Below, one piece after another: positions 1 through 64,000 of a stretch of DNA of 64,000 bases. Source of the stretch: Raoultibacter massiliensis. GTDB taxonomy: Bacteria > Actinomycetota > Coriobacteriia > Coriobacteriales > Eggerthellaceae. The stretch lies in assembly GCF_900199545.1 (NCBI RefSeq), contig NZ_LT962671.1:1453753-1517752 (forward strand). The letters run 5' to 3'. The notes under the pieces are model-generated. The model did no database searches. It was not told the origin of the DNA and worked only from the letters and a program-made list of their open reading frames with translations. How positions within the stretch are numbered: position 1 is the first letter of the stretch; each line of letters starts with the position of its first letter. The position numbers were made by a program, and so were the translations under genes.

Positions 1-66
1 ACAGCGAATCTGAGCAGGCGGGAGCTTCGCTCCGCATTTTCCGCAATTCACGCATGGATAGCACAT
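1..66 (-). CDS. Small Cys-rich protein, 5' end only
   Basis: A good ribosome site (GGAAGGAG, 8 bases before ATG at 66) opens a frame that runs off the left edge after 22 codons. The visible N-terminus has four cysteines within its first eleven residues (C2, C5, C8, C11) and another at position 22, so it is probably a zinc-ribbon or Fe-S miniprotein. It lies 69 bases downstream of another Cys-rich miniprotein on the same strand and continues the long minus-strand cluster. Function unknown; the rest lies outside the window. Confidence 0.6.
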   Translation of the reverse strand, partial: MCYPCVNCGKCGAKLPPAQIRC

Positions 67-135
67 GTGATCGGCTCCTTCCCGTATTCGATACCGCATC
101 GGACGCGCGCAGACCCGCCCGCAGCGCAGCCGCTC

Positions 136-315
136 TTATTCATGCCGAGAACGCCACTCTTCCCACGCCCGCTCGCGCGCTTCTTCGGTAATAGGGGCTT
201 TGCACAGCGGGCAGGCCTTGAGATCCATGAGCGTACGCGCACCGCATTCCGCGCACACGACCATCTTGGGCTTGCAGTTCTCGCATGTCGGCAAACACAT
301 GTAGCAATCAGGCAC
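136..315 (-). CDS. Small zinc-ribbon protein (59 aa)
   Basis: The start is taken as GTG at 315 because AAGGAG sits 5 bases upstream; the longer open frame has no such site. The 59-residue product has eight cysteines, mostly arranged as CxxC-type knuckles (CYMC, CENC, CAEC, CPLC), which suggests two small zinc-binding units followed by a charged helical end rich in E, R and W. It has no signal peptide or membrane segment. It is one of at least four Cys-knuckle miniproteins in this redox cluster and may act in metal handling, protein-protein contact or enzyme assembly. No named family was recognised. Confidence 0.65.
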   Translation of the reverse strand: MPDCYMCLPTCENCKPKMVVCAECGARTLMDLKACPLCKAPITEEARERAWEEWRSRHE

Positions 316-429
316 AATCGCTCCTTTCGGGTGGCGTACAGGTAACTCGAAACGCACGTCTGCAGGCGGGGCCGATGAGCCACGCAGAAGGGCACTGCGC
401 TCGCAGCAGGCCGCGCGGCAGAGGCGAGC

Positions 430-1686
430 TCAATCCATCAGCTCGTCGGGCACGGTCTCATCGAGGCGGTCGTCGCCCGCAAAGAACCGACAGTGAACGC
501 ATTCGATAACGAACAGCACAGCGCATCCCGCACCGGCGACGATCATCGACAGATCGGCCCCGCCTCCCGCGCCGAACAGCAAATCCTTCACGCCCTCGAT
601 GACGAGAGGAGAGACGGAGAAGCCGAGCGACGTCAACGCCAGCACAAGCGAAAGCGCCATGGACACGACGTTCTGATCTACCGATTTCGACGTGCTGTAC
701 AGCGTGGTGACATACTGGATCCCCGCCCCTATGCCGAAAATCGTCCCCCCGACGAGAACCGCCAGCATATCGGGCGCAAGCGCAACCATCAGAAAACCCA
801 CCGTAAGCAAGGCCAACCCGGGCAGAAGCACATATCGGCGAAACAACTTGACTATCTGCCCGTAAAAAACGCCGACCGCAAACGAGGCGATTTGGAGTAT
901 CGCTGTGATCGCCGCAGTGTCCACCACGTTGCCGAAGCCCTTCTCGTTGATGAGCATCGCGATGTTCGACTGGAAGGCGAAGTTGAAAAGCGACACCGCG
1001 CAAAAGATGAAGCATGCGTAGGCCAAGGCGGGAGTAAGCAGCTTTCTTACCCCCGAGGACAGATGCCGACGCTTGATCAGGCGCTCCTCTAACTGGCCTT
1101 TCGGCAGATGCGTAGCCGTGATAATCAGAACGGGGATAACGCCTATGTATATCAGGTACGCGAAATTCCATTGGATGAGGGCTAGAAAACCGACCAGAAG
1201 GGAAACGGCGGCGGCGCCGAGGTAGTTGATCGCCTGCTTGAAACCGAGCACACGACTGCGCTCGCTCTTGCTTTCCCAATACTGGCATACCAGCATGCTC
1301 GCAAGGGGATGCAGCAACCCCTGCCCGATGCCGATAAGGGCGCTGCTCGCAAACAGCAAGCCGATGTGAGGCTCCGCGATCGCCGCCGGAGCAAGTCCGC
1401 CGACCAGCAGAAACGCCAGGGCGATCTCCGCGATGGTCTTCTTGTGCACAAACGATGTCAGAATCCCCGCCAACAAGGTGGTGGGGATGCTGGCGAGCGA
1501 AGGCACGGCGAGGATCATCTGGATCCCCGCGCGGGGAACATCCGGATACATCTCCCACAACATGGCCAGAACAGAGGAGAACGCCGAAAAAACGCTGTCG
1601 TAAATGGCGAAGGCCCCGATAGGAATAAGAAAAAGCAAATGCTGAACCTTGAAATAGCCCGCAATGCTTCTGAGCAGCTCTTTCAT
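430..1686 (-). CDS. MFS transporter
   Basis: A 418-residue integral membrane protein of the major facilitator superfamily, with about twelve hydrophobic segments split by a central basic loop (near LPKGQLEERLIKRRH). ATG at 1686 is chosen because GAGGTGG precedes it by about 5 bases; an upstream in-frame extension of 44 residues is Arg-rich and not membrane-like. The N-terminal half has a glycine-rich helix (GIGQGLLHPLASM) typical of the oxalate/formate and NarK-like MFS branches. It is the second of two adjacent MFS genes downstream of the second molybdopterin enzyme, so it probably imports that enzyme's substrate or exports its product. The substrate cannot be read from sequence. Confidence 0.8.
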   Translation of the reverse strand: MKELLRSIAGYFKVQHLLFLIPIGAFAIYDSVFSAFSSVLAMLWEMYPDVPRAGIQMILAVPSLASIPTTLLAGILTSFVHKKTIAEIALAFLLVGGLAPAAIAEPHIGLLFASSALIGIGQGLLHPLASMLVCQYWESKSERSRVLGFKQAINYLGAAAVSLLVGFLALIQWNFAYLIYIGVIPVLIITATHLPKGQLEERLIKRRHLSSGVRKLLTPALAYACFIFCAVSLFNFAFQSNIAMLINEKGFGNVVDTAAITAILQIASFAVGVFYGQIVKLFRRYVLLPGLALLTVGFLMVALAPDMLAVLVGGTIFGIGAGIQYVTTLYSTSKSVDQNVVSMALSLVLALTSLGFSVSPLVIEGVKDLLFGAGGGADLSMIVAGAGCAVLFVIECVHCRFFAGDDRLDETVPDELMD

Positions 1687-1783
1687 TACAGCCACCTCGC
1701 TGACTAAGCAATCCTGATTACGTAATCGATTTACAATCTCAATGCATGCCGCAAAGCAAGGCGGCATCTCTCGGCGCTCCGCT

Positions 1784-3013
1784 TTACGGACGCGTTTCCC
1801 TTGCGCTTCGCGACGCACCTGAAACGGCGGCGAAAGCGGATCGTTTTTTCATGACCAAGAACAGGATCAACGCTGCGGAGACAAAACCGAAGCAAACCTC
1901 GTACATCGCAGCAACCCCCCACGTCTGCATAACGAATCCCCCCACAAGCGGGCTCATGCCCATATTGACGTCGGGCCCGATATAGAATGTATTAGAAGCT
2001 CTTCCCAATTCTCGCACATCGGCACCGCGCACCGCCTCGGCCTGCAATGCCGAATGCGCCGATCCTTGGCCGATGCCGACAAGCGCCCCCGCAATCGCAG
2101 CAGCGGCAAGGGAATGCATGGCGACGAGAACCGCGACGCCCGCCAGATCGATGAGCAGAGCCGGCGCGATCACGACGCCGAACCCCTTCGTATCGCTCAA
2201 GCGCCCCGCAAGCGGCCGCGCAACGAGCGCCGATACGGCATACAGAGTGAAGTACAAGGATATGCCCGCGATGCCGCGAGCATCCCCGACGGCAAAAAGA
2301 AGCGACACGTTGATGCCGTGAGGCACTCCCGCAAGAGCGGCCATGACCGAATAGGGAGCAGCAGGAACGAACACGAAATCGCGCAGGCGAATCACCCGCT
2401 TGCCGCCGCATCCTTTCCGACGGCGCTCGATGCCAAGATCTGCGCAACCGCTCTTGGGCAGCTTGAACGAAACAGCAAGAACCAGCCCGATCGCAAAGAG
2501 CAGGCCAGCCATCATGAAGCAATCGAAATACCCGACCGCTTCGCCGACGCCGGCAGCAACCGAAGGGGCGATGGCGCACGACGTCGTCGTAACCACGCCC
2601 ACCCAGCCGACCGCCCTGCCGATGCAGTCGTGCGAGACGACTACGGAAACCAGCGAGACGACCACCGCCGAGCGAAACGCGAAGGCGACGCCCTGCACGA
2701 TGCGAAACGCACCGATCCACCACACGTTCGGTGCAAACGCGCAACCGAACGCAGCAACCGTAAACAACAGCGCAGCCAGCACGAGCAGCGTGGTCTTGCT
2801 GAATCGGTCGGAGATCCACCCCGTGAAAGGTCGCATGGCCAATGCGGCAGAGGCGACGAGTCCCGCTATGAACCCGCCTACGGCAAGCGATGCTCCAAGG
2901 AAGATCACGTAGCTGGAAACGATCGGATTCGTCAGATACGTTGCAAACTGGAATACCGCTTCGATAAGCAGCAGATGAACGAATCGGATGTTCCAGAGCT
3001 TGTTGCGTTGCAT
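1784..3013 (-). CDS. MFS transporter
   Basis: A 409-residue, twelve-segment MFS carrier. The motif between helices 2 and 3 is visible as GWISDRFSKTT, and a second copy (GRLSDTKG) lies between helices 8 and 9, as expected for two six-helix halves. AAAGG precedes the ATG. It is followed at 97 bases by a second MFS gene that is only distantly similar, so the pair is not a recent tandem duplication. Its place directly after an oxidoreductase, ferredoxin and zinc-ribbon set suggests substrate/product exchange for that enzyme. Substrate unknown. Confidence 0.82.
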   Translation of the reverse strand: MQRNKLWNIRFVHLLLIEAVFQFATYLTNPIVSSYVIFLGASLAVGGFIAGLVASAALAMRPFTGWISDRFSKTTLLVLAALLFTVAAFGCAFAPNVWWIGAFRIVQGVAFAFRSAVVVSLVSVVVSHDCIGRAVGWVGVVTTTSCAIAPSVAAGVGEAVGYFDCFMMAGLLFAIGLVLAVSFKLPKSGCADLGIERRRKGCGGKRVIRLRDFVFVPAAPYSVMAALAGVPHGINVSLLFAVGDARGIAGISLYFTLYAVSALVARPLAGRLSDTKGFGVVIAPALLIDLAGVAVLVAMHSLAAAAIAGALVGIGQGSAHSALQAEAVRGADVRELGRASNTFYIGPDVNMGMSPLVGGFVMQTWGVAAMYEVCFGFVSAALILFLVMKKRSAFAAVSGASRSARETRP

Positions 3014-3053
3014 GGCGAATCAACCTTTCGCGATATCCGCAGCCTGCGATGCG

Positions 3054-3350
3054 CTACTTCGAAGGCACCTTGGGAGCTTCGGGAGCGCCCGGCGCTTTCG
3101 GGGCGCCGGGCATCGAAGGCGCCGGGGCGGCGGGTGCGGGAGCAGCGGGCGCCGCAACAGCCAGTTCGCTTCCGCATTCAGAGCACTCCATGGCGCCGGC
3201 GATGTTCATCTCGCCGCAATGCGGGCACTTGATCCGATCTTCGGGCAGCTCGGCGCCGCACTTCACACACTTCTCCGCGACGGAGGGATTGATCATGCCG
3301 CACTCGGGACACGTTTTCGGGGTCGAGGCGGCTGCCGGTCTAAAGCACAT
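3054..3350 (-). CDS. Double zinc-ribbon protein with Ala/Pro/Gly tail, MCFRPA family
   Basis: A 98-residue protein preceded by AAGGAAGG. It starts MCFRPA, then has two zinc ribbons with CxxC pairs (CPEC/CVKC and CPHC/CSEC), and ends in a disordered tail of roughly 33 residues made of A, P, G and K (units like APKAPGAPEAP). The gene at 10159-10392 has the same MCFRPA start, one ribbon and the same kind of tail, so the two are paralogues, each sitting beside a molybdopterin enzyme/ferredoxin pair. No enzymatic domain is present. A scaffold, metal-donor or maturation role for the neighbouring oxidoreductase is inference. Confidence 0.75.
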   Translation of the reverse strand: MCFRPAAASTPKTCPECGMINPSVAEKCVKCGAELPEDRIKCPHCGEMNIAGAMECSECGSELAVAAPAAPAPAAPAPSMPGAPKAPGAPEAPKVPSK

Positions 3351-3437
3351 GGCCTTCCTTCTTTCTTTTCGAATATGCGAAAAACCCGTCGGCGCAGGGG
3401 CCGCGCAAGCAGCGCGCAGCCCCGAGCCGACCGTTTC

Positions 3438-3779
3438 CTACGGGATGAGAAGCGTCGTCCTTCGATCGCGTTCGGCCATCTTGGCCGCCAGTTCGTCGAT
3501 CGGACCGTATTCGATCGCGCTTGCCAGGCAATGGAGCTGGCATGCCGGAACGCCGCCTGCGGCGACGCGATCGGCGCACAGATCGCAATACGAGGTGATC
3601 AGCGGGTAGTAGGTGTGCTCCCACGTACCCTCCTCCATCAGCTCCCAGGGACCGAGCACGAGCATTTTAATACCGAACTGGCCGATCGGAAGGTCGTGTT
3701 CGTTCTTGCATGACACCTCGCAAGAATGACATCCGGTGCACCAGTAGTTATCGATGAGCAAGCCGTATTTCTGAGCCAT
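3438..3779 (-). CDS. Two-cluster 4Fe-4S ferredoxin subunit
   Basis: ATG at 3779 follows a near-perfect AGGAGG site. The 113-residue product carries a CxxCxxCxxxC motif (CTGCHSCEVSC) near residue 14 and a second CxxC...CxxxC group (CDLC, CQLHC), enough for two [4Fe-4S] clusters. It belongs to the DmsB/PsrB/transhydroxylase-beta type of electron-transfer subunit but is about half the usual length, which means a minimal two-cluster form. It lies 11 bases after the catalytic gene and surely forms a complex with it. No Tat signal is present on either subunit, so the pair should act in the cytoplasm. Confidence 0.9.
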   Translation of the reverse strand: MAQKYGLLIDNYWCTGCHSCEVSCKNEHDLPIGQFGIKMLVLGPWELMEEGTWEHTYYPLITSYCDLCADRVAAGGVPACQLHCLASAIEYGPIDELAAKMAERDRRTTLLIP

Positions 3780-3790
3780 GTTCCTACCTC

Positions 3791-6292
3791 CTATTCGGCC
3801 ATAAGATTCTGCAGAGCGGGATCGTTCTTGATGGAGCCGGGGAAGTTCTGCAGGCTCGGAAGATCTTGGGGAGCATGCTCGACAAGCGGCGCGTGATCGG
3901 CTTTGGACAACCTGCCGATCATGCACTTCATCGGCGCGCCGAATCCGTAGTGGCCGACGACGTTGTTCGGAATGAGCTCGTTGATGTTGGACTTCCACAC
4001 GCCGCCGATATTGGGTTCGTTCATATCCTCTTCGGGATACCACCAGCCATGGTCGGCCATGACCACGTTCGGCTTCAGGATCGGAGTGATCTTGGCCTTT
4101 TCATAGCACTTGCCCCACGGGTTTTCGATGCACACCCATTCGCCTTCGGTCACCCCGATCTCTTCGGCCAGATCGGGATGCATGGCAACAACCGGATACG
4201 GTTTGATCTCACGCAGCATCTTTGATTGGCGATGCTCGGAATGGAACGAAGCCCAGTTGCGAGCACCCGTGGTGATGGTGATGGGATACTCGTCTTTCCA
4301 GTTGGGGTGTTCGGCGGTGTACTCCGACATGAAATGGGAGGCGGCGCAGGAGTGTAGCTCGTCGGCGTCGTCTTGCCAGTACTCGCTGAACACAGGCTCC
4401 TCGTAATAGGGCAGCGGATCGCCGCCGCACGCCGCGAACATCAGGCTGAAAAGCTCGACCTTGCCCGTCGTGGTGTTGAACCCGGGTTGGCCGTCAGGAC
4501 GCAGCATGCCGCGTTCGTACTTGCGGTACTCGGTCTTGCGGCATACCTGCACATGCTCTTTGAGATATTCCCAATCGTGCCCGAACCCGACCACCTTGGT
4601 GAGGTCCTCGGAGATGTAGCGCTCGATGCTTTCGACCTTGCTTTCGCCGTCGACGTAGAAGTTGTCGCGAAATGCGGGGCGCTGGGCCAGATCGTGGACG
4701 ATCTCGAATTCGCTCTTGCATTCGCCGACCGGCTCGACGGCTTTCACCATTGCAGCCACGGGGCCAGGATGCTCGCCCATGAGCTGTGTGATGTAGCCAT
4801 CGTGCTCGAGCCATGTGGCAAGGGGCAAGAACAGATCGCAGCAGGAAGCGATGGTGGGATTCATGAAGATGTCCTGTGCGACCACGAAGTCCATACGCTT
4901 CAACGCCTTATGCCAACGACCCGGAGCCGCCGTATTGGTGGGAGCCACAGGATTGGTGTGCAGGATCCAGCAGAAGCGCACCGGGTACGGCTCGTCGGTT
5001 TCAAGCGTCGGCAGAAACTCGTCGGGCACCGCCTTGCCGAGCAGCAGCTTGTAGATAGGATAGACGTCGAGGCCAACGGTGCTGTCGCGCTGTTCTTGGG
5101 TAACCGGGTTCGGGGGAACGGTCTCCTTTTTCTTGCTGCCCCCCACCCCGTCGACGTTGTCGAACTGGTTGCCGCCGAAGTCGAGCGTGATGTTCCAACC
5201 GATGTTCGTGCCGCCGGGGATATCCAGATTGCCCGTGATCGCCACAAGCGCGTACAGGCAATGCACGCTTTGAACGCCGTTGGGATTCTGATCGTTGGCG
5301 AGGCCCATGTTGAGCCCCCAGGGCTTTTCGGACAGGCAGCGGGCGACCGCGCGAATGGTTTCGGCGGGCACCTCGGTCACCTCGGCAGCCCAATCGACCG
5401 TGTATTCCATAACGCGCTCTTTGAATTCGTCGAAGCCGTAGCACCATTTCTCAACGAAGTCATGGTCGTACAGATCCTCCTCGATGATCACGCGCAACAG
5501 GCCGAAAGCAAGAGCCGTGTCCGTGTTCGGGCGAAGCTGCATGTAGTAGAGGGCGCGGGTGGAAAGCCAGTTCACGCGCGGATCAACGTTGATGAGCTTG
5601 GTGCCCCGCTTCAGAAGCTCGATGATCGAATGACCCCACGTGCCGTCGGGATTCGAGCGGAGAGAGTCGCGTCCCCAGTTGAGCAGGTACTTCGGCTGCA
5701 CGTACTCGGGATCGTCATAGCGCCCGGGAAGGCCGTTGGCGAAGTCGTATTCAATGTAGCCCGCACCGCCGATCATCGAGCACACCGTATCGCGCGGAGC
5801 CATGCAGGAGAAGCCCGTCTGCGTATAGCACTGATTCGTGGTAACGCAAATGCGGGCAGACGTGTTCGTCATGTAGCGACCCGCTTCACGGCCGGTTCCC
5901 GTCAGCACGGTCAAGCTGTTGGGTCCGTACTGCTCCTTGCACTTCTTGATCTCTTCCTCGATCTTGTCGTAAGCCCAATCCCAGGAAACAACCTTCCACG
6001 CATCGGCGTTGCCTCGATCCTTCGGGTCGCGGTACATCGGGTGAACGACGCGATCGGGGTGGTAGATGAGGTCGAGCACGCGCAAGCAGCGCACGCACAG
6101 GCGACCCTTCGTCGTGGGGTGATCGGGATCGCCCTCGATTTTTACGCACTTGCCATCTTTGACGTATGCGAGCACACCGCATCCCATGCCGTGGCAACCC
6201 GGAGGCGACCACGGAGACGTACGGTGTACTTCGGTGCCATCTTCCAGCACGCGCACCTGAGGAGCGGCGTTTTCATCTATGTAAGTAGCCAA
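3791..6292 (-). CDS. Molybdopterin-dependent oxidoreductase, catalytic subunit (cluster 2)
   Basis: An 833-residue DMSO-reductase-family enzyme with the bis-MGD architecture. Translation probably begins at TTG (6292), since AGAGGT lies 7 bases upstream and no ATG fits. The N-terminal iron-sulfur region is degenerate: C33-x4-C38, C49, C66 and C69 are present, but the position matching the first ligand of the paralogue at 11388-13712 (C27 there) is a serine (S26). A CxxPR motif at C162 is placed identically in both enzymes and is a candidate for the metal-ligand region. There is no Tat signal. The N-terminal pattern (WSPPGCH, GRLCVRC, YHPDR) is like that of gut actinobacterial catechol dehydroxylases and their relatives. 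Substrate unknown; the link to that group is from memory of family patterns. Confidence 0.9.
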   Translation of the reverse strand: MATYIDENAAPQVRVLEDGTEVHRTSPWSPPGCHGMGCGVLAYVKDGKCVKIEGDPDHPTTKGRLCVRCLRVLDLIYHPDRVVHPMYRDPKDRGNADAWKVVSWDWAYDKIEEEIKKCKEQYGPNSLTVLTGTGREAGRYMTNTSARICVTTNQCYTQTGFSCMAPRDTVCSMIGGAGYIEYDFANGLPGRYDDPEYVQPKYLLNWGRDSLRSNPDGTWGHSIIELLKRGTKLINVDPRVNWLSTRALYYMQLRPNTDTALAFGLLRVIIEEDLYDHDFVEKWCYGFDEFKERVMEYTVDWAAEVTEVPAETIRAVARCLSEKPWGLNMGLANDQNPNGVQSVHCLYALVAITGNLDIPGGTNIGWNITLDFGGNQFDNVDGVGGSKKKETVPPNPVTQEQRDSTVGLDVYPIYKLLLGKAVPDEFLPTLETDEPYPVRFCWILHTNPVAPTNTAAPGRWHKALKRMDFVVAQDIFMNPTIASCCDLFLPLATWLEHDGYITQLMGEHPGPVAAMVKAVEPVGECKSEFEIVHDLAQRPAFRDNFYVDGESKVESIERYISEDLTKVVGFGHDWEYLKEHVQVCRKTEYRKYERGMLRPDGQPGFNTTTGKVELFSLMFAACGGDPLPYYEEPVFSEYWQDDADELHSCAASHFMSEYTAEHPNWKDEYPITITTGARNWASFHSEHRQSKMLREIKPYPVVAMHPDLAEEIGVTEGEWVCIENPWGKCYEKAKITPILKPNVVMADHGWWYPEEDMNEPNIGGVWKSNINELIPNNVVGHYGFGAPMKCMIGRLSKADHAPLVEHAPQDLPSLQNFPGSIKNDPALQNLMAE

Positions 6293-6527
6293 CTCTGATA
6301 CCTCTTCTTTCTGGTTTCTCGTCGTTTTGCATCAACCTATGCAGGAAGATGCCCCCTCGCCTATCATTCGGGCGGCGGCCTGAACTTTGCGCGCCTTCTG
6401 CGAAAGCGCTGCGTGCTCCAATGCCCGCGCATGCGACCCCCTTACCCCATCGTTTTCCGTGCGGCTCCGCCCGCCGCGCGCCATCCGACCGAGCATGCGC
6501 CCGAGACGGCCGGCAGAAACCCTCGGA

Positions 6528-6980
6528 TCATCCGAATATGCCCATGGCGAACAGCAGCAGCATGATACCGACGACCGATACCGAGCATCCGAGCAGGTGC
6601 ATGAACGCAAACCGCTGCTCTCCCGATGTCACGTACATGGCCGGCTGTGCGGGATTGACGTAGATGAGATAGGTTTTGCCATCGAGAAACGGAACGGGAA
6701 GCTGTTTGCGCCCCAGGTAAAGATGGAAAAATACGTTCGCACTCTTGCCTTGGTAGGTTCTGCCTTCGAACTCGTAGCGAAATTCGGGCACGGCGAGAAC
6801 GAAAAGGCCCGAGCGTCTGTTCGACTCCGTCTGATCGTCCGATCCCTTGCCAACATATCGCGCGGGAGTCTCCTCCTGGCAAAAATCGGTTTTCTTTGTG
6901 GCCACAACGTCTACGAACAAAATCGCACAACCCGCAAAGGTAACGATCACGGCGATTGCAAGAAGTATGGTATCCAGCAT
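6528..6980 (-). CDS. DUF3592-like small membrane protein
   Basis: A 150-residue protein with one hydrophobic segment at each end (residues 4-26 and about 128-150) and a soluble beta-rich domain between them containing a YLIYVNP motif. This arrangement matches the DUF3592 type of membrane protein. AGCAGG precedes the ATG. It sits between the GPH symporter and the second molybdopterin enzyme on the same strand. No function is known. The 235 bases after it hold no gene and probably contain the promoter or leader of the downstream enzyme. Confidence 0.7.
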   Translation of the reverse strand: MLDTILLAIAVIVTFAGCAILFVDVVATKKTDFCQEETPARYVGKGSDDQTESNRRSGLFVLAVPEFRYEFEGRTYQGKSANVFFHLYLGRKQLPVPFLDGKTYLIYVNPAQPAMYVTSGEQRFAFMHLLGCSVSVVGIMLLLFAMGIFG

Positions 6981-7107
6981 TTCGACCTGCTCTCATTCAT
7001 CGGTTGCCGCTGAAACTGAACGTCCTTCGGCCGAACGGAAGCCGCTCGGCCGCCCGATCCGAATCCGGCGGATGGAAGCAGGCCGGATTCGGATCCCAAG
7101 CGTCCGG

Positions 7108-8610
7108 CTACTTCGCCCTGCGCTCAGCCAGCGCCTCTTCCGCCTCCTTCATCTGAGCGGAAGTCAGGCGGTGCAGGAAGAAGAAGACGACGAAGCAAAC
7201 GATCATGGCGATCGCCGGCACCATGAAGGTCATAAACGTAATACCCTGCACCATGGCTTCGGACACCACCTCGACCGATGCGCTGTAACCGATCGATGCC
7301 AAACCGAAACCGATGATGGCGCCCTGGAACATCTTGCCGATGTTCGGGCACCACTGGATCGTGCCCATGATGAATGCCTTGGCGCTTTCGCCCTTCTTGT
7401 ATTCCTGATAGGTAATGGCGTTCGCCATGCAAGAGAACTCGACGGCCATCATCATGTTGCCGCCGAAGAAGCTGACGACGATCGCAACCGTGAAGACCAG
7501 CGTCGAAGACGCCGCACCGAAGTAGCCGAAAATCATCGAGACGATTACGATGGCGATGCCCGTCAGGTAGGTGATGCGGTTGCCGAGCTTGCGGGCAATC
7601 GCCTCGCCGCAGAACGTGCCGACCAAGCCCGCAGCGTTAGCCAGCGTAAGGCAGCCGGCGTAGAGCATGGGTTGATCGAACACCACGGTGCAGTAGTACA
7701 CGGCCATGGCTCCGAGCAGCATCGACCATATGGCACGTCCGACCTCGCCGATGAACAGGCCCAGCGCAGGCAGATTCGTAAAGAAGTACTTGAGGCACTT
7801 CCAGATGGACACCTTCTCGATATCGCTCGGAATCTCCTCGGCCTTCCGACCCGCCTTCTTGGCCTCGGCGCGCTTGCGGCAGTACTCCTCGGTCGGATCC
7901 ATGCCCTTGAACATCTTGAACAGGTAGACGTATGCGAGCACGAAAACGATGCCCCAGATAAACGCCGTGATGGTATAGCCGATTACCGTATCGGGGCGCG
8001 TGTTGGAAGCAACATCGCCGCCGGCAAAGAAGATGATCATGGGCAGCGAGACCGCAGCGAACAAGAGCTTGATGATCAGGTTGCCCTGAGCCTTGCGGGC
8101 AGACATCAGCGCTCGGTCGGCTTCGGTCCTCGATGCGACCGTGATCATCGACGTTGCAGAAATCATGAACAGGTTGATGAAGAACTGGCCGATAATGTAG
8201 CAGCCGCCGATCAGTACGGCTTGGGCCACACTGCCGGTCTCGACACCGATCCAAGTCCAATCGGTCCAGGCGCCCATGATGAAGACCAGAGCGCAAACGG
8301 GCGCAAACAGCATGTAGGAGCGGTATTGGCCCCAGCGCAGCCACACGCGCTCGATGATAACGGCGGCGATGAACACGATGATCCACGCCATGAAGCTCGA
8401 TATGGTGGTCATGGTGCCCATCAATGCAGGATCCATGCCCACCGCGTTCGTAAGGAAGTAGTTCCAATACGAACTCAGCATTTGATTCCACCCGGAGAAG
8501 AACATCATGCCAAGGCCGTACATAAGCCCCATTTTCTGAGATATGGCGTTCGTGATCTTCCCTACAGCACCTCCCTGAGGTTCGGGAGCGGAAATCGTCG
8601 TATCGGTCAT
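7108..8610 (-). CDS. GPH-type (MelB-like) MFS symporter
   Basis: A 500-residue protein with about twelve hydrophobic helices. Features of the glycoside-pentoside-hexuronide:cation symporter branch are visible, including an early GLGMMFFSGWNQ segment, a long charged central loop (residues about 235-275, many K, E and R) and a C-terminal helix ending in charged residues. GAGGAAAAGG precedes the ATG. It is the only transporter between the two enzyme sets. Relatives in gut anaerobes carry sugars, glucuronides or plant-derived aromatics, so uptake of the enzyme substrate is plausible but not shown. Confidence 0.82.
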   Translation of the reverse strand: MTDTTISAPEPQGGAVGKITNAISQKMGLMYGLGMMFFSGWNQMLSSYWNYFLTNAVGMDPALMGTMTTISSFMAWIIVFIAAVIIERVWLRWGQYRSYMLFAPVCALVFIMGAWTDWTWIGVETGSVAQAVLIGGCYIIGQFFINLFMISATSMITVASRTEADRALMSARKAQGNLIIKLLFAAVSLPMIIFFAGGDVASNTRPDTVIGYTITAFIWGIVFVLAYVYLFKMFKGMDPTEEYCRKRAEAKKAGRKAEEIPSDIEKVSIWKCLKYFFTNLPALGLFIGEVGRAIWSMLLGAMAVYYCTVVFDQPMLYAGCLTLANAAGLVGTFCGEAIARKLGNRITYLTGIAIVIVSMIFGYFGAASSTLVFTVAIVVSFFGGNMMMAVEFSCMANAITYQEYKKGESAKAFIMGTIQWCPNIGKMFQGAIIGFGLASIGYSASVEVVSEAMVQGITFMTFMVPAIAMIVCFVVFFFLHRLTSAQMKEAEEALAERRAK

Positions 8611-8769
8611 GTTTTAACCCCTTTTCCTCCTCGCACGCAAAGGTGCGATGCCTTTGATGTCAACTGCATCCTTGATGCGCACAGCCCCCGTGGCGCAAAT
8701 CACCTCCCGTTTTGATGCCGAGTCGCAAAGGACGTTCGAAAACGGCTCCCGAACGGGCCCGGCATCGGA

Positions 8770-10077
8770 TCAGCCTTCGACGATCATTGTTTCCATCAGC
8801 CAGGACAAGGCTTTCTTGCGGCGAATGCTCTCGCCGAGCGACGCTCGGTAACCGCGCCGCTCGAACTCCTCGTCTGGCAGTGTGGCTAGAGTTTGGGGAA
8901 GAGCGGCCTTTGCTTCGGCGATCTCGTCGCACGTTTCCGCAATCCCCCTCTTCCGCGCAAGCGCATCGAGCGCCAAATTCTGGCGAAGCGTCTCGGCCGC
9001 CTGCATGAACACGTTCATGTTGAATGCATCTTTCGTGGTGCCGTGCTCGTCGCAGTACTCTTCGAGCGTCATTCCCTTGGCGTCGATCGAGCTCAGGGTG
9101 GATGCCATCAGCGATTCTTTCGCTTCCTGGTACATCTCGTCGGGAATGGTGCCGACGAGCCTTTTTTCCAGAGCCGATCGAACCCGGAACACAAGCTCCT
9201 GCTGTTCGACCTTCTCCTTTTGCTGCTCCAAATCGGCACGTATGCGAGCACGAAACCCTTCGAGGTTTCCGAACTGGGGCAGCACGCGCTCGACCCACTC
9301 GTCGTCGACGACGGGTACAACCCGCTTCTGCACCTCGTACAACCTGACCGAGGCCCGATAGCTATCCGGTTTTTCGCCGACGGCCCCGTCATCTGCATCG
9401 AACGAGAAGGAGCGTTCCTCCCCGGGGGTCATACCGCACACGCCGTCGATGAACCCCTGCGGAACGCACCCCTCGGAAACCTCGACGCGCCGCCGCAACC
9501 CCGAGAGGCTTTTGCATGGAGCGCCGTTTTTCAGCATGTCTACGTCCATGAGCGCGAAATCCCCCACGCGAACATCCGCATGATCGGCGCTCTGGAATTC
9601 AGCGCACTGCTGGGCGGAAAAAGCTACCTGCGCATCCACGTCGCTCTCTTCGACCGCGACGACGGGACGCTGCACCCTCACGGGCCCCGCATCGAGAAGC
9701 GAAAGCTCGGGGCGGGGCGTGAGGTTGGCAACGAACGAGAAGGCACGGCCGAATGCCGGAACCTCCTTCGCATGGACGCCCGGCGCAAGCACGGTATCGA
9801 TGCCGAGTTCGCGCACGGCCTCCATCGTAAGTCGATTAAGCAGGAAATCCTTACTTGCCGCCCGGACTTCCTCCTCGCCAAGGGCATCTGCCAAAGCAAG
9901 GCTCAACGACGAGCAGTCTCCCGATGCGGCATCGATGCCCCTGACGCGCGCCATCAAACGATAGAACTCGTCAAGCAATTCATCGACCCGATCGGCCCCG
10001 ACCTCGATTTCAACCTCGATGCGCTGCCCGCCGTCTTTTTCCTCGGCAGCAAGTTTCAAGAACCCAGCTTGAACCAT
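8770..10077 (-). CDS. Trigger-factor-like chaperone lacking the ribosome-docking motif
   Basis: A 435-residue protein with trigger factor layout: N-terminal alpha/beta domain (residues about 15-120), FKBP-like prolyl isomerase domain (about 155-245, with a GFIDGVCGMTPGEER stretch) and a long helical C-terminal arm. The N-terminal loop that in trigger factor carries the GFRxGKxP ribosome-binding signature reads GIDAASGDCSS here (residues 47-57), so docking to ribosomal protein L23 is probably lost. GGGGGAG precedes the ATG. It lies inside the molybdopterin-enzyme cluster, which suggests a dedicated folding factor for these large cofactor enzymes. The housekeeping tig gene is not in this window. 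Confidence 0.8.
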   Translation of the reverse strand: MVQAGFLKLAAEEKDGGQRIEVEIEVGADRVDELLDEFYRLMARVRGIDAASGDCSSLSLALADALGEEEVRAASKDFLLNRLTMEAVRELGIDTVLAPGVHAKEVPAFGRAFSFVANLTPRPELSLLDAGPVRVQRPVVAVEESDVDAQVAFSAQQCAEFQSADHADVRVGDFALMDVDMLKNGAPCKSLSGLRRRVEVSEGCVPQGFIDGVCGMTPGEERSFSFDADDGAVGEKPDSYRASVRLYEVQKRVVPVVDDEWVERVLPQFGNLEGFRARIRADLEQQKEKVEQQELVFRVRSALEKRLVGTIPDEMYQEAKESLMASTLSSIDAKGMTLEEYCDEHGTTKDAFNMNVFMQAAETLRQNLALDALARKRGIAETCDEIAEAKAALPQTLATLPDEEFERRGYRASLGESIRRKKALSWLMETMIVEG

Positions 10078-10158
10078 GATGATATCTCCCCCATCGATCC
10101 TCGTTCAACGCTCCGCACAACCGCGCTTTCCTACACGCTCAGTCGATTCCCCTATGCG

Positions 10159-10392
10159 CTATCGGGCTCCGGGAGCCTTCGGCGCCCCGGGGGCAGCAGG
10201 CGCTCCCGGCGCTTTCGGAGCCCCGGGAGCGCTCGGCGCGGGCGGTCGGCCGGGAGCACCCATGGGACGCGGGCTGCTGGAGGCGAGCTCGGTTCCGCAT
10301 TCCTTGCATTCCGTATCGAAAAAGCTGTTCTCGGCCCCGCATTTCGGGCATTGTTTCGTTGCTGCTTGCGCATCTGCCGGTCTAAAACACAT
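10159..10392 (-). CDS. Single zinc-ribbon protein with Ala/Pro/Gly tail, MCFRPA family
   Basis: A 77-residue protein starting MCFRPA, with one zinc ribbon (CPKC...CKEC, residues about 15-32) and a tail of more than 35 residues built from APGAPKAPG-like units. AAAGGAG precedes the ATG. It is a paralogue of the 98-residue protein at 3054-3350, which has two ribbons. Both copies sit beside a molybdopterin enzyme/ferredoxin pair. The shared MCFRPA start implies selection on the extreme N-terminus. Function unknown. Confidence 0.75.
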   Translation of the reverse strand: MCFRPADAQAATKQCPKCGAENSFFDTECKECGTELASSSPRPMGAPGRPPAPSAPGAPKAPGAPAAPGAPKAPGAR

Positions 10393-10445
10393 GAAAAGCT
10401 CCTTTACGCTTGCTCGCCTGCGCCATCGGTGCGACGACGCTGCGA

Positions 10446-10688
10446 TTACTTGACTTTCTCCCCGTTTTTCTGGGCTTTGTAATACCTGCCCAAGGGAACG
10501 ATTTCCCCTTTCTCATCGGGACTTTCGTCTCCAGTGATTCGGTAGTACACGATCTCGGGCATCATCTCGACTTCGTTGAGCCATTCGTAGCGGTAGTACA
10601 GCTCTCCGTCGAGCAGATACGCCTCCACCGTCGACTCGGCAGCCAACAGGTCGGCATATGCGTCCATGATCTTCTGGCGATCCATCAC
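10446..10688 (-). CDS. Small conserved protein, tandem paralogue 2
   Basis: About 80 residues, acidic and soluble, with a VEAYLLDGELYYRYE core. The start may be GTG at 10688 (GGAGGA 8 bases upstream) or the adjacent ATG at 10685. The neighbour at 10800-11027 has the same core (VEAYIKDGALYYRYD), similar length and a similar C-terminal end (xxAQKxxxKxK), so the two are diverged tandem duplicates. There are no cysteines here and no membrane segment. It resembles no family I can name. Its placement after the ferredoxin gene suggests an accessory role for the enzyme complex. Confidence 0.7.
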   Translation of the reverse strand: MMDRQKIMDAYADLLAAESTVEAYLLDGELYYRYEWLNEVEMMPEIVYYRITGDESPDEKGEIVPLGRYYKAQKNGEKVK

Positions 10689-10799
10689 AGCCCCCTTCCT
10701 CCCGCCTGCCGAAGTCGGCTGGCAGGCGCGCGATCATTCTGTCTCCAATCGGGTTGCGTCCCATCGCCCGCCAACCAGGCGGCGGGACGCGTTGCATGC

Positions 10800-11027
10800 C
10801 TATTTCAGCTTGTCTCCCTTTTGCGCTTCATGGAACTCGACGGTTGTCACCTGCACGGGCTCGGTTGCCCCATCGGCGATCTTGTTGAAGGTGATCTGCC
10901 CGGGTTCCGTCACCGGGTCGGCGGCATCATAGCGGTAGTACAGCGCACCGTCTTTTATGTACGCTTCCACGCAAAGCCAATCGCTCACGAGATCCATGTA
11001 CTTCTCGGCAACGTCTTCTCTGTTCAT
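10800..11027 (-). CDS. Small conserved protein, tandem paralogue 1
   Basis: A 75-residue acidic protein, 12 bases downstream of the ferredoxin gene and so almost certainly co-transcribed with it. A SD-like GGAGTGAGATC precedes the ATG. The core VEAYIKDGALYYRYD is shared with the next gene (10446-10688), and both end in AQK...K. The predicted fold is a short helix followed by beta strands. Function unknown; the close linkage to a molybdopterin enzyme and ferredoxin argues for assembly, redox-partner or substrate-binding work, which is inference only. Confidence 0.72.
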   Translation of the reverse strand: MNREDVAEKYMDLVSDWLCVEAYIKDGALYYRYDAADPVTEPGQITFNKIADGATEPVQVTTVEFHEAQKGDKLK

Positions 11028-11039
11028 ACGATCTCACTC

Positions 11040-11375
11040 CTATTCCTCGCACGGGGTGAAAAGCACCATGTGCGACGAGGTCATCCGCTTAGCCAGTTCC
11101 TCCACCGGGCCGTATTCCATGCAAAGGCCCTGACAGTGGTGCACGCACGTGGGCAGACGGCCCTCCTTCACGCGATCGGCACACAAATCGCAGCGATCGG
11201 TCGGCGTGGGAATGAAGTTGAACTCCCACGTGTTTTCCTTGACAAGATCGGGACCCTGCTGCGTGAGCTTGATGCCCCATTCCCCCTCTTGAAAACCATG
11301 CTCCACCTTGCATGCCATCTCGCAGCTGTGGCATCCGGTGCAGAAGTTGTAATTGATAAGCAAGCCGTTCAACAT
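11040..11375 (-). CDS. Two-cluster 4Fe-4S ferredoxin subunit
   Basis: A 111-residue ferredoxin, homologous to the one at 3438-3779. CTGCHSCEMAC near residue 12 and CDLC...CVHHC further on provide ligands for two [4Fe-4S] clusters. A GGAGGA site precedes the ATG, and the gene follows the catalytic gene by 12 bases. Family members of the DmsB/transhydroxylase-beta type usually carry more clusters or a longer chain, so this is a reduced form. It should pass electrons to or from the molybdenum subunit in the cytoplasm. Confidence 0.9.
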   Translation of the reverse strand: MLNGLLINYNFCTGCHSCEMACKVEHGFQEGEWGIKLTQQGPDLVKENTWEFNFIPTPTDRCDLCADRVKEGRLPTCVHHCQGLCMEYGPVEELAKRMTSSHMVLFTPCEE

Positions 11376-11387
11376 GATTCCTCCTCC

Positions 11388-13712
11388 CTACCGGTTCACG
11401 ACTTCGAATTGATTGCGGCCTACGTTTTCGGGCATATCGCCCTTAGGCTCGGTTCCGTCTTCGACTTTGTAGACCTTGCATAGTTGGGTCTTGTACGAAG
11501 ATCCGTAGCCCGCAGTCGCCATATCGTTTTGGATGGTCAAGCAGTTGATGTTCGAATCGAACGCACCGTACAGACCGTCTTCGAGCTTCCCCGAGCGCTC
11601 GGGGAACCACCACCCGTGCTCGGCCATGATCGTGCCCTTCAAAACACCGTCGGACACCTCGGCTTTCTGCATGATCTTGCCCCACTGGTTCTCCAGGTAC
11701 ACCCAATCACCGTCGCGGATGCCCAGCTCCTCGGCGTCCTGGGTGTTGATCTCGCACAGGGGCCACGGGTGGAACTCGCGCATCGATTTGAGCTGACGGT
11801 GCTCCGAATGGAAGAATTCCCAGCTCCTACGCCCCGTCGTAAGCACGAAGGGATATTCTTTCGCCTCTTCGGGAGCCGAAACGGGGCTGCACGTGGGTTC
11901 CTTGAAGCTCGGCAGCGGATCGATACCCGCCGAATCGTACATGGTGCAGTACAGCTCGATGCGTCCCGTAGTCGTATTGAAGCCCGGCTGATGATCGAAG
12001 CGCATATCGCCCGTCTCGTATTTGCGGTATTGGAACTTCGGATACACGAGCGTCTTCTCTTGCAGTTCCTCCCACGTAATGTCGAACGGCATCGAAGAGA
12101 GATTCTTCATAACGTATTCGTTCATCTCGGGAACCGTATCCCAGAAGAACATATCGGGATTGAGGATCTGACCGAGCTCGAGCATGATCTGCTCGTCTCC
12201 GCGCGCATCGCCCGCTTGCAGGATCTTGTTGATGGCGCGCAGCGGCGTAAACCAAGCGCGGATGCCCCACCGCTCGCAGCCCATGGCGATGGGCAGAACG
12301 ATATCGGCGCAGCCAGCAGCGGTCGGCGTCATGAAAAGGTCGCACACCACGACGAACGGAACCTTCTGCCACGCTTCGTACACGCGCTTCGATTCGCCCG
12401 CCATGTTGATGAAGCTGTTCGTGGAGCACAGAAAGCCCATCTTGATGGGATAGGGCTCGCCGGTCTCCATTGCGAGCAGGATGTCGTCGCCCATGGAGTG
12501 AGGACCGAACCCGACCGTGCGCAGCGCGTACTTCCCATCGCCCAAGCGGCCCTCGCGCACTTCCTTGCCCATGCCCTTGCAGATGTTCTCGCGGATATCG
12601 GATTGAACATGGCCGTACTTCACGTTCACGAAACCACCCGGAACGTCGATGGAACCCGTGAGAACCTCGACGGCCGCAACGGCCAGCGAAGCACCGACAG
12701 CCCACTTCGTCTGGTCGAGCGGCAATCCCCACTGCAGGGCGACCGTTCCAGCAGACCCCAGATAGCGGGCCGCTTCGACGATTTTCTCTGCGGGAACCCA
12801 GGATATCTTCTCGACGACCTCGGGCGTATAAGCGGCGGCACGTTCCTCCAAAGCCTCCATCCCGTACACCCACATGTCGCAGAATTCCTTGTCGTACAGG
12901 TTTTCCTCGAGCATGACATGGCAGATGCCGAGCGCGACGGCGGCATCGGTACCGGGACGAAGCTGCAAGAATATTTCGGCGTGCGCCGCCATCCAGGTCA
13001 CACGGGTATCGACCACGAACAGCTTCGAACCGTGCTGCATGCAGTCGATGATCCAGTGCCCGAAGAACCCGTCGGCGTTGGACACGACCGGATTGCAGGC
13101 CCAGTTCAAAATCACATCGGGACGGCGATATTCGGGATCGTCGAATCGGTCGGCTGAAAGCTGAGCGCAATCCGCAATGAAATCGGAACCGAAAATAGCG
13201 TTCATGGCCTGCAGACGCGGCGTATAGCAGCAGTCGCCCGAAAGCATGCCAGCCGTATCGTTGGGGGTCTTGAATCCGGCGAATGCGAGCGAAGACGTCT
13301 GCCATGTGGCATTGCGCCCCGTGCCGATGCCCGTCACAATGGATTTGGGACCGTACTCCTCGGTAACCTCGCGGGCTTTTTCAGCGATGATGGCATACGC
13401 CTCGTCCATCGTGATCTCTTCCCACTTGTTCTCGCCGCGCTCTCCCACGCGCTTGAGCGGATGCAGAATGCGGTCAGGGTGATTCACCGCCTCGACCATC
13501 GCCAGGCAGCGCATGCACAGCCGGCCCTCGTTCACTGGAGAGCGGGGATCTCCCTCTATCTTCACGAGCTTGTCGTCTTTGGTGTAGAACAAAACATTGC
13601 ATCCTTGATGGCAGCCAGGTCCCGACCACTGGCAGCTTCGCGTGACCGTCGTATCCCCTTCCTGCCATTGCCACTCATCGCGATAGAGATCAGGATTCAT
13701 TCCTTTTCTCAT
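11388..13712 (-). CDS. Molybdopterin-dependent oxidoreductase, catalytic subunit (cluster 1)
   Basis: A 774-residue DMSO-reductase-family enzyme. ATG at 13712 is chosen because AGAGGAG lies 5 bases upstream; the frame stays open further upstream without a site. The N-terminal iron-sulfur ligands are C27-x6-C34-x3-C38-x27-C66, a longer first spacing than the usual two or three residues. A CxxPR motif at C162 aligns exactly with the second enzyme of the window. There is no Tat signal. It is the first gene of a minus-strand block of fifteen genes. The closest functional analogies by pattern are cytoplasmic hydratase, transhydroxylase and dehydroxylase enzymes that act on aromatic or unsaturated substrates; the actual substrate is unknown. 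Confidence 0.9.
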   Translation of the reverse strand: MRKGMNPDLYRDEWQWQEGDTTVTRSCQWSGPGCHQGCNVLFYTKDDKLVKIEGDPRSPVNEGRLCMRCLAMVEAVNHPDRILHPLKRVGERGENKWEEITMDEAYAIIAEKAREVTEEYGPKSIVTGIGTGRNATWQTSSLAFAGFKTPNDTAGMLSGDCCYTPRLQAMNAIFGSDFIADCAQLSADRFDDPEYRRPDVILNWACNPVVSNADGFFGHWIIDCMQHGSKLFVVDTRVTWMAAHAEIFLQLRPGTDAAVALGICHVMLEENLYDKEFCDMWVYGMEALEERAAAYTPEVVEKISWVPAEKIVEAARYLGSAGTVALQWGLPLDQTKWAVGASLAVAAVEVLTGSIDVPGGFVNVKYGHVQSDIRENICKGMGKEVREGRLGDGKYALRTVGFGPHSMGDDILLAMETGEPYPIKMGFLCSTNSFINMAGESKRVYEAWQKVPFVVVCDLFMTPTAAGCADIVLPIAMGCERWGIRAWFTPLRAINKILQAGDARGDEQIMLELGQILNPDMFFWDTVPEMNEYVMKNLSSMPFDITWEELQEKTLVYPKFQYRKYETGDMRFDHQPGFNTTTGRIELYCTMYDSAGIDPLPSFKEPTCSPVSAPEEAKEYPFVLTTGRRSWEFFHSEHRQLKSMREFHPWPLCEINTQDAEELGIRDGDWVYLENQWGKIMQKAEVSDGVLKGTIMAEHGWWFPERSGKLEDGLYGAFDSNINCLTIQNDMATAGYGSSYKTQLCKVYKVEDGTEPKGDMPENVGRNQFEVVNR

Positions 13713-14138
13713 GCAAACTCCTCTCTCGCCCCAAGCGGACGCCGCCAACGATCGCACGTGACCCGCAGCACATGGCGCCGACCGCCGATTAACCTCATCG
13801 ACGAGTGATTGTAAAAGGATGGGAGGGCATATGAAAAAGTCCGATTCGACCCCCTGGGGGCAAGGTGTCGGCATAGTTGGATTTCCGATTCCCGCCGCTG
13901 GATGAGGCGCTGCGCTATCCAAACGATGCCGAAACGGAATAAGCGCCATTCCGCGATGCGACGCGCCCGACGACGGCTTCGGCGTCAGCCGATACGACCC
14001 AATGGCTGTACTGGATAAACGACATGTCTTATGGTAACGTGTTCCAACAATGGCCGGCGATCGGCGGCGCCGACCCGGCTCTCGCAAGCACATCGGCCAT
14101 GCGATCCCATAATTCGATGGCAACGAACAGGAGCAACC
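13713..14138. other. Divergent intergenic region
   Basis: This 426-base stretch separates the minus-strand redox block from the plus-strand membrane protein gene. No convincing gene is seen in it. It contains the probable promoter of the redox block and an 11-base C/G palindrome, listed separately. Upstream of the plus-strand gene there is only its ribosome site (AGGAGC before 14139). Confidence 0.5.
13808..13860 (-). promoter_or_regulatory. Putative promoter and upstream palindrome of the redox block
   Basis: On the minus strand a TACAAT hexamer (13813-13808) could serve as -10; the -35 region at the right distance is poor (TTTCAT), which suggests an activator-dependent promoter. The perfect 11-base palindrome CCCCCTGGGGG (13850-13860) is centred about 54 bases upstream of the inferred start, a usual place for an activator site. 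A similar C-run/G-run element precedes the flavocytochrome gene (18209-18222). Family-level LuxR control is inference. Confidence 0.4.
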
Positions 14139-15389
14139 ATGCAGGATCACGACGCCCGGGTTCCCGAAGAAGCAAAACCCAGCGATTCAGATGTTCCCAA
14201 CCAAGCCGAAACCCCCTGCGATCCCGATGCCCCGCTCGACAACAGGAAGATCCCGCTGCCGCTGAAGATATTCGGCATACTGTGCCTCATCGGCGGCATT
14301 GCCGTTTTGCCGTTGATAGGCCTTCTCGTTTTCGTGATGGTCGAAGCGTTTCAGGAGGGCATGTTCTCCGACGATTCCATCGTGTCGAACATCCTGTTCT
14401 TCGCCCAAATCGGGCTCATGGCCGCCCTCACCATCCTGTTCATCATCCTCGGTGCGCGCCTCATGCGCAACAAACGCCGTGGGGCCAGACAGGTCGCCGA
14501 AGTGCTCATGGTGCTCGTGATCCTCATCGTTTTATGCGACATGATGCTGTTCGGCTTAAACGAAGACGATATCTTCTACGCCGTGATTTTCGTGATCCTC
14601 ATTGCTCTCTCAAGCTACATCGATCCCTCGCTTGCCGAAGAGCGCGAGCTGCAACGCAAGCTGCGCCTCATGGAGGACCGCTCGCAGGCCGAGCTCGGCG
14701 ACCGAGCGGGCCGCGACCTTTCGGGAGAAGGATTCATCACGCTGAACTTCTTCAACATCTTCTGGATATTCGTCGTCTGCTGCGTGATCGGGCTCATCCT
14801 CGAAACAATTTACCATTTCATGCTGTTCGGAGGCTACGAAGACCGGGCAGGGCTCCTGTTCGGCCCGTTCTCCCCCATTTACGGCTTCGGCGCCGTCCTC
14901 ATGACCGTCGCCCTGAATCGCTTCCACGACAAGCCCATTATCATCATCTTCCTCGTAAGCGCCGTTATCGGCGGCGCGTTCGAGTACCTGACAAGCTGGT
15001 TCATGCAGTTTGCATTCGGCATCATCGCCTGGGATTACTCGGGCACATGGCTCTCCATCGACGGGCGCACGAACGGCATGTTCATGATCATGTGGGGATG
15101 CCTCGGCGTGGTATGGATCAAGCTTTTGCTGCCGCAAATGCTCAAAATCGTGAATCTCATTCCATGGAACTGGCGCTACATCGTCACCACTGTAGCCGCC
15201 GCGCTCATGATCACAAACGGCGTGATGACCCTCATGTCGCTCGACTGCTGGTACGAACGGGAGGCGGGCAGAACGCCCGACACGCCGGTCGAGCAGTTCT
15301 TCGCCGACCACTTCGACAACGAGTACATGGAGCACCGCTTCCAGAGCATGTCCATCGATCCCGACAACGCAACCCGTACCGAGCGCTAA
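14139..15389 (+). CDS. Putative ABC-transporter permease-like membrane protein (CmpB family)
   Basis: A 416-residue membrane protein; ATG at 14139 follows AGGAGC. After a polar N-terminus (about 35 residues) come three or four hydrophobic helices, a charged loop, then a conserved C-terminal block with the pattern FxxxxxIGLILETIYH and LLFGPFSPIYGFGA. That block is the hallmark of the ABC_trans_CmpB family of uncharacterised membrane proteins common in Firmicutes and Coriobacteriia. No ATPase gene lies nearby, so an ABC transport function is doubtful despite the family name. It stands alone on the plus strand. Confidence 0.75.
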   Translation: MQDHDARVPEEAKPSDSDVPNQAETPCDPDAPLDNRKIPLPLKIFGILCLIGGIAVLPLIGLLVFVMVEAFQEGMFSDDSIVSNILFFAQIGLMAALTILFIILGARLMRNKRRGARQVAEVLMVLVILIVLCDMMLFGLNEDDIFYAVIFVILIALSSYIDPSLAEERELQRKLRLMEDRSQAELGDRAGRDLSGEGFITLNFFNIFWIFVVCCVIGLILETIYHFMLFGGYEDRAGLLFGPFSPIYGFGAVLMTVALNRFHDKPIIIIFLVSAVIGGAFEYLTSWFMQFAFGIIAWDYSGTWLSIDGRTNGMFMIMWGCLGVVWIKLLLPQMLKIVNLIPWNWRYIVTTVAAALMITNGVMTLMSLDCWYEREAGRTPDTPVEQFFADHFDNEYMEHRFQSMSIDPDNATRTER

Positions 15390-15491
15390 GGCGACGGGGG
15401 AACAGGCAGGGCAAGCCCCGAGCGCGATAGGCGATCGGGGCGTCGAGCGGCGTTTCCTCAGCGAGCGAATCGCCCCCGAAGCCGCTTCCCC

Positions 15492-15701
15492 CTAGTCGAA
15501 GTAGAACAGCTCCTCGAACTTCTTGTCGAGCGCGATGCAGATGACAAGCGCGAGCTTTGCAGTGGGATTGAACTGCCCCGTTTCGATCGACGAAACGGTT
15601 TGGCGCGATACGCCGACGAGGCGGGCAAACTCAAGCTGCGAATAGCCCCGCTCCTTGCGGGCTTTCCGCAAATTGTTGCGCAGGATCAACCGGTCATCCA
15701 T
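15492..15701 (-). CDS. XRE-family helix-turn-helix regulator (69 aa)
   Basis: A single HTH domain protein: residues 8-60 contain a typical XRE fold with SQLEFARLVGVSRQTVSSIE as helices 2-3. It starts at ATG 15701, whose A and T overlap the TGA stop of the upstream membrane protein (TGATG), so the two are translationally coupled. Small HTH proteins of this type paired with DUF6442 membrane proteins are frequent in Firmicutes and Actinobacteria. Two identical palindromes over the operon promoter are probably its operators, giving negative autoregulation. Confidence 0.85.
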   Translation of the reverse strand: MDDRLILRNNLRKARKERGYSQLEFARLVGVSRQTVSSIETGQFNPTAKLALVICIALDKKFEELFYFD

Positions 15702-16030
15702 CAGACGACAACCCCGTAGAAGCGCAGGATGAAAGTTGCGAACCAGATGAGGGCGACGAACGCGAACACGATCCCGCCCGCCAAGGCCGCACGCTCCCGC
15801 GCGTAACGATACCGGGCGAAAAACGTCGCAGCCGCGCCGAGAAACGCAATCGCCATGATATCGTTCGCCGATTCTCCGAATACAAAGATCTTTATCTGAC
15901 CGTATATCATAACGAGCGCGAACGTGACCCACATGCCGACCGATGCCGCACGATACCCCATCTGCTTCTCGCGCTCGTCGACGACGCCGTATTCGCTTCG
16001 GCTCTTTTCGAGGATTTCGCTTTTGTTCAC
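15701..16030 (-). CDS. DUF6442-type small membrane protein
   Basis: A 109-residue protein read from GTG at 16030, preceded by GGGAGG. It has a charged N-terminus (NKSEILEKSRSEYGVVDEREK) followed by about four hydrophobic helices, matching the DUF6442 family that is usually encoded with a small XRE regulator, as here. No catalytic motif is present. The coupling suggests the membrane protein and regulator form one functional unit, perhaps a signal sensor and repressor, but no function is established. Confidence 0.78.
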   Translation of the reverse strand: MNKSEILEKSRSEYGVVDEREKQMGYRAASVGMWVTFALVMIYGQIKIFVFGESANDIMAIAFLGAAATFFARYRYARERAALAGGIVFAFVALIWFATFILRFYGVVV

Positions 16031-16088
16031 GACCGCCTCCCGCCTGCACCCGCGCACGCTCGCCCAACAATGTGCAACGGCTTCATAT

Positions 16089-16142
16089 TGCCAAGTTTTC
16101 TTGACATAATGAAGTATACAGCATGCCAAGTTTTCTTGTCAA
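16089..16142 (-). promoter_or_regulatory. Promoter with two palindromic operators for the HTH operon
   Basis: Reading the minus strand, TTGACA (16142-16137) and TATACT (16118-16113) are separated by 18 bases, a strong sigma-70-type promoter. Two near-identical 18-base palindromes of the form TGxCAAG-AAAA-CTTGGCA lie at 16124-16141 (over the -35 and spacer) and 16089-16106 (just past the start point), 35 bases apart. This layout fits repression by the HTH protein encoded at the end of the operon. The same CAAG-N4-CTTG core was not noticed elsewhere in the window. Confidence 0.75.
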
Positions 16143-16166
16143 TTTAGACTTTGGCGAGCAGGGACG

Positions 16167-16199
16167 GAAAGCGGGAGGCTGCGGAGCTGCAGCCTCCCG
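16167..16199 (-). terminator. Rho-independent terminator of the flavocytochrome gene
   Basis: An 11-base-pair GC-rich stem (16172-16182 with 16189-16199) with a 6-base loop lies six bases past the stop codon at 16205. On the minus strand it is followed by CTTTCC, a short U-tract, so the terminator is fairly strong in the stem and weak in the tail. Confidence 0.7.
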
Positions 16200-16204
16200 G
16201 TCGC

Positions 16205-18127
16205 CTAGCGCGAAGCTATCGTCTGGCCTGCTGCGAACCCGTCGGCCATGCTGCCGACGCCGCAAATGTCCTGACGCGTTTCGCCCGCCGCATAGAGGCC
16301 CGGGATGGGATCTCCCGCTTCGGTGAGCACCTCATGCGTGTTCTCGTCGGTGGCCAGGCCGCCGATCGTGATGTGAGCGGCCCACGTGACCGGCGAGGCG
16401 AAGAACGGCGGCTCCTCTACCGAGCTCAGTTCGGTGAACAGGTACCGCCCGAACGTCTCGTCCTCGCCCGCCCAAGCGGCCTCGTTGAACGCCTCGATGG
16501 TTTCGACGAACGCGCCCTTATCGCACCCCATCTGCTCAGCCAGCTCCTCAAGGGTGTCGGCCCGATACAAAAGCCCGCGGCGCAGCAGCGTTTCCTGACG
16601 CTCTTCGGACGGGTAGTCGCTGCACTTCTTGTCGCACACGAAGAATCCGAGGCTGTCGGGCTGCTTCATGAGCTCGGAGGTTATCGTGAAGCGATCGGTC
16701 GTCTCGTCGACGAAGCGCTTGCCGTCTTTGTTGACAACCGGACTGTCGCCGAACGCGCCCATGATATCCTCGAACGAGAAGTTGACCGGATCGTTGAAGG
16801 GAAACATCATCTGATTGCCCATATCGACAACGCCCGCACCGAGCTTGGTTGCCATGGCTATGCCGTCGCCGGTATGCCCGTTGACGTTTGTGGTGGGAAT
16901 GGCGCCTTCCGGATACTCCCACTCGGTGTTGTACTGCCTGAGCATATCCGAGTTGCCCGAAAAGCCGCCCGATGCGAGCAACACGCTCTCGGCCTTGATG
17001 GTGTAGCCGATGCCGTCTTCCGCCGTCGCCTCAACGCCGACGACCGCACCGTTCTCGACGATCAGTTCGTCGACCGCGGTGGCAAGATAGACTTCGATGT
17101 CCATGGTGCCGCCCGCAATAAAATCTTCGTAGAAATCGAAGTAACCTTCGCCGTTGACACCTTCCACAGGACCCGACCAGCGCGGGTATTGATACCCCGT
17201 GATCGCGAACGTGGGCTCGATCCATTCGAATCCGTTTTCAGTCATCCACTGGTTGAGCGCAAGGATGTTCTTCCCCACGGGAAGATACGCCTCGACGGGC
17301 AGACCCTCGCCGGTCGTAACCGCGAAATCGAGGGCGTAGTAATTCGGCGAATCGAACAGCTTCGCGCTGCCCGATGCCTTGAATGCCTCGAACTCCCGCC
17401 TGACCGCATCGACCACCTCGGGATTCGACTGGGCCGCAATCTCGCTGCCGAGCACGTCTTCAACATAGCGCTCAAGCTCCGGCGTCATCGCGGGACGCGC
17501 ATCATCGGGCGCGGCAAGATATTCGAGGTATCCTCCCGAAACCAGGCAGTTGCCGCCGATGTTCGAATTCTTCTCGAGTACGATGACGCGCTTGCCACCC
17601 TGCGCCGCAGCAATGGCGCCGCCCATGCCGCTCGCCCCCGCGCCGACCACGACGACATCGGCCTCGAGATCAACATGCTCGCCACTCGGCTCGGACGCGC
17701 CTTTCTTCTTGAGCGCCGAGACGCTGCCGCCCGCCTGCTCGACGCAGGAAGACACCGCGTTGAGGATGGCCATGCTCGTAAGCGTCGAACCCGTCACCGT
17801 ATCGACACCGAGCCCCTGAGCATCGACGATGCGCTCGGGCATCTTCTCGATGGCGGGTTGCTCGATGCGGGCGGTGTCGCCGCTTTTCACCACGCGCACG
17901 GCAGCGATGGAGTCTTCCGTAAAATCGGTTTCGACGACGACGGCATCGAACTTGCCCTCCGCCTCACCGGTGTAGGTTCCCGCAGTGAAGCCGCCGGCTT
18001 TGCCCGATTCCCCCTGGGCGCTCGGTGCGCACCCCGCCAGTCCGAAAACGGCAAGCTGAACCCCCGCAACCGTAGCCGCTCCGAGAAACGTGCGACGGCT
18101 CATATTCGTTGCTGTGCTTCCTCCCAT
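16205..18127 (-). CDS. Tat-exported FMN/FAD flavocytochrome-type reductase (fumarate-reductase-like)
   Basis: A 640-residue exported flavoprotein. The N-terminus has a twin-arginine motif (SRRTFLG, residues 10-16) and a lipobox ending at C33 (GLAGC). An FMN-binding domain (about 45-130) carries the covalent flavin site VTGSTLTS at 111-118. The FAD domain starts with GAGASG at 162-167 and ends with the family's AAGE...GVGSMADGFAAGQ block. AAAGGAG precedes the ATG. Family members reduce fumarate, urocanate, methacrylate or other alpha,beta-unsaturated acids on the outer face; no heme motif is present here, so an external quinol or cytochrome donor is needed. The substrate is not known, and the gene is monocistronic. 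Confidence 0.88.
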   Translation of the reverse strand: MGGSTATNMSRRTFLGAATVAGVQLAVFGLAGCAPSAQGESGKAGGFTAGTYTGEAEGKFDAVVVETDFTEDSIAAVRVVKSGDTARIEQPAIEKMPERIVDAQGLGVDTVTGSTLTSMAILNAVSSCVEQAGGSVSALKKKGASEPSGEHVDLEADVVVVGAGASGMGGAIAAAQGGKRVIVLEKNSNIGGNCLVSGGYLEYLAAPDDARPAMTPELERYVEDVLGSEIAAQSNPEVVDAVRREFEAFKASGSAKLFDSPNYYALDFAVTTGEGLPVEAYLPVGKNILALNQWMTENGFEWIEPTFAITGYQYPRWSGPVEGVNGEGYFDFYEDFIAGGTMDIEVYLATAVDELIVENGAVVGVEATAEDGIGYTIKAESVLLASGGFSGNSDMLRQYNTEWEYPEGAIPTTNVNGHTGDGIAMATKLGAGVVDMGNQMMFPFNDPVNFSFEDIMGAFGDSPVVNKDGKRFVDETTDRFTITSELMKQPDSLGFFVCDKKCSDYPSEERQETLLRRGLLYRADTLEELAEQMGCDKGAFVETIEAFNEAAWAGEDETFGRYLFTELSSVEEPPFFASPVTWAAHITIGGLATDENTHEVLTEAGDPIPGLYAAGETRQDICGVGSMADGFAAGQTIASR

Positions 18128-18208
18128 TGCTTTTCACTCCTTTCACGGCGATGCCGCGCGTTGAACTTTGACGGAGAAAGCCTATCCGCGAAAGGGAAAA
18201 TGCAGTAC

Positions 18209-18222
18209 ACCCCATAGGGGGT
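18209..18222. promoter_or_regulatory. ACCCC-N4-GGGGT dyad upstream of the flavocytochrome gene
   Basis: An ACCCC/GGGGT dyad with a 4-base spacer (ATAG) lies 82-95 bases upstream of the ATG at 18127. It resembles the C-run/G-run palindrome at 13850-13860 upstream of the molybdopterin block, although the spacer differs. A possible -10 (TAGGCT, 18184-18179) lies downstream of it. It could be an activator site; direct evidence is lacking. Confidence 0.35.
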
Positions 18223-18297
18223 ATTTGCAAATAAGCAGATCAAGCAATGTTTTTCGATTGCGGAAGATGCGCGGGGTACATGCGAAGCGGAGCCTTG

Positions 18298-19194
18298 CTA
18301 ACCGATAGCCTCGTCCTCGGACGGCGTGTCGGATGATGTCTTTTTCCCGCCGAACAGCTCGCCGAAAGCCGCACCGCCCAAAATGAGCACGGCGCCGAAC
18401 ACCTGGACGACGGAAAGGTGCTCGCCAAGGAGAAGCGCCGAGAACGCCAGGGCCGACAGGGGCTCGAGGTAACCGAAGATCGAAACGGTTTGGGCCGAAA
18501 GGCGCTTGATCGAGGAAAAGTACCAATAGCAGCCAAGCCCCGTATTGACGATGCCGAGAAAAAGCATCGGCAGAATGCTTTGGGCGGGAATCGATAGTTC
18601 GCCCGTATGGTTGAACGCGGTGAACACGGCGACGACCACGCAGGCGAACACCAGCTGCCACAAGGAGTTTTCGACACCGGTGACGCCCGTTGCCTTCTTG
18701 TTGGCGATCACCATGACCGCGTACAGCACCGCAGAAAGGATGCCGCAGGCAAAACCCCACGCCGAATCGCCCGTGGGAACGGAAAAGCCGTTGACGCACA
18801 CCATGCCCAGCAGCACGGCAACGAAACCGACGGCCATCGCCCGCCCGATCCGCTCCCCGAACGCAAGCGGAGCAAGCGCCATGACGATAACGGGCCCGCA
18901 GTAGTACAGAAGCGTCGAAACGCTGACGCCCACAAGGCGATACGCTTCGAAGAGCAGCATCCAGCTAGCCCCCATGGCCGCCCCCGAAACCACCAGGTAC
19001 CACGCCTGCCTTCCCACGCGGAAGAATTGCAGCTTCTTGCGGCTGAGCACAAACGCCCCCGCAAGGAACAGACTGCCGATCAACGTGCGGGCGAGCACGA
19101 TCTCATAGCTCGGCAGATCGATAGAACTCGCGACGATGCCGTTCGTGCCGAACAGCACGAGCGCAGCGAAATATATGATGTAAGCACGCCTCAT
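18298..19194 (-). CDS. EamA/DMT-family transporter
   Basis: A 298-residue protein with ten predicted hydrophobic helices arranged as two EamA repeats, the standard drug/metabolite transporter layout. ATG at 19194 is preferred because GAGGGAG lies just upstream and membrane segment 1 begins at once; a longer frame to 19263 adds a polar 23-residue extension without a clear site. The charged C-terminal tail (GGKKTSSDTPSEDEAIG) is cytoplasmic. Members export amino acids, sugars or metabolites. No operon partner is close enough to suggest a substrate. Confidence 0.8.
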   Translation of the reverse strand: MRRAYIIYFAALVLFGTNGIVASSIDLPSYEIVLARTLIGSLFLAGAFVLSRKKLQFFRVGRQAWYLVVSGAAMGASWMLLFEAYRLVGVSVSTLLYYCGPVIVMALAPLAFGERIGRAMAVGFVAVLLGMVCVNGFSVPTGDSAWGFACGILSAVLYAVMVIANKKATGVTGVENSLWQLVFACVVVAVFTAFNHTGELSIPAQSILPMLFLGIVNTGLGCYWYFSSIKRLSAQTVSIFGYLEPLSALAFSALLLGEHLSVVQVFGAVLILGGAAFGELFGGKKTSSDTPSEDEAIG

Positions 19195-19313
19195 CGACTC
19201 CCTCACGCGGGTCGGCGGCGAAGCAGTTGCGAGAAGCGCCTCGCGGATACCCTGCCCAGCCATCAGCCATCAGCTGAACCATGATACCCGATCAAACGCG
19301 TGGGCGCGACGGC

Positions 19314-19637
19314 TCATCCCCTCTTTTCCGCCGCCTGCTTGCGATACGCCTCGAGCGCTTCCTGGTATCCGCCCGCCACCTTCTTGAAATACAGCGTATA
19401 GCCGACGGATACGAAGGCGAATATCGCAAGGAAGACGATGAAGAAGCTCACCGCGGATTCGATGCGCGGGGGAAACCAGCCCGCAAACCAACCGCACGCG
19501 AAGATAAGGGGTGCCGCCGTCAATGCGAAACCGGCCAGCCGCGTGGCGTAGCGCATCCGCTTGAGAACAAATCCGCTGAACCAGAACCCTTGCAGCAGTG
19601 CGGCGACCAACACAGCGACCAGCATGCCGACACTCAT
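19314..19637 (-). CDS. Small hypothetical membrane protein
   Basis: About 107 residues with three hydrophobic helices and a charged C-terminal helix (YQEALEAYRKQAAEKRG). ATG at 19637 has AAGG 7 bases upstream; a GTG at 19679 would add 14 residues but lacks a site. It is not similar to a family I can name. It lies alone between the EamA carrier and the toxin-antitoxin module. Confidence 0.55.
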   Translation of the reverse strand: MSVGMLVAVLVAALLQGFWFSGFVLKRMRYATRLAGFALTAAPLIFACGWFAGWFPPRIESAVSFFIVFLAIFAFVSVGYTLYFKKVAGGYQEALEAYRKQAAEKRG

Positions 19638-19918
19638 ATCGAGGCCTTCGCTGTGACCTGCATAGATATAGGCGAACACGCGCCTGTCGACTGCCTCGAC
19701 GTAGAGCCGGTCGCGCTCGGCAAGCGCATACGCCTATCCTGCTTCTCAGACACCACGAGTTGCACGAAAAGGCAACCGCCTTGCAGGTGAGCTTAGTGAG
19801 ACCTATCGAAACATCGCCTGATTTTCCGAGTTGCTATCGAGAGACGCAAGGCGGCTTGGGTGCGACGACTTTGCGCCTTCAGCCGCATCAGTTGGTCAAG
19901 CAGCGGAATTACATAGTC
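19638..19918. other. Intergenic region without recognisable gene
   Basis: About 280 bases between a minus-strand membrane protein and the plus-strand toxin-antitoxin module. A short imperfect dyad (GCAAGGCGGCTT near 19845 facing AACCGCCTTGC near 19778) is present, but there is no terminator tail, no RNA gene and no coding signal. Base composition turns AT-rich towards the module's promoter. Confidence 0.45.
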
Positions 19919-19969
19919 GTATATTTGTGTAGTTGTGTAGTTGTATATTTGTATACTATAATATACTCA
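19919..19969 (+). promoter_or_regulatory. AT-rich promoter of the toxin-antitoxin module, probably leaderless
   Basis: TTGTGT (19933-19938) and TATAAT (19957-19962) are 18 bases apart. The expected start point falls at or next to the A of the ATG at 19969, and no Shine-Dalgarno sequence lies before that ATG, so the mRNA is probably leaderless. The direct repeat GTATATTTGT (19919-19928 and 19943-19952, 24 bases apart) and a doubled TGTGTAGT are likely binding sites for the antitoxin. Confidence 0.6.
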
Positions 19970-20265
19970 TGATCGAGATTGCCCGAACAGACGAATTTGC
20001 CCGATGGCTGAAGCGGCTGAAAGATGCTTCAGCCAGGGCGCGCATCAACCTGAGGGTCGACCGCGTAGCGATGACCGGAAACCTCGGCGACTGCAAGTCG
20101 GTGGGAGACGGCGTATCGGAAATGAGGATCGATTACGGGCCTGGCTACCGGCTGTATTTCGCCTGGCGCGAAGATAAGTTGATTCTGCTGCTCGTCGACG
20201 GAGACAAATCGACTCAACAGAAAGACATCGCAAGAGCGAAACGGCTGAATGGCGAATACGAATGA
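19969..20265 (+). CDS. RelE/ParE-superfamily toxin (HigB/Gp49-like)
   Basis: A 98-residue basic protein with the features of the addiction-module killer branch: TDEFARWLKRLKD near the N-terminus, a central GDCKSVGDGVSEMRIDYGPGYRLYF and a C-terminal LLLVDGDKSTQQKDIARAK. Such toxins are mRNA interferases that act with a helix-turn-helix antitoxin encoded downstream, as here. The ATG at 19969 has no ribosome site and is only seven bases from the -10 box, hence the leaderless inference. The local region is much more AT-rich than its surroundings, a sign of horizontal acquisition. Confidence 0.85.
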   Translation: MIEIARTDEFARWLKRLKDASARARINLRVDRVAMTGNLGDCKSVGDGVSEMRIDYGPGYRLYFAWREDKLILLLVDGDKSTQQKDIARAKRLNGEYE

Positions 20266-20567
20266 CGAAAGAGGCGGTGGAAATGAAGAAAGCGGCAAAA
20301 TGGGATACGGTTGAATTCTTAGAAACCGAAGAGGATATGGTTGCGTATCTTAATGCAGCGCTCGAAGAAGGCAACAGCGAGCTCATAAACGTAGCCCTGG
20401 GCAATATCGCCCGCGCAAAGGGCATGACGCAACTTGCGCGAGAAACCGGTATTACCCGAGACGGGCTCTACAAGGCACTTTCTCCGCAGGGCAATCCTTC
20501 TTTCGACACCATACTGAAAGTCTCAAAAGCGTTGGGAATGAAGCTCAGCGTTTCCATGCCGACATAG
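20262..20567 (+). CDS. Antitoxin with helix-turn-helix domain (HigA/addiction antidote)
   Basis: A 101-residue protein overlapping the toxin by four bases (ATGA), giving coupled translation. The N-terminal third (KKAAKWDTVEFLETEEDMVAYLNAALEEG) matches the antidote family that pairs with Gp49/RelE toxins, and residues about 50-95 form an HTH (TQLARETGITRDGLYKAL) ending GNPSFDTILKVSKALGMKLSV. It should neutralise the toxin and bind the repeats in the module's promoter. Toxin-first gene order is typical for this subtype. Confidence 0.85.
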   Translation: MTKEAVEMKKAAKWDTVEFLETEEDMVAYLNAALEEGNSELINVALGNIARAKGMTQLARETGITRDGLYKALSPQGNPSFDTILKVSKALGMKLSVSMPT

Positions 20568-20657
20568 CCAAGGTCCCGTAAGGGCGAACCTCTTAAGAAG
20601 GGCTCAAAAACGGTCGGGGCTTCGCCAGCATCTATTTCCACACGAGAGACTGACTTC

Positions 20658-20704
20658 TTGACAACGAACATTCGTTTGCATACTATTATACGAACAAATA
20701 TTCG
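20658..20704 (+). promoter_or_regulatory. SOS-type promoter with two LexA-like boxes
   Basis: TTGACA (20658-20663) and TACTAT (20681-20686) are 17 bases apart. Box 1, CGAACATTCGTTTG (20665-20678), fills the spacer; box 2, CGAACAAATATTCG (20691-20704), lies just downstream of the -10. Both match the Gram-positive/actinobacterial LexA consensus CGAAC-N4-GTTYG with one deviation or fewer in the conserved arms. Repression by LexA and induction by DNA damage follow by analogy and fit the repair-type genes downstream. Confidence 0.8.
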
Positions 20705-20718
20705 TTTCAGGGAGCCGC

Positions 20719-22212
20719 ATGGACATCGCAGATAAACTGGAAATACTTGCCGATGCAGCGAAGTACGACGTTGCCTGCACCTCTTCGGGCATTGATCGCG
20801 ATGCGCAGAAGGGGAAGCTCGGCAACACCCTGGCAGCAGGCATCTGCCACAGCTTCTCAGCCGACGGGCGCTGCATCACATTGCTCAAAGTGCTCATGAC
20901 CAACGTCTGCGTATACGATTGCGCCTACTGCGTCAACCGATGCTCCAACGAGATAGCTCGCGCCGCCTTCAAGCCACGCGAGCTCGCAGATCTTACGATA
21001 GGCTTCTATCGCCGCAATTACGTCGAGGGTCTCTTCCTCAGTTCGGGCGTCATCAAGAGCCCCGATTACACAACCGAACTCATGATCGAAACACTCGAGA
21101 TACTGCGTTTCGAGCACGCGTTTCGCGGTTACATCCACGCGAAGGCGGTTCCCGGCACCTCGCCCGAACTCGTCGACCAGCTCGGGCACCTGGCCGACCG
21201 GATGAGCGTGAACATGGAACTGCCGTCGCAGAAGAGCCTGCAACTGCTCGCCCCTGAAAAGAACAAGCAAAACATCCTCGCTCCCATGAAGCAAATCAAA
21301 GAGAACATCGCCGAAGACAAGGATACGCGCGCAATCATGCGCAAATGCACCACCTATATGGCTGAAAGCAAGCCGAAGAAGAAAACGCGCGCATTCGTTC
21401 CCGCCGGGCAAAGCACGCAGATGATAATCGGCGCCACCCCCGAGAGCGATTACCATATCCTCAACCTTTCGGCATCGCTGTACCGCACGCTGTCTCTCAA
21501 GCGCGTATTCTTCAGCGCCTATCTTCCCGTAAACGACGACAGGCGGCTTCCTTCGGCCGATGCCATCGAGCTCAATCGCGAACACCGTCTCTACCAGGCA
21601 GATTGGCTTTTGCGCTTCTACCGGTTCGACGTGAACGAAATCATCGACGAAGAGCATCCGTTCCTCGATCCGATGCTCGATCCGAAAGCGAACTGGGCTA
21701 TCAACAACCTCGATCGCTTCCCCGTCGAAGTGAACACCGCGTCCTACGAAATGCTGCTGCGCGTGCCGGGCATAGGCGTGCGCGGCGCGAAATCCATCAT
21801 GAGGGCACGGAAACGCTCGACCCTGCGCGAACCCGAACTGCGAAAGCTGGGTATCGCCTACAAACGGGCACGTTACTTCATAACCTGCAACGGCAGCTAC
21901 GGCGGCACAGGGGCTGATTTCTCACGCGAAGGCCTGCGGGCGCAGCTCGCGGCCCCCATTAAAGGCGGAAGCCACGGAAGGCGTGCCGACAAGGCCATCC
22001 CCGGGCAGCTGAGCCTGTTCGAGCAAACCGAAGCACCGAAGCCCAAGATCATGCGACCGCAAGAATACCGCACGCTCCACGAACCTCCCGCGGTGACAAA
22101 CGACCCGCTCGCCGCATCGCTGCCCGAATGGTTCGGCGCATCCGCAAGCGCCCCACTCCGCGGGCCCGCTCGGCCCAGCCGCGAAAAAGTTCTCATCGGC
22201 ACACGCGCATGA
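20719..22212 (+). CDS. Putative DNA modification/repair radical SAM protein (TIGR03916-type)
   Basis: A 497-residue protein with a radical SAM core near the N-terminus (CVYDCAYC, residues 64-71, giving the CxxxCxxC cluster) and a helix-hairpin-helix region at about 345-375 (NTASYEMLLRVPGIGVRGAKSI) for DNA binding. This arrangement is the uncharacterised radical SAM family always found next to a UDG-like partner, as here. AGGGAG precedes the ATG, and the gene is driven by an SOS-type promoter. The C-terminal 90 residues are basic and poorly conserved. A role in repairing or editing damaged bases is expected from family context; the reaction is unknown. Confidence 0.9.
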   Translation: MDIADKLEILADAAKYDVACTSSGIDRDAQKGKLGNTLAAGICHSFSADGRCITLLKVLMTNVCVYDCAYCVNRCSNEIARAAFKPRELADLTIGFYRRNYVEGLFLSSGVIKSPDYTTELMIETLEILRFEHAFRGYIHAKAVPGTSPELVDQLGHLADRMSVNMELPSQKSLQLLAPEKNKQNILAPMKQIKENIAEDKDTRAIMRKCTTYMAESKPKKKTRAFVPAGQSTQMIIGATPESDYHILNLSASLYRTLSLKRVFFSAYLPVNDDRRLPSADAIELNREHRLYQADWLLRFYRFDVNEIIDEEHPFLDPMLDPKANWAINNLDRFPVEVNTASYEMLLRVPGIGVRGAKSIMRARKRSTLREPELRKLGIAYKRARYFITCNGSYGGTGADFSREGLRAQLAAPIKGGSHGRRADKAIPGQLSLFEQTEAPKPKIMRPQEYRTLHEPPAVTNDPLAASLPEWFGASASAPLRGPARPSREKVLIGTRA

Positions 22213-23054
22213 CCGAACTCGCTTACGTCTACGACGGCTCGCTCGAAGGTCTTCTAAGCGCGATCTTCACCGCCTACGCGTGCAAAGAGGATCCGTCCGA
22301 TGTCGTCATCGCAAAAAACCTGCAACCGCGCCTCGGCCAAGAGATGCGCGACATCGAATCGGATATGGACGTTGCGCTGCGCGTGCAGAAGGGCATCTGC
22401 CGCACGTGCGGACCAGTTGTATTCGACGCCGTTAAAAGCGCGTCGCTTTCCGATGATCCTGCTGCGGGAAGCATCGTGTACCGGTTCGTTCGATACGCCA
22501 TGGCGAAGCACAAACCGCATGATTGCACGGGATGCCCGCGCAAAATGCGCTGCGGAGGCCTGTGCACCCGCAGTCAGAAGAACAGCGCACTCAACGATAT
22601 CGTCCATCCAAGCGTCGCGCCGTTCCACGAACTCAACCGCGCCGTCTACAACGAGCGACATCGCATGCTGCAATTCCTCCGCTTCGAACATATGGAAGGA
22701 GACGTTTGGTTCGCCCGATGCAACCCCGCAGCTTCGGTCGTGCCGCTCATCATGGACTGGTTCGCCGGAAGGTTCAACACCCAGGCGTTCATGATCTACG
22801 ACGAGAACCATCGTATCGCGGGCGTCTACGAGGGGAAGGAATGGTATCTTGTCAAAACGGACAGCCTGATGCTGCCCGAGCATTCCGCCGAAGAGGAGGT
22901 GATGCAGGCAGCTTGGAAGCGCTTCTACAACACCATCGCCGTGGAATCCCGCTACAACCCCGAGCTCCGCCGCCAGTTCATGCCCAAACGCTTCTGGAAG
23001 AACATCACCGAGATGAAGGAAACGCTGCCGAGCAGAGAAATCACCAGGCGATAA
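22209..23054 (+). CDS. DNA metabolism protein, partner of the radical SAM protein (TIGR03915/DUF4130-type)
   Basis: A 281-residue soluble protein overlapping the previous gene by ATGA. The N-terminus (YVYDGSLEGLLSAIFTAY) and the C-terminal block with FHELNRAVYNERHRMLQFLRFEHMEG and RYNPELRRQFMPKRFW mark the DUF4130/TIGR03915 family, which is encoded with the radical SAM/HhH protein across bacteria. A central CTGCPRKMRC cluster could bind metal. It is thought to act on DNA, with distant similarity to uracil-DNA glycosylases. Both genes should be co-induced by DNA damage. Confidence 0.88.
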   Translation: MTELAYVYDGSLEGLLSAIFTAYACKEDPSDVVIAKNLQPRLGQEMRDIESDMDVALRVQKGICRTCGPVVFDAVKSASLSDDPAAGSIVYRFVRYAMAKHKPHDCTGCPRKMRCGGLCTRSQKNSALNDIVHPSVAPFHELNRAVYNERHRMLQFLRFEHMEGDVWFARCNPAASVVPLIMDWFAGRFNTQAFMIYDENHRIAGVYEGKEWYLVKTDSLMLPEHSAEEEVMQAAWKRFYNTIAVESRYNPELRRQFMPKRFWKNITEMKETLPSREITRR

Positions 23055-23198
23055 CCCGTTGCGCACTGCAGGGCCAGAGCCGCCTGCGCGAAAGAAGTGC
23101 GACTGCACGCTACGCCGCATCGGATCGGAATGCCAACGGCAATCGGCGAATCGTTGCAGATGAAGGTCCGAAGCACCCCGAGACGCATCCGAAAGCGA

Positions 23199-24245
23199 TC
23201 AATCGCCCCGCGCGCTCCCATCGACCCCGCTTCCGTCGAATGCGGGGATGAAGCTCTCGCCCACCGCATCGCCCTCCTGCCAAAAGTAGTCTTCGATACC
23301 GAGGCCATCGGCGAAATCGAGCAGCGCCTCGTAGTCTTCGGCGGGCACCCGCTCGTTCAGCGCAGGATGTTCGGGAAACGCGCGCAGGGGCGTGTACTGG
23401 TTCATGAGGCTGAGCGCGATCGAGTCGCCGTACCGCTCGGCGAGATGCGCCACGATAGCCTTCGAGTCGTCGAGCAGGCCCGGCAGCATCATATGGCGCA
23501 CAACCACGCCGCGCGATAGCACCGGACCGTCTTCCCCGGCGATCTCGCTGTAAGCAAGCCCGCCTATCTGGGAAACCATCTCATCGAGCGCAGAGCAGGC
23601 TGCTTCGCGGTAGTCGGACGCATGCGAGTACGCGCGAGCAGGATCATCCGACCAGTACTTGAAGTCAGTCAGGTAGACGTCGACGTAGCCCGCAAGCGAT
23701 CGGATGGCCCCGGGCGTTTCGTACCCCGAAGTGTTGTATACGATCGGCAGCGAAAGCCCGACGCTGCGCGCGGCGTCGATGGCATGTTTGATTTGGGGCA
23801 GGTAATGGGTCGGCGTGACCAGGTTGACGTTGAGTGCGCCCGCGCTCTGAAGCTCGAGAAATATTTCCGCAAGGCGATCGGCCGTTATCGCCCTGCCCGC
23901 TCGTCCGACGGCGATCTCGTGGTTCTGGCAATAGATGCACCGCAAAGGGCAATGGCTGAAGAACACCGTGCCGCTTCCCGCGTTCCCGCTGATCGGCGGC
24001 TCTTCCCAAAAATGGAGCGCCGCACGGGCAACCGCGAGCTCTGCCCCCGCGCCGCACGCGCCCCGCTCCCCCGCAGCTCGGTTCGCCCCGCATCCGCGCG
24101 GACAAAGCATGCAGCGCTCGGGCGGAAGAGGCGATGGATCGAACATCGTGCCGGGCGGTTCGGAAACACACGGCGACGGTTCGGGCGCATCGGACGCGAA
24201 ACCGGTTGATTCAAGCCTATCGCCGTGCAAAAAGCCCACAGCCAC
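23199..24245 (-). CDS. PflX-like radical SAM protein
   Basis: A radical SAM protein of the PflA/PflX-related class (COG1313). A first cysteine cluster (CMLCPRGCGANR, with CGAG later) precedes the CxxxCxxC site CPLRCIYC at about residues 99-106. The start is uncertain: GTG at 24245 abuts the upstream stop (TAGGTG) and implies coupling, while ATG at 24146 would give a 315-residue protein beginning just before the conserved cysteines. The first 33 residues of the long form look non-conserved. Homologues act as glycyl-radical activases or in unknown S-adenosylmethionine chemistry; the partner is not in the window. Confidence 0.78.
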   Translation of the reverse strand: MAVGFLHGDRLESTGFASDAPEPSPCVSEPPGTMFDPSPLPPERCMLCPRGCGANRAAGERGACGAGAELAVARAALHFWEEPPISGNAGSGTVFFSHCPLRCIYCQNHEIAVGRAGRAITADRLAEIFLELQSAGALNVNLVTPTHYLPQIKHAIDAARSVGLSLPIVYNTSGYETPGAIRSLAGYVDVYLTDFKYWSDDPARAYSHASDYREAACSALDEMVSQIGGLAYSEIAGEDGPVLSRGVVVRHMMLPGLLDDSKAIVAHLAERYGDSIALSLMNQYTPLRAFPEHPALNERVPAEDYEALLDFADGLGIEDYFWQEGDAVGESFIPAFDGSGVDGSARGD

Positions 24246-25208
24246 CTAGTTCGCCGAGTACCCGCCGAAGCCGCCGGGATACTCCTCATGGTGATGATGG
24301 TCGCCGCCGCAATCGCACTCGTCCCCATTGTCCTCCATATCGCCGTAGGCCTGCTCGGCGCGCGTCCAATCGAGGCCCTGGGCGGCACAGGCCGCCTCTT
24401 CGCCATACACGAGGCTCAGCGAAGACACCGCCATATCGGTTCCGCCGATAACCGCCAAAAGCTCGAGCAGATGAAGACCCGCTTCGGCCCCGGGCAAAAT
24501 AAGGTCGATGTCATCGGCGGCCATAAGCGCCGCGGAAAGTTCGGCCATGCATATCCTCACCGAATATTCGCCTACGAAGCGCTTCTCGACCACAGCGGCA
24601 TAGAGGCGAGCGGCGGCTTCGGTGATGAAACCTTGCTCGCGTGCGAAGCGAAACGCCCCCGAACTCTGTATTCCCGAGGCGCGGCACAGCGCATCGGCCT
24701 CCATCACGGAAACGAGCTGAGAAGCGGTGTTGAGCGTGAGGGCTGCACGAGCGAGCTGGGCCGATCCGGGCGTTCCGGTCGGCTCGACCATTCTGGCAAG
24801 CGCCTTGAGCATCGGCAGTATTTCGGCGGTTTCGTCTTCATCTTCGGAAGCTACGAAGCAGATGAGGTTGTCCGTATCGGAGTAAGCGCGTTCGACCGTC
24901 GCATCGCGCACAGCGAGCGGCGCCTCGATCGCATGGAGTTCGCTTACGATTGCGACGGCGTTGAGTTCGCGCGCGAAACCGGGCGTTGAAGGGCTGAGAT
25001 CGACAAGCCACGTTCCCTTGCCCGCCACCTGCACGAGGCCCTCGGTATCGAAGTACACATCCTCGAGATCGGTCTGCGTAGCGCAGAAGGTGAATACGAC
25101 ATCGGCTTCGGCGATGCCGGGCGCGGCCCGATAGCCGGCTTTCACCAGATTGTCAGCCAGCACGGCTCCTATTGCGGTGTCACCCGCAAACACAAACGTC
25201 TTGCCCAT
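24246..25208 (-). CDS. NAD(P)-binding 6-phosphogluconate-dehydrogenase-like protein with His/Cys-rich tail
   Basis: A 320-residue protein with an N-terminal Rossmann-like domain and a helical C-terminal domain, the layout of hydroxyisobutyrate dehydrogenase relatives. The dinucleotide loop reads AGDTAIGAVLADNL rather than GxGxMG, so cofactor binding is uncertain. The last 30 residues form a metal-binding-like tail (CDCGGDHHHHEE). GGGGAGA precedes the ATG. It sits in a minus-strand run with two DegV proteins and the radical SAM gene, which overlaps its stop. Function unknown; the tail could be a zinc or nickel store or sensor. Confidence 0.65.
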   Translation of the reverse strand: MGKTFVFAGDTAIGAVLADNLVKAGYRAAPGIAEADVVFTFCATQTDLEDVYFDTEGLVQVAGKGTWLVDLSPSTPGFARELNAVAIVSELHAIEAPLAVRDATVERAYSDTDNLICFVASEDEDETAEILPMLKALARMVEPTGTPGSAQLARAALTLNTASQLVSVMEADALCRASGIQSSGAFRFAREQGFITEAAARLYAAVVEKRFVGEYSVRICMAELSAALMAADDIDLILPGAEAGLHLLELLAVIGGTDMAVSSLSLVYGEEAACAAQGLDWTRAEQAYGDMEDNGDECDCGGDHHHHEEYPGGFGGYSAN

Positions 25209-25233
25209 CTTCTCTCCCCTTACGTCCCTTCGG

Positions 25234-26172
25234 CTACGAAGCGCGCTCGCCGCCCTTGACCCTGCGCGCGATCTTATCGGCGACCGACATCTCCTCGCGT
25301 TGATCGTATCCCCAGAATACCACGGCGATCATGCCCGGACCGACATGACTGCCGATAACGGGACCGATGTAACTTTCCAAAAACAGGATGCTGTCGTCGA
25401 CCTTCGACAGAAGGTCCTTCAGCCGCTCGGCGTCTTTGGGACAATCGGAATGCGCGATCACCACGCACTGCCCCGGCGCCTTCGAGGCAACTCGCCTCTC
25501 GTAGTAGTCGACAAGCTGCTTGATGCCCTTCTTGCGACCGCGAGCTACGCCCGAAAGCGTGAGCTTCCCCTCACAATCGATGGTCAGAAGCGGCTTCACG
25601 TCGAGCTTCGAGCCGGCATAGGCGACCGAGCCGGGAATGCGGCCTCCACGGCGCAGCGATTCGAGATCGTCGACCATGAATTCGGCATCGACGTAGTTCA
25701 GGGCCTCTTCGGCCCATTGGGCGAGCTCCTTCGCCGTCAGGCCCTTGTCGCGCTGCCTGATAGCCTCGTACACGAGCAGGCCCTCGGCGACCGAGGCAAG
25801 CTTCGTGTCGACGATGTAGAGTTCGGCTTCGGGGTTTTGCTCCTTCACCTGCTCCATGACCATGGCAGCCACATCATAGCTGCCTGAAAGGCCGCTCGAG
25901 AAGCTCAAAAACACCGTCGGGACGCCGCTGTCGACCGCCTTTTGGAATGCAGCCTGCAGCGTCGGCACCGATATCTGGGCAGTCGAGGGGGTTTCCCCGT
26001 CTCTCATGCCCTGGAAGAAATCGTGTGCGCTCGTCGTCTGGTAGAGGTTGTCGGCGTGCTCCCCGTCGCTCATGATGTAGGGGAACTCGATGAGATCGAT
26101 GCCTTCGCGGTTCACAACCTCGAAAGGCAAATCGCAACAGGAATCAATGATCAGGTTGCATTGGTGCTGCAT
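25234..26172 (-). CDS. DegV family fatty-acid-binding protein
   Basis: A 312-residue DegV protein. Family marks are the N-terminal IIDSCCDLP, the TSAQISVPTL segment in domain 1, SSGLSGSYDVA in the middle, and a C-terminal GPVIGSHVGPGMIAVVF. DegV proteins bind a fatty acid and, as FakB, deliver it to the kinase FakA for phosphorylation and use in phospholipid synthesis; no fakA is in the window. It follows a second DegV gene by 19 bases. The two are only moderately similar, which suggests different fatty-acid preferences. Confidence 0.88.
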   Translation of the reverse strand: MQHQCNLIIDSCCDLPFEVVNREGIDLIEFPYIMSDGEHADNLYQTTSAHDFFQGMRDGETPSTAQISVPTLQAAFQKAVDSGVPTVFLSFSSGLSGSYDVAAMVMEQVKEQNPEAELYIVDTKLASVAEGLLVYEAIRQRDKGLTAKELAQWAEEALNYVDAEFMVDDLESLRRGGRIPGSVAYAGSKLDVKPLLTIDCEGKLTLSGVARGRKKGIKQLVDYYERRVASKAPGQCVVIAHSDCPKDAERLKDLLSKVDDSILFLESYIGPVIGSHVGPGMIAVVFWGYDQREEMSVADKIARRVKGGERAS

Positions 26173-26191
26173 GCTTTACATCGCTTTCTCT

Positions 26192-27091
26192 TTACTGAAC
26201 GCACAATGATTGAATCGAGCCGTTGATCTTGTTCTGCAAAGCCTGTTTGCACTCGTAGGCTATGCCGACGGCGGGCCCGACATGCAGCCCGATGACGGGA
26301 CTCACCGGAAGCACGCGCACCGATGCGCCGACAAGCGGCTCGATGACGTTTTTCGCCCACTCGAGCGCGGGGGTCTTGTCTCCGATATAGTGGACGACGA
26401 CGTTTTTGAGACCGTGCTCTTCGACGTCGCCGAGAAACGTCTGGACAATCTTCTCAAGCGCTTTTTTACGGGTGCGCACCTTGGCAAACGTCGTCGCCTC
26501 GCCGTCGCGTACGGTCAGCACGGGCGAAAGCTGGATCAGGTTGCCGAGCAGTGCCGCAGCGCCGCCGATCCGTCCGCCCTTCTGCAAAAACGTAAGCGTT
26601 TCGGGCGTGAAGAGAAAGCGGGTTGCCTGCATGGAGGAAAGAGCCGCCTCGGCGCACTGATCGAGGCTCTTGCCGGCTGCGGCTGCCTCCGCCGCAGCGA
26701 GAACCGCCCATCCCTCGTCGAACCCGCACGAAGTCGAATCGATGATACGGTACGAAAAATCGATGTTGCGGGCTTTAACGGCGCGTGCGGCGCGCACGGC
26801 GCCGTCGAACGTTCCCGAAAGGTGCGACGAGATGAACACCCCGAGCACTTCGTCGCCCGCTCGCGCCGCACCCTCGAAAACCTCTTCGAGGGTATGCTGC
26901 GAAGGCTGGCTCGAAATCGGAATGTTGTCGATCATATCGTAGATGTCGGCGTAGAACGCATCGAGGTCCATTTCGGCATCGGCGTACTCGATGCCATCGC
27001 GGTTGACGTAGAGCGTCACGACTTCGACCGGCTTGCCGGCAAGCATATCGGAAGGTATCGATGCCACTGAATCGGTAATGATCTTGATCAT
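26192..27091 (-). CDS. DegV family fatty-acid-binding protein
   Basis: A 299-residue DegV/FakB-type protein. ATG at 27091 follows GAGGA by four bases. It shows ITDSVASIP at the N-terminus, SSQPSQHTL, SSHLSGTFDGA in the central lipid pocket region and VIGLHVGPAVGIAY at the C-terminus. It is the first of a pair; gene order and spacing suggest co-transcription with the next DegV gene. The function is inferred from the family: binding and presentation of exogenous fatty acids. Confidence 0.88.
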   Translation of the reverse strand: MIKIITDSVASIPSDMLAGKPVEVVTLYVNRDGIEYADAEMDLDAFYADIYDMIDNIPISSQPSQHTLEEVFEGAARAGDEVLGVFISSHLSGTFDGAVRAARAVKARNIDFSYRIIDSTSCGFDEGWAVLAAAEAAAAGKSLDQCAEAALSSMQATRFLFTPETLTFLQKGGRIGGAAALLGNLIQLSPVLTVRDGEATTFAKVRTRKKALEKIVQTFLGDVEEHGLKNVVVHYIGDKTPALEWAKNVIEPLVGASVRVLPVSPVIGLHVGPAVGIAYECKQALQNKINGSIQSLCVQ

Positions 27092-27174
27092 GGTATCCTC
27101 TCGTCTTCGATTGCAGCCGCCCATACAACCCCGTGATACGGTTTCACCCGATCGCAGGCGACACTTACCTAAAA

Positions 27175-28644
27175 CTACTCAATGCCCCGCAATTGCACAA
27201 CCAGATTGTTGCGACGCTCAAAAAGACCACATTCCAAACCGACGGGATAGGAATGCGGATTGAGCATCCGCTTCTGGCTTTCATCAAGCGTTGCCACCTG
27301 AGCCGCCGCGCGCCTCTGCGCCTTCATGGCATCGCGGCCATCCTGCGCGAGCACGGCTTCGCCCGCGCGCGCAAGCGGCTCGAGCAACGTGTCGTAGCGC
27401 TTGTTTGCAAGCACTTTGCGACGCAGGCTGTCGGCGGGATCGACGATGAGCTCGCGCTTGTTGACGCCGCGGTTCACGTCGTAGACCATATCGCCCGCCA
27501 GGCGCGCATCATCGTGGTAGTAGCGACGTACGTCGAGCACGCCCGGAACGGTGAGTTTGACCGCCTGCTCGGTGATCTTGATGCGATCGCGCCATTCCTT
27601 TTCACCCGCGTTTTTGGTTGCGGAAAGCTTGTACACGCCGCCGAGCGTCGGCTGGTCGTACGCGGTTGCAAGCTTGGTGCCCACGCCGTACGAAGTGACG
27701 CTCGCCCCCTGGTCGCGCAGCGACTGGATCGTATACTCGTCCAAGTCGTTCGACAGCACGATGCCGCAATCTGCAAGTCCCGCCTCGTCGAGGCGCGCAC
27801 GGGCCATCTTCGAAAGCCATGCGAGATCGCCCGAATCGATGCGGATGCCCGCAAGCCTGTCGCCGCGCTCGCGCATCTCGAGTCCCACGGTGATGGCGTT
27901 TTCGATGCCCTGCCTGACATCGTAGGTGTCCACGAGCAGAACGCAATTCTTGGGCATAGCCTCGGCATACGCTCGAAACGCATCGATTTCCGTCGGAAAC
28001 GACATCACCCACGAATGCGCATGCGTTCCCGAAACGGGCAGCCCGTACAGCTTGCCCGCGAGCACGTTGCTCGTCGAAGCGCAGCCGCCCACAACCGCAG
28101 CCCTGCTCGCCCACAGGCCGCCGCCCGCCCCCTGGGCTCGGCGCAAGCCGAACTCGGCGACCGGGGCATCCGCCGCAGCCAAGCACACCCGCGCGGCTTT
28201 CGTAGCGATGAGCGTTTGGAAGTTCACGCAGTTGAGAAGCGCTGTCTCGAGAAGCTGGCAATGCATGATGGGACCCACCACGCGCACAAGCGGCTCGTTG
28301 GCGAACACGACGGTCCCCTCGAGAACCGCATCAATGTCCACATCGAGTTCGAATGCGCGCAGGTACTCGAGGAATCCCTGCTTGAAGAGCCTTCCTCCCC
28401 CCGGCGCCGGAAGCGCTGCAAGGTAGGCGATATCGTCGTCGGAAAACGCGAACGTCTCCACCATCTCGGCCAGCTGGGACATCCCGCATGCAACGGCGAA
28501 TCCCCCTTTGAAGGGGTTCTCGCGAAAGTACATGTGGAAACATGCGAGATCGTCGGTTTTCCCCGATTCCCAATACCCCTGGGCCATCGTGAGCTGATAG
28601 AGGTCGGTCAAGAGGGAGTACTCGTACGTTTCGCCGCTATTCAT
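27175..28644 (-). CDS. pncB: Nicotinate phosphoribosyltransferase
   Basis: A 489-residue enzyme of NAD salvage that makes nicotinate mononucleotide from nicotinate and PRPP with ATP hydrolysis. ATG at 28644 follows GGAGG, giving a start typical of the family (LLTDLYQLTMAQGY). Conserved parts include ENPFKGGFAVACG, a GTHAHSW block near the active-site histidine and IDSGDLAWLS for phosphate binding. The start overlaps the ricT stop by eight bases. An adjacent upstream stretch remains open but is low-complexity ricT sequence in another frame. Confidence 0.92.
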   Translation of the reverse strand: MNSGETYEYSLLTDLYQLTMAQGYWESGKTDDLACFHMYFRENPFKGGFAVACGMSQLAEMVETFAFSDDDIAYLAALPAPGGGRLFKQGFLEYLRAFELDVDIDAVLEGTVVFANEPLVRVVGPIMHCQLLETALLNCVNFQTLIATKAARVCLAAADAPVAEFGLRRAQGAGGGLWASRAAVVGGCASTSNVLAGKLYGLPVSGTHAHSWVMSFPTEIDAFRAYAEAMPKNCVLLVDTYDVRQGIENAITVGLEMRERGDRLAGIRIDSGDLAWLSKMARARLDEAGLADCGIVLSNDLDEYTIQSLRDQGASVTSYGVGTKLATAYDQPTLGGVYKLSATKNAGEKEWRDRIKITEQAVKLTVPGVLDVRRYYHDDARLAGDMVYDVNRGVNKRELIVDPADSLRRKVLANKRYDTLLEPLARAGEAVLAQDGRDAMKAQRRAAAQVATLDESQKRMLNPHSYPVGLECGLFERRNNLVVQLRGIE

Positions 28645-30115
28645 TGCCGCCTCCGGCCGCACCGCCGGTCGGATTCGATCCCGTTGCGTTGCCGCCCTCG
28701 CCGCTTCCCGCCTTGTGGCTGCGCCGCCGCGTCTTGCGATGCGCGCTTTCGCCGCCAGCGGCCTGGCCGCTGGACTGCTGCTTGGGCGCGGTCTTTGCAT
28801 GGGATGCTTCGGCGTTGCGCAAGCCCGAGGACTTCTGCCCCGGACGCGGGCCCTGACCTTGTTTCTGGGCACCTTTCGACCCCTGGCGCTGGCTCTGCTT
28901 TTTCTGCTGCTGGCCTTTGCCCTGGTTCTGGTTCTGTCCTTGGTTCTGTCCTTGGCCCGACCTCTTCTTCTGGCCCGACCTCTTCTTCTGCTGCCCTTGC
29001 TGGCTGGACCTTGCCTGCTTCTTGGCCTCGCCCGATGAGGCGTCTCCCTCGGCGCCTACGGTAGTGCTGCGCCTGCGGCGCGGCTTCCTCGTCTCGGTCG
29101 CCGCCTCGGACGCCTTGCGCTGCTTCTGCGATCCTCCGGGGCGCCCCTTGGAGCTCTTCGACGATTTGCGCGCCTTCGCATCGCCGAGCTTGTCCTCCCC
29201 GGTGAAATGCGGAGTTATCAGCAGCGAATCGGTCAGCGCGTCGAGCACGGTACGGTTCGCGTAGGCGTCGAATACATCGGCCGACACCTTGTCGGGCCTT
29301 GCGGCGCCTTCGGAAGTCTCCATTTCGGCAAGCGGGATCTTCACGGTCTTGCCCTCTTGGGTCCTCAGACTCACAAGCTCTTTGGGCATGTCGAGCTCGA
29401 CGACCTTCGCAGGGCCCTCGGGGGTGTCGATCATGGCGTTCTGCTTAGGGGCGCGCGCCTTGAACTCCTTGTATGCATCGAATTCGTAGCGCAAGCAGCA
29501 CATGAGGCGCCCGCACACACCCGAAATCTTCTGTGGGTTCAAGGAAAGATCCTGTTCCTTGGCCATACGGATCGAAACCGGGCAGAACTCGCCGCCGAGC
29601 CGCTTGCAGCAAAGCTCCTGGCCGCAGTGGCCCAGCCCGCCCACCATGCGCGCCTCGTCGCGCACGCCGATTTGGCGCATGTCGACGCGCACATGGAAAT
29701 GCGAGGCAAGCTTGCGGACGAGCTCGCGGAAATCAACGCGCTCCTCGGCTTCGAAGTAGAATACGGCCTTGTCTCCGTCGAGCAAGTACTCCACCGAAAC
29801 CGGATGCATGTCGTCGCTTGCCTCGGAGGCCATCTCCTTGAACAGGGGAAGGGCCTCGTCGGATTTACGCTGCATCTCGGCGGCTTTCGCCTCGTCTTCG
29901 GGACTTGCGATTCTCGTAACCGGCTTGAGCTCGCTTTTGAGCTTTTTGATGTCGGCCTCGTCAACTTCGATGATATCGTCGGCCGCATGGCCGAACTCGG
30001 TGCCGCGCGCCGTCTTCACGACGACCGGATCACCCTTGCGAATCTCCAAGTCCTGCGGATCGAACCACAGGGTCCTGGGATTATATTGCAGCTTTATGGG
30101 AGCTACCCGTACCAT
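28637..30115 (-). CDS. ricT: RicT/PSP1-domain protein with a long Lys/Gln/Gly-rich tail
   Basis: A 492-residue protein. ATG at 30115 is used because AAGGAG lies 8 bases upstream. Residues 1-310 form the PSP1/RicT (YaaT) domain with the conserved cysteine set GHCGQELCC, CPVS and GVCGRLMCCLRYE that binds Fe-S clusters in the RicA-RicF-RicT (Y-complex) system governing mRNA processing. The last 180 residues are a disordered basic tail made of K, Q, G, S and N repeats (for example QKKRSGQKKRSGQGQNQ), which is not part of the usual family and suggests RNA binding. It is encoded between holB and pncB, as in many Gram-positives where ricT follows holB. Confidence 0.9.
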   Translation of the reverse strand: MVRVAPIKLQYNPRTLWFDPQDLEIRKGDPVVVKTARGTEFGHAADDIIEVDEADIKKLKSELKPVTRIASPEDEAKAAEMQRKSDEALPLFKEMASEASDDMHPVSVEYLLDGDKAVFYFEAEERVDFRELVRKLASHFHVRVDMRQIGVRDEARMVGGLGHCGQELCCKRLGGEFCPVSIRMAKEQDLSLNPQKISGVCGRLMCCLRYEFDAYKEFKARAPKQNAMIDTPEGPAKVVELDMPKELVSLRTQEGKTVKIPLAEMETSEGAARPDKVSADVFDAYANRTVLDALTDSLLITPHFTGEDKLGDAKARKSSKSSKGRPGGSQKQRKASEAATETRKPRRRRSTTVGAEGDASSGEAKKQARSSQQGQQKKRSGQKKRSGQGQNQGQNQNQGKGQQQKKQSQRQGSKGAQKQGQGPRPGQKSSGLRNAEASHAKTAPKQQSSGQAAGGESAHRKTRRRSHKAGSGEGGNATGSNPTGGAAGGGNE

Positions 30116-31223
30116 ATAGTACACTCCTTATCTCGAACAGCAGCGCATCGAGGCATGTTTCAGGTGATACATTATACGTCAACGCCCCGTCCGCGCTGTT
30201 GCAGGCCGCAAGCGCCGCCGCAGCACGCGCCTCGTCGGTTTTCGCCGCAGCCTCTTCGATGCTCGCCCGCACATCGGCGTTGATCACGAGTTCGGGCGTG
30301 CCGGCGCACACCGCAAGGACGTCGCGCAGCCACGACCGTATGATCGCGGTCATCTGATGAAGCGATTCGAAGCTCTTCGCAGTCAGCGCCCGCTTGTTGC
30401 GGGCCTCTATTTGCCGTATGGCTGATTTCGCCAGGAAATCGGCGGATTCGGCAAGTTCTTCCTCCTGTGCCGCGCGAACGATGTCGAGCGGCGCCTTCGC
30501 ACGCACCACAAGGTCCTCGGCGTAGGTGAGCACATCCCAATCGTCGGCAAGCGCAAGCGAGGCGAGCACCTCGAGAATGCGTGCCCGAAACGTCATGCGC
30601 TCGTTGGACTTCAGGAAATCGAGCGCTTTGGTGATCGACCCGCCGCACGCCTGAATCGCGATCTCGGCAGCCATCTTCGTCGCGCCCGTGTTCTGCACGA
30701 GAATGCCGGCTGCCTCGCTTGCCGGAATATGGCGAAACGGCACAACCTGGCAACGCGATACGATGGTCGGCAGCACGCTTTCACGCGTGCGGCCCAAGAG
30801 GATGAGCACCACATCGTCCGGCGGCTCTTCGAGCGTTTTGAGAAACGCGTTTGCCGAAGATGAGCTGAGCAGATCGACGCGATCGAGGATATAGACCTTC
30901 TTCGATGCGCGAATGGGCGCAAGCGATGTATCGGCCACGATATCGCGGATCTGATCGACCAGATAGCCGCCCGCACCCTCGGGCGCGAAGTAGCGCACGT
31001 CAGGGTGCTTCTTGCGCATGACGCGCTGGCAGCAATCGCATTCGCCGCATCCCGCCTTATCGCACAAGATCGCCTGGGCGAACGCATACGCCGCAAGCGT
31101 CTTGTTCGACCCGGCCGGACCGGTGAACAGGTAGGCGTGGCTCACCTTGCCGCCCGCAATCGCGGCACGCAGAAATTCGCGTACCTGGGGTTGCCCGAGG
31201 ATGTTCTCGAACGCATCAGCCAT
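30081..31223 (-). CDS. holB: DNA polymerase III subunit delta'
   Basis: A 380-residue clamp-loader subunit. ATG at 31223 has GGGAG upstream, and the gene overlaps the tmk stop by eight bases. Seen are the N-terminal FENILGQPQV box, a degenerate P-loop (GPAGSNKT), the zinc module with four cysteines around residues 64-73 (CGECDCC) and the SRC motif near VSRCQVVPF. Its 3' end overlaps ricT by 35 bases. The tmk-holB-ricT order is a conserved Gram-positive arrangement and supports the call. Confidence 0.92.
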   Translation of the reverse strand: MADAFENILGQPQVREFLRAAIAGGKVSHAYLFTGPAGSNKTLAAYAFAQAILCDKAGCGECDCCQRVMRKKHPDVRYFAPEGAGGYLVDQIRDIVADTSLAPIRASKKVYILDRVDLLSSSSANAFLKTLEEPPDDVVLILLGRTRESVLPTIVSRCQVVPFRHIPASEAAGILVQNTGATKMAAEIAIQACGGSITKALDFLKSNERMTFRARILEVLASLALADDWDVLTYAEDLVVRAKAPLDIVRAAQEEELAESADFLAKSAIRQIEARNKRALTAKSFESLHQMTAIIRSWLRDVLAVCAGTPELVINADVRASIEEAAAKTDEARAAAALAACNSADGALTYNVSPETCLDALLFEIRSVLYGTGSSHKAAI

Positions 31224-32007
31224 CGAGGCTCCCGCCTTCCGATCCGCGGACATCGCCGCCCGAAGAAGCGGCGGACTTCTTGTTGCCGTAGTAGCTCTTC
31301 TCGATTTTGCCGAAAAACGCCTCGTCGGCGACCGCGGGATCCGCCATCCACGTGAAGATGTCGGAAAGCGCCGCGAACACCTTGCGAGCCGTATCGGATT
31401 TCCTGTCCGCCGAAGCGACGATGCGGATGCGGTCGGGCTCCGCCGCCGCGATCTCCATGAACCCAGCGTTCACGCGCGCATGAAACGATGCGCCCTCGAG
31501 TTCGAGGCGATCGGCGCCGACCTGATGGGTGGCGCGCTCAAGCCCCTTCTCGGCGCAATCGCCCACCGTGAGCAGAACCGTTCTGTCGGGGCGGACGCCC
31601 TGGCAGGCGAATCGGTTCGCCGCCTCCACGAACGCCCGATCGAGCCCGCGTCCGAATACCTGGTAGGCAATCGTCGAATCGAAGAAGCGATCGCACAAGA
31701 CAACGGCTCCCCGCGCAAGCGCAGGGGCGATAACCTCGTTGACGATCTGCGCTCGGGCGGCCTCGTAGATGAGAAGCTCGGCTTCATCGGACAGGGCGGA
31801 ATTCTCTGGATCGAGCACGATCGCCCGCAGATCCTCGCCTATCGAAGTGCCGCCGGGCTCGCGCAGGCAGAGCACCTCGCGGCCATGGCTTTCGAGCGCT
31901 TCAGCGAGAAAGCGGATGTGCGTCGACTTGCCGGCGCCCTCGCCTCCCTCGAACGTTATGAAGATGCCGGGGGTTTGCGCCCCGCCATGTCGTTTCCCTT
32001 GTTCCAC
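31216..32007 (-). CDS. tmk: Thymidylate kinase
   Basis: A 263-residue kinase that phosphorylates dTMP to dTDP. GTG at 32007 is chosen because GAGGAA lies 7 bases upstream; a TTG five codons earlier has no such support. The P-loop is FEGGEGAGKST, followed by LREPGGT and the DRFFDSTIAYQ block. The C-terminus is about 50 residues longer than usual, with a polar stretch ending SSGGDVRGSEGGSLDG. It works with ThyX (45450-46130) to supply dTTP. Confidence 0.92.
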   Translation of the reverse strand: MEQGKRHGGAQTPGIFITFEGGEGAGKSTHIRFLAEALESHGREVLCLREPGGTSIGEDLRAIVLDPENSALSDEAELLIYEAARAQIVNEVIAPALARGAVVLCDRFFDSTIAYQVFGRGLDRAFVEAANRFACQGVRPDRTVLLTVGDCAEKGLERATHQVGADRLELEGASFHARVNAGFMEIAAAEPDRIRIVASADRKSDTARKVFAALSDIFTWMADPAVADEAFFGKIEKSYYGNKKSAASSGGDVRGSEGGSLDG

Positions 32008-32035
32008 GAATGCGTTCCTCAAGCTACACCGCTGA

Positions 32036-32566
32036 TCACAGCGAATAAATGTCGTTGCCGTGGGTATCGATGCCCACGAATACCGGGAAGTCGGCTACAA
32101 CGATTCGTCGCAGCGCTTCCGTTCCAAGCTCATCATAGCTTATGGTTTCCGAACTTTCCACGCAGCGTGCCAGAAACGCCGCGGCACCGCCGCACGCCAC
32201 AAAATAAACGGAACCCGTTTCCTTGCAGGCTTCGTGCACGGCCTGCGAACGAACGCCCTTCCCGATGGTTGCCGCAATGCCCGCCCGATGCAGATCGGGT
32301 GCCGCGAAATCCATGCGAGAAGCCGTGGTGGGGCCGACCGCGCCGAACGGCCTTCCCGCCGCAGACGGCGTAGGACCGGCGTAAAAGACGGTCTGGCCGG
32401 CGAGCCCGTAGGGCAGCGAACCACCCTCTTCGAGCTCGGCGAGCAGGCGGATATGCCCCGCATCGCGCAGGGTGTACATCGGCCCCGAGAGCAAGCAGGC
32501 ATCGCCGGCCTGCAGGCTTGCGGCGTCTTCGCGCGACAGGGGCAGCGTCAGCTTCCTAGAGGTCAA
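32036..32566 (-). CDS. fumB: Fumarate hydratase class I, beta subunit
   Basis: A 176-residue C-terminal-type subunit of the two-subunit iron-sulfur fumarase/tartrate dehydratase family. A TTG at 32566 with GGAGG 7 bases upstream gives the start (LTSRKLTLPLS); it overlaps the alpha-subunit stop by 11 bases. Family marks are GDACLLSGPMYTLRDAGH, the FYAGPTP block, and GPTTASRMD near the active site. With the alpha subunit it interconverts malate and fumarate. The symbol is indicative, as naming of split class I fumarases varies. Confidence 0.9.
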   Translation of the reverse strand: MTSRKLTLPLSREDAASLQAGDACLLSGPMYTLRDAGHIRLLAELEEGGSLPYGLAGQTVFYAGPTPSAAGRPFGAVGPTTASRMDFAAPDLHRAGIAATIGKGVRSQAVHEACKETGSVYFVACGGAAAFLARCVESSETISYDELGTEALRRIVVADFPVFVGIDTHGNDIYSL

Positions 32567-33404
32567 CGGTACACCTCCGCATGGCCGAGCACCCCATGTT
32601 GATCGCAAGCGGCAAGGCGGCGATGTGGCAGGGTGCGGTTTCCACGCGCACGGCGAGAGCGGTGCTGAGCCCGCCGAGCGCACCGGCGCCGATGCCCGTC
32701 GCGTTGACGGCTTCGAGCAGTTCCCGCTCGAGCGCCGCTGTCTCCCCATCGGGAGCCGCCTCATCGATCGGCCGCATGAGCGCGCGCTTCGCAAGGCCTG
32801 CGACCTTGTCGAACGTCGCGCCGATGCCGATTCCCACCACAAGCGGCGGGCAGGCGTTCGCCGCCTTCTCGCGCACGCACTCGACAAGGGCATCGACGAT
32901 GCCCGCACGCCCCGCGCCGGGCACGAGCATGACCACGCGGCTCGCATTGTCCGAGCCGCCTCCTTTGAGCATGATATGCAGGCGGGCCGCCCCCGGCTCG
33001 TCGATCGGATGGATGTCGGTGAACGCCGGCGTGTTGTCGTTCGTATTCGCACGATCGAAAATCGCGTTGGCCACGACCGATTTGCGCAGACGGGCCTCGT
33101 CGTATGCGCGTGCGACCGCACCGTCGACGCCCGAGAAGACATCGCCTTGCACCGCCACGTCGGGACCGATCTCGAGACTCACCCACACCGTACCGGTATC
33201 TTGGCAGATGGGGACCCGATCGGTCCGGGCGATCCGGGCGTTTTCAACAAGCTGGTCCAGCACGATGCGGCCGCGTTCGTTTTCCTCCGCGTCGCGCGCC
33301 GCTTCAAGGCCTGCAAGGATGTCGGCCGGAAGCTCCCAGGCAAGGCGGGGAATGGCCGAATGCACCGCCTCGGCCACCTCTCTCGCTGTAACGGTTCTGC
33401 CCAT
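32556..33404 (-). CDS. fumA: Fumarate hydratase class I, alpha subunit
   Basis: A 282-residue subunit carrying the [4Fe-4S] cluster. Ligand cysteines are visible at C67 (PICQDTG), in ANACPPL and at C272 (MGCSAMR). AAGGG precedes the ATG, and it follows mdh by 12 bases. The substrate-binding segment HIMLKGGGSDNAS is intact. Together with Mdh it runs the reductive branch oxaloacetate to malate to fumarate, which feeds anaerobic respiration with fumarate; the Tat flavocytochrome at 16205-18127 is a possible consumer, though its substrate is unproven. Confidence 0.93.
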   Translation of the reverse strand: MGRTVTAREVAEAVHSAIPRLAWELPADILAGLEAARDAEENERGRIVLDQLVENARIARTDRVPICQDTGTVWVSLEIGPDVAVQGDVFSGVDGAVARAYDEARLRKSVVANAIFDRANTNDNTPAFTDIHPIDEPGAARLHIMLKGGGSDNASRVVMLVPGAGRAGIVDALVECVREKAANACPPLVVGIGIGATFDKVAGLAKRALMRPIDEAAPDGETAALERELLEAVNATGIGAGALGGLSTALAVRVETAPCHIAALPLAINMGCSAMRRCTVDL

Positions 33405-33416
33405 GAACGCCCTTCG

Positions 33417-34340
33417 CTATTCCGGCAGGTTCGCAAGGCCCGCGCGCACGCTTTCGGCAGAGGCCCGCAAAGCCGCAAGCTCTTCGTCGGTCAGATCGAA
33501 CTCGACGATCTCCTCGACGCCGTTTTTGCCGAGACGGGTCGGGATGTTCATGTAGAGATCGTCGATGCCGTACTGGCCGTCGATGTAGGAGCACACGCTC
33601 ATGACCTCTTTGCTGTCGGTGAGGATCGCCTCGACCATCTTCGCGATCGATGCGCCCGGAGCATAGTAAGCCGAGCCGGTCTTGAGATGGGCCACAACCT
33701 CGGCGCCGCCCTTCACAGTACGCTCGACAACCGCCTCCACGTCGTCTTCGCTCATGAGCTCGGTGATGGGAGTGCCCTGAACCGTCGTGAAGCGAGGCCA
33801 GCACACCATGCCCTCACCGTGCGCGCCAAGCGCCCAGGCGACCACGTCTTCGGGCATGCAGCCGAGCTTCTCGCACACCGCGAACGACAAGCGCGACGAA
33901 TCGAGTACGCCGCCCATGCCCATGAGACGGTTGGTGGGCAGACCCGATTTCTTGTAAGCGAGATAGGTCATGACGTCGAGCGGGTTCGTCACGCAGATGT
34001 AGACGGCGTTCGGGGACGCCTCGAGGGCCGCATCGATGACCGACGACATGATGCCGGCGTTCACGCCGAGCAGATCCTCGCGCGTCATACCGGGCTTGCG
34101 TGCGATGCCGGCGGTGATGACCACTACGTCGGAATCCTTCGTCGCCTCGTAATCGTTCGTGCCGGTCACGTTCACCGTGAACTTCTCGACGCTGCGCATG
34201 TGCATCATATCGAGCGCCTTGCCCTGCGGCAGGCCCTCGGCGACGTCCACCAACACGACGTCTGCGAGATTCTTCGATGCGATGATGTGAGCCGCCGTCG
34301 CTCCGACGTTGCCCGCTCCAACAATGGTTACCTTGGCCAT
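33417..34340 (-). CDS. mdh: Malate dehydrogenase
   Basis: A 307-residue NAD-dependent lactate/malate dehydrogenase-type enzyme. ATG at 34340 follows GAGGAG by eight bases. The Rossmann loop is GAGNVGAT, the cofactor-adjacent acid is VLVDVAEG (NAD preference), the mobile-loop residues AGIARKPGMTRED contain the arginine that selects malate (PGMTR rather than PGETR), and the catalytic histidine lies in GAHGEGMV. The gene starts the mdh-fumA-fumB set, a clear C4 metabolic unit. Confidence 0.93.
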   Translation of the reverse strand: MAKVTIVGAGNVGATAAHIIASKNLADVVLVDVAEGLPQGKALDMMHMRSVEKFTVNVTGTNDYEATKDSDVVVITAGIARKPGMTREDLLGVNAGIMSSVIDAALEASPNAVYICVTNPLDVMTYLAYKKSGLPTNRLMGMGGVLDSSRLSFAVCEKLGCMPEDVVAWALGAHGEGMVCWPRFTTVQGTPITELMSEDDVEAVVERTVKGGAEVVAHLKTGSAYYAPGASIAKMVEAILTDSKEVMSVCSYIDGQYGIDDLYMNIPTRLGKNGVEEIVEFDLTDEELAALRASAESVRAGLANLPE

Positions 34341-34402
34341 GGATTTCGCTCCTCGTATTCCGTATCGCCCACGTCGCCTGAAGCCGTAAGCCCGACGACG
34401 AG

Positions 34403-34430
34403 AAAGGCGGAAGCCCGAGAGCATCCGCCT
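34403..34430 (-). terminator. Terminator after topA
   Basis: An 8-base-pair stem (34403-34410 with 34423-34430) and a 12-base loop lie 31 bases past the topA stop on the minus strand, followed by TCTCG. The stem is GC-rich, but the T-tract is weak. Confidence 0.45.
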
Positions 34431-34460
34431 TCCGGTTCTTGTCGATTGTAGATTGTACCG

Positions 34461-36947
34461 CTATTTCTTCTTCGCGGTGCTTTTCTTGGCGCCCTTTTTC
34501 GCCGAAGCGCCCTTTTTGGCGTCTTTATCCTGCTCTTTGCCCGGACAATCGAAGTTCGGACAGAGCTTCCACGGACCGCGGTTCGTGGTGACGATCACCA
34601 TCGGCGCGCCGCAGTGCTCGCACACTTCGTCGGTAGCGGTGAGCTTGCCGTATTGGGGCAGCGGGTAGCCGGTGTTGCACTCCTCGTAATTCTCGCAGCG
34701 GATGAAGCGCTTCAAAGTGCGCGGGTTCTTCTGCGCGATGAGCTTCGCGGTTTTGCCCTGGGCCTTGCACGTCGGGCACTCGCCCACCTCGACGTTTGGC
34801 TCATGATTGGTTTCGCAAGTCGGATCGATGCACACGATGCGCGGCTTCGAGCGAAACGCCGTCACCTTGATCTGGGGCATGCCGCACGTCGGACACGGTT
34901 CTTCGACCGATTCGACCTTGCCCTTGGGTACCGGGTAGGTGACGTCGCAATCGGGCCACCCCGAGCAGCCGATGAACATCGACCGCGTCTTCTGCGATGC
35001 GCGCAGCTGCAGGTCTTTGCCGCATTTCGGGCATTTGCCGATGAAGGCGTCCGCCGCAACCGCATCGGCGAGGGCCTCTTTGACCTCTTCCGAATGGGGA
35101 ATCAGCTCGCCGAGCTGATCGGCGAGAAGGTTGCGCGAGTTGGTGACGACCGTCTCCTTCGAGGTCGAGCCGGCGGCGATGTTGTCCATCTCGCTTTCCA
35201 GCTCGGCGGTCATTTCCGGATGCGTGATGTGCGGCGCGAACTTGTCAAGCGCATCGCACACGGCCATGCCGAGCTGTGAAGGCTCGATGGGATCGTTCAT
35301 GATGTACTTCACCGCATACAAGCGCTCGATGATCGAGTGGCGCGTCGATTTGGTGCCGAGGCCCAAGCGCTCCATCTCCTGGATGAGCTTGCCTTGGCTG
35401 TAACGCGCGGGTGGCTCGGTCTGCTTCTTAGTGCAGGTGGCGCCCCCGAAGGCGATCTGCTGCCCCTGCTCGAGCGCGGGCATCTGCTCGTCCTTTTTGA
35501 GGCCGTACGGATAGATGGCGCGAAAACCCTGTTTAACGAGCACGTCTCCGCGACCGATGAACGTCTCTCCCCCGACTTCGAGCGAAACCTTCGTGCCCTC
35601 GACGACCGCCGCTTCGGAAAGCGTTGCGAGAAAACGGCGGGCGATCAAGTTGTAAAGCTTGTATTCGGCGGCGGGCAAATCATCGGGCGTCGCCGAGTTC
35701 GTAGGATAGATGGGCGGATGGTCGGTGGTTTCCTTTTTGCCGCGCGTCGCCGTGAGCTTGTCTTTCGAAAGCAGCTCCCTGCAGTACGGGGCGTACGCGG
35801 GATTGCCGACGAGCCGCTGCACCGTCTCGGCCAGATCGAGCGAGGAGGGATACACCGTGTTGTCGACGCGGGGGTAGCTGATGTAGCCGTCCATGTACAG
35901 GCTTTCGGCGATGCGCATCGTGCGAGCGGGCGAGAGGCCCTCGGCCGATGCGGCGGCCATGAGCGAGGTCGTGTTGAACGGAACGGGCGGCGCAACCGTG
36001 CGTTTCTTCTTCTCGATGGATTCGACGGTCGCCTTCGTCTTGCCCTCGATGTGCGCCATGACGGCCTGAGCTTCCGATTCCACTTTGAAGCGGGCGGTCT
36101 CGTGCGGTGCCTCGAACGCATCGTCGACTTCGCCGAACGCCCCTTTGATGACCCAGTAGTCCTCGGGCACAAACGCAAGGCGTTCCCGTTCGCGAGCCAC
36201 GATGAGTGCAAGCGTGGGCGTTTGCACGCGGCCCGACGAGCGCACGTTGCCGTATCCAGCGAACTTCACGAGCGTGAGATAGCGCGTGAGAACCGCACCC
36301 CAAATCAGATCGATATCCTGACGAGATGCTCCCGCCGATGCAAGATCGGTGTCAAGCTCGACGAGGTTTTCGAACGCGTTGGTGATTTCCTCTTTGGTGA
36401 ACGCCGAATAGCGAGCGCGCGACACCGGGGCGTCCGGATTGACCTCCTGGATGCAGGAAAGCGCATCCGAACCGATGAGCTCGCCCTCGCGGTCGAAGTC
36501 GGTGGCGATCACGATGGAGTCCGCCTTCTTCGCAAGGTTTTTCAGGCTGCGGATGATTTCCTTTTCCTTGGGCAACTTCTCGATGGGCGCATATACCAGA
36601 TACGGCAGCGCCTCCATCTTCCACGCCTTGAGCTCGACGCCGTCTACCGTAAACGGTTTCTTCTTTTTGAAAGGGGGCTTCGGAAGCGTTGCCGGAATGG
36701 CGGCGGGCAAAACCTCGCCTTCCTCGGTCACGCCCTGCCATCCCTTGGATTTCTTATACACGAGCGACGGGGCGAAATCGGGTTCGAGAATGTGGCCGCG
36801 AAGACCGATCGTCACCCATTCCTCTCCGTCGAGATCGAACCGATAGACCGGCGTCGAATACACCTTATCGGCTTTGGGTTTGCTTGCGCCGAGCAGATCG
36901 GCGATTTTCTGAGCCGCGTCGTTCTTCTCCGTCACAACCAGTTTCAC
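34461..36947 (-). CDS. topA: DNA topoisomerase I (type IA) with C-terminal zinc ribbons
   Basis: An 828-residue enzyme that relaxes negative supercoils. GTG at 36947 follows AGGAGG. The TOPRIM domain starts VVTEKNDAAQKIA, with the acidic DFDREGE site. The catalytic tyrosine lies in YISYPRVDNTVYP, a pattern closer to archaeal topoisomerase I than to the YPRTDS of most bacterial TopA. Four C-terminal zinc ribbons (CPKC...CSGWPDC, CPTC, CPTC...CENYEEC, CEHC...CPNFDC) precede a Lys/Ala tail. The adjacent region up to 37379 is non-coding. Confidence 0.92.
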   Translation of the reverse strand: MKLVVTEKNDAAQKIADLLGASKPKADKVYSTPVYRFDLDGEEWVTIGLRGHILEPDFAPSLVYKKSKGWQGVTEEGEVLPAAIPATLPKPPFKKKKPFTVDGVELKAWKMEALPYLVYAPIEKLPKEKEIIRSLKNLAKKADSIVIATDFDREGELIGSDALSCIQEVNPDAPVSRARYSAFTKEEITNAFENLVELDTDLASAGASRQDIDLIWGAVLTRYLTLVKFAGYGNVRSSGRVQTPTLALIVARERERLAFVPEDYWVIKGAFGEVDDAFEAPHETARFKVESEAQAVMAHIEGKTKATVESIEKKKRTVAPPVPFNTTSLMAAASAEGLSPARTMRIAESLYMDGYISYPRVDNTVYPSSLDLAETVQRLVGNPAYAPYCRELLSKDKLTATRGKKETTDHPPIYPTNSATPDDLPAAEYKLYNLIARRFLATLSEAAVVEGTKVSLEVGGETFIGRGDVLVKQGFRAIYPYGLKKDEQMPALEQGQQIAFGGATCTKKQTEPPARYSQGKLIQEMERLGLGTKSTRHSIIERLYAVKYIMNDPIEPSQLGMAVCDALDKFAPHITHPEMTAELESEMDNIAAGSTSKETVVTNSRNLLADQLGELIPHSEEVKEALADAVAADAFIGKCPKCGKDLQLRASQKTRSMFIGCSGWPDCDVTYPVPKGKVESVEEPCPTCGMPQIKVTAFRSKPRIVCIDPTCETNHEPNVEVGECPTCKAQGKTAKLIAQKNPRTLKRFIRCENYEECNTGYPLPQYGKLTATDEVCEHCGAPMVIVTTNRGPWKLCPNFDCPGKEQDKDAKKGASAKKGAKKSTAKKK

Positions 36948-37379
36948 GCGGTTCCTCCTGTTCTTGCAGCCGGATACCGTCCGGCGCATAGTCGTCCACA
37001 CGATCCCCATGCGTTTATTTACGTGTGCGGGGTCAGATCGCTTCGACCCCCGACGCGCCGATTCCCCGCTTTTTCCGAGGACCGCGTCGGTCGAGCCAAA
37101 ACAGTTTGTTAGCATACACGATTTTCGACCCATGCAACAGCATTGTTTTTTATCGGGTAGTTTTGGTTAATCCGTAGAGATGTTGTCCGCACCCGTTGAA
37201 GATACGGCGCACATTTCATGAATCAGGCAGTTTTGGATTACTCTAGGGTAACGGGAAGCCGTCGACCTGCCAAACACAGCCAGAACGCATCCCGGAAAAC
37301 AGCAGTATCGACGACGCATACACGCACCACCGGCGGCACCCGTCATACATTGCAAGGCCGAACCCGAAAGGAGCACGCC
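36948..37379. other. Divergent intergenic region
   Basis: A 432-base region between topA (minus) and a small exported protein (plus). A possible minus-strand -10 (TATGCT) lies near 37110 with TTGCAT or TGTTGC upstream. The plus-strand gene has a clear ribosome site just before 37380. No further gene is apparent. Confidence 0.4.
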
Positions 37380-37868
37380 ATGAAAAAAGTCATCGTAGCC
37401 TTCACCGGCCTCATCGCGCTCCTCATCGCTGGAATCATCGTCATCATGTTCGTGCCCTCTATCGCAACCTCCGACGAGAACGACCCGATCGCCGGCATCA
37501 AAGCCGCAAGCATGAACGCGCTCATCGACGTAAGCGGGCTCAAGGACAAGGCGGCGAACGCCCTCCACGACAACCTCGACTCCATATCTGCGGCAACGGG
37601 CCTGAGCGAAGCCGACTGCGCGCAGATCGTCTACAGCCTCGATATCCAAAACTGGGAAGCCGCCGTGCTCCCGAACGCAGCCGAAGAAGCCGGCTCGCTG
37701 TCGGGCAGCTACGCGGGTATCGACGGCACCATCACGTACTACGACGACCCCGAATACATCACCGTCAACGCCTACGGCCAAAACGTCACCATGCGCATCC
37801 CCGAGTCGGCCCAGGCCTATCTCCCCTATCTCCAATACGCCGATCAGTACCTCGACCAGGCCGCATAA
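37380..37868 (+). CDS. Hypothetical membrane-anchored exported protein
   Basis: A 162-residue protein. ATG at 37380 follows AAAGGAG. It begins MKK with a hydrophobic segment (residues 3-26), then a mostly acidic extracellular domain with helical DNLDSISAATGLSEADC and a beta-rich C-terminus (GTITYYDDPEYITVNAYGQNVTM). No lipobox is seen, so the segment may be an uncleaved anchor or signal peptide. No family was recognised, and it has no operon partner. Confidence 0.65.
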   Translation: MKKVIVAFTGLIALLIAGIIVIMFVPSIATSDENDPIAGIKAASMNALIDVSGLKDKAANALHDNLDSISAATGLSEADCAQIVYSLDIQNWEAAVLPNAAEEAGSLSGSYAGIDGTITYYDDPEYITVNAYGQNVTMRIPESAQAYLPYLQYADQYLDQAA

Positions 37869-38279
37869 AGCCTAAGCGACGATCGGGCACCGGGGTTCTG
37901 CAGCCGAGCACCGAGAAACGCATTACACGAGGGCTCGTCGGCCGCACGTGGGGAACCGTATGTGCGAGGAACCACGTGTGCGAGGAACTGCATGTTAAAG
38001 GAACCGCGCGTTAACGGTCCCGCACGCGCGGGACCGCATGCTGCTGGGACCGCGATGGCTTTCCCTGCGAAAAACGCCGCCTGGATGGCGGTCAAGGCAA
38101 GCTTCTGTCGGCTCTGGCGCGTTCGATCGACGATTCCTCCGGCGTTTGCGCAGGTCGCGAATTTCACGACAGCCGTACAGGGTCCGAAAAACCGCAAAAC
38201 GGCCTCCAACACCTGCAGAAGCTTGCCTTGACCGCCATTTTGAGGTGCTTTTTCCGAATGGAACCTATTCAGTAGCAGA
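37869..38279. other. Intergenic region holding an inverted-repeat element
   Basis: No gene is supported between the exported protein and the ABC operon terminator. The first half is rich in short CGTG/CACG-type words and one GC hairpin (GGTCCCGC facing GCGGGACC at about 38014-38033). The second half is the inverted-repeat element listed separately. Confidence 0.45.
38085..38238. repeat. 23-bp perfect inverted repeat with a 108-base loop
   Basis: Arms at 38085-38107 and 38216-38238 are exact reverse complements over 23 bases; the match stops abruptly at both ends. The element lies entirely between genes. It resembles in design the 28-base pair of arms at 58373-58521. It could be a repeat family, a folded RNA or a regulatory structure; no transposase or target-site duplication is obvious. 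Confidence 0.75.
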
Positions 38280-38310
38280 AAACGCCGCCCGGAGCATGCG
38301 GGCGGCGTTT
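38280..38310 (-). terminator. Terminator candidate for the amino-acid ABC operon
   Basis: A 12-base-pair GC-rich stem (38280-38291 with 38299-38310) and a 7-base loop. On the minus strand the stem ends in TTTTC. It lies about 200 bases downstream of the last permease gene (stop at 38515), with no other minus-strand gene between. Confidence 0.6.
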
Positions 38311-38514
38311 GCGCAAGCGATAGAATCGCAGCCCTCGCCGTTCGAGCGCGCTCGCCATCGAAAGAGGCAAGCGTTTGACCGTTCGGGCGGGCGCGCCGTC
38401 GGGAAAAGCACGCGCCCGCCGAAAGCACCTGTTGCCGCACGGCCCATCGCATCGGCGGCGGCGACATCGATCGTCGCACACGACCGATGTCGCAACCGAA
38501 CCGGCAACGAAGCC

Positions 38515-39168
38515 CTAGCTCGTTCGCTCCTTCTTGATCTTGCGCTGGTAGGCGCGCACGATCTGGGAGAGCGTGAAGCATACGATGAAGTACAGCACCG
38601 CCATGATGCCGAAGATCGCGAAAATCTGCTCGGTCGAATTGTAGCTGTTCATGAGAATCATGCCGCGGCCCATAAGCTCCTGCACCGCCATAGCGCCCCA
38701 GAGGAAGCTTGTATCCTTGATCGTGGTCACGAACTGCGAAAGCAGCGCGGGAATCATGTTGCGCAGCGCCTGAGGCAAGATGATCGTCGCATACGTCTGA
38801 ACGATCGAGAAGCCCTGGCTCTTCGCCGCCTCGTACTGGCCGAACGGAACACTGGCCAAGCCGCCGCGAACGATTTCGGCCACGCTCGCACTCGTGAAGA
38901 GCGTGAACGCAAGCACGGCAGCACCGAGCGGCGGAAGCTGGGCTACGAAGAACGTGAACATGATCCACAGAAGCAGCGGCGTATTCTTGAATATCTCGAT
39001 GTAAACGGTCGCGATGGCCGAAAGCACGCGGTTGTTCGACGTGCGCATGATCGAGATGACCGTGCCGAGCACGATGGAGCACACGATGGCGATAGCCGAA
39101 ATAACGAGGGTCATGCCAAGGCCCTGCAGCAAGAATCGCATGTTAATCCAGGTAAAAAGCTCTGCCAT
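38515..39168 (-). CDS. Amino-acid ABC transporter permease
   Basis: A 217-residue permease of the polar-amino-acid (His/Glu/Gln/Arg) family, with about five membrane helices. The cytoplasmic EAA loop reads QYEAAKSQGFS...ILPQALRNMIP, which docks to the ATPase. It is two bases from the longer permease gene upstream, and both together should form the heteromeric channel. The substrate class is taken from the family; the precise amino acid is unknown. Confidence 0.9.
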   Translation of the reverse strand: MAELFTWINMRFLLQGLGMTLVISAIAIVCSIVLGTVISIMRTSNNRVLSAIATVYIEIFKNTPLLLWIMFTFFVAQLPPLGAAVLAFTLFTSASVAEIVRGGLASVPFGQYEAAKSQGFSIVQTYATIILPQALRNMIPALLSQFVTTIKDTSFLWGAMAVQELMGRGMILMNSYNSTEQIFAIFGIMAVLYFIVCFTLSQIVRAYQRKIKKERTS

Positions 39169-39170
39169 GG

Positions 39171-40793
39171 CTACTTCGCCTCCCCTCGTCCGTCGGTGTC
39201 TCGCGCAGCGGAACCGCCCTCGCCAGCGCTCCTGCCGCCCGCAGCGCCCCCAACGCCCGTCCGTTTGGCGAACGCATTCTCGGGATCGGTCCCCGAGGCG
39301 TCGATCGGCTCGACATCGCGCGCATTCTCCCCGTCACCCGATTCGGCAACACCGCTTTCGATCTCGCCGGCATCGCCGCCGAGGCTTTGATGGAGCTTCT
39401 CCAACGTCGCGATGTGATCCGCCAAAAACTCGTTATCGGCAAACGCCTCCTCGCCGAGAGCCGCCTCTTCGGCCGCTTTCTCCAAAGCAGCCTGCCCACC
39501 GGCGATTTTCGGCAGAGGACCCGAGTTCTCGACAGCCGCAGCGGCCTTCTTCACGGCCTCCTTCGCCTCGGACACCACCTGGGCGGCTTCCTGCTTGGCT
39601 GCATTCGCCCGTTCGGCAGCCTCCTGCGCAGCCCGCCTGCTCGCCTCGGCTCGCTCGACGGAAAGGGCGCCCTTCGTCATGCGCTCGGCAAGCACATCGG
39701 CCACTTCGGGGTTCTCCGCGGCCTCCTGCACGATCTTCTTCGCCAAAAGCTTGCGCTTGGCTCCCGTGCGGCCCGCTTTCGTACGCGTCTTCCTGCGCAC
39801 GCACGCCTCGTCGCCTGCACACTCGTCCTCGATCTGCTGTTGCAGCTCGCGGCCTATCTCGTCGGCGATCTCGGCGGCGCGGCGGCCGGTAAGCGGATAG
39901 GCGCGCCGTATCGAATCAGGGTCGCCCGGATCGACGATCACATGCAGCGGATGACGCGGGGAGGGCGCCACGACCGCCGGTGCGATATCCACGGTCTCGT
40001 GCATCGTCTGCACACCGGCGGCCAGACTGTCGGCCGCGGTATGGCCCGTGATGTCGTGCGAACCCGGTGTGACCTCGGTGGGATCGGTCGCCAGGTGCTC
40101 GGTCGCGTCTCCCGTGGTCACATGCTTATGCGAACGGGTGCGCCGCTCGAGGTACAGCGCCAAACGCGACAGAGGAAAGCAGATGATGAAGTACAGCACC
40201 GCTGCGATCAGATAGACCGGACCGTAATAGCTCGTGGATCCGGCAAACGAATTCGAGAAGTACATGATCTCGCCGCCGACGAAGAACGCGAGGATCGAGG
40301 TGTTTTTCACGAGGTTGGCGGCCTGCACTGCAAGGGGCGGCAGGATGATGCGCATGGCCTGGGGCAATATGATGACGAACATCGATTGCCAGTAGCTGAA
40401 ACCCTGGCTTTTCGCCGCTTCGAACTGGCCGCGATGGATAGACCCGATGCCGCTTCTCACGACCTCGGAAATATATCCGCCGTGGTAGATGCCGATGGCG
40501 AAAATGCCGATGTAGACGGTTTCCATGTTGATGCCTATGAGAGGCAGCAGCGCATAGAACACGAACGCCTGCAGAAGCAGCGGCACGTTTTGCACGACCT
40601 CCACGTAGATGCGCGTGATAGCGCGCAGAGGCGCGAAACGAGACACCGACAAAACGCCGAAGATCACTCCGAGCACAAGCGCGAGGATAAGCGCGAAAAA
40701 CGATATGAGCACCGTGGTTCCGAAAGCCGAAAGGATCTCCGGCCAACGGGCGAACAGCGCTTCCCATTTGAACGGTGCGAACGCATCAAGCAT
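39171..40793 (-). CDS. Amino-acid ABC transporter permease with a long cytoplasmic extension
   Basis: A 540-residue protein. ATG at 40793 follows GGGGG by 7 bases and overlaps the binding-protein stop by eight bases. Residues 1-215 are a normal polar-amino-acid permease with the EAA loop QFEAAKSQGFS...ILPQAMRIILP. The last 320 residues are unusual for the family: first a polar linker, then Ala/Glu/Lys-rich heptads (about 360-470) likely to form coiled coil, then a Gly/Ser/Asp-rich end. The extension is in frame with clean codon use, so it is not a sequencing artefact by inspection. Its role is unknown. Confidence 0.88.
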   Translation of the reverse strand: MLDAFAPFKWEALFARWPEILSAFGTTVLISFFALILALVLGVIFGVLSVSRFAPLRAITRIYVEVVQNVPLLLQAFVFYALLPLIGINMETVYIGIFAIGIYHGGYISEVVRSGIGSIHRGQFEAAKSQGFSYWQSMFVIILPQAMRIILPPLAVQAANLVKNTSILAFFVGGEIMYFSNSFAGSTSYYGPVYLIAAVLYFIICFPLSRLALYLERRTRSHKHVTTGDATEHLATDPTEVTPGSHDITGHTAADSLAAGVQTMHETVDIAPAVVAPSPRHPLHVIVDPGDPDSIRRAYPLTGRRAAEIADEIGRELQQQIEDECAGDEACVRRKTRTKAGRTGAKRKLLAKKIVQEAAENPEVADVLAERMTKGALSVERAEASRRAAQEAAERANAAKQEAAQVVSEAKEAVKKAAAAVENSGPLPKIAGGQAALEKAAEEAALGEEAFADNEFLADHIATLEKLHQSLGGDAGEIESGVAESGDGENARDVEPIDASGTDPENAFAKRTGVGGAAGGRSAGEGGSAARDTDGRGEAK

Positions 40794-41559
40794 CTTCGAG
40801 CCCCCATTTCTCTTCAAGGGAGGCCAGCGTACCGTCGTCCATCATGTTCTGCAGCGCTTCATCGATCTGGGCCGCAAGCTCGGTGTTGGTCTTCTTCGTT
40901 GCGATGCCGTATTCCTGGGGTGCGAACTGCGCATCGAGCAGCATCGTCGAATCGTCGAGGTATCCCATGAGGATCGAACGGTCGACAGAAAACGCATCGA
41001 CGCGACCCGTGACAAGCGCGATCTTGATCTCGGGATACGTGGCGTATTCGGCGAACTCCATGTGAATGCCGATCTCGTCGCCCGCTTGGGTGAGCTTGTC
41101 ACGCGTGGTCGCGCTCGAAGCGACGCCAACCGTTTTGCCGTCGAGGTCGGCCAGCTCGGCGATGCCCGCGCTCTTCTTCACGAGCACGCCGATGTGATCG
41201 GTGAAGTAGGGCTGCGAAAAGTTGTAGCTTTTCTTGCGGGCCTCCGTGATGGTGAAGGTCGCAAGCGTCGCATCGAGCGTGCCGTTGTCGAGCATGATGC
41301 CACGCGTGGTCACGTTGACTCCCGTTACCTCGAGCTTGTTCGGATCGCCCTTGATGCGGGCGGCAAGCTCGCGGGCGATATCGACTTCGAACCCTTCGAT
41401 ATTGCCCGATTCGGGGTTCTGGAATCCGAAGCCCGGCACGTCGATCTTCGTACCGACGCGCAGCACGTCGTCGCCGGCGCAACCCGCAAGGCTGCCGCCA
41501 AGGGCAACGGTTCCCGCGGCAAGCGCCGTGATGCGTATGAAATCTCTTCTGGTCAGCAT
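40786..41559 (-). CDS. Amino-acid ABC transporter substrate-binding lipoprotein
   Basis: A 257-residue periplasmic-binding-protein-type receptor. ATG at 41559 has AGGCGG upstream. The signal carries a twin-arginine-like TRRDFIR (residues 3-9) and a lipobox ending at C27 (LAGC), so it may be exported folded and lipid-anchored. The SBP_bac_3 pattern appears in GFEVDIARELAARIKG and DATLATFTITEARKKSYNFSQPYF. It captures a polar amino acid and hands it to the two permeases encoded next. Confidence 0.9.
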   Translation of the reverse strand: MLTRRDFIRITALAAGTVALGGSLAGCAGDDVLRVGTKIDVPGFGFQNPESGNIEGFEVDIARELAARIKGDPNKLEVTGVNVTTRGIMLDNGTLDATLATFTITEARKKSYNFSQPYFTDHIGVLVKKSAGIAELADLDGKTVGVASSATTRDKLTQAGDEIGIHMEFAEYATYPEIKIALVTGRVDAFSVDRSILMGYLDDSTMLLDAQFAPQEYGIATKKTNTELAAQIDEALQNMMDDGTLASLEEKWGLEDA

Positions 41560-41568
41560 GCGCACCGC

Positions 41569-42291
41569 CTAGAGAATCTTCGACAGGAAGCTCTGGATGC
41601 GTTCGTTGGAGGTCTCGTCGAATATGTGCGACGGAGTGCCCTGGTCGACCACCAACCCGTTTTCCATGAACACGACCTTGTCGGCCGCTTCGCGGGCAAG
41701 GCCCATCTCATGGGTGACCATGACGATGGTCATGTTGGTTTCGGCAAGCGATTTGATAACGTCGAGCACTTCCTGGACCATCTCGGGATCAAGCGCACTC
41801 GTCGGCTCGTCGAGCAACATGATTTTGGGGTGCATGTTGAGGGCGCGGGCAATGGCGACGCGCTGCTGCTGACCGCCCGAAAGCTGGTCGGGGTACTTAT
41901 CGACTTTGTCCGAAAGTCCCACGCGCTCAAGATAGGCGAGGCCGGTCTTTTCGGCTTCGGCCTTGTTCACCTTGAGAACCTTCACCGGTGCAAGCGTAAC
42001 GTTTTCGAGCACCGTCTTGTGGGGGTAGAGATTATAGCTCTGAAACACCATGGCGACCTCGCGGGCGAGCGCTCGAGAATTGACCTTTCGATCCGAAAGG
42101 TTCATGCCGTCGACGACGATCTCTCCCGAATCGGGGATTTCAAGAGCGTTGATGCAGCGTATGAGCACGCTCTTGCCCGACCCCGAAGGACCGATGATGA
42201 CGACTTTCTCCCCCTCTTCGACTTCAAGCGAAACGCCCTTAAGCGCTTCGACCTTGCCGAAGTTCTTCGTTATGTTGCGAACTGATATCAT
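41569..42291 (-). CDS. Amino-acid ABC transporter ATP-binding protein
   Basis: A 240-residue GlnQ-type ATPase. ATG at 42291 follows GGGAGC. The Walker A is GPSGSGKS (34-41), the signature is LSGGQQQR, the Walker B is IMLLDEPTSALDP and the switch histidine is in VTHEMG. It is the first gene of the operon ATPase, binding protein, long permease, short permease, which is a complete importer. Confidence 0.93.
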   Translation of the reverse strand: MISVRNITKNFGKVEALKGVSLEVEEGEKVVIIGPSGSGKSVLIRCINALEIPDSGEIVVDGMNLSDRKVNSRALAREVAMVFQSYNLYPHKTVLENVTLAPVKVLKVNKAEAEKTGLAYLERVGLSDKVDKYPDQLSGGQQQRVAIARALNMHPKIMLLDEPTSALDPEMVQEVLDVIKSLAETNMTIVMVTHEMGLAREAADKVVFMENGLVVDQGTPSHIFDETSNERIQSFLSKIL

Positions 42292-42619
42292 GTTTGCTCC
42301 CGTACACTCGTCCGACCGCGTTTCGGACGAAGGCCGCCGCGCAGGGCCGCTGCCCGCCTTCGAAACACGGCGCTCCCGCCCGAACAGCGAAAACGCATGG
42401 CCGTATTGTATCGCCAATGCAAAGCTCGTTTGGTAACGGGGGCTTGACGGTTGCATTTCTGTATCGGGACGTGCAAGGTCACGCCGCAAGAACGGGCCCG
42501 TTCGGCGGGCGGGCAGGCGGATGACGCTGCCCGCGAACCGTTCGGCGAATCGCCTGCGATACGGCCAGGAGATGCGGCACGGCACGCCCGCAAGCCGCTC
42601 GGCGCTTGATCCGACAGCG
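42292..42619. other. Intergenic region
   Basis: This 328-base stretch between the ABC operon and the diguanylate-cyclase-like gene holds no supported gene. It includes a 14-base palindrome (GAACGGGCCCGTTC, 42490-42503) without a T-run. The ABC operon promoter is probably here, but no clear -35/-10 pair stands out. Confidence 0.4.
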
Positions 42620-43936
42620 CTATCCTTCGGAGACGCTGAACCCGAAGCCGTTGCGGCCCGCCTCTTTGACGCTGTAGAGCGCCCTGTCGGCTTCAGCATA
42701 CAGCTCGTCGTAGGTTTTATCGCCGCCCACGCTCGAGCTCATGCCTATGCTGCAGGTCACACCGACTTCGGCCATGCCGTCCATAGCCGTAACCGCCCGG
42801 CAGATGCGGGATGCGATCGCCTCGGCCTCCTCAGTGCTCGACAGGTTCCTCATATACAGGCAGAACTCATCGCCGCCCAAACGGCCGACAATGTCGTCGT
42901 CGCGCAGAACGCTTCGCACCACAGCCATGCCCTCGGAAAGGACGCGGTCGCCGAGCGGGTGGCCGAACGTATCGTTGATCTCTTTGAAGTGGTCGAAATC
43001 AAGCATCATGAACACCGATATCTCGTCCTTCTGGATGCTCTTCTGCCGATCGGTTACGAGCGCATAGACGGCACCTTGGTTGTAGACGCCCGTCAGGTCG
43101 TCCGTCCTCGCGCTCTTTTCAAGCGCTTCCTCGCGCTTCTTGCGCTCGTCGATATCGGTAATGCGGCAGAGAACTTTGCGCGGCGACCCGTCGCCCGCCA
43201 AAATTCGCTTGCCGCCGATCGAGAACCACGCCATCGAGCCGTCTTTCCGTGGGAGCCTTCGCTCCACGGAGAAATCGTCGCCGCCCTCCCGAAACAGCCG
43301 GTACAGCTCGCGAAACACCGTCGAATCAGCATCGTCGGCCGGGTCGAACAGAAAATCGCTGTAATGCTCGATGCGGGAATCGCCGTCGTAATAGGACGGA
43401 AACTCGCCGAGCAGCAGCAACTCGTCATCAACGTAGTCGTACTCCACGAACATCTCGCCGGTAAGCGCCATAAGCGCTTCATGGCGTTTGAGCTCGATGC
43501 TGAGCCGCTCGCTCGTCTCGACGATATCGGTGATGTCGGTATAGAACAAATACATGATCGGGTAGGTGTCCTGGTAGAGTTCATCGATGAGCAGACCGTT
43601 CGTCTTCACCCAGATCAACCGTCCGTCGGTATGCTTCAAACGATACGTAACGCTGAACGGCTCGTTACGCTCGATGGCCTGCGCGATAGCGGCCTGAAGC
43701 TTCGGATAGTCCTCTTCGTAGATGTAGAGGCTGCTGTCGAAACCCTGCGATTCGACCAACCCGCGATCTGCGCCCACCAGATCGGCAAGACCCCAGTTGT
43801 AATAGAGAATCGAGAACTCGTCGTTGCACGCGAATTTCCCGATGCCATCCGCGACGAGATCGAATACGCTTTCAAGCTCGCGGTCCTTCGCCTCAACCAG
43901 GCGGTTGAGCAACTCGAACTCGTCGTCAGTAGCCAT
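42620..43936 (-). CDS. PAS-domain diguanylate cyclase (GGDEF)
   Basis: A 438-residue soluble protein. ATG at 43936 follows GGAGGG. The N-terminal half has two PAS-like regions (about 10-140 and 150-270; YRLKHTDGRLIWVKTNG is a PAC segment), and the C-terminal 165 residues form a GGDEF domain with the intact site RLGGDEF and the metal-site pattern MLDFDHFKEINDTFGH. It should make cyclic di-GMP in response to a cytoplasmic signal. An RxxD inhibitory site is not evident. No EAL or PilZ protein is in the window. Confidence 0.9.
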   Translation of the reverse strand: MATDDEFELLNRLVEAKDRELESVFDLVADGIGKFACNDEFSILYYNWGLADLVGADRGLVESQGFDSSLYIYEEDYPKLQAAIAQAIERNEPFSVTYRLKHTDGRLIWVKTNGLLIDELYQDTYPIMYLFYTDITDIVETSERLSIELKRHEALMALTGEMFVEYDYVDDELLLLGEFPSYYDGDSRIEHYSDFLFDPADDADSTVFRELYRLFREGGDDFSVERRLPRKDGSMAWFSIGGKRILAGDGSPRKVLCRITDIDERKKREEALEKSARTDDLTGVYNQGAVYALVTDRQKSIQKDEISVFMMLDFDHFKEINDTFGHPLGDRVLSEGMAVVRSVLRDDDIVGRLGGDEFCLYMRNLSSTEEAEAIASRICRAVTAMDGMAEVGVTCSIGMSSSVGGDKTYDELYAEADRALYSVKEAGRNGFGFSVSEG

Positions 43937-44071
43937 ACGTCCCTCCGTCGCCGTAAAACCGATGCTCGAAATTATAACCCCATCGATCAAGTTTTATCGG
44001 CAGGAAGCGAATTTACCCAGATAGATCACTGCGCTTAAACCTGCGGCGAACGCGAACCTCGGCGAAAACGG

Positions 44072-45448
44072 CTACGCTTTCGCCGAGGCCTCGACTCCTG
44101 CACCCGTTCGCGCGCCGCCGTCTGCGGAGGCAGCGCGGGCATCTTCCGCTTGCTCACGCTCGAGCACGAGCTGCATGGCGGCGATGGCGCATTCTATCTG
44201 GCCGTCGTCGGGTTCGTTGGTGGTGAGGTACTGCATCTGCATGCCGGGCCAGAGTATCACCTTCACAAGCGGGTTGTCTGGATGGCTTCCCGCCCACTTT
44301 ACCGTGATCTCGTAGGAGATGCCGGCGATCACGGGCATGAGCAGGATGCGGACGAAAATGACGAGCACGAGCTTCGGCGCCCCATCGGACACGCCGAGCG
44401 CCTCGATGAGCGCGTTCAAGGGGGTGATCGTGTACACGATGATCGCGATGACCATGACCATGATGAGAAACGCAGTACCGCAGCGCACGTGCAAACGGGG
44501 GAAGCTCCGCGCGTTTTCGGGAGTGAGCGCAAGCCCGTGCTCGTAGCAGTGGATGGTCTTGTGCTCGGCCCCGTGGTATCCGAACATGCGCTTGATCTCG
44601 CCCATACGCCCGATCAGCCAGATGTAGAACACGAACACCGCCACGCGCAGAAGGCCGTCGACGATGTTCCACAGAAGCGTGTTCTGATCGTATTCTCCCA
44701 CGATGAGGTTCGTGATGAACGCAGGCGCCACGATGAACAGCACGACGCCGAGCACCAGGCCGAGCACCATGGAGATCGCCATCTCCTTCTTACCGAATTC
44801 GACCTCCTCGTCCATGAACGATTTCTTCTGCTTGCCTTCGGGCTGTTCGAACTCTCCTTCGAGCAGCGCCTCCTCGGCGACCGCCAGCCGCTCGGCGCGT
44901 TCGGCATGCTCGCGCGCAGACGCCTCGAGGCTTTCGACCTTGAGCTCGGTCTGGGCGCCCAGTGCGTCGATCATCGTTTCAGGGCGACCGAAATCGTCTT
45001 TCCATGAGAACGGCTTCCCATCGCCTTCGACGGGCACGGCATCGGGCAGGATCGCTTCGACATCGGTTTTCGCAGAGGGCTCCTCGGCAGCCGCAGCACC
45101 GACCACGGCGGCTTCGACGCCGTCTTTCGCACCGTCCTTCTCGTCCGCCTCTTCGGCGAACGCATGGAGCGCGGCGATCTCGAGCGCCTTGTACCCGAGC
45201 ACGAGCGATTCGACGAGCGCCCGACAACCGCGCACAAGCGGCCAGTACATCCAGCCGTTCCTGTCTTTGCCCGAATTGAGGTCGTGCTCTTCGGTGTAGA
45301 TCGAACCCGAGGGCTCGCGCACGGCAACCGACCAGTTGTACTTGCCGCGCATCATGATGCCCTCGATGAGCGCCTGGCCGCCTACGTGCGTTTTGAGCGC
45401 GCCGTCTTCCTTGAATGCGCGCGAAAGGTCGCTCTTTTTCTCGGCCAT
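44072..45448 (-). CDS. DUF1385 family membrane protein with a large insertion
   Basis: A 458-residue protein. Family marks are GGQALIEGIMMRG at the start, the central FGYHGAEHKTIHCYE block with its conserved histidines, and the C-terminal PGMQMQYLTTNEP. Members are usually near 300 residues; the extra length comes from a 110-residue acidic, Ala/Glu-rich insertion between about residues 95 and 210. Four or five membrane helices follow. It lies one base from thyX. The function of the family is unknown. Confidence 0.85.
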   Translation of the reverse strand: MAEKKSDLSRAFKEDGALKTHVGGQALIEGIMMRGKYNWSVAVREPSGSIYTEEHDLNSGKDRNGWMYWPLVRGCRALVESLVLGYKALEIAALHAFAEEADEKDGAKDGVEAAVVGAAAAEEPSAKTDVEAILPDAVPVEGDGKPFSWKDDFGRPETMIDALGAQTELKVESLEASAREHAERAERLAVAEEALLEGEFEQPEGKQKKSFMDEEVEFGKKEMAISMVLGLVLGVVLFIVAPAFITNLIVGEYDQNTLLWNIVDGLLRVAVFVFYIWLIGRMGEIKRMFGYHGAEHKTIHCYEHGLALTPENARSFPRLHVRCGTAFLIMVMVIAIIVYTITPLNALIEALGVSDGAPKLVLVIFVRILLMPVIAGISYEITVKWAGSHPDNPLVKVILWPGMQMQYLTTNEPDDGQIECAIAAMQLVLEREQAEDARAASADGGARTGAGVEASAKA

Positions 45449-45449
45449 G

Positions 45450-46130
45450 CTATCCCCTCTTCACACGCGGAAACGGGTTTCCGCATGTCATCTTGCCTTC
45501 GGGACATGCACCGCGGATACAGGGCGCACCCGCATCCATGAAGATGTAGGGAGCAGTGGGTTTCGCAAGCTCGAGCATGCGATCGGCCATTGCGCGGATC
45601 TCCCACTGCGCGCGGTTGCAGCAGCGCAGCCCGAAGAAGTGCAGCAGCTCGCGCACGTTCATAGTGATGACGATCTTGGTTTCGGCCGCGTTGGGCAGCA
45701 GATAGCGCGCGTCTTCCGCAGGAACGCCCGCATCGAGCAGCTTCGCGTAAGCGGACAGCGCAGCATCGATGGCCTCATCGAAGACGCGCTCGGTTTCGGG
45801 GTTTGCAGCCACGGTTTCCGGCTTGACGACCGAAAGGCCCTCGGTGTATTTCACGTAGCGTTGGCTTTGCTGGTTGAAGCTCGCGATGCGGTGGCGCACG
45901 AGCTGATGGGTAAGCGCTCGCGACACGCCGTCGACGGCGAACGTGTAGCTCGCATGCTCGAGCGTCGAGAAATGGCCGCTCTCCATGATCGTCGAAAGCA
46001 CGCTTTGCACCCGATCTTCGGGCATGGTTTCCATGAGCTCGGAAGCGCCCACCGGCGCATAGCAGAGCCGCGCCGCTGTGGCGATGGCACGTTCGGGATC
46101 GGGGGTATGGTAGAGAAGCTCGACTTGCAT
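45450..46130 (-). CDS. thyX: Flavin-dependent thymidylate synthase
   Basis: A 226-residue FAD- and folate-dependent enzyme that methylates dUMP to dTMP. The ThyX signature RHR-x2-S-x4-S-x-R is present as RHRIASFNQQSQR. The CCNRAQWEIR motif near the C-terminus and ALTHQLVRH around the active site also fit. The end is extended by a CIRGACPEGKMTCG cysteine cluster seen in several anaerobe ThyX proteins. No thyA or folA appears in the window. Confidence 0.93.
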   Translation of the reverse strand: MQVELLYHTPDPERAIATAARLCYAPVGASELMETMPEDRVQSVLSTIMESGHFSTLEHASYTFAVDGVSRALTHQLVRHRIASFNQQSQRYVKYTEGLSVVKPETVAANPETERVFDEAIDAALSAYAKLLDAGVPAEDARYLLPNAAETKIVITMNVRELLHFFGLRCCNRAQWEIRAMADRMLELAKPTAPYIFMDAGAPCIRGACPEGKMTCGNPFPRVKRG

Positions 46131-46246
46131 TAGCGCGTACGCTCCTTATCGGATCAAAAGATTGTTCGGCCCTTGAATGCGAACCGAATCGCGGTTTGCT
46201 AGTATAGTACTTGAACTTGGATGCTTCGAACGGCGAAAGGGACCCC

Positions 46247-47140
46247 ATGACGCAAAACTTCACACCTCTGCTTTCTGCGACCGACTGGAACGAAGAATGG
46301 AAGCGCCTGCAAATCGCCCGCCGAAAGGCAGACAACTCGGAGTATTGGGATAAAAGATCCAAGACGTTTTCCACCAAAGACGCCCCGAACGCCTACGTCG
46401 ACCGCTTCCTCGAGCTCGCGCGCATCGAGCCCGGCGAAACGGTATTCGACATGGGATGCGGCACCGGAGCCCTGTCGGTACCCCTCGGCGAAGAGGGCCA
46501 CAAGGTGGTCGCGGCTGACTTCTCGCAGGGAATGCTCGACGCCATGGAGGCGGAGCTGCGCGAAAAGGGAGTGACTACCGTCTTTCCGAAACTCATGAGC
46601 TGGGAAGACGATTGGGAGGCCCATGGAGTTCACGAAGGCATGACCGACGTGGCCCTCGCATCGCGTTCGATCGCGGTATCCGACATGAAAGCCGCGCTCA
46701 TGCGCCTGACCTCGGTTGCCCGCCGCCGCGTGTGCATCACCCTCTCAACGGGTTCGTCGCCGCGCATGGACGAGCGCATACTTGCCGATATCGGCGTGAA
46801 GAACCAGTTCGGGAACGATTTCCTCTATGCATTCAACATTCTCGTCGGCGAGGGCATCATGCCCGAAGTGGCCTATATCAAAAGCACGCGTTCCGATACG
46901 TTCGATAGCGTCGATGAGGCCTACGACGATTTTTCGCGCATGACGCTCGATGCCATGGCCGACAAGGAGTCGCCCGAAGCAGCCGCGGCGCTCGACCGCC
47001 TGCGCACCTGGACCGATGCGCACCTCGTCGCCAACCCCGATGCGGGCAATCCCGACAAGAAGGGTCTGCCGCAAAAAGCGTTCAAGCTCGATTACCCACG
47101 TATCGTCACCTGGGCGTTCTTGGCGTGGGACGCGCGCTAG
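46247..47140 (+). CDS. Class I SAM-dependent methyltransferase
   Basis: A 297-residue enzyme. ATG at 46247 follows GAAAGGG; an upstream TTG lacks a site. The SAM-binding loop is VFDMGCGTGALS, followed by VVAADFSQGMLDAME (ribose-binding acid). After the Rossmann part lies a helical cap with many charged residues, without a known specificity domain. Anaerobe homologues of this length are often annotated only as methyltransferases. It stands alone on the plus strand, with a hairpin terminator downstream. Confidence 0.85.
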   Translation: MTQNFTPLLSATDWNEEWKRLQIARRKADNSEYWDKRSKTFSTKDAPNAYVDRFLELARIEPGETVFDMGCGTGALSVPLGEEGHKVVAADFSQGMLDAMEAELREKGVTTVFPKLMSWEDDWEAHGVHEGMTDVALASRSIAVSDMKAALMRLTSVARRRVCITLSTGSSPRMDERILADIGVKNQFGNDFLYAFNILVGEGIMPEVAYIKSTRSDTFDSVDEAYDDFSRMTLDAMADKESPEAAAALDRLRTWTDAHLVANPDAGNPDKKGLPQKAFKLDYPRIVTWAFLAWDAR

Positions 47141-47185
47141 GAACTACCGCACGCGCAGCGCGCATTCGGACGTTACGGCAAAAAG

Positions 47186-47219
47186 AAGCCCTGGCGCACG
47201 GCTTGGTTTGCCAGGGCTT
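47186..47219. terminator. Bidirectional terminator between convergent genes
   Basis: Arms 47186-47195 and 47210-47219 pair over ten bases with a 14-base loop. On the minus strand the stem is followed by CTTTTTG, a good T-tract serving the rubredoxin-fusion gene; on the plus strand it is followed by TCCGTTT, a weaker tail serving the methyltransferase gene. Confidence 0.75.
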
Positions 47220-47249
47220 TCCGTTTCCGAATCTTCGAGAGACAGACGC

Positions 47250-48002
47250 CTACAGCTCTATGCGCTCGAACATCTCCTTGCCGACGCCGCAAATCGGGCA
47301 GGTGAAATCGTCGGGAAGCTCGTCTACCTCTTCGACATGGCCGCAGACGGTGCATCGCCAGCCGTAGCGGACGCCCTCCCGCTTCGCCGTCGATGCATCG
47401 ACGGCCGAAAAAGAACCCGCGCCATCGCTCTGCGAGGCAGCCGATCCCGACCCGCTGTTCGCGCCGTCGCCTTCCACCGCAGCACCCCCGACGCGGTCCG
47501 CAATGAAGCTCGAGGCCTTCGGCGGGGTCTTGCCGCCCTTGACGGCGTGGTAGTACGCATACGTCATGGGCTCCTCGTCGGAAAGAACCTCAGCTTCGAC
47601 TACGGTTCCGATGAACAGCATATGCGTGCCGAGGTCGACCGAATCGGTCACTTTGACGGAAAAGCGCGCCACCGCCTGCTCGGCAACGTACGGGCACCCG
47701 AAGCCGTCGGTACGCACGGAAAACGGTTCGAACTTATCGACATCGCGGCTGCAGAAGAAGCCGAACTTGCCGATCAGCTCCATCGAGGCGCTCTGCGCTA
47801 GGCTGACCGCCGTGTACGCGCCGGATCGTTCGATGATCGAAGCTGTATGGTTTTCCTTGTTCACTGCCACGCTCACCTGCAAGGGATCCGATGTAACCTG
47901 TGCAAACGTATTCACCGTGCATCCGGCCGATTCCTCCTCGGCACGCGAGGAGACGAGATAGAGTCCGTAGGAGATGCTGCGAAACGCGTCGATGTCGATC
48001 AT
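47250..48002 (-). CDS. Flavin reductase-rubredoxin fusion (high-molecular-weight rubredoxin)
   Basis: A 250-residue fusion. ATG at 48002 follows AAAGGA. Residues 1-160 are a flavin-reductase/FMN-binding split-barrel domain (CTVNTFAQVTSDP, then NKENHTASII); a Ser/Ala/Gly linker of about 40 residues follows; the last 45 residues are a rubredoxin with CTVC and CPIC knuckles. The same layout as Moorella Hrb suggests an electron donor from NAD(P)H to a flavodiiron protein that reduces NO or O2. No flavodiiron gene is in the window. Desulfoferrodoxin at 52763-53143 belongs to the same oxygen-defence theme. Confidence 0.88.
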   Translation of the reverse strand: MIDIDAFRSISYGLYLVSSRAEEESAGCTVNTFAQVTSDPLQVSVAVNKENHTASIIERSGAYTAVSLAQSASMELIGKFGFFCSRDVDKFEPFSVRTDGFGCPYVAEQAVARFSVKVTDSVDLGTHMLFIGTVVEAEVLSDEEPMTYAYYHAVKGGKTPPKASSFIADRVGGAAVEGDGANSGSGSAASQSDGAGSFSAVDASTAKREGVRYGWRCTVCGHVEEVDELPDDFTCPICGVGKEMFERIEL

Positions 48003-48013
48003 TGTCGGTCCTT

Positions 48014-48712
48014 TCAGTTGTCTTCGAACAGGTAATCCATGATTGCGTCGATATGGAGCTCGACGGTATCGAACAGAAAAACAGGTGCAAGCGCATCGGC
48101 GTACATGAGGGGCAGCTCGGTGCATCCCAAAACGGCCGCCTCGATGCCCGATTCTCTTCTCATCTTCTCGAGCACGGCATCGATCTCGCGTCTCGATTCT
48201 TCGAGGATCACTCCGAACTCCAGCTCGTCGGCTATGATCGCATCGATTCGCTCAAGATCGCGCCCCTCGGGCGATACCGCCTCTATGCCGCGGCGCGCGA
48301 ACGCCTCTTTAAAGTACGGATGACCCATCGCGAAACCGGTTCCCAGCCAGGCTACTCTGCCGAACCCCCGCGAGGCGACGGCGCGGCACGTTGTTTCGAC
48401 GATGCTGATAAGGGGGATCTTCGCACGGCTCTGCAGCTCGTCGAATACCACATGGGGAGTGTTCGAGGCGAGGACGCCGACTTCGGCGCCCGCCGCCTCA
48501 AGGTTGCGAACCCCTTTGAGCAAGTAGTCGAGCAGCTTGTCGAACTCGCCCGCTTTGCAGTACCCGACCGCTTCGTACATGTCGAGCGCCTCGATTGTCA
48601 TCAGGGGAAACATCCCCGTTGCAAAACGGGCGTTGTACCGCATCGCGATCTGCTCGTAGTACAAAAGCGTCGATTCGGGACCCATTCCCCCGAGTATTCC
48701 GAGCTTCTTCAT
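48014..48712 (-). CDS. Aspartate/glutamate racemase family protein
   Basis: A 232-residue amino-acid racemase with GILGGMGPESTLLYY at the start. Two catalytic cysteines are expected: the second is present in VLGCTELPL, but the first, normally in a CNTxH motif, is replaced by serine in ASNTPH. Such single-cysteine members can act as racemases with other partners, as isomerases, or have lost racemization. The gene ends 11 bases before the flavin-reductase fusion and may share its transcript. Confidence 0.85.
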   Translation of the reverse strand: MKKLGILGGMGPESTLLYYEQIAMRYNARFATGMFPLMTIEALDMYEAVGYCKAGEFDKLLDYLLKGVRNLEAAGAEVGVLASNTPHVVFDELQSRAKIPLISIVETTCRAVASRGFGRVAWLGTGFAMGHPYFKEAFARRGIEAVSPEGRDLERIDAIIADELEFGVILEESRREIDAVLEKMRRESGIEAAVLGCTELPLMYADALAPVFLFDTVELHIDAIMDYLFEDN

Positions 48713-48934
48713 CGCCGCACACCCCTAACCGTAAGCAAACTGCCTCGTATTCTAGCATGCGATTGTCCGCAAACGCCGTCGGCAAGCCTCCCATCTGCTC
48801 GTTTACCATACATGAAGAAATGGTGTCTTTATGGTGATCGGCGGATCCCGCGGTGCAAGCGCAACGTTTCGCTAAAGTACCTCCCTTGTAATCCCCTAAT
48901 CGGGTCGCGTTCTCTGAACAGGAGGAGATGTTCT

Positions 48935-50209
48935 GTGAACATGAACCGGTGGCTCGTCCAACCGCAAAAATATCTCGGACCCTTCGGGCTTGTCGCCCTG
49001 CTCGTCGTCACGAGCCTCGTGACGCCTCTTTCCCTCGATATGTACACGCCCGCTGTGCCCCACATGACCGAGTACTTCGAAACCGATGCGGGCACCGTCA
49101 ACCTGACGCTTGCAGGCTATTACCTCTTCTTCGCAATCGGGCTGCTCGTATTCGGGCCGACGAGCGATCGCTACGGCCGCAAACCCGTGCTTCTCGCAGG
49201 CATGCTCGCCTATACGGCGGCAAGCGCACTGTGCGCGACGGCGCCTGACATCTGGATGCTCATCGGCATGCGCGTCGTACAGGCGCTTGGGGCAGGAGCG
49301 GTCAGCGCCGTATCGACCGCCATCGTCAAAGATGCCATCATTCCCGAAAAACGCGAGGCGATACTATCCATAGTCCAGGTCATGTTCGTGGTTGGACCCG
49401 TGCTCGCACCGGTCGTAGGCGCCTTGATCTTGCAGGTCGCCGATTGGCACATGACGTTTTGGACGCTCTCGGGAATCGGACTCGTATGTGCGGTGTTATC
49501 CCTGCTCTACCGAGAAACGCTTCCAACGCAAGCACGCTACCAAGGCACGGTGTTCGGAAGCATCGCCCAGCTCGGCACCGTAGCGAAGAACAAGGGCTTC
49601 ACCTCGTTTCTGTGCATCGTAGGGCTGTACAATCTGCCGTTCATGGCCTACATCGCCGTGGGATCGTACATCTACATCACGTTCTTCGGCCTAAGCGAGC
49701 TCGAATACAGCTACTTCTTCGCAATCGCCGCCCTGCTCACTGCAATCGGGCCGCTCATCTGGCTCAAGGCATCGCGCTACGTCAGCGCGCGCCGGTTCAC
49801 GACCATCATCATCGTCATCGCCCTGGCTTCGGGAATAGCAATGATGATGGTTGGAGAGATATCGCCCTATCTTTTCTGCGCGACGTTTCTCGTTTTCGCC
49901 ATCATGGAAGCGTGCGTGCGGCCGTACAGCACGAACATCCTTTTATCCCAGCAGGAAGGCGACACGGGCGCCGCTTCATCGCTCATCAATTTCGCCCACA
50001 CGGCCATCGGATGTGCAGGGATGGTGCTTGCGGTGCTGCCCTGGCCGAATTACATCGTGGGCGTAGGGGCCATCATCGTGCTCTCGATGGCCGTCGCGGC
50101 CATCTCGTGGTTCGCGCTGCTGCGCTCGGGCATTCCGCTGATCGGGGTGAAAGACGCCGACCCGTCGGCCCCGGCGCATCCTGCGACAGCGGCAAAAGAC
50201 CGGCGGTGA
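48935..50209 (+). CDS. Bcr/CflA-family multidrug MFS exporter
   Basis: A 424-residue MFS protein. GTG at 48935 has AGGAGG 8 bases upstream; an ATG two codons later is possible. The family marker SLDMYTPAVPHM in helix 1, the inter-helix motif GPTSDRYGRKP and the drug/H+ antiporter RVVQALGAGAVSAV in helix 4 are clear. Members export bicyclomycin, chloramphenicol and other drugs by proton exchange. It is monocistronic on the plus strand. Confidence 0.9.
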   Translation: MNMNRWLVQPQKYLGPFGLVALLVVTSLVTPLSLDMYTPAVPHMTEYFETDAGTVNLTLAGYYLFFAIGLLVFGPTSDRYGRKPVLLAGMLAYTAASALCATAPDIWMLIGMRVVQALGAGAVSAVSTAIVKDAIIPEKREAILSIVQVMFVVGPVLAPVVGALILQVADWHMTFWTLSGIGLVCAVLSLLYRETLPTQARYQGTVFGSIAQLGTVAKNKGFTSFLCIVGLYNLPFMAYIAVGSYIYITFFGLSELEYSYFFAIAALLTAIGPLIWLKASRYVSARRFTTIIIVIALASGIAMMMVGEISPYLFCATFLVFAIMEACVRPYSTNILLSQQEGDTGAASSLINFAHTAIGCAGMVLAVLPWPNYIVGVGAIIVLSMAVAAISWFALLRSGIPLIGVKDADPSAPAHPATAAKDRR

Positions 50210-50216
50210 AACGCGG

Positions 50217-50945
50217 TCAGGAGCCGAGTCCGAAAGCGTTTCTGACCGCCCGTCTTCCCCTGCTGTCGGGTCCGATCACAACCTGCTCGCCCCACCTTGT
50301 CCCGAATCGATGCTCGGCATCGGGCACGAGCCAATCACGCACCACCGCAAGCGCATGAGGCATGCCCGGCTGCGGCCCATCATCGAGAACCCGCAGCGCG
50401 CAGACGAGCCCGCGCCCATGCTCCAATTCGAGACGTCCGATCTCGTCGACGACGAGCAGTTCGGAATTCCGAACGCCTTCGATGCGCTCGCGACGGCGAA
50501 GCTTATCGAAGTGCTCGTTTGCGCGGGCGAGGGCGTCGTCGTAGATAGCCCAACCAAGAGAGGCCTTATCGCTTTGAGAAGTCGCACGCAGCCCGATCCC
50601 TTCGTCACCGGGCAGCTGCGAGCGCCCTTCCGCGCACCCGCAAGCGCTTCCAGGAAGAAGGTCGCGACGGGTTGCGAAGCGAATGCGCTCGTTTTGCGGA
50701 AGCAGGACGTTGTCGATGCCGACCTTCTCGCGCACGCGGGAATCATCATCGCCCGCGCCATCGAAGCTGCGGGCTCCGCTTCCCGCCCGATCGGCGCCCG
50801 CCACTTCGGCATCGCGCGCAAGCCGCCACACACCGGGTGCGATCACGCCGCAACACGAGACGCCTTCGGCTGCAAGATCGCCGACAAGCTGCTCGAGCCA
50901 ACGGGTTTTCCCTATCTGTACGCCCCCGGTCAGGATAAAGAGCAT
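50217..50945 (-). CDS. THEP1-like P-loop nucleoside-triphosphatase
   Basis: A 242-residue protein. ATG at 50945 follows GAAAGGAA. The Walker A is GGVQIGKT (residues 7-14) and the Walker B is LLVVDEIGRLEL, the pattern of THEP1-type nucleotide kinases/NTPases. The family's signal includes a VRDWLVPDA end. The middle region is poorly conserved and Arg/Asp/Gly-rich. It is divergent from the DUF364 gene, with 106 bases between the starts. A cofactor-assembly or nucleotide-clearing role is inference. Confidence 0.82.
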   Translation of the reverse strand: MLFILTGGVQIGKTRWLEQLVGDLAAEGVSCCGVIAPGVWRLARDAEVAGADRAGSGARSFDGAGDDDSRVREKVGIDNVLLPQNERIRFATRRDLLPGSACGCAEGRSQLPGDEGIGLRATSQSDKASLGWAIYDDALARANEHFDKLRRRERIEGVRNSELLVVDEIGRLELEHGRGLVCALRVLDDGPQPGMPHALAVVRDWLVPDAEHRFGTRWGEQVVIGPDSRGRRAVRNAFGLGS

Positions 50946-51051
50946 CGAAGAGTTCCTTTCGCATCGCTTTCGGAGTATTATACTGCATTGGAGACAATCC
51001 ATGCGCCCTTTCAGGCGCTGACGCACGATGCGAAACGACAGGAGAGAACCG

Positions 51052-51900
51052 ATGGGATGCCCCGAAAAAGATTGCTGCGCCTCGAACCCGACCCAAACCG
51101 ACATCGCCTTTCCCAGCACCTACGACCACGCGACGCCCTGGAAGTTCTACAACCACCTGATTGCCCATATCCCCGACGACATCCACGTTACCGACTACTG
51201 CCTGGGTACGCACTGGTCCTATGTCGAAGCCGACTGCGGCATGGGCGTGAGCTTCACCTGCAAGGGAGGATCGCGGCGCTCCTTCACTTGCGATTTGCGG
51301 GGGATGCCCCTCAGAACCGTCGCCGAGCTTTCGAAATCATGGTGCTTCGAAGAGGCGTCGCTTGGGGTAGCCGCCCTCAACGCCTGGTATTCGCGCTCCG
51401 AGCTGCTCGACCCACTCGGCGCCGTCTACGACGAGGCCATCGAGTTGCCCGACGGCACCACGCATAAGATGGATGCCTTCGAGGTGTACCTTCCCGAAAT
51501 GGCGGGCAAGAAGGTTACCGTGATCGGACATTTCCCCAACGTCGAACGCCTCGGCGAAAGCGCCGAGCTCACCGTGCTCGAACGCAACTGCTCCCAGGCC
51601 CTCGACACCCCCGATCCGGCCTGCGAATACGTGCTCCCCTCGACAGACTATGCCTTCATCACCGGCGTGACCATAATCAACAAGACGGCGCCGAGGCTGC
51701 TCGATCTGACCGAAAACGCCACGACCGTTATGGTCGGACCGAGCGTCGTAGCCTCGCCCTTCCTGTTCGACTGGGGTGTCGAAGCCCTCGCGGGCAGCGT
51801 TGTCGCCGATCCCGAAAAGCTGCGGTTTGCAGTCATGTCCGGTGCAGGTAAGCTCTTCGGAGAAGCGCTGCGCATGATGACGGTGAAACGGACGAATTAG
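51052..51900 (+). CDS. DUF364/DUF4213 putative heavy-metal chelation protein
   Basis: A 282-residue protein. ATG at 51052 follows AGGAGAG. After a Cys-rich start (MGCPEKDCCAS) comes the DUF4213 N-terminal domain (YCLGTHWSYVEADCGMGVSF) and the DUF364 domain with VTVIGHFPNVERL and the late STDYAFITGVTIINKTAPRLL. This COG2014 group is structurally like enolase-N/Rossmann proteins and is thought to bind metal chelates. No transporter lies beside it; the THEP1-type NTPase is divergently encoded. Confidence 0.85.
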   Translation: MGCPEKDCCASNPTQTDIAFPSTYDHATPWKFYNHLIAHIPDDIHVTDYCLGTHWSYVEADCGMGVSFTCKGGSRRSFTCDLRGMPLRTVAELSKSWCFEEASLGVAALNAWYSRSELLDPLGAVYDEAIELPDGTTHKMDAFEVYLPEMAGKKVTVIGHFPNVERLGESAELTVLERNCSQALDTPDPACEYVLPSTDYAFITGVTIINKTAPRLLDLTENATTVMVGPSVVASPFLFDWGVEALAGSVVADPEKLRFAVMSGAGKLFGEALRMMTVKRTN

Positions 51901-52030
51901 AAAGACGGCTTGAGCGCAACGCGAGAAGCGCTGCGTGCACAATCCCCTCGCCTGCGAATTCGCGCCTAACGCAGGGGTTCTCGGAGCAAGCACGCAAAAA
52001 GACGGCTACCATGGGCACGCCCCTGAAACA

Positions 52031-52066
52031 GCGAGCGCCGACGGATTCCCGTCGGCGCTCGCTTTT
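52031..52066 (+). terminator. Rho-independent terminator after the DUF364 gene
   Basis: A perfect 12-base-pair stem (52031-52042 with 52051-52062), 8-base loop and TTTT tail on the plus strand. It lies 130 bases past the DUF364 stop and 54 bases beyond the rpmE stop on the other side. On the minus strand the tail is TGTTTC, so it may also serve rpmE. Confidence 0.75.
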
Positions 52067-52119
52067 ACACGCTCATGCTGCCACAGCCTGCGACTTGGGC
52101 AAACGCCCTCGAAGGGCTA

Positions 52120-52584
52120 CTATTCGGCAGACTCTTCGGCAGGAGCCTCGGCAACGGCCTCGGCTGCTTCTTCGGCAACGGCCTCAGCGGCTTCCGCTTC
52201 GCCCGCAACAGCTTCCTGCTCGGCCTTTGCGGCCTCGGCTTCCGACTTCTTGGCGAACTCGGCGGCACGGGCGGCCTTCTCGGCTGCCTTCGCCTCGCGC
52301 TCGGCCTTCTTGGCTGCTTCGGCGGCCTCGATGGCGGCTGCGCGCTCTGCCCGCTTTGCGGCCTCGCGTGCTGCAACGGCTTCCTTGGCAGAACCGAACT
52401 TATCGGCAAAGCGCTGAACGCGTCCGCCGGTATCGATGAACTTCTGCTGACCGGTGAAGAACGGGTGGCACTTGTTGCAGAGGTCGATCCTCAGCTCGGG
52501 CTTGGTGGAGCGGGTCTGCCAGGTGTTCCCGCAGCTGCACGTAACCGTGCAGTCGACATAATCCGGATGAATTCCTTGTTTCAT
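52120..52584 (-). CDS. rpmE: 50S ribosomal protein L31 with a long Ala/Glu tail
   Basis: A 154-residue protein. Residues 1-68 are a zinc-type L31 with C16, C18, C36 and C39 as metal ligands and the [20 protein letters not shown] block. The last 85 residues are an Ala/Glu/Lys-rich segment, probably one long helix or coiled coil, ending [18 protein letters not shown]31 is normally 65-85 residues. GGAGAA precedes the ATG. The C+ (zinc) form suggests an alternative C- copy could exist elsewhere. Confidence 0.92.
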
Positions 52585-52714
52585 TGGTTTCTCCTTTACG
52601 GGCCTTGGTTTCCGACCAAGGCGAAGACAAGCCTATCTATGATAGCACACTGCTTGCCTCTTGTCTTCGGCACGTCATTAGGCCTGCCCCACCCCACAAA
52701 CCCTGCATAAACGC

Positions 52715-52742
52715 AAAACCGGCGGCTCCGAAGAGCCGCCGG
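52715..52742 (-). terminator. Terminator of the desulfoferrodoxin gene
   Basis: A ten-base-pair GC stem (52719-52728 with 52733-52742) closes a TTCG tetraloop on the minus strand and is followed by TTTT (52718-52715). The stable tetraloop and T-tract make it a strong intrinsic terminator, 21 bases past the stop. Confidence 0.8.
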
Positions 52743-52762
52743 CGCCAAACGAATTCGTCTGA

Positions 52763-53143
52763 TTAGACTTCGGCGACCCACAGGCCGTGAAGGTTGCAGT
52801 ACTCGTACACCTTGAGCGGCTTATCGCCTTCGGCTACGGCGAAATCGGCCACAGGAGCGCTCTCGGGCGTCAGTTCGACGATCTGGTAACCGCCCTCGGT
52901 CACCAAGCAGATAAAGGTGATGTAGTGCTCCGGCGTCATGGGATGAAGCACACTTCCCACCTGCACGTGAACGTTAGCGCCATCGACCTTCACGTCGGGC
53001 ACATGCTTCTCGACCGCCGCGTCGACGGTGTTGGCGGTGATCTCTTCCATCTTCTCGCCACAGCAGACCAGCGGCACTCCCGAATCGAACGGCTTTACGG
53101 CTATGTTTCCGCAATGGGTGCAACGATAGAACTTAACGTCCAT
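52763..53143 (-). CDS. dfx: Desulfoferrodoxin (superoxide reductase)
   Basis: A 126-residue two-centre superoxide reductase. Centre I ligands are C8, C11, C27 and C28; centre II has H47, H67, H73, H119 and C116 (HPM, HYI, YCNLHGLW). All five centre II ligands of the family are present. It reduces superoxide to peroxide without making O2, a standard defence in strict anaerobes. GGAGGAAACC precedes the ATG; the gene lies between rpmE and lgt. Confidence 0.95.
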   Translation of the reverse strand: MDVKFYRCTHCGNIAVKPFDSGVPLVCCGEKMEEITANTVDAAVEKHVPDVKVDGANVHVQVGSVLHPMTPEHYITFICLVTEGGYQIVELTPESAPVADFAVAEGDKPLKVYEYCNLHGLWVAEV

Positions 53144-53180
53144 GGTTTCCTCCTCGGTGGTTTTCGTCTTTTCTTATATG

Positions 53181-54014
53181 CTATTCTACTGGTGGCAATT
53201 CTGGAAGTCCCTGTTGAGGCAGCTTCATTTTAATCGCATAAACCAGCACGCCGATGCCCACGAGGATCAGGGGCACCGAGAGCAGCTGGCCCATGGTGAG
53301 CCATCCGCCCCACAGATATCCTAGCTGCACATCGGGTTCGCGGACGAACTCGATGACAAACCGAAAACAACCGTACATAATAAGGAAAATCCCGAGGAAC
53401 GTGCCGCGAGAGCGCGGCGGCGTCTTGCGCGACAGAAGGTACAAGACAAGGAACAAGACGATTCCCTCCAGTATCGCCTCGTAAAGCTGCGAAGGATGGC
53501 GGGGCATCATCCCTGCGCTGCCGCCGAACGCCACGCCCCAGGCGACGTCGGTGGGCGCACCCCACAGCTCGCCGTTGATGAAATTCGCGCACCTTCCGAA
53601 GAACAGGCCGATCGGTGCACCGATGCACCCGAGATCGGCCAGCGTGAGATACGGGATCTTCGTGAGCTTTGCCGCCACGACTCCCGCAACCAGAGCACCG
53701 ATAAGTCCCCCGTGAAAGCTCATGCCGCCATGGTTGAACGCAAGTATCTCAAGCGGGTTTTGAAGGTAGCTTCCGTTGCCGTAAAACAGCACGTAGCCGA
53801 GCCTGCCACCGATGATCACGCCGATGATCACGCAGAACATGATCGTGATGAGGGAATCGGCGTCGATGCGAACCTTCCAGCGCTTGGATACCCGATACAT
53901 CACGAACGCCGCACACACGAAACCGAGCACGTAGGCGATCCCGTACCATCTGACCACGATGGGCCCGAACGAGAACGCTATCGGATCGAGACTCTGATAG
54001 ATTTCGTTGAGCAT
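53181..54014 (-). CDS. lgt: Prolipoprotein diacylglyceryl transferase
   Basis: A 277-residue membrane enzyme that attaches diacylglycerol to the lipobox cysteine of prolipoproteins. ATG at 54014 follows GGAGGA. Seven hydrophobic helices and the signature GRCANFINGELWG (about residues 136-148) are present, as is HPSQLYEA. Its substrates here include the lipoproteins encoded at 16205-18127, 40786-41559 and 63584 onward. Confidence 0.95.
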   Translation of the reverse strand: MLNEIYQSLDPIAFSFGPIVVRWYGIAYVLGFVCAAFVMYRVSKRWKVRIDADSLITIMFCVIIGVIIGGRLGYVLFYGNGSYLQNPLEILAFNHGGMSFHGGLIGALVAGVVAAKLTKIPYLTLADLGCIGAPIGLFFGRCANFINGELWGAPTDVAWGVAFGGSAGMMPRHPSQLYEAILEGIVLFLVLYLLSRKTPPRSRGTFLGIFLIMYGCFRFVIEFVREPDVQLGYLWGGWLTMGQLLSVPLILVGIGVLVYAIKMKLPQQGLPELPPVE

Positions 54015-54026
54015 GCTTCCTCCAAT

Positions 54027-54050
54027 AAAAAGCGCCGCATCAAGCGGCGC
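54027..54050 (-). terminator. Terminator upstream of lgt
   Basis: A seven-base-pair stem (54032-54038 with 54044-54050) with a 5-base loop and a TTTTTATT tail on the minus strand (54031-54027). It lies between the zinc-ribbon gene and lgt, only 13 bases before the lgt start, so it either ends the upstream transcript or attenuates lgt. Confidence 0.65.
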
Positions 54051-54119
54051 ATCGTCGCATTCCACCATCCAAACGGAAAACAGACCGCACGCGGCAGCAT
54101 CCGTCGAAAGGAGTCGAGC

Positions 54120-54341
54120 CTACTGCCCCGCGCCCATGCCGGCGCCCACTTCGATCGCCGCGAACTTTATCTCTTCGCGCAACTGCGCGGGAATCGCGTG
54201 AACCGAAGAAACCGCAGAGCCGCAATGGGGACAATGCAGGGAAAACAGAGCGGTATCCTTTCTCAGCACCATCATGGAATCGTATTCGCATACATCGAGA
54301 TCGGTTGCTCCGCAAGCGGGACAGGTCAGCTTTGCCGTCAT
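54120..54341 (-). CDS. Small zinc-ribbon protein
   Basis: A 73-residue protein. ATG at 54341 follows GGGAGA by ten bases. A CPAC/CPHC pair of knuckles separated by about 30 residues forms one zinc ribbon, with a hydrophilic helical C-terminus (PAQLREEIKFAAIEVG). It has no signal or membrane segment. The function cannot be assigned; such proteins often bind nucleic acid. Confidence 0.65.
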   Translation of the reverse strand: MTAKLTCPACGATDLDVCEYDSMMVLRKDTALFSLHCPHCGSAVSSVHAIPAQLREEIKFAAIEVGAGMGAGQ

Positions 54342-54413
54342 CGCTTTCACATCTCCCTTCGTACGCCATCGTTCCGTGCCGTGCTTTAGGCACATTGTAG
54401 CAGAAGGCAGGCC

Positions 54414-54704
54414 TTACAAAAGGAAACGATTGGGATTCCCTTGGCGCGAAGAGTCGCCCGTGCGATCGGCATGCGCGGGACCGTTCGTTAAGAAGAACTC
54501 GCAGAACCGGCAGACCTCCTTGACGGAAGCCTCGTAATCAAGTTCGGGGTTGAGCAGAAGCTCGAAATCGGTTGCCACGGCATGCGTTTCGCGATGGCAT
54601 GCCGCGTAATGGCAGTCGGCAGGACACGGCTCGCCCGGTTGATTGTGCGGACACCGCGATTGCATCTCGTCATCGCAGCCCCGCATCTCCCAGCATACAG
54701 CCAT
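54414..54704 (-). CDS. Hypothetical Cys-rich protein
   Basis: A 96-residue protein with eight cysteines, starting MAVCWEMRGC, which resembles the two-CW or CWxxxxC-type metal-binding proteins. Cysteine pairs occur at CPHN...CPADC...C and CRFC. GGCAGGAAC precedes the ATG. The end (residues 75-96) is polar and may not be conserved. It could bind a metal or Fe-S cluster. Placement next to a NifU-like gene makes the latter worth testing. Confidence 0.55.
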   Translation of the reverse strand: MAVCWEMRGCDDEMQSRCPHNQPGEPCPADCHYAACHRETHAVATDFELLLNPELDYEASVKEVCRFCEFFLTNGPAHADRTGDSSRQGNPNRFLL

Positions 54705-54754
54705 GTTCCTGCCGACCTTTCTTGTCTCTTCTATCGTTTGCGGTGATAAATTGG

Positions 54755-54985
54755 CTACACCGCGGGTACTACCTTGGTAACGCCCGGCACGCGCTCTTTG
54801 AGAATGCGCTCGACGCCGTTTGCAAGCGTCATCTGAGACATGGGGCAGCCCTTGCAGGCACCCTGCAGCTCGACGGTTACAGTGCCGTCCTCCGCAACGT
54901 CGACGAGCTGGACATCGCCGCCGTCAGCCTGGAGGCTCGGACGGATAAGCTCGAGCACTGCGGCCACATCGTTCTTTTCTACCAT
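54755..54985 (-). CDS. NifU-like Fe-S scaffold domain protein
   Basis: A 76-residue protein consisting only of a NifU C-terminal domain, with CxxC at C44 and C47 (GACKGCPMSQMT). ATG at 54985 follows GAAGGGA. Such stand-alone proteins deliver or carry Fe-S clusters. The many iron-sulfur proteins of the genome are possible recipients. It is separated from the LCP gene by 81 bases. Confidence 0.9.
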   Translation of the reverse strand: MVEKNDVAAVLELIRPSLQADGGDVQLVDVAEDGTVTVELQGACKGCPMSQMTLANGVERILKERVPGVTKVVPAV

Positions 54986-55066
54986 GATGCAAATCCCTTC
55001 TACGGTTAGCGTTCCGATCGATTGTAGCACACTGAAGACCGTGCGGCCCCGAGTGCGGCAAGCGGA

Positions 55067-56566
55067 TCAATTCAACGGCTGCCAGTCTTTTCCAAGCATG
55101 ACGAGCACGTCGGTTTCGAACGCGTAGAATCCGTTCGAAGGCACCGCGCGACCCGTGCCCAGATACTTCACAACCGATTCCGCCGCTTCCTTGTACGCGT
55201 CGTCCTGGTACACGACCAGCGTTTCGTTGTATACGTACTGATCGGCGTTGCCGGTTTCGGTTACCTGGAAGCCGCCTTCGGCAAGGGAATCGGCCATCTG
55301 CTGGGCGCCGCCTGTGATGCCCGAGCCGTTGCGCACGGTTATCTTGAAGCTCGCAGGATCGACCGACAAGGCGGTCTCGTCGGCGGGAGTCGGGTCCTCG
55401 CCCGCCTCGATGGCCTCGAGCATGGCCGCCCACTCGTCTTCAGACGCAATGAAGTACTCTGCGCCCGTCGTCGAACTCGTCAGAGCGTAACCGGGCATCC
55501 GCACGGCATGCACCCGAGACAGATCTACGCCCCTTAACGAATCGATGAGGCCCATGGCATCCGATGCGGAATAATCGGTTCGCACCGTCCCCGCAATGGC
55601 GTCAAGCGTGGGGATGATGCTGAAGGCATTGGTTTGAAGCAGCTTCTCAGCCAAAGCGAGAACGACTTTCTGCTGGTTTTCGGCACGCGTCTCATCGCCT
55701 TCGGCAAAGTTCAACGCACGGCACAGCGTCAGCACCGTTTTGCCATCGAGGGTTTGCGTGCCTGCGGGGATGTAAGTGTCCCCCGCATTGGGATCGTCGA
55801 CCTCCTGGCCGATATCCACTGTCAGGCCTCCCAGGTAGTCGACCAGGCTCTCAAGCCCTTCGGCATCGGTCTTGATCAGATGGGAAACGTTCACGCCCGT
55901 AAAGCTCGCAACCGTTGATACGAGATATTCGTCTCCCCCGAGCAGCTGCGCATCGGCGATCCGATGCGCATTGCCGTCGCTCAACGACACCTGCGCGTTA
56001 GCGGGCACCGACACGAGGGTAACCTGCTTGCTTTCGGAATCGACGCGGACGAGCATGAGCATATCGGGGCCTTCGTAATCCTGTCCCGCCCGCGAAAACT
56101 CGCCCACAAGCAACGTATAGGGAGCGTCGCCTTCCGCAGGGGCGACCAGAGCGCTTTTCGCATTGGAATCGCCCAGGCTCATCTTGTCGGATACCGACCC
56201 GAAATACGCGGCGATGCCGACGCCTCCCGCCACGCAAACGACCAGCAGCACGACGGCAAGGGCGATTGCGATGCCTTTGAAGCGGGCCTTCCTCTGGATG
56301 CCATCGGCGAAATCGCGTTGCGAAACGCGACGCGAATAGGCTGAATCGCTTTCGCGCGTCGACGTCGTCGGCAGCACGTGGTCGACGATGCCGCGCTGCG
56401 CGCGCACCGACTTGCGGGGGTTCGAAAACTCCACGGAGCTGCCGCTTGCGCGGCCGGGCGTTTTACGAGCGCTCGACGGCACGTGCGTGCCTATGGTGGC
56501 GTCGCGCAGTTTACGCGACGTACGGTTCGAATGGGAAGCCGAAATCTTCCTCCGTTTGTACGCCAT
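55067..56566 (-). CDS. LytR-CpsA-Psr family protein
   Basis: A 499-residue protein. A basic cytoplasmic N-terminus of about 95 residues precedes one membrane helix (96-120). The LCP domain (about 145-350) keeps the arginine/aspartate-bearing blocks (PDMLMLVRVD, LCRALNFAEGDETRAENQQ). A LytR_C domain follows (FKITVRNGSGITGGAQQMAD). LCP enzymes transfer teichoic acid or other glycopolymers from lipid carriers to peptidoglycan. AGGATC precedes the ATG. Confidence 0.9.
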   Translation of the reverse strand: MAYKRRKISASHSNRTSRKLRDATIGTHVPSSARKTPGRASGSSVEFSNPRKSVRAQRGIVDHVLPTTSTRESDSAYSRRVSQRDFADGIQRKARFKGIAIALAVVLLVVCVAGGVGIAAYFGSVSDKMSLGDSNAKSALVAPAEGDAPYTLLVGEFSRAGQDYEGPDMLMLVRVDSESKQVTLVSVPANAQVSLSDGNAHRIADAQLLGGDEYLVSTVASFTGVNVSHLIKTDAEGLESLVDYLGGLTVDIGQEVDDPNAGDTYIPAGTQTLDGKTVLTLCRALNFAEGDETRAENQQKVVLALAEKLLQTNAFSIIPTLDAIAGTVRTDYSASDAMGLIDSLRGVDLSRVHAVRMPGYALTSSTTGAEYFIASEDEWAAMLEAIEAGEDPTPADETALSVDPASFKITVRNGSGITGGAQQMADSLAEGGFQVTETGNADQYVYNETLVVYQDDAYKEAAESVVKYLGTGRAVPSNGFYAFETDVLVMLGKDWQPLN

Positions 56567-56599
56567 TCGGTGATCCTAACGTCTATGACGGACGGGTTC

Positions 56600-57871
56600 T
56601 TACGGAAGAACCGTCCTTTCGACATCGGCGCCGAGGGATCGCAGCTTTCCCACGTAATCCTCGTAGCCTCTATCGATATGGGATATCTCGTGTACATGGG
56701 TTTCGCCTTCGGCGGCAATCCCCGCTAAGACGAGAGCGGCGCCTGCGCGCAGATCGGTCGACGAGACCGGTGCGCCCTGCAGCCGTTCGACGCCGCGAAC
56801 AAGAGCATGATGCCCTTCGATCGTGATATCGGCCCCCATGCGGACCAATTCCGACGCGAACATGAAGCGGTTTTCGAATACGTTTTCCGAGATAACCGAG
56901 TTCCCCTCGGCAAGCGAGGCGAGCAGCATGTACTGGGCCTGCAGATCGGTTGGAAAGCCGGGATGGGGCAATGTCTGGATGTCGATCGCCTGGATGGGCT
57001 CGGTTCGGGAAACCGTGATGGAATCGCCTTCGACTTCGATCTCGCAGCCCATGGCGTCGAGCTTCATGAGAGCCATGCGGAGAAACGAAGCGTCGATGCC
57101 CGTCACCGTAACGGGACCGCCGACAAGCGCGGCCCCCGCAAGAAACGTACCCGCCTCGATGCGGTCGCCGACCGTCGTATGCTCGCAGGGGTGCATCGAC
57201 TGAAGCGGAACGCCCTCGATTTCGATGATGGACGAACCTGCGCCCGAAACGCGCGCACCCATGGCGTTGAGCATGTTCACCAAATCTACGATCTCGGGTT
57301 CGCGCGCAGCGTTCTCGATAACGGTTGCACCCTCCGCAACGACCGATGCCATGACCATGTTCTCGGTGGCGCCGACGCTGGGGAACTCGAGTACGACATG
57401 AGCGCCGTGCAACCCGTTCGGAGTCGTGGCCTCCAGGAATCCATGATCGATTTCGAAGTTCACGCCTAAAGCCTCGAGACCGATCATATGCATGTCGATC
57501 TTGCGCGCGCCGATCTGGCACCCGCCGGGCATAGCGACCCGAGCGCGCCCGAACCGACCGACCAAGGGACCGAGCACCGAGATGCTCGCGCGCATCTTCG
57601 ATACGAGCTCGTAGGGGGTTTCGCATTCCGTCACGTTCGTCGCGTCGATGGCGAGCGTATGCCCATCGCGCTCGACAGTAGCACCGAGACGCCTGATGAC
57701 ATCGGCCATTATGTTGATATCGGAAATGAGAGGCACGTTATGCACCACCGAAACCCCTTGGCCGAGAATCGATGCGGCCATGAGCTTGAGCGCCGAGTTC
57801 TTGGCACCGGATACGGCAACCGTACCCGCAAGCTTCGAGTTTCCCCTGACGATGATGATTTCCTCTGGCAT
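56600..57871 (-). CDS. murA: UDP-N-acetylglucosamine 1-carboxyvinyltransferase
   Basis: A 423-residue MurA if the ATG at 57871 is used, matching the usual family length. Ribosome sites at both this and the upstream in-frame ATG/GTG (to 57934) are weak. K24-N25 (GAKNSA) and the active cysteine C118 (MPGGCQIG) are present; cysteine rather than aspartate predicts normal fosfomycin sensitivity. The enzyme adds enolpyruvate to UDP-GlcNAc, the first step of peptidoglycan synthesis. Confidence 0.92.
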   Translation of the reverse strand: MPEEIIIVRGNSKLAGTVAVSGAKNSALKLMAASILGQGVSVVHNVPLISDINIMADVIRRLGATVERDGHTLAIDATNVTECETPYELVSKMRASISVLGPLVGRFGRARVAMPGGCQIGARKIDMHMIGLEALGVNFEIDHGFLEATTPNGLHGAHVVLEFPSVGATENMVMASVVAEGATVIENAAREPEIVDLVNMLNAMGARVSGAGSSIIEIEGVPLQSMHPCEHTTVGDRIEAGTFLAGAALVGGPVTVTGIDASFLRMALMKLDAMGCEIEVEGDSITVSRTEPIQAIDIQTLPHPGFPTDLQAQYMLLASLAEGNSVISENVFENRFMFASELVRMGADITIEGHHALVRGVERLQGAPVSSTDLRAGAALVLAGIAAEGETHVHEISHIDRGYEDYVGKLRSLGADVERTVLP

Positions 57872-58372
57872 AACCCCGTCTTTCTGTTCGGAAAAGTCCT
57901 CATCCACCATAAAAGAACCGCCGCACATGCGCATGCCCTACCATCGAACATCCACAACGAAAGCAGAGGGATTCAACGGTGCCTTGAAACGGACTTGCGC
58001 GCGCATGCAAGATGCATCCGCGCTTCGGCGTTCAGGAGCCGACCATGCTGGAGCAGGCTCGCGCGATGCAACGAAGCAAACGTCGATAAGCCCAACCCGA
58101 TCCGAGCGTGCTCGAACCAGAAGGCCCGACACGGCTCGAACCTCGGCGGCCGCTGCTTGCCCGTCGCCTGCCGCTGTCTGTTGCCCGCCGAGTCATCGCC
58201 CGGCCATCGCCTGTTGCTGCCCGCTGCCCGGCCTCTATTGCTCACCGACCGCCGCCCACCGTCCGCTGCCCGCATGGATCCGAGACCCGGCGAAGCCGCA
58301 GAACCATCGCGGCAATTCGACCGAAACAGAAACCACAGGGCAGACCCCGCTGTTTCGGCAGGGAAAATCCCG
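57872..58372. other. murA upstream region with no supported gene
   Basis: About 500 bases upstream of murA. The stretch 58140-58280 is a compositional oddity, made of repeated CTGCCCG and CCGCC-like words without a periodic reading frame. Next to it lies a short palindrome (GGGAAAATCCC, near 58361) at the edge of the large inverted repeat. No plausible ribosome site with a coding frame was found. Confidence 0.45.
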
Positions 58373-58521
58373 AAAGTGGCTGAAATTTACGGTTTGGGCA
58401 GTCATGGCATCGGCAGTCTTTGATTTATTTGATCATCAGTCAGCATATCTGCAGGTCATGATTTTTCATTCAGAAGATAATCCTGTCTTCGATTGCCCAA
58501 ACCGTAAATTTCAGCCACTTT
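58373..58521. repeat. 28-bp perfect inverted repeat enclosing a 93-base AT-rich segment
   Basis: Arms 58373-58400 and 58494-58521 are exact reverse complements over 28 bases. The 93-base interior is much richer in A+T than its surroundings. Outward on one side lies the murA upstream region, on the other the tsf terminator. The design could be an invertible segment, a fold-back element or a very stable RNA hairpin. No recombinase gene is adjacent in the window. Confidence 0.8.
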
Positions 58522-58683
58522 TGAACCCTCTTCTGTCATTTGCAGGCTCGGCGGAGCCGAGACGCCCGCTCGAGCATTCGCGCCGACAGGCCCAGACGGT
58601 CGCAGCATTCGCTCACGACATCCACACCGCCAGACACGAACGCCCGCAAGGCAAAAGCACCGAAGAGTCGAAGCCGCGCACGT

Positions 58684-58716
58684 AAAAATGCCGGCAGCCA
58701 AACGGCCGCCGGCATT
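58684..58716 (-). terminator. Terminator of the rpsB-tsf operon
   Basis: The minus strand shows an imperfect GC stem (58688-58700 against 58704-58716) with a short loop and a TTTTT tail (58688-58684). It is 24 bases past the tsf stop and is the expected end of the rpsB-tsf transcript. Confidence 0.85.
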
Positions 58717-58740
58717 CGGTTCAGCGAATGAAGCTTGAAG

Positions 58741-59607
58741 CTACTCGGCGTCGCCGAGCACGAAGCGGGTGAAGTTCACGATCTTGATTTCGCCGCCCAG
58801 GTTCTTGGCAACCTCGGCAGTGTACTCCGCGACGCTCTGGTCGGGGTTTTTCACGTATGCCTGCTCGGTCAGCGTGTTCTCCTTGAAGAACTTCTCCAAG
58901 CGCCCCGTCGCCATCTTCTCCTGAATGGCCTCGGGCTTGCCGGACTCGGCCGCCTGAGCCATGTAGATGGCCTTCTCATGCTCCACGACGCTCGGATCGA
59001 CGGCATCGCGGTTCGCGGCAACCGGGGATGCCGCGGCTACCTGCATGGCGACATCGCGGCCGTACTGCGCGAACTCGGCCGACGTGGGATCGATGCCCTC
59101 AACGTCGAACTCCACGAGAACGCCGATCTTGCCGCCGCCATGGATGTAGGAGGAAACAGCACCGCCTTCGGCAACGCCGAAACGCGAAAGCTGGATGTTC
59201 TCGCCAAGCGTATGGATGGCGTCGGTCACAACGGCCTCGACCGTCTCGCCTTCGACTTCGACGGCTTTAAGGGCATCGAGATCGGCAGGCTTCGCGGCAA
59301 GCGCAGCCTTGGCGATTTTCTCAGCGTAGGCCTTGAACTTGTCGTTCATACCCACGAAGTCGGTTTCGCAGTTCAACTCGACAACGGCACCGGCAGTGCA
59401 GTCATCGGAGACGATGGCCATAACCGTACCCTCGTTGGTGGCGCGGCCGGCTTTCTTGGCAACGGCGGCGAGTCCGCGGGTACGCAGAACGTCGACGGCC
59501 TTCTCGATGTCGCCCTCGGCCTCGACGAGCGCCTTCTTGCACTCCATCATGCCGGCGCCGGTCATCTCGCGAAGCTCTTTGACCATAGAAGCTGTAATCT
59601 CAGCCAT
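58741..59607 (-). CDS. tsf: Translation elongation factor Ts
   Basis: A 288-residue EF-Ts that recharges EF-Tu with GTP. ATG at 59607 follows AAAGGA. The N-terminal UBA-like module (VKELREMTGAGMMECKKALVEAEGD) and the core TDFVGMNDKF segment are intact. It follows rpsB by 79 bases; the longer open frame upstream is rpsB-tail sequence out of frame and is ignored. Confidence 0.96.
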   Translation of the reverse strand: MAEITASMVKELREMTGAGMMECKKALVEAEGDIEKAVDVLRTRGLAAVAKKAGRATNEGTVMAIVSDDCTAGAVVELNCETDFVGMNDKFKAYAEKIAKAALAAKPADLDALKAVEVEGETVEAVVTDAIHTLGENIQLSRFGVAEGGAVSSYIHGGGKIGVLVEFDVEGIDPTSAEFAQYGRDVAMQVAAASPVAANRDAVDPSVVEHEKAIYMAQAAESGKPEAIQEKMATGRLEKFFKENTLTEQAYVKNPDQSVAEYTAEVAKNLGGEIKIVNFTRFVLGDAE

Positions 59608-59686
59608 TGGATGTTTCCTTTCTCGATCAAACGGGATGCGAATCGCATTCGCGCCCGGGTCGTGTCGTTTCAATCGCAGCGAAGCG

Positions 59687-60568
59687 CTACTCGGCAGCCT
59701 TTTCCTCGGCTGCCTCGGCGGCAACTTCCGCCTCTGCGGCAGCTTCGACGGCGGCTTCGGCGACAACGGCGTCAGCGGCAACCTTCTCAACCGCAGCTTC
59801 CGCCTCGGTCTCGGCGATCGCAGCGACCGCCTCTGCCTCGACGGCGGTTTCCTGGGCTTCGCCGGCCATATCGGCAACGGTCACCGGCACAACGCCGCCA
59901 GCGATAACGGCATCGGCGATGAACTCGGCGAGCAAGCTCACCGAACGGATCGCGTCGTCGTTTGCAGGGATGCCGTAATCCACGTCGTCGGGATCGCAGT
60001 TGGTATCGAGCGTGCCCACGACCGGAATGTCAAGACGACGGGCTTCATGGATGGCGATGGTCTCGCGGTTGGTGTCGATGACGAAGACGGCCTCGGGAAC
60101 CTTCTTCATGTTGCGGATGCCGTTGAGGTTGGTCTGCAGTTTGGCAAGTTCTTTGCGAAGCAGAATCTGCTCCTTCTTGGGCAGAAGCTCCATGCGGCCG
60201 TCGGCCTCCATGGCCTCGAGCTCTTCCATGCGGGTCACGCGCGAGCGGATGGTCACGAAGTTGGTGAGCATGCCACCGAGCCAGCGGGCGTTCACATACG
60301 GCATGCCGCAGCGGTTCGCAGCATCGGCAACGGCCTCCTGAGCCTGCTTCTTCGTGCCGACGAACAGCACGGTACCGCCCTTGCGAGCAGTTTCGGAAAT
60401 GAAGGTGTAGGCCTTGTCGAGTCCGATGAGGGTTTGCTTGAGGTCGATGATGTAGATATCCCCGCGGCTGCCGAAAATGTACGGCTTCATCTTGGGGTTC
60501 CAACGGCGCGTCTGATGGCCGAAGTGGCTGCCTGCATCAAGCAGCGATTTAATGCTGACCTTGGTCAT
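59687..60568 (-). CDS. rpsB: 30S ribosomal protein S2 with an Ala/Glu-rich C-terminal extension
   Basis: A 293-residue S2. ATG at 60568 follows GGAGAG. The [19 protein letters not shown] start and the [22 protein letters not shown] block are typical. Residues about 230-293 are an extra Ala/Glu/Val-rich tail ([26 protein letters not shown]) likely to be helical. Gene order rpsB-tsf is the usual one. Confidence 0.96.
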
Positions 60569-60681
60569 GTTCTCTCCATTCGTTAATCCTCTGCCCGCGG
60601 TCTTCCCCAGTCCCGCAGCCTTTTTCGGTTGGCCACTGGCGGTGCCGGGTCGCACGAGCATGTGTAATTAGAAACTTGCAA

Positions 60682-60709
60682 AGTATAGCATTCGGACGCG
60701 GGAATGCAA
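60682..60709 (-). promoter_or_regulatory. Promoter of rpsB-tsf
   Basis: On the minus strand TTGCAT (60709-60704) and TATACT (60687-60682) are 16 bases apart, with a TG two bases upstream of the -10 (extended -10). The leader to the rpsB start is about 107 bases, long enough for S2-dependent autoregulation, which is known in other bacteria. Confidence 0.7.
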
Positions 60710-60784
60710 GCGGGCAACAGAGAACCGACACGAGCGATGCGAAACCGGATCGCAGCGAAGCGCAAGAAGGCCCGCAAAAGAAAC

Positions 60785-60809
60785 GGAGCCGCCGGGGGGA
60801 TGGCGGCTC
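60785..60809 (-). terminator. Orphan terminator-like hairpin
   Basis: A nine-base-pair GC stem (60785-60793 with 60801-60809) with a 7-base loop is followed on the minus strand by GTTTCTTTTGCG. It lies upstream of the rpsB promoter, between it and the divergent engB promoter, so no annotated minus-strand gene is ended by it. It could end an unseen short transcript or block read-through. Confidence 0.5.
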
Positions 60810-60871
60810 CAAGCAGAATCGCCTTCATGTCCTGCCGAATCCGAACCGGGCGCTTCGGATCGACGGTTCCT

Positions 60872-60900
60872 TTGGCAGCGCGCCTCCGATCGCCTATACT
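60872..60900 (+). promoter_or_regulatory. Promoter of engB
   Basis: TTGGCA (60872-60877) and TATACT (60895-60900) are 17 bases apart, 59 bases upstream of the engB ATG. Confidence 0.7.
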
Positions 60901-60959
60901 GAAACATCTCGAAACAAAGCGCAGCGCACGAAGCGGTGCCACCCGACCGAAGGCAGACG

Positions 60960-61541
60960 ATGAACTACAACACAGCAGCATTCACGGCAGCGTACGGCAC
61001 CTCAGAACAGCTGCCGCCATCAGAACATCCCGAAGTGGCGTTTGCGGGTCGCTCGAACGTCGGCAAATCATCGCTGCTCAACAAGCTCTTCAACCGCAAA
61101 GCGCTTGCCAAGGTATCCTCGGTTCCCGGCAAAACCTCGACCATCAACTTCTTCTCAGTCGAAAACGTCGATTTCGTCGATCTGCCGGGATACGGATTCG
61201 CCAAAGTTGCCAAATCGGAAAAGGCGCGCTGGTCGGAACTGATCGAAGGGTATTTCAACCAAGAGCGTCGATTCGCGCTCGTCGTATCGCTCATCGACAT
61301 CCGCCACCCCGCGACCGACCTCGATATCGGCATGGTCGAATTCCTAAGCGAAGCGGGTCTGCCGTTTGTCATCGCGCTCACCAAAGCCGACAAGCTCTCC
61401 AACATGCAACGCGGCAAGCAGGTGGCGGCTCTCCGCAAGCAGCTGCGCCTCCCGAAAGGCCAGACAATCATTCCCTGTTCCGCCGAAAAAGGCATCGGCA
61501 TCGACGAATTGCGCAAGTTCATCGAAGAGGCGTGCCGCTAG
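60960..61541 (+). CDS. engB: Ribosome biogenesis GTP-binding protein YihA/EngB
   Basis: A 193-residue GTPase of the TrmE-Era-EngA-like superfamily. ATG at 60960 has GAAGGC just upstream. G1 is GRSNVGKSS, G2 contains SVPGKTSTINFF, G3 is DLPGYGFAK and G4 is TKADKL. It acts in late assembly of the large ribosomal subunit. It is divergent from the rpsB-tsf operon. Confidence 0.95.
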   Translation: MNYNTAAFTAAYGTSEQLPPSEHPEVAFAGRSNVGKSSLLNKLFNRKALAKVSSVPGKTSTINFFSVENVDFVDLPGYGFAKVAKSEKARWSELIEGYFNQERRFALVVSLIDIRHPATDLDIGMVEFLSEAGLPFVIALTKADKLSNMQRGKQVAALRKQLRLPKGQTIIPCSAEKGIGIDELRKFIEEACR

Positions 61542-61596
61542 ACGCCGAACCAGAGGCTGGGATCTGGTCGCCTTCGAGCCAGGTCGGATCAAAAGG

Positions 61597-63195
61597 TTAG
61601 GCTTCGGCCAGACCGAAACCGGCATCGCCCCGCCAGATGAGATCCATCATCTCCTGGCGATCGTGAACCTCCATCTTTGCGTAGATATGGCTCACATGGG
61701 TTTTCACCGTGCTGCTCGACAACACAAGCTCGTCTTGGATGAAGGCGCGCGTCCGGCCTTGAGCCAGCAGCACGAACACTTCGGTTTCGCGCGGGGAGAG
61801 CGCATAGCGATGCGCCATCGCAAGACAGGTATCCGTCACGGTCTTCGTAAGCGGGGAGGCGTGCGAGGAATCGCCCGCCGCCGCACAATCGCCGCCTCGA
61901 CCATCGCGAAGAGAACCGCGCGCAGCATCGTCATCGGCCGTTCGATCCCCTGCGACGTCGACTCCTGTGCGGCGCTTGCCCCCGAGCCACGTCGCATACA
62001 TGGCAACGATCACGACAACATAAGTCGCCAGCAGCACGAAGATGTTGTTCATGATGTCCGACGTGCCCAAAAGCAGCACCCATGCGATGGATGCCGCCGC
62101 GTAAATGGTTCCCGATATGCCGATGACCCGATACGAGGGCATATCGAGGGCATCGAGCGCGGTGATGACGACCGTCCAGAACAACAGGTGCGCGAACAGC
62201 TCGTCGATCTGTATGACGTCGGTGAGAAACGGCAGAGAATCGCTGCCGGGGTTCGCTTGCAGCGCAACGACGAACAGCCCGATCATGATGAGCAGCATGG
62301 CAGGCTGGAAGCGCATGGTCAACGTGAAGTCCGCCATGCGTATCAGGGCGAAATACGCAAACGCGACGAGGAAGAGCGACGGCACGATGAAGCCCATGAG
62401 CCATGGCGGCGAAAGCGATATGTTCGCATTCGTATTGCCCCACAAGCCGAGGTAGCTCACCGAGCGGATCACCGCCAAGAGAATGGCCGACACCGCCATC
62501 ATGATTATGGTGTTGCGGCGAAACGTTTGAGAATTCGGCGTAACGGTTCTCGGCTTGGCCGGCACTCCGTAGACCGTCCGAGCCTTCGCGGACGCATCGT
62601 CGCGGGGACGCTCATCGCTTTCGGCTTCGCTTCGGGCCAGCGAACAGGCGATCTCGAACACGAGCGCCGAAATGATCGGCAAAGCGATCGCGACGACGAC
62701 CTGCCATTCGGGGCTCATAAGAAGGCTGAGCGCGAACAGGATCGGAAGCTTGACCACCAAGCCGCCCGTAACCGACCACACGGCGCACGAGAACCCCTGC
62801 GTGCGGGCGAGCATGAGGTTGTAGCGGGCAACAAGCCAGAAATACCCGATACCGGCGACGAACAAACCCCCTACGGCAAGCGCGCCCGGATCGAAAAACG
62901 TCTGATGGTACGAAAGTCCGAAACAGGCGGTGCCGAATGCCGATAGGAGCGGCAAAACGTAGCGCAGCACACGATCGGAGTGCTTGAGCGCGCGCGGCAA
63001 GATAATGTAAAGCACGGCGAGAACAAGGATGCCCGCCAGGAAGAATATCCGGGGGTTGACCCATTCCTCTATGCCGGCCGCCGAAGACATGAACCCCATG
63101 GTATGGCCCATAAGCGTGCACCACACGAGATTGAGACCGAGGCCGATGGCGGCGAATACTCCGCACTTATTTACCCGGACACTGCGCAAGCGCAT
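61597..63195 (-). CDS. Membrane-anchored LuxR-family transcriptional regulator
   Basis: A 532-residue protein with about twelve hydrophobic helices over residues 10-405, an acidic/Ala-rich linker (about 405-455) and a C-terminal LuxR HTH (LSPRETEVFVLLAQGRTRAFIQDEL, then SSSTVKTHVSHIYAKM). This MFS-like sensor plus LuxR design is characteristic of Eggerthellaceae, where copies sit next to the respiratory or reductase genes they control. The ribosome site is weak (AGGGTAGGGA about ten bases upstream of the ATG at 63195). It probably senses a small molecule in the membrane and activates the divergent gene at 63584. Confidence 0.92.
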   Translation of the reverse strand: MRLRSVRVNKCGVFAAIGLGLNLVWCTLMGHTMGFMSSAAGIEEWVNPRIFFLAGILVLAVLYIILPRALKHSDRVLRYVLPLLSAFGTACFGLSYHQTFFDPGALAVGGLFVAGIGYFWLVARYNLMLARTQGFSCAVWSVTGGLVVKLPILFALSLLMSPEWQVVVAIALPIISALVFEIACSLARSEAESDERPRDDASAKARTVYGVPAKPRTVTPNSQTFRRNTIIMMAVSAILLAVIRSVSYLGLWGNTNANISLSPPWLMGFIVPSLFLVAFAYFALIRMADFTLTMRFQPAMLLIMIGLFVVALQANPGSDSLPFLTDVIQIDELFAHLLFWTVVITALDALDMPSYRVIGISGTIYAAASIAWVLLLGTSDIMNNIFVLLATYVVVIVAMYATWLGGKRRTGVDVAGDRTADDDAARGSLRDGRGGDCAAAGDSSHASPLTKTVTDTCLAMAHRYALSPRETEVFVLLAQGRTRAFIQDELVLSSSTVKTHVSHIYAKMEVHDRQEMMDLIWRGDAGFGLAEA

Positions 63196-63583
63196 AGCGT
63201 TACGATCCCTACCCTTCCAGATATTCCCCTCGCGGCGTTGTCGCGGACCGCATCACGTATCGATATCCATTATGGCACGTCATCCTTTCGGATGCATCCC
63301 AAAACCAAGGCGAAGCGACGGATTAGCCGCGGTTTTTTCCGCTTTCAGCCATCGCCCAAAGTGGCCGATGCGCAATTGACCTGCATTTTCGCAAATCGGA
63401 CCTTTGGGTGATGGTGCGCTTTCAACCACGCGCCTAGCATCTGAAGCACGCCATCCGATGCAAAAAAGATGCAGGCGGAAGAAAGGAGGCGACGCGTCGG
63501 AGGTCAAGGATGAGGCGGTTGCGGCATGCGGTTGCCCTGCGCAAGCCGAAACCGAAACCAAGGAGTAGAGAGAAAGGGGAACT
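63196..63583. other. Divergent regulatory region
   Basis: A 388-base gap between the LuxR-type regulator and the divergent lipoprotein gene. It contains an imperfect dyad (listed separately) and two A/G-rich ribosome-site-like tracts before 63584. No gene is supported. Promoters for both directions should lie here, but none matches the consensus well. Confidence 0.5.
63349..63414. repeat. Imperfect inverted repeat, 13-bp arms
   Basis: Arms 63349-63361 (CCATCGCCCAAAG) and 63402-63414 (CTTTGGGTGATGG) pair with one G-T type mismatch; further partial pairing occurs inside (GGCCGATGCG against CGCAAATCGGACC). It sits between the LuxR regulator and the gene it may control. It shares a TTTCAGCCA word with the right arm of the repeat at 58494-58521. 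Confidence 0.6.
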
Positions 63584-64000
63584 ATGTCAGTCAAAAAGCG
63601 ACTCGTCATCACGACGATGTGCCTGGCATGCACCTTCGGCCTGATAGCAGGCTGCTCGCCGAGCCAGGAAGCCCAGCAGCAGCCATCGGGTGGGGGCGAT
63701 TCAGGCGATACGAAGCCAACGACCGAAGAAAGCCTCACGCCCGAACAGCAGGCGATCATCGACGGCGAAGAAGGCACCACGAATTCGGATATCAACGACG
63801 AATTCTATCCCGGCAAAGAATACCTCAACGGCCTTTGGGACCGCTGGGATCAGATAGCCGAGGAATACGCTCCCGAAATTCGCACGCTTCCGAACGGCCA
63901 GATGGTGCAGCGCACGCCCACTGAGTACGAGGTCAATCCCGATGCCTGGCAAATCCAAGCGGGCAGCAATTCGTACAACACCTACTGGCTCGACGCGGAT
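63584..64000 (+). CDS. Lipoprotein, N-terminal part (cut by window edge)
   Basis: ATG at 63584 follows AAAGGGG, and the frame is open to the end of the window (139 codons). A signal peptide with a lipobox ending at C24 (LIAGC) is followed by a Gly/Ser/Glu/Gln-rich spacer, then a sequence with DEFYPGKEYLNGLWDRWDQIAEEYAPEIR and TYWLD. It is an exported, lipid-anchored protein; the catalytic part lies outside the window. Adjacency to a membrane LuxR regulator suggests a respiratory reductase or its partner. No family could be fixed. Confidence 0.75.
   Translation, partial: MSVKKRLVITTMCLACTFGLIAGCSPSQEAQQQPSGGGDSGDTKPTTEESLTPEQQAIIDGEEGTTNSDINDEFYPGKEYLNGLWDRWDQIAEEYAPEIRTLPNGQMVQRTPTEYEVNPDAWQIQAGSNSYNTYWLDAD

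Follow-up and report, generated by a model that had tools for sequence, protein, structure and literature searches.

One end of the 64,000-nucleotide stretch of Raoultibacter massiliensis DNA that we analysed (the window) raises the question of what a block of genes built around two molybdopterin enzymes does, and what its many small genes contribute. As proposed in the preliminary description, the block comprises fifteen co-directional genes at 1-13712. All are on the minus strand with intergenic gaps of 11-235 bp, and the fifteenth is cut by the window edge. Pfam domains and sequence motifs confirmed the two molybdoenzymes, two ferredoxins, three carriers and trigger-factor-like (TF-like) protein listed there. 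The two MCFRPA zinc-ribbon proteins, two tandem paralogues and two Cys-rich miniproteins were borne out as well. An additional gene, not named previously, encodes a 150-aa DUF3592-like protein. The genes, with the evidence for each, are as follows:

11388..13712, minus strand: moA, bis-MGD molybdoenzyme of 774 aa, putatively Gordonibacter-type (Pfam, PDB search, Cys pattern, tree)
11040..11375, minus strand: fdA, 111-aa ferredoxin, partner of moA across a 12-bp gap (two four-Cys motifs)
10800..11027, minus strand: dufA, 75 aa, unnamed family, tandem paralogue of dufB (no Pfam match; alignment; linkage)
10446..10688, minus strand: dufB, 80 aa (79 from the second start), paralogue of dufA (alignment; predicted fold)
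10159..10392, minus strand: mcf77, MCFRPA zinc-ribbon miniprotein with an Ala/Pro/Gly-rich tail (sequence, Cys pattern)
8770..10077, minus strand: TF-like chaperone, 435 aa (Pfam, tree, alignment, motif, model and fold search)
7108..8610, minus strand: GPH/MFS_2-type symporter family protein, 500 aa (Pfam, linkage)
6528..6980, minus strand: DUF3592-like protein, 150 aa (Pfam below cut-off; seen in type I loci)
3791..6292, minus strand: moB, the other bis-MGD molybdoenzyme, 833 aa with TTG as start codon (Pfam, PDB, Cys pattern, tree)
3438..3779, minus strand: fdB, 113-aa ferredoxin, partner of moB across an 11-bp gap (two four-Cys motifs)
3054..3350, minus strand: mcf98, MCFRPA double zinc-ribbon miniprotein (sequence, Cys pattern)
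1784..3013, minus strand: MFS1 carrier family protein, 409 aa (Pfam MFS_1)
430..1686, minus strand: MFS2 carrier family protein, 418 aa (Pfam MFS_1)
136..315, minus strand: cys59, Cys-rich miniprotein (sequence)
1..66, minus strand: cysT, start of an MCYPC Cys-rich miniprotein cut by the window edge (orthologue; full length 60 aa with an MCYPC start, read from the L001 orthologue)

The block is no chance assembly, because Raoultibacter timonensis keeps all fifteen genes in order; Adlercreutzia faecimuris is largely syntenic. A second locus type contains nearly the same gene set in a different order, a rearrangement not visible to the preliminary description. Both locus types are united in each of the trees for moA, moB and the chaperone. 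To call the block self-contained, as had been done, was too strong: a Pfam scan found neither a regulator nor a cofactor-synthesis gene among the fifteen genes. A LysR gene in the opposite orientation lies 58 bp past the last gene of the R. timonensis copy. A pattern scan yielded 27 terminator-like sites versus 13.0 (sd 3.6) in shuffles; by coordinates, only one intergenic minus-strand site was present, and it is weak (7037-7021, 5 pairs).

Both molybdoenzymes possess the Pfam domains Molybdopterin, Molydop_binding and Molybdop_Fe4S4. They share 36% identity and are far apart in the molybdoenzyme tree. Among solved structures only, acetylene hydratase was the top PDB match for both (2e7z, E 4.5e-69 for moA), and pyrogallol hydroxytransferase was a further match for moB (E 1.1e-12). 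Both enzymes lack the initial Cys of CxxCxxxCx(n)C, such that neither has an intact four-Cys Fe-S motif, and a motif scan of their N-terminal 60 residues found no Tat-like RRx[FLIMV]. The ferredoxin genes fdA and fdB lie 12 bp downstream of moA and 11 bp downstream of moB, respectively, and each product contains CxxCxxCxxxC and CxxCx11CxxxC. These shared traits, rather than a tree with characterised members, suggest that moA and moB are Gordonibacter-type bis-MGD molybdoenzymes. The moA copies of both locus types formed one clade of eight rows (support 1.0) with no other members; the moB copies also formed one clade of eight rows (support 1.0), two of which are from L123.

Acetylene hydratase is reported as the closest solved relative of catechol dehydroxylases in the text of an eLife paper (PMC7028382), and a review describes the Gordonibacter enzymes as having no intact four-Cys Fe-S motif (PMC11574389). 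The enzymes moA and moB resemble the Gordonibacter-type catechol dehydroxylases (Dodh, Gp Hcdh and Gs Vadh), as these are described, in being bis-MGD subunits without a Tat-like or intact Fe-S motif and in having small 4Fe-4S partners and MFS neighbours. In the published clusters, genes for a small Fe-S partner and MFS proteins are described as adjoining the enzyme (PMC7028382, PMC12771579, PMC11887054). By contrast with those systems, this block has two distant catalytic subunits and a GPH symporter, and adds a trigger-factor relative, tandem duf proteins and Cys-rich miniproteins. G. urolithinfaciens, the production host of the published Gordonibacter-type enzymes, may supply such factors in trans.

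The block is also similar to the eam ellagic acid cluster of Gordonibacter and Ellagibacter (Eadh1, Eadh2, Eah), described as combining MFS carriers with two molybdoenzymes that have 4Fe-4S partners. The eam cluster is reported to be induced and its two molybdoenzymes to act in series (PMC12771579). Unlike eam, the fifteen genes include no Eah-like decarboxylase (amidohydrolase-type) domain according to Pfam, and a LysR gene, rather than the LuxR regulator described for eam, lies beside the type I copy. The terms 'trigger factor' and 'zinc' are absent from the main text of the eam paper (PMC12771579), its figure gene table aside. The dadh cluster of Eggerthella lenta (DadhA-I) likewise combines a molybdoenzyme with accessory genes, described as co-induced and needed for activity; in G. 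urolithinfaciens, Dadh activity was reported to require dadhD-H (PMC11887054). Unlike this block, dadh is described as having an Eggerthella-type enzyme with a signal peptide, a membrane anchor, a helicase-domain protein and a TorD-like chaperone. In none of the block's genes did Pfam match a dadh-type accessory family or a TorD/NarJ-type domain. In targeted searches, open PMC papers yielded no description of this accessory kit.

The accessory genes are linked nearly exclusively to such enzymes. Both mcf77 and mcf98 start with MCFRPA, and five genomes contain 17-27 MCFRP starts each. MCFRP genes within 5 kb of a molybdoenzyme numbered 23 of 24 in genome G001 and 17 of 18 in G070, against a background of 252 of 1295 positions (19.5%) in control stretches from 10 genomes, placed at round coordinates rather than at random. 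The G001 census excluded three of 27 pattern matches: L188 (7 codons), L034:18874 (13 codons with an N inside) and L187 (550 aa, on a 12-kb stretch without a molybdoenzyme), inclusion of which would give 23/25. Two retained copies have no CxxC pair as read, L182 and L186, the latter shortened beside an N. In an 18-copy census, 14 copies were within 2.5 kb of a molybdoenzyme. On stretches seeded by mcf98 similarity, 35 of 39 copies were within 5 kb; of the other four, three are on contigs of 3.0-7.4 kb without a molybdoenzyme and one is 6.7 kb away. As MCFRP genes also adjoin molybdoenzymes just 22-30% identical to moA or moB, they are not specific to the moA/moB pathway. AGA is nearly invariant at codon 4 in 94 MCFRP copies selected for 40-130 aa and at least 6 Pro; the tail composition of these copies is partly by construction, because the selection demanded that proline content.

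The duf paralogues are 35% identical. No Pfam match was found for dufA, and the predicted alpha/beta fold of dufB (pLDDT 93) had no confident PDB match. The family occurs in 10 of 138 genomes and lies beside a molybdoenzyme at all 16 of its sites. The three carriers belong to the Pfam families MFS_2/GPH, MFS_1 and MFS_1. In eight chosen genomes, six of which contain the locus, all eight matches to the GPH symporter (E<=1e-60) were molybdoenzyme-linked; the two genomes without the locus contained no match at this threshold. In genome G030, a moA relative (64%, contig C47) has an MCFRP start ∼0.8 kb away, and neither the duf family nor the GPH symporter had a match; part of the kit is therefore dispensable.

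The TF-like protein resembles trigger factor (tig) in its Trigger_N and Trigger_C domains (Pfam) and in overall fold: its predicted structure (pLDDT 88.8, pTM 0.66) matched E. coli trigger factor 1w26 at 5.9e-21. It differs in being bound to one enzyme locus, in having the first part of Trigger_N unmatched (in the three clade members scanned, the alignment begins at model position 58 or 69) and in the ribosome-binding signature GFRxGKxP, which is absent from the window's protein and from its molybdoenzyme-linked clade. The signature occurs in 6 of 63 untrimmed TF-type proteins, and these six form one clade (100/100). For the 69-row TF tree, proteins >460 aa were trimmed to a Met giving 415-460 aa; the motif counts use untrimmed proteins because four of the six canonical rows lost the GFRxGKxP stretch on trimming. 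The TF-like proteins of both locus types formed one clade of 16 (support 100/97), 15 of which occur with a molybdoenzyme locus; the remaining one adjoins an MCYPC gene on a contig of 4.1 kb. Outside this clade, 38 of 53 rows had no molybdoenzyme on the stretch examined, so the wider TF-type family is no molybdoenzyme marker. The other 15 had one, within 5 kb in 12 cases. As a separate observation, loss of GFRxGKxP is not specific to the molybdoenzyme-linked clade, and motif-less trigger-factor-like genes are located elsewhere in many Eggerthellaceae. The condition that the preliminary description set for its own refutation, accessory genes as frequent away from molybdoenzymes as beside them, did not hold for the duf family, the GPH symporter, the chaperone clade and the MCFRP genes, all of which adjoin molybdoenzymes at rates far above background.

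On balance, we think it probable that the block encodes a dehydroxylase-like pathway of two reductive steps in the cytoplasm, complete with carriers and a predicted kit dedicated to assembling its enzymes. The GPH symporter would import the substrate, moA/fdA and moB/fdB would work in series to remove hydroxyl groups from the imported compound, and an MFS carrier would release the product. Electrons would reach the enzymes via the ferredoxins. The chaperone, freed from the ribosome, would keep hold of the apo-enzymes pending insertion of bis-MGD and Fe-S, while the MCFRP and MCYPC proteins would be small metal-binding adaptors serving the enzymes. A LysR regulator, presumed to lie just beyond the window, may turn the block on. 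The earlier suggestion that one unit combines substrate traffic and catalysis is well supported by the gene content. That the accessory genes mature the enzymes has become more likely in view of their close linkage, the missing ribosome-binding motif in the trigger-factor relative and the small zinc-ribbon-type proteins, although this role is one that we infer.

The enzymes might instead be non-reductive, catalyzing hydration or hydroxyl transfer like acetylene hydratase and pyrogallol hydroxytransferase. The solved structure nearest to moA and moB belongs to acetylene hydratase, which is no reductase, and this counts against a reductive reading; the pyrogallol hydroxytransferase match of moB and the MmgE/PrpD dehydratase-family genes in the loci of three relatives also favour non-reductive chemistry. 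However, each enzyme has its own two-motif ferredoxin 11-12 bp away, and the dehydroxylases of PMC12771579, PMC11887054 and PMC11574389 are described there as reductive; we consider non-reductive catalysis improbable. The divergence of moA and moB, in identity and in the tree, would suit two unrelated substrates, with just carriers and helpers in common. This reading, which we regard as rather unlikely, must contend with the retention of one moA and one moB in complete copies of both locus types and with the reported precedent of two enzymes in series in eam (PMC12771579).

The reductive pathway with its assembly kit must also be weighed against other roles for the accessory proteins. The MCFRP, MCYPC and duf proteins could be working parts of the enzyme complexes, either additional subunits or carriers of electrons: the small genes sit among or adjoin the catalytic and ferredoxin genes, MCFRP genes flank single enzymes or stand between two, and the Cys residues of MCYPC-type proteins are closely spaced. 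We doubt this, since a two-subunit make-up is described as predicted for the published Gordonibacter-type enzymes (PMC11887054), the MCFRP Cys pattern suits zinc ribbons and a tail of Ala, Pro and Gly is not typical of electron carriers. That the TF-like protein is a general extra chaperone, here by chance, would accord with the motif-less genes elsewhere in Eggerthellaceae and with the ribosomal protein genes on the stretch examined in 27 of the 69 tree rows. Its clade is nevertheless confined to this locus type, the short-contig member aside, and stayed with the locus through rearrangement, making a chance placement very unlikely.

Gut Coriobacteriia possess dozens of such enzymes; for known members the substrates are dietary polyphenols, neurotransmitters and steroids. 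Progress has been held back by the difficulty of expressing these enzymes. Should the MCFRP proteins and the trigger-factor relative prove to be assembly factors, providing them alongside could make enzymes of unassigned function accessible. The chaperone would then be a case of a trigger factor turned private, and the MCFRP start with a zinc ribbon would be a marker for finding such loci. More tentatively, Eggerthellaceae could have an undescribed system for assembling their numerous cytoplasmic molybdoenzymes, based on the MCFRP family with its N-terminal Cys, zinc ribbon and Ala/Pro/Gly tail, each member serving one or two neighbouring enzymes, together with MCYPC proteins and, in the most elaborate loci, a ribosome-free, client-specific trigger factor; the locked AGA could then reflect shared translational control. 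Beyond the reach of the preliminary description was the observation that the MCFRP proteins are one large family beside many molybdoenzymes.

The fifteen co-directional genes that the preliminary description placed at 1-13712 were all found on the minus strand, reading from 13712 downwards with intergenic gaps of 11 to 235 bp. The features are as follows, with gene names of our own.

1-13712, minus strand: in 5′ to 3′ order, the bis-MGD molybdoenzyme moA (774 aa), its ferredoxin partner fdA, the tandem paralogues dufA and dufB, the MCFRPA zinc-ribbon miniprotein mcf77, a trigger-factor-like protein (the chaperone), a GPH symporter and a DUF3592-like protein; then the second bis-MGD molybdoenzyme moB (833 aa), its ferredoxin fdB, the zinc-ribbon miniprotein mcf98, a pair of MFS carriers and a pair of Cys-rich miniproteins, of which the second runs off the window edge
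10381-10392 and 3339-3350, minus strand: intervals containing codon 4 of the two MCFRP genes
14139-15389, plus strand: divergent gene beside the block, with an ABC_trans_CmpB domain
16205-18127, minus strand: flavin reductase-like gene (FMN_bind and FAD_binding_2), with two small genes downstream of it, of which one resembles an XRE-type regulator by eye
52591-52622: L31-Coriobacteria ribosomal leader, directly upstream of the gene at 52120-52584

The best solved-structure match of both moA and moB was acetylene hydratase (2e7z; E of 4.5e-69 and 5.7e-69, respectively). Both enzymes are missing the first of the four usual Cys residues. In the moB alignment, a Cys of moB coincides with the Cys in acetylene hydratase's MYMC stretch, which we take to be the metal ligand. 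According to the accessible text of PMC7028382, acetylene hydratase is also the nearest relative of the catechol dehydroxylases, and the genes of the Gordonibacter enzymes are accompanied by MFS genes and by one for a small 4Fe-4S protein. According to a review, an Fe-S motif present in the Eggerthella group is missing from the catalytic subunits of the Gordonibacter group (accessible part of PMC11574389). The assignment of moA and moB to the Gordonibacter group rests on such shared traits rather than on comparison with characterised Gordonibacter sequences.

The closest copy of the locus was that of Raoultibacter timonensis, in which the order of all fifteen genes is identical and moA, moB, GPH and the chaperone are 97%, 97%, 98% and 83% identical to those of the window, whose source is probably a Raoultibacter or a close relative. 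Adlercreutzia faecimuris retains the order moA, fdA, dufA, dufB, mcf77, chaperone, GPH, DUF3592-like, moB, fdB, mcf98, with identities of 93% (moA), 82% (moB), 64% (GPH) and 56% (chaperone). Between its chaperone and GPH genes lie two genes of the MmgE/PrpD family together with one MFS1-like gene (43%), and a Cys-rich miniprotein gene of the MCYPC type sits upstream of moA; neither the second MFS carrier (MFS2) nor the Cys-rich miniprotein cys59 was seen in the stretch examined. Judging by the identities in these two copies, the chaperone is drifting while the enzymes are strongly conserved. MmgE/PrpD-family (2-methylcitrate-dehydratase-like) genes lie inside the locus at L002:11245-12675 and L002:14011-15480 (A. 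faecimuris), L034:3711-5096 and L035:15644-17116 (two further relatives).

A related block occurs on eight relatives' stretches (L034-L038, L042, L050 and L055). Three of these (L042, L050 and L055) carry a second order, type II: MFS2, dufB, moA, fdA, GPH, MCFRP, chaperone, Cys-rich miniprotein(s), moB, fdB, MFS1. L036-L038 are short contigs on which this order is visible in part, and no moB was seen in the stretches examined of L034 and L035. Relative to the window, the type II proteins are about 61% (moA, full copies), 44-45% (moB) and 42-45% (GPH) identical. Type II loci have a single duf gene, versus two in the window's order (type I), and yielded no DUF3592-like match. A FastTree phylogeny of 100 enzymes placed the moA proteins of both types in a clade of eight with nothing else inside (support 1.0). 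The moB proteins of both types likewise formed a clade of eight (support 1.0), including two genes from stretch L123, and the chaperones of both types grouped as one clade of 16 (100/97). The simplest reading is that one ancestral locus, comprising both enzymes and the accessory kit, was later rearranged.

The proposal that the accessory genes travel with molybdoenzymes was borne out for the duf, GPH, chaperone and MCFRP families. Matches to the duf family, 22 in all, came from 10 of 138 genomes belonging to the bacterial family and fell at 16 sites (seven type I and nine type II), and moA or its cut end lay within about 0.7 kb at all 16. In eight chosen genomes, all eight GPH matches (E<=1e-60) belonged to type I or type II loci; the pair of genomes among the eight that lack the locus gave no match at this threshold. 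For the chaperone clade, moA or moB was on the same stretch in 15 of 16 cases, the farthest at about 5 kb; the sixteenth chaperone is on a 4.1-kb contig, adjoined by an MCYPC gene.

A DNA search for the MCFRP start returned 27, 18, 18, 21 and 17 matches in five genomes, and the reversed-control pattern one match in total over the same five. In R. timonensis, 23 of the 24 kept copies had a molybdoenzyme no more than 5 kb away, and for 17 the distance was at most 1 kb; the corresponding figures in a second genome (G070) were 17/18 and 9/18. The background was 252 of 1295 sampled positions (19.5%) within 5 kb (35 control stretches, 10 genomes), giving binomial tails of 9e-16 and 1e-11, respectively, which are guides only since positions are non-independent. 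The control stretches happened to contain three MCFRP copies, each with a molybdoenzyme no more than 2.5 kb away. Across 111 genomes of the bacterial family, at least one MCFRP start was present in 42/42 genomes with a moA relative (E<=1e-150) and two or more in 37/42, versus 22/69 and 7/69 of those without. Because some neighbouring enzymes are just 22-30% identical to moA or moB, the MCFRP family is a general molybdoenzyme companion and no marker of this pathway. MCYPC miniproteins also adjoin other molybdoenzymes (L053:6843, L104:7165, L109:7899 and L112:7293), with an MCFRP gene within 0.3 kb in three of the four cases.

The 94 distinct MCFRP copies retained (40-130 aa with six or more Pro) have a median length of 79 aa, and Ala, Pro and Gly average 74% of their last 40 residues; 92 of them contain two CxxC motifs. 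Codon 4 is AGA in 88 copies, AGG in six and CGN in none, even though codons 2 and 3 show free variation at their third base. Among the Arg codons of 1278 other genes on the stretches that hold these copies, AGA makes up 2.1%, with 54/585 at codons 2-8 and 12/77 at codon 4. Such a bias suggests that selection acts on the nucleotide sequence.

The AlphaFold2 model of the chaperone (19 rows; pLDDT 88.8, pTM 0.66) has a trigger-factor fold, and its match to E. coli trigger factor is at 5.9e-21. An FKBP-like middle domain can be made out in the fold but is weak in sequence. Of 63 untrimmed trigger-factor-type proteins, six carry the ribosome-binding signature GFRxGKxP and group as a single clade (100/100); no member of the molybdoenzyme-linked clade has it (six orthologues checked by alignment). 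In the three proteins scanned from the latter clade, the match to Pfam Trigger_N begins no earlier than model position 58 or 69, versus 11 or 12 in two canonical proteins. A third group (27 of the 69 rows), which has ribosomal protein genes on the same stretch, also lacks the motif; absence of the motif is thus wider than the molybdoenzyme link, and probably older. Genes of this group, such as those at L060:8441-9739 and on L054, L061, L064 and L077, lie among ribosomal protein genes, by L2 or L23 in the examples inspected.

Beyond gene content, family and linkage, the mechanism that we infer as most likely is as follows. The GPH symporter would import a substrate for the two cytoplasmic enzymes, which would reduce it one after the other using electrons supplied by the ferredoxins; export of the product would fall to an MFS carrier, and the small proteins and chaperone would assemble the enzymes. 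The closest precedent for series action is the eam cluster, in which Eadh1 and Eadh2 work in series (accessible text of PMC12771579). That for needed accessory genes is the dadh cluster, in which dadhD-H are indispensable and Dadh protein is still made in most dadhD-H deletions (PMC11887054, in its accessible portion). Targeted searches of open-access PMC articles brought up no description of such an accessory kit, the few trigger-factor papers among the matches being judged by title and opening of the abstract, and zinc and chaperone go unmentioned in the accessible text of the Gp Hcdh paper (PMC11585353). MmgE/PrpD-family genes lie inside the locus of three relatives (L002, L034 and L035). 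Because of these genes, and because sugar-like compounds are the usual cargo of GPH carriers, the substrate candidates worth considering include polyhydroxylated compounds that are not strictly phenolic. As for regulators, a LysR gene adjoins the type I locus in R. timonensis and A. faecimuris, and a LuxR-type gene adjoins the type II locus in L034.
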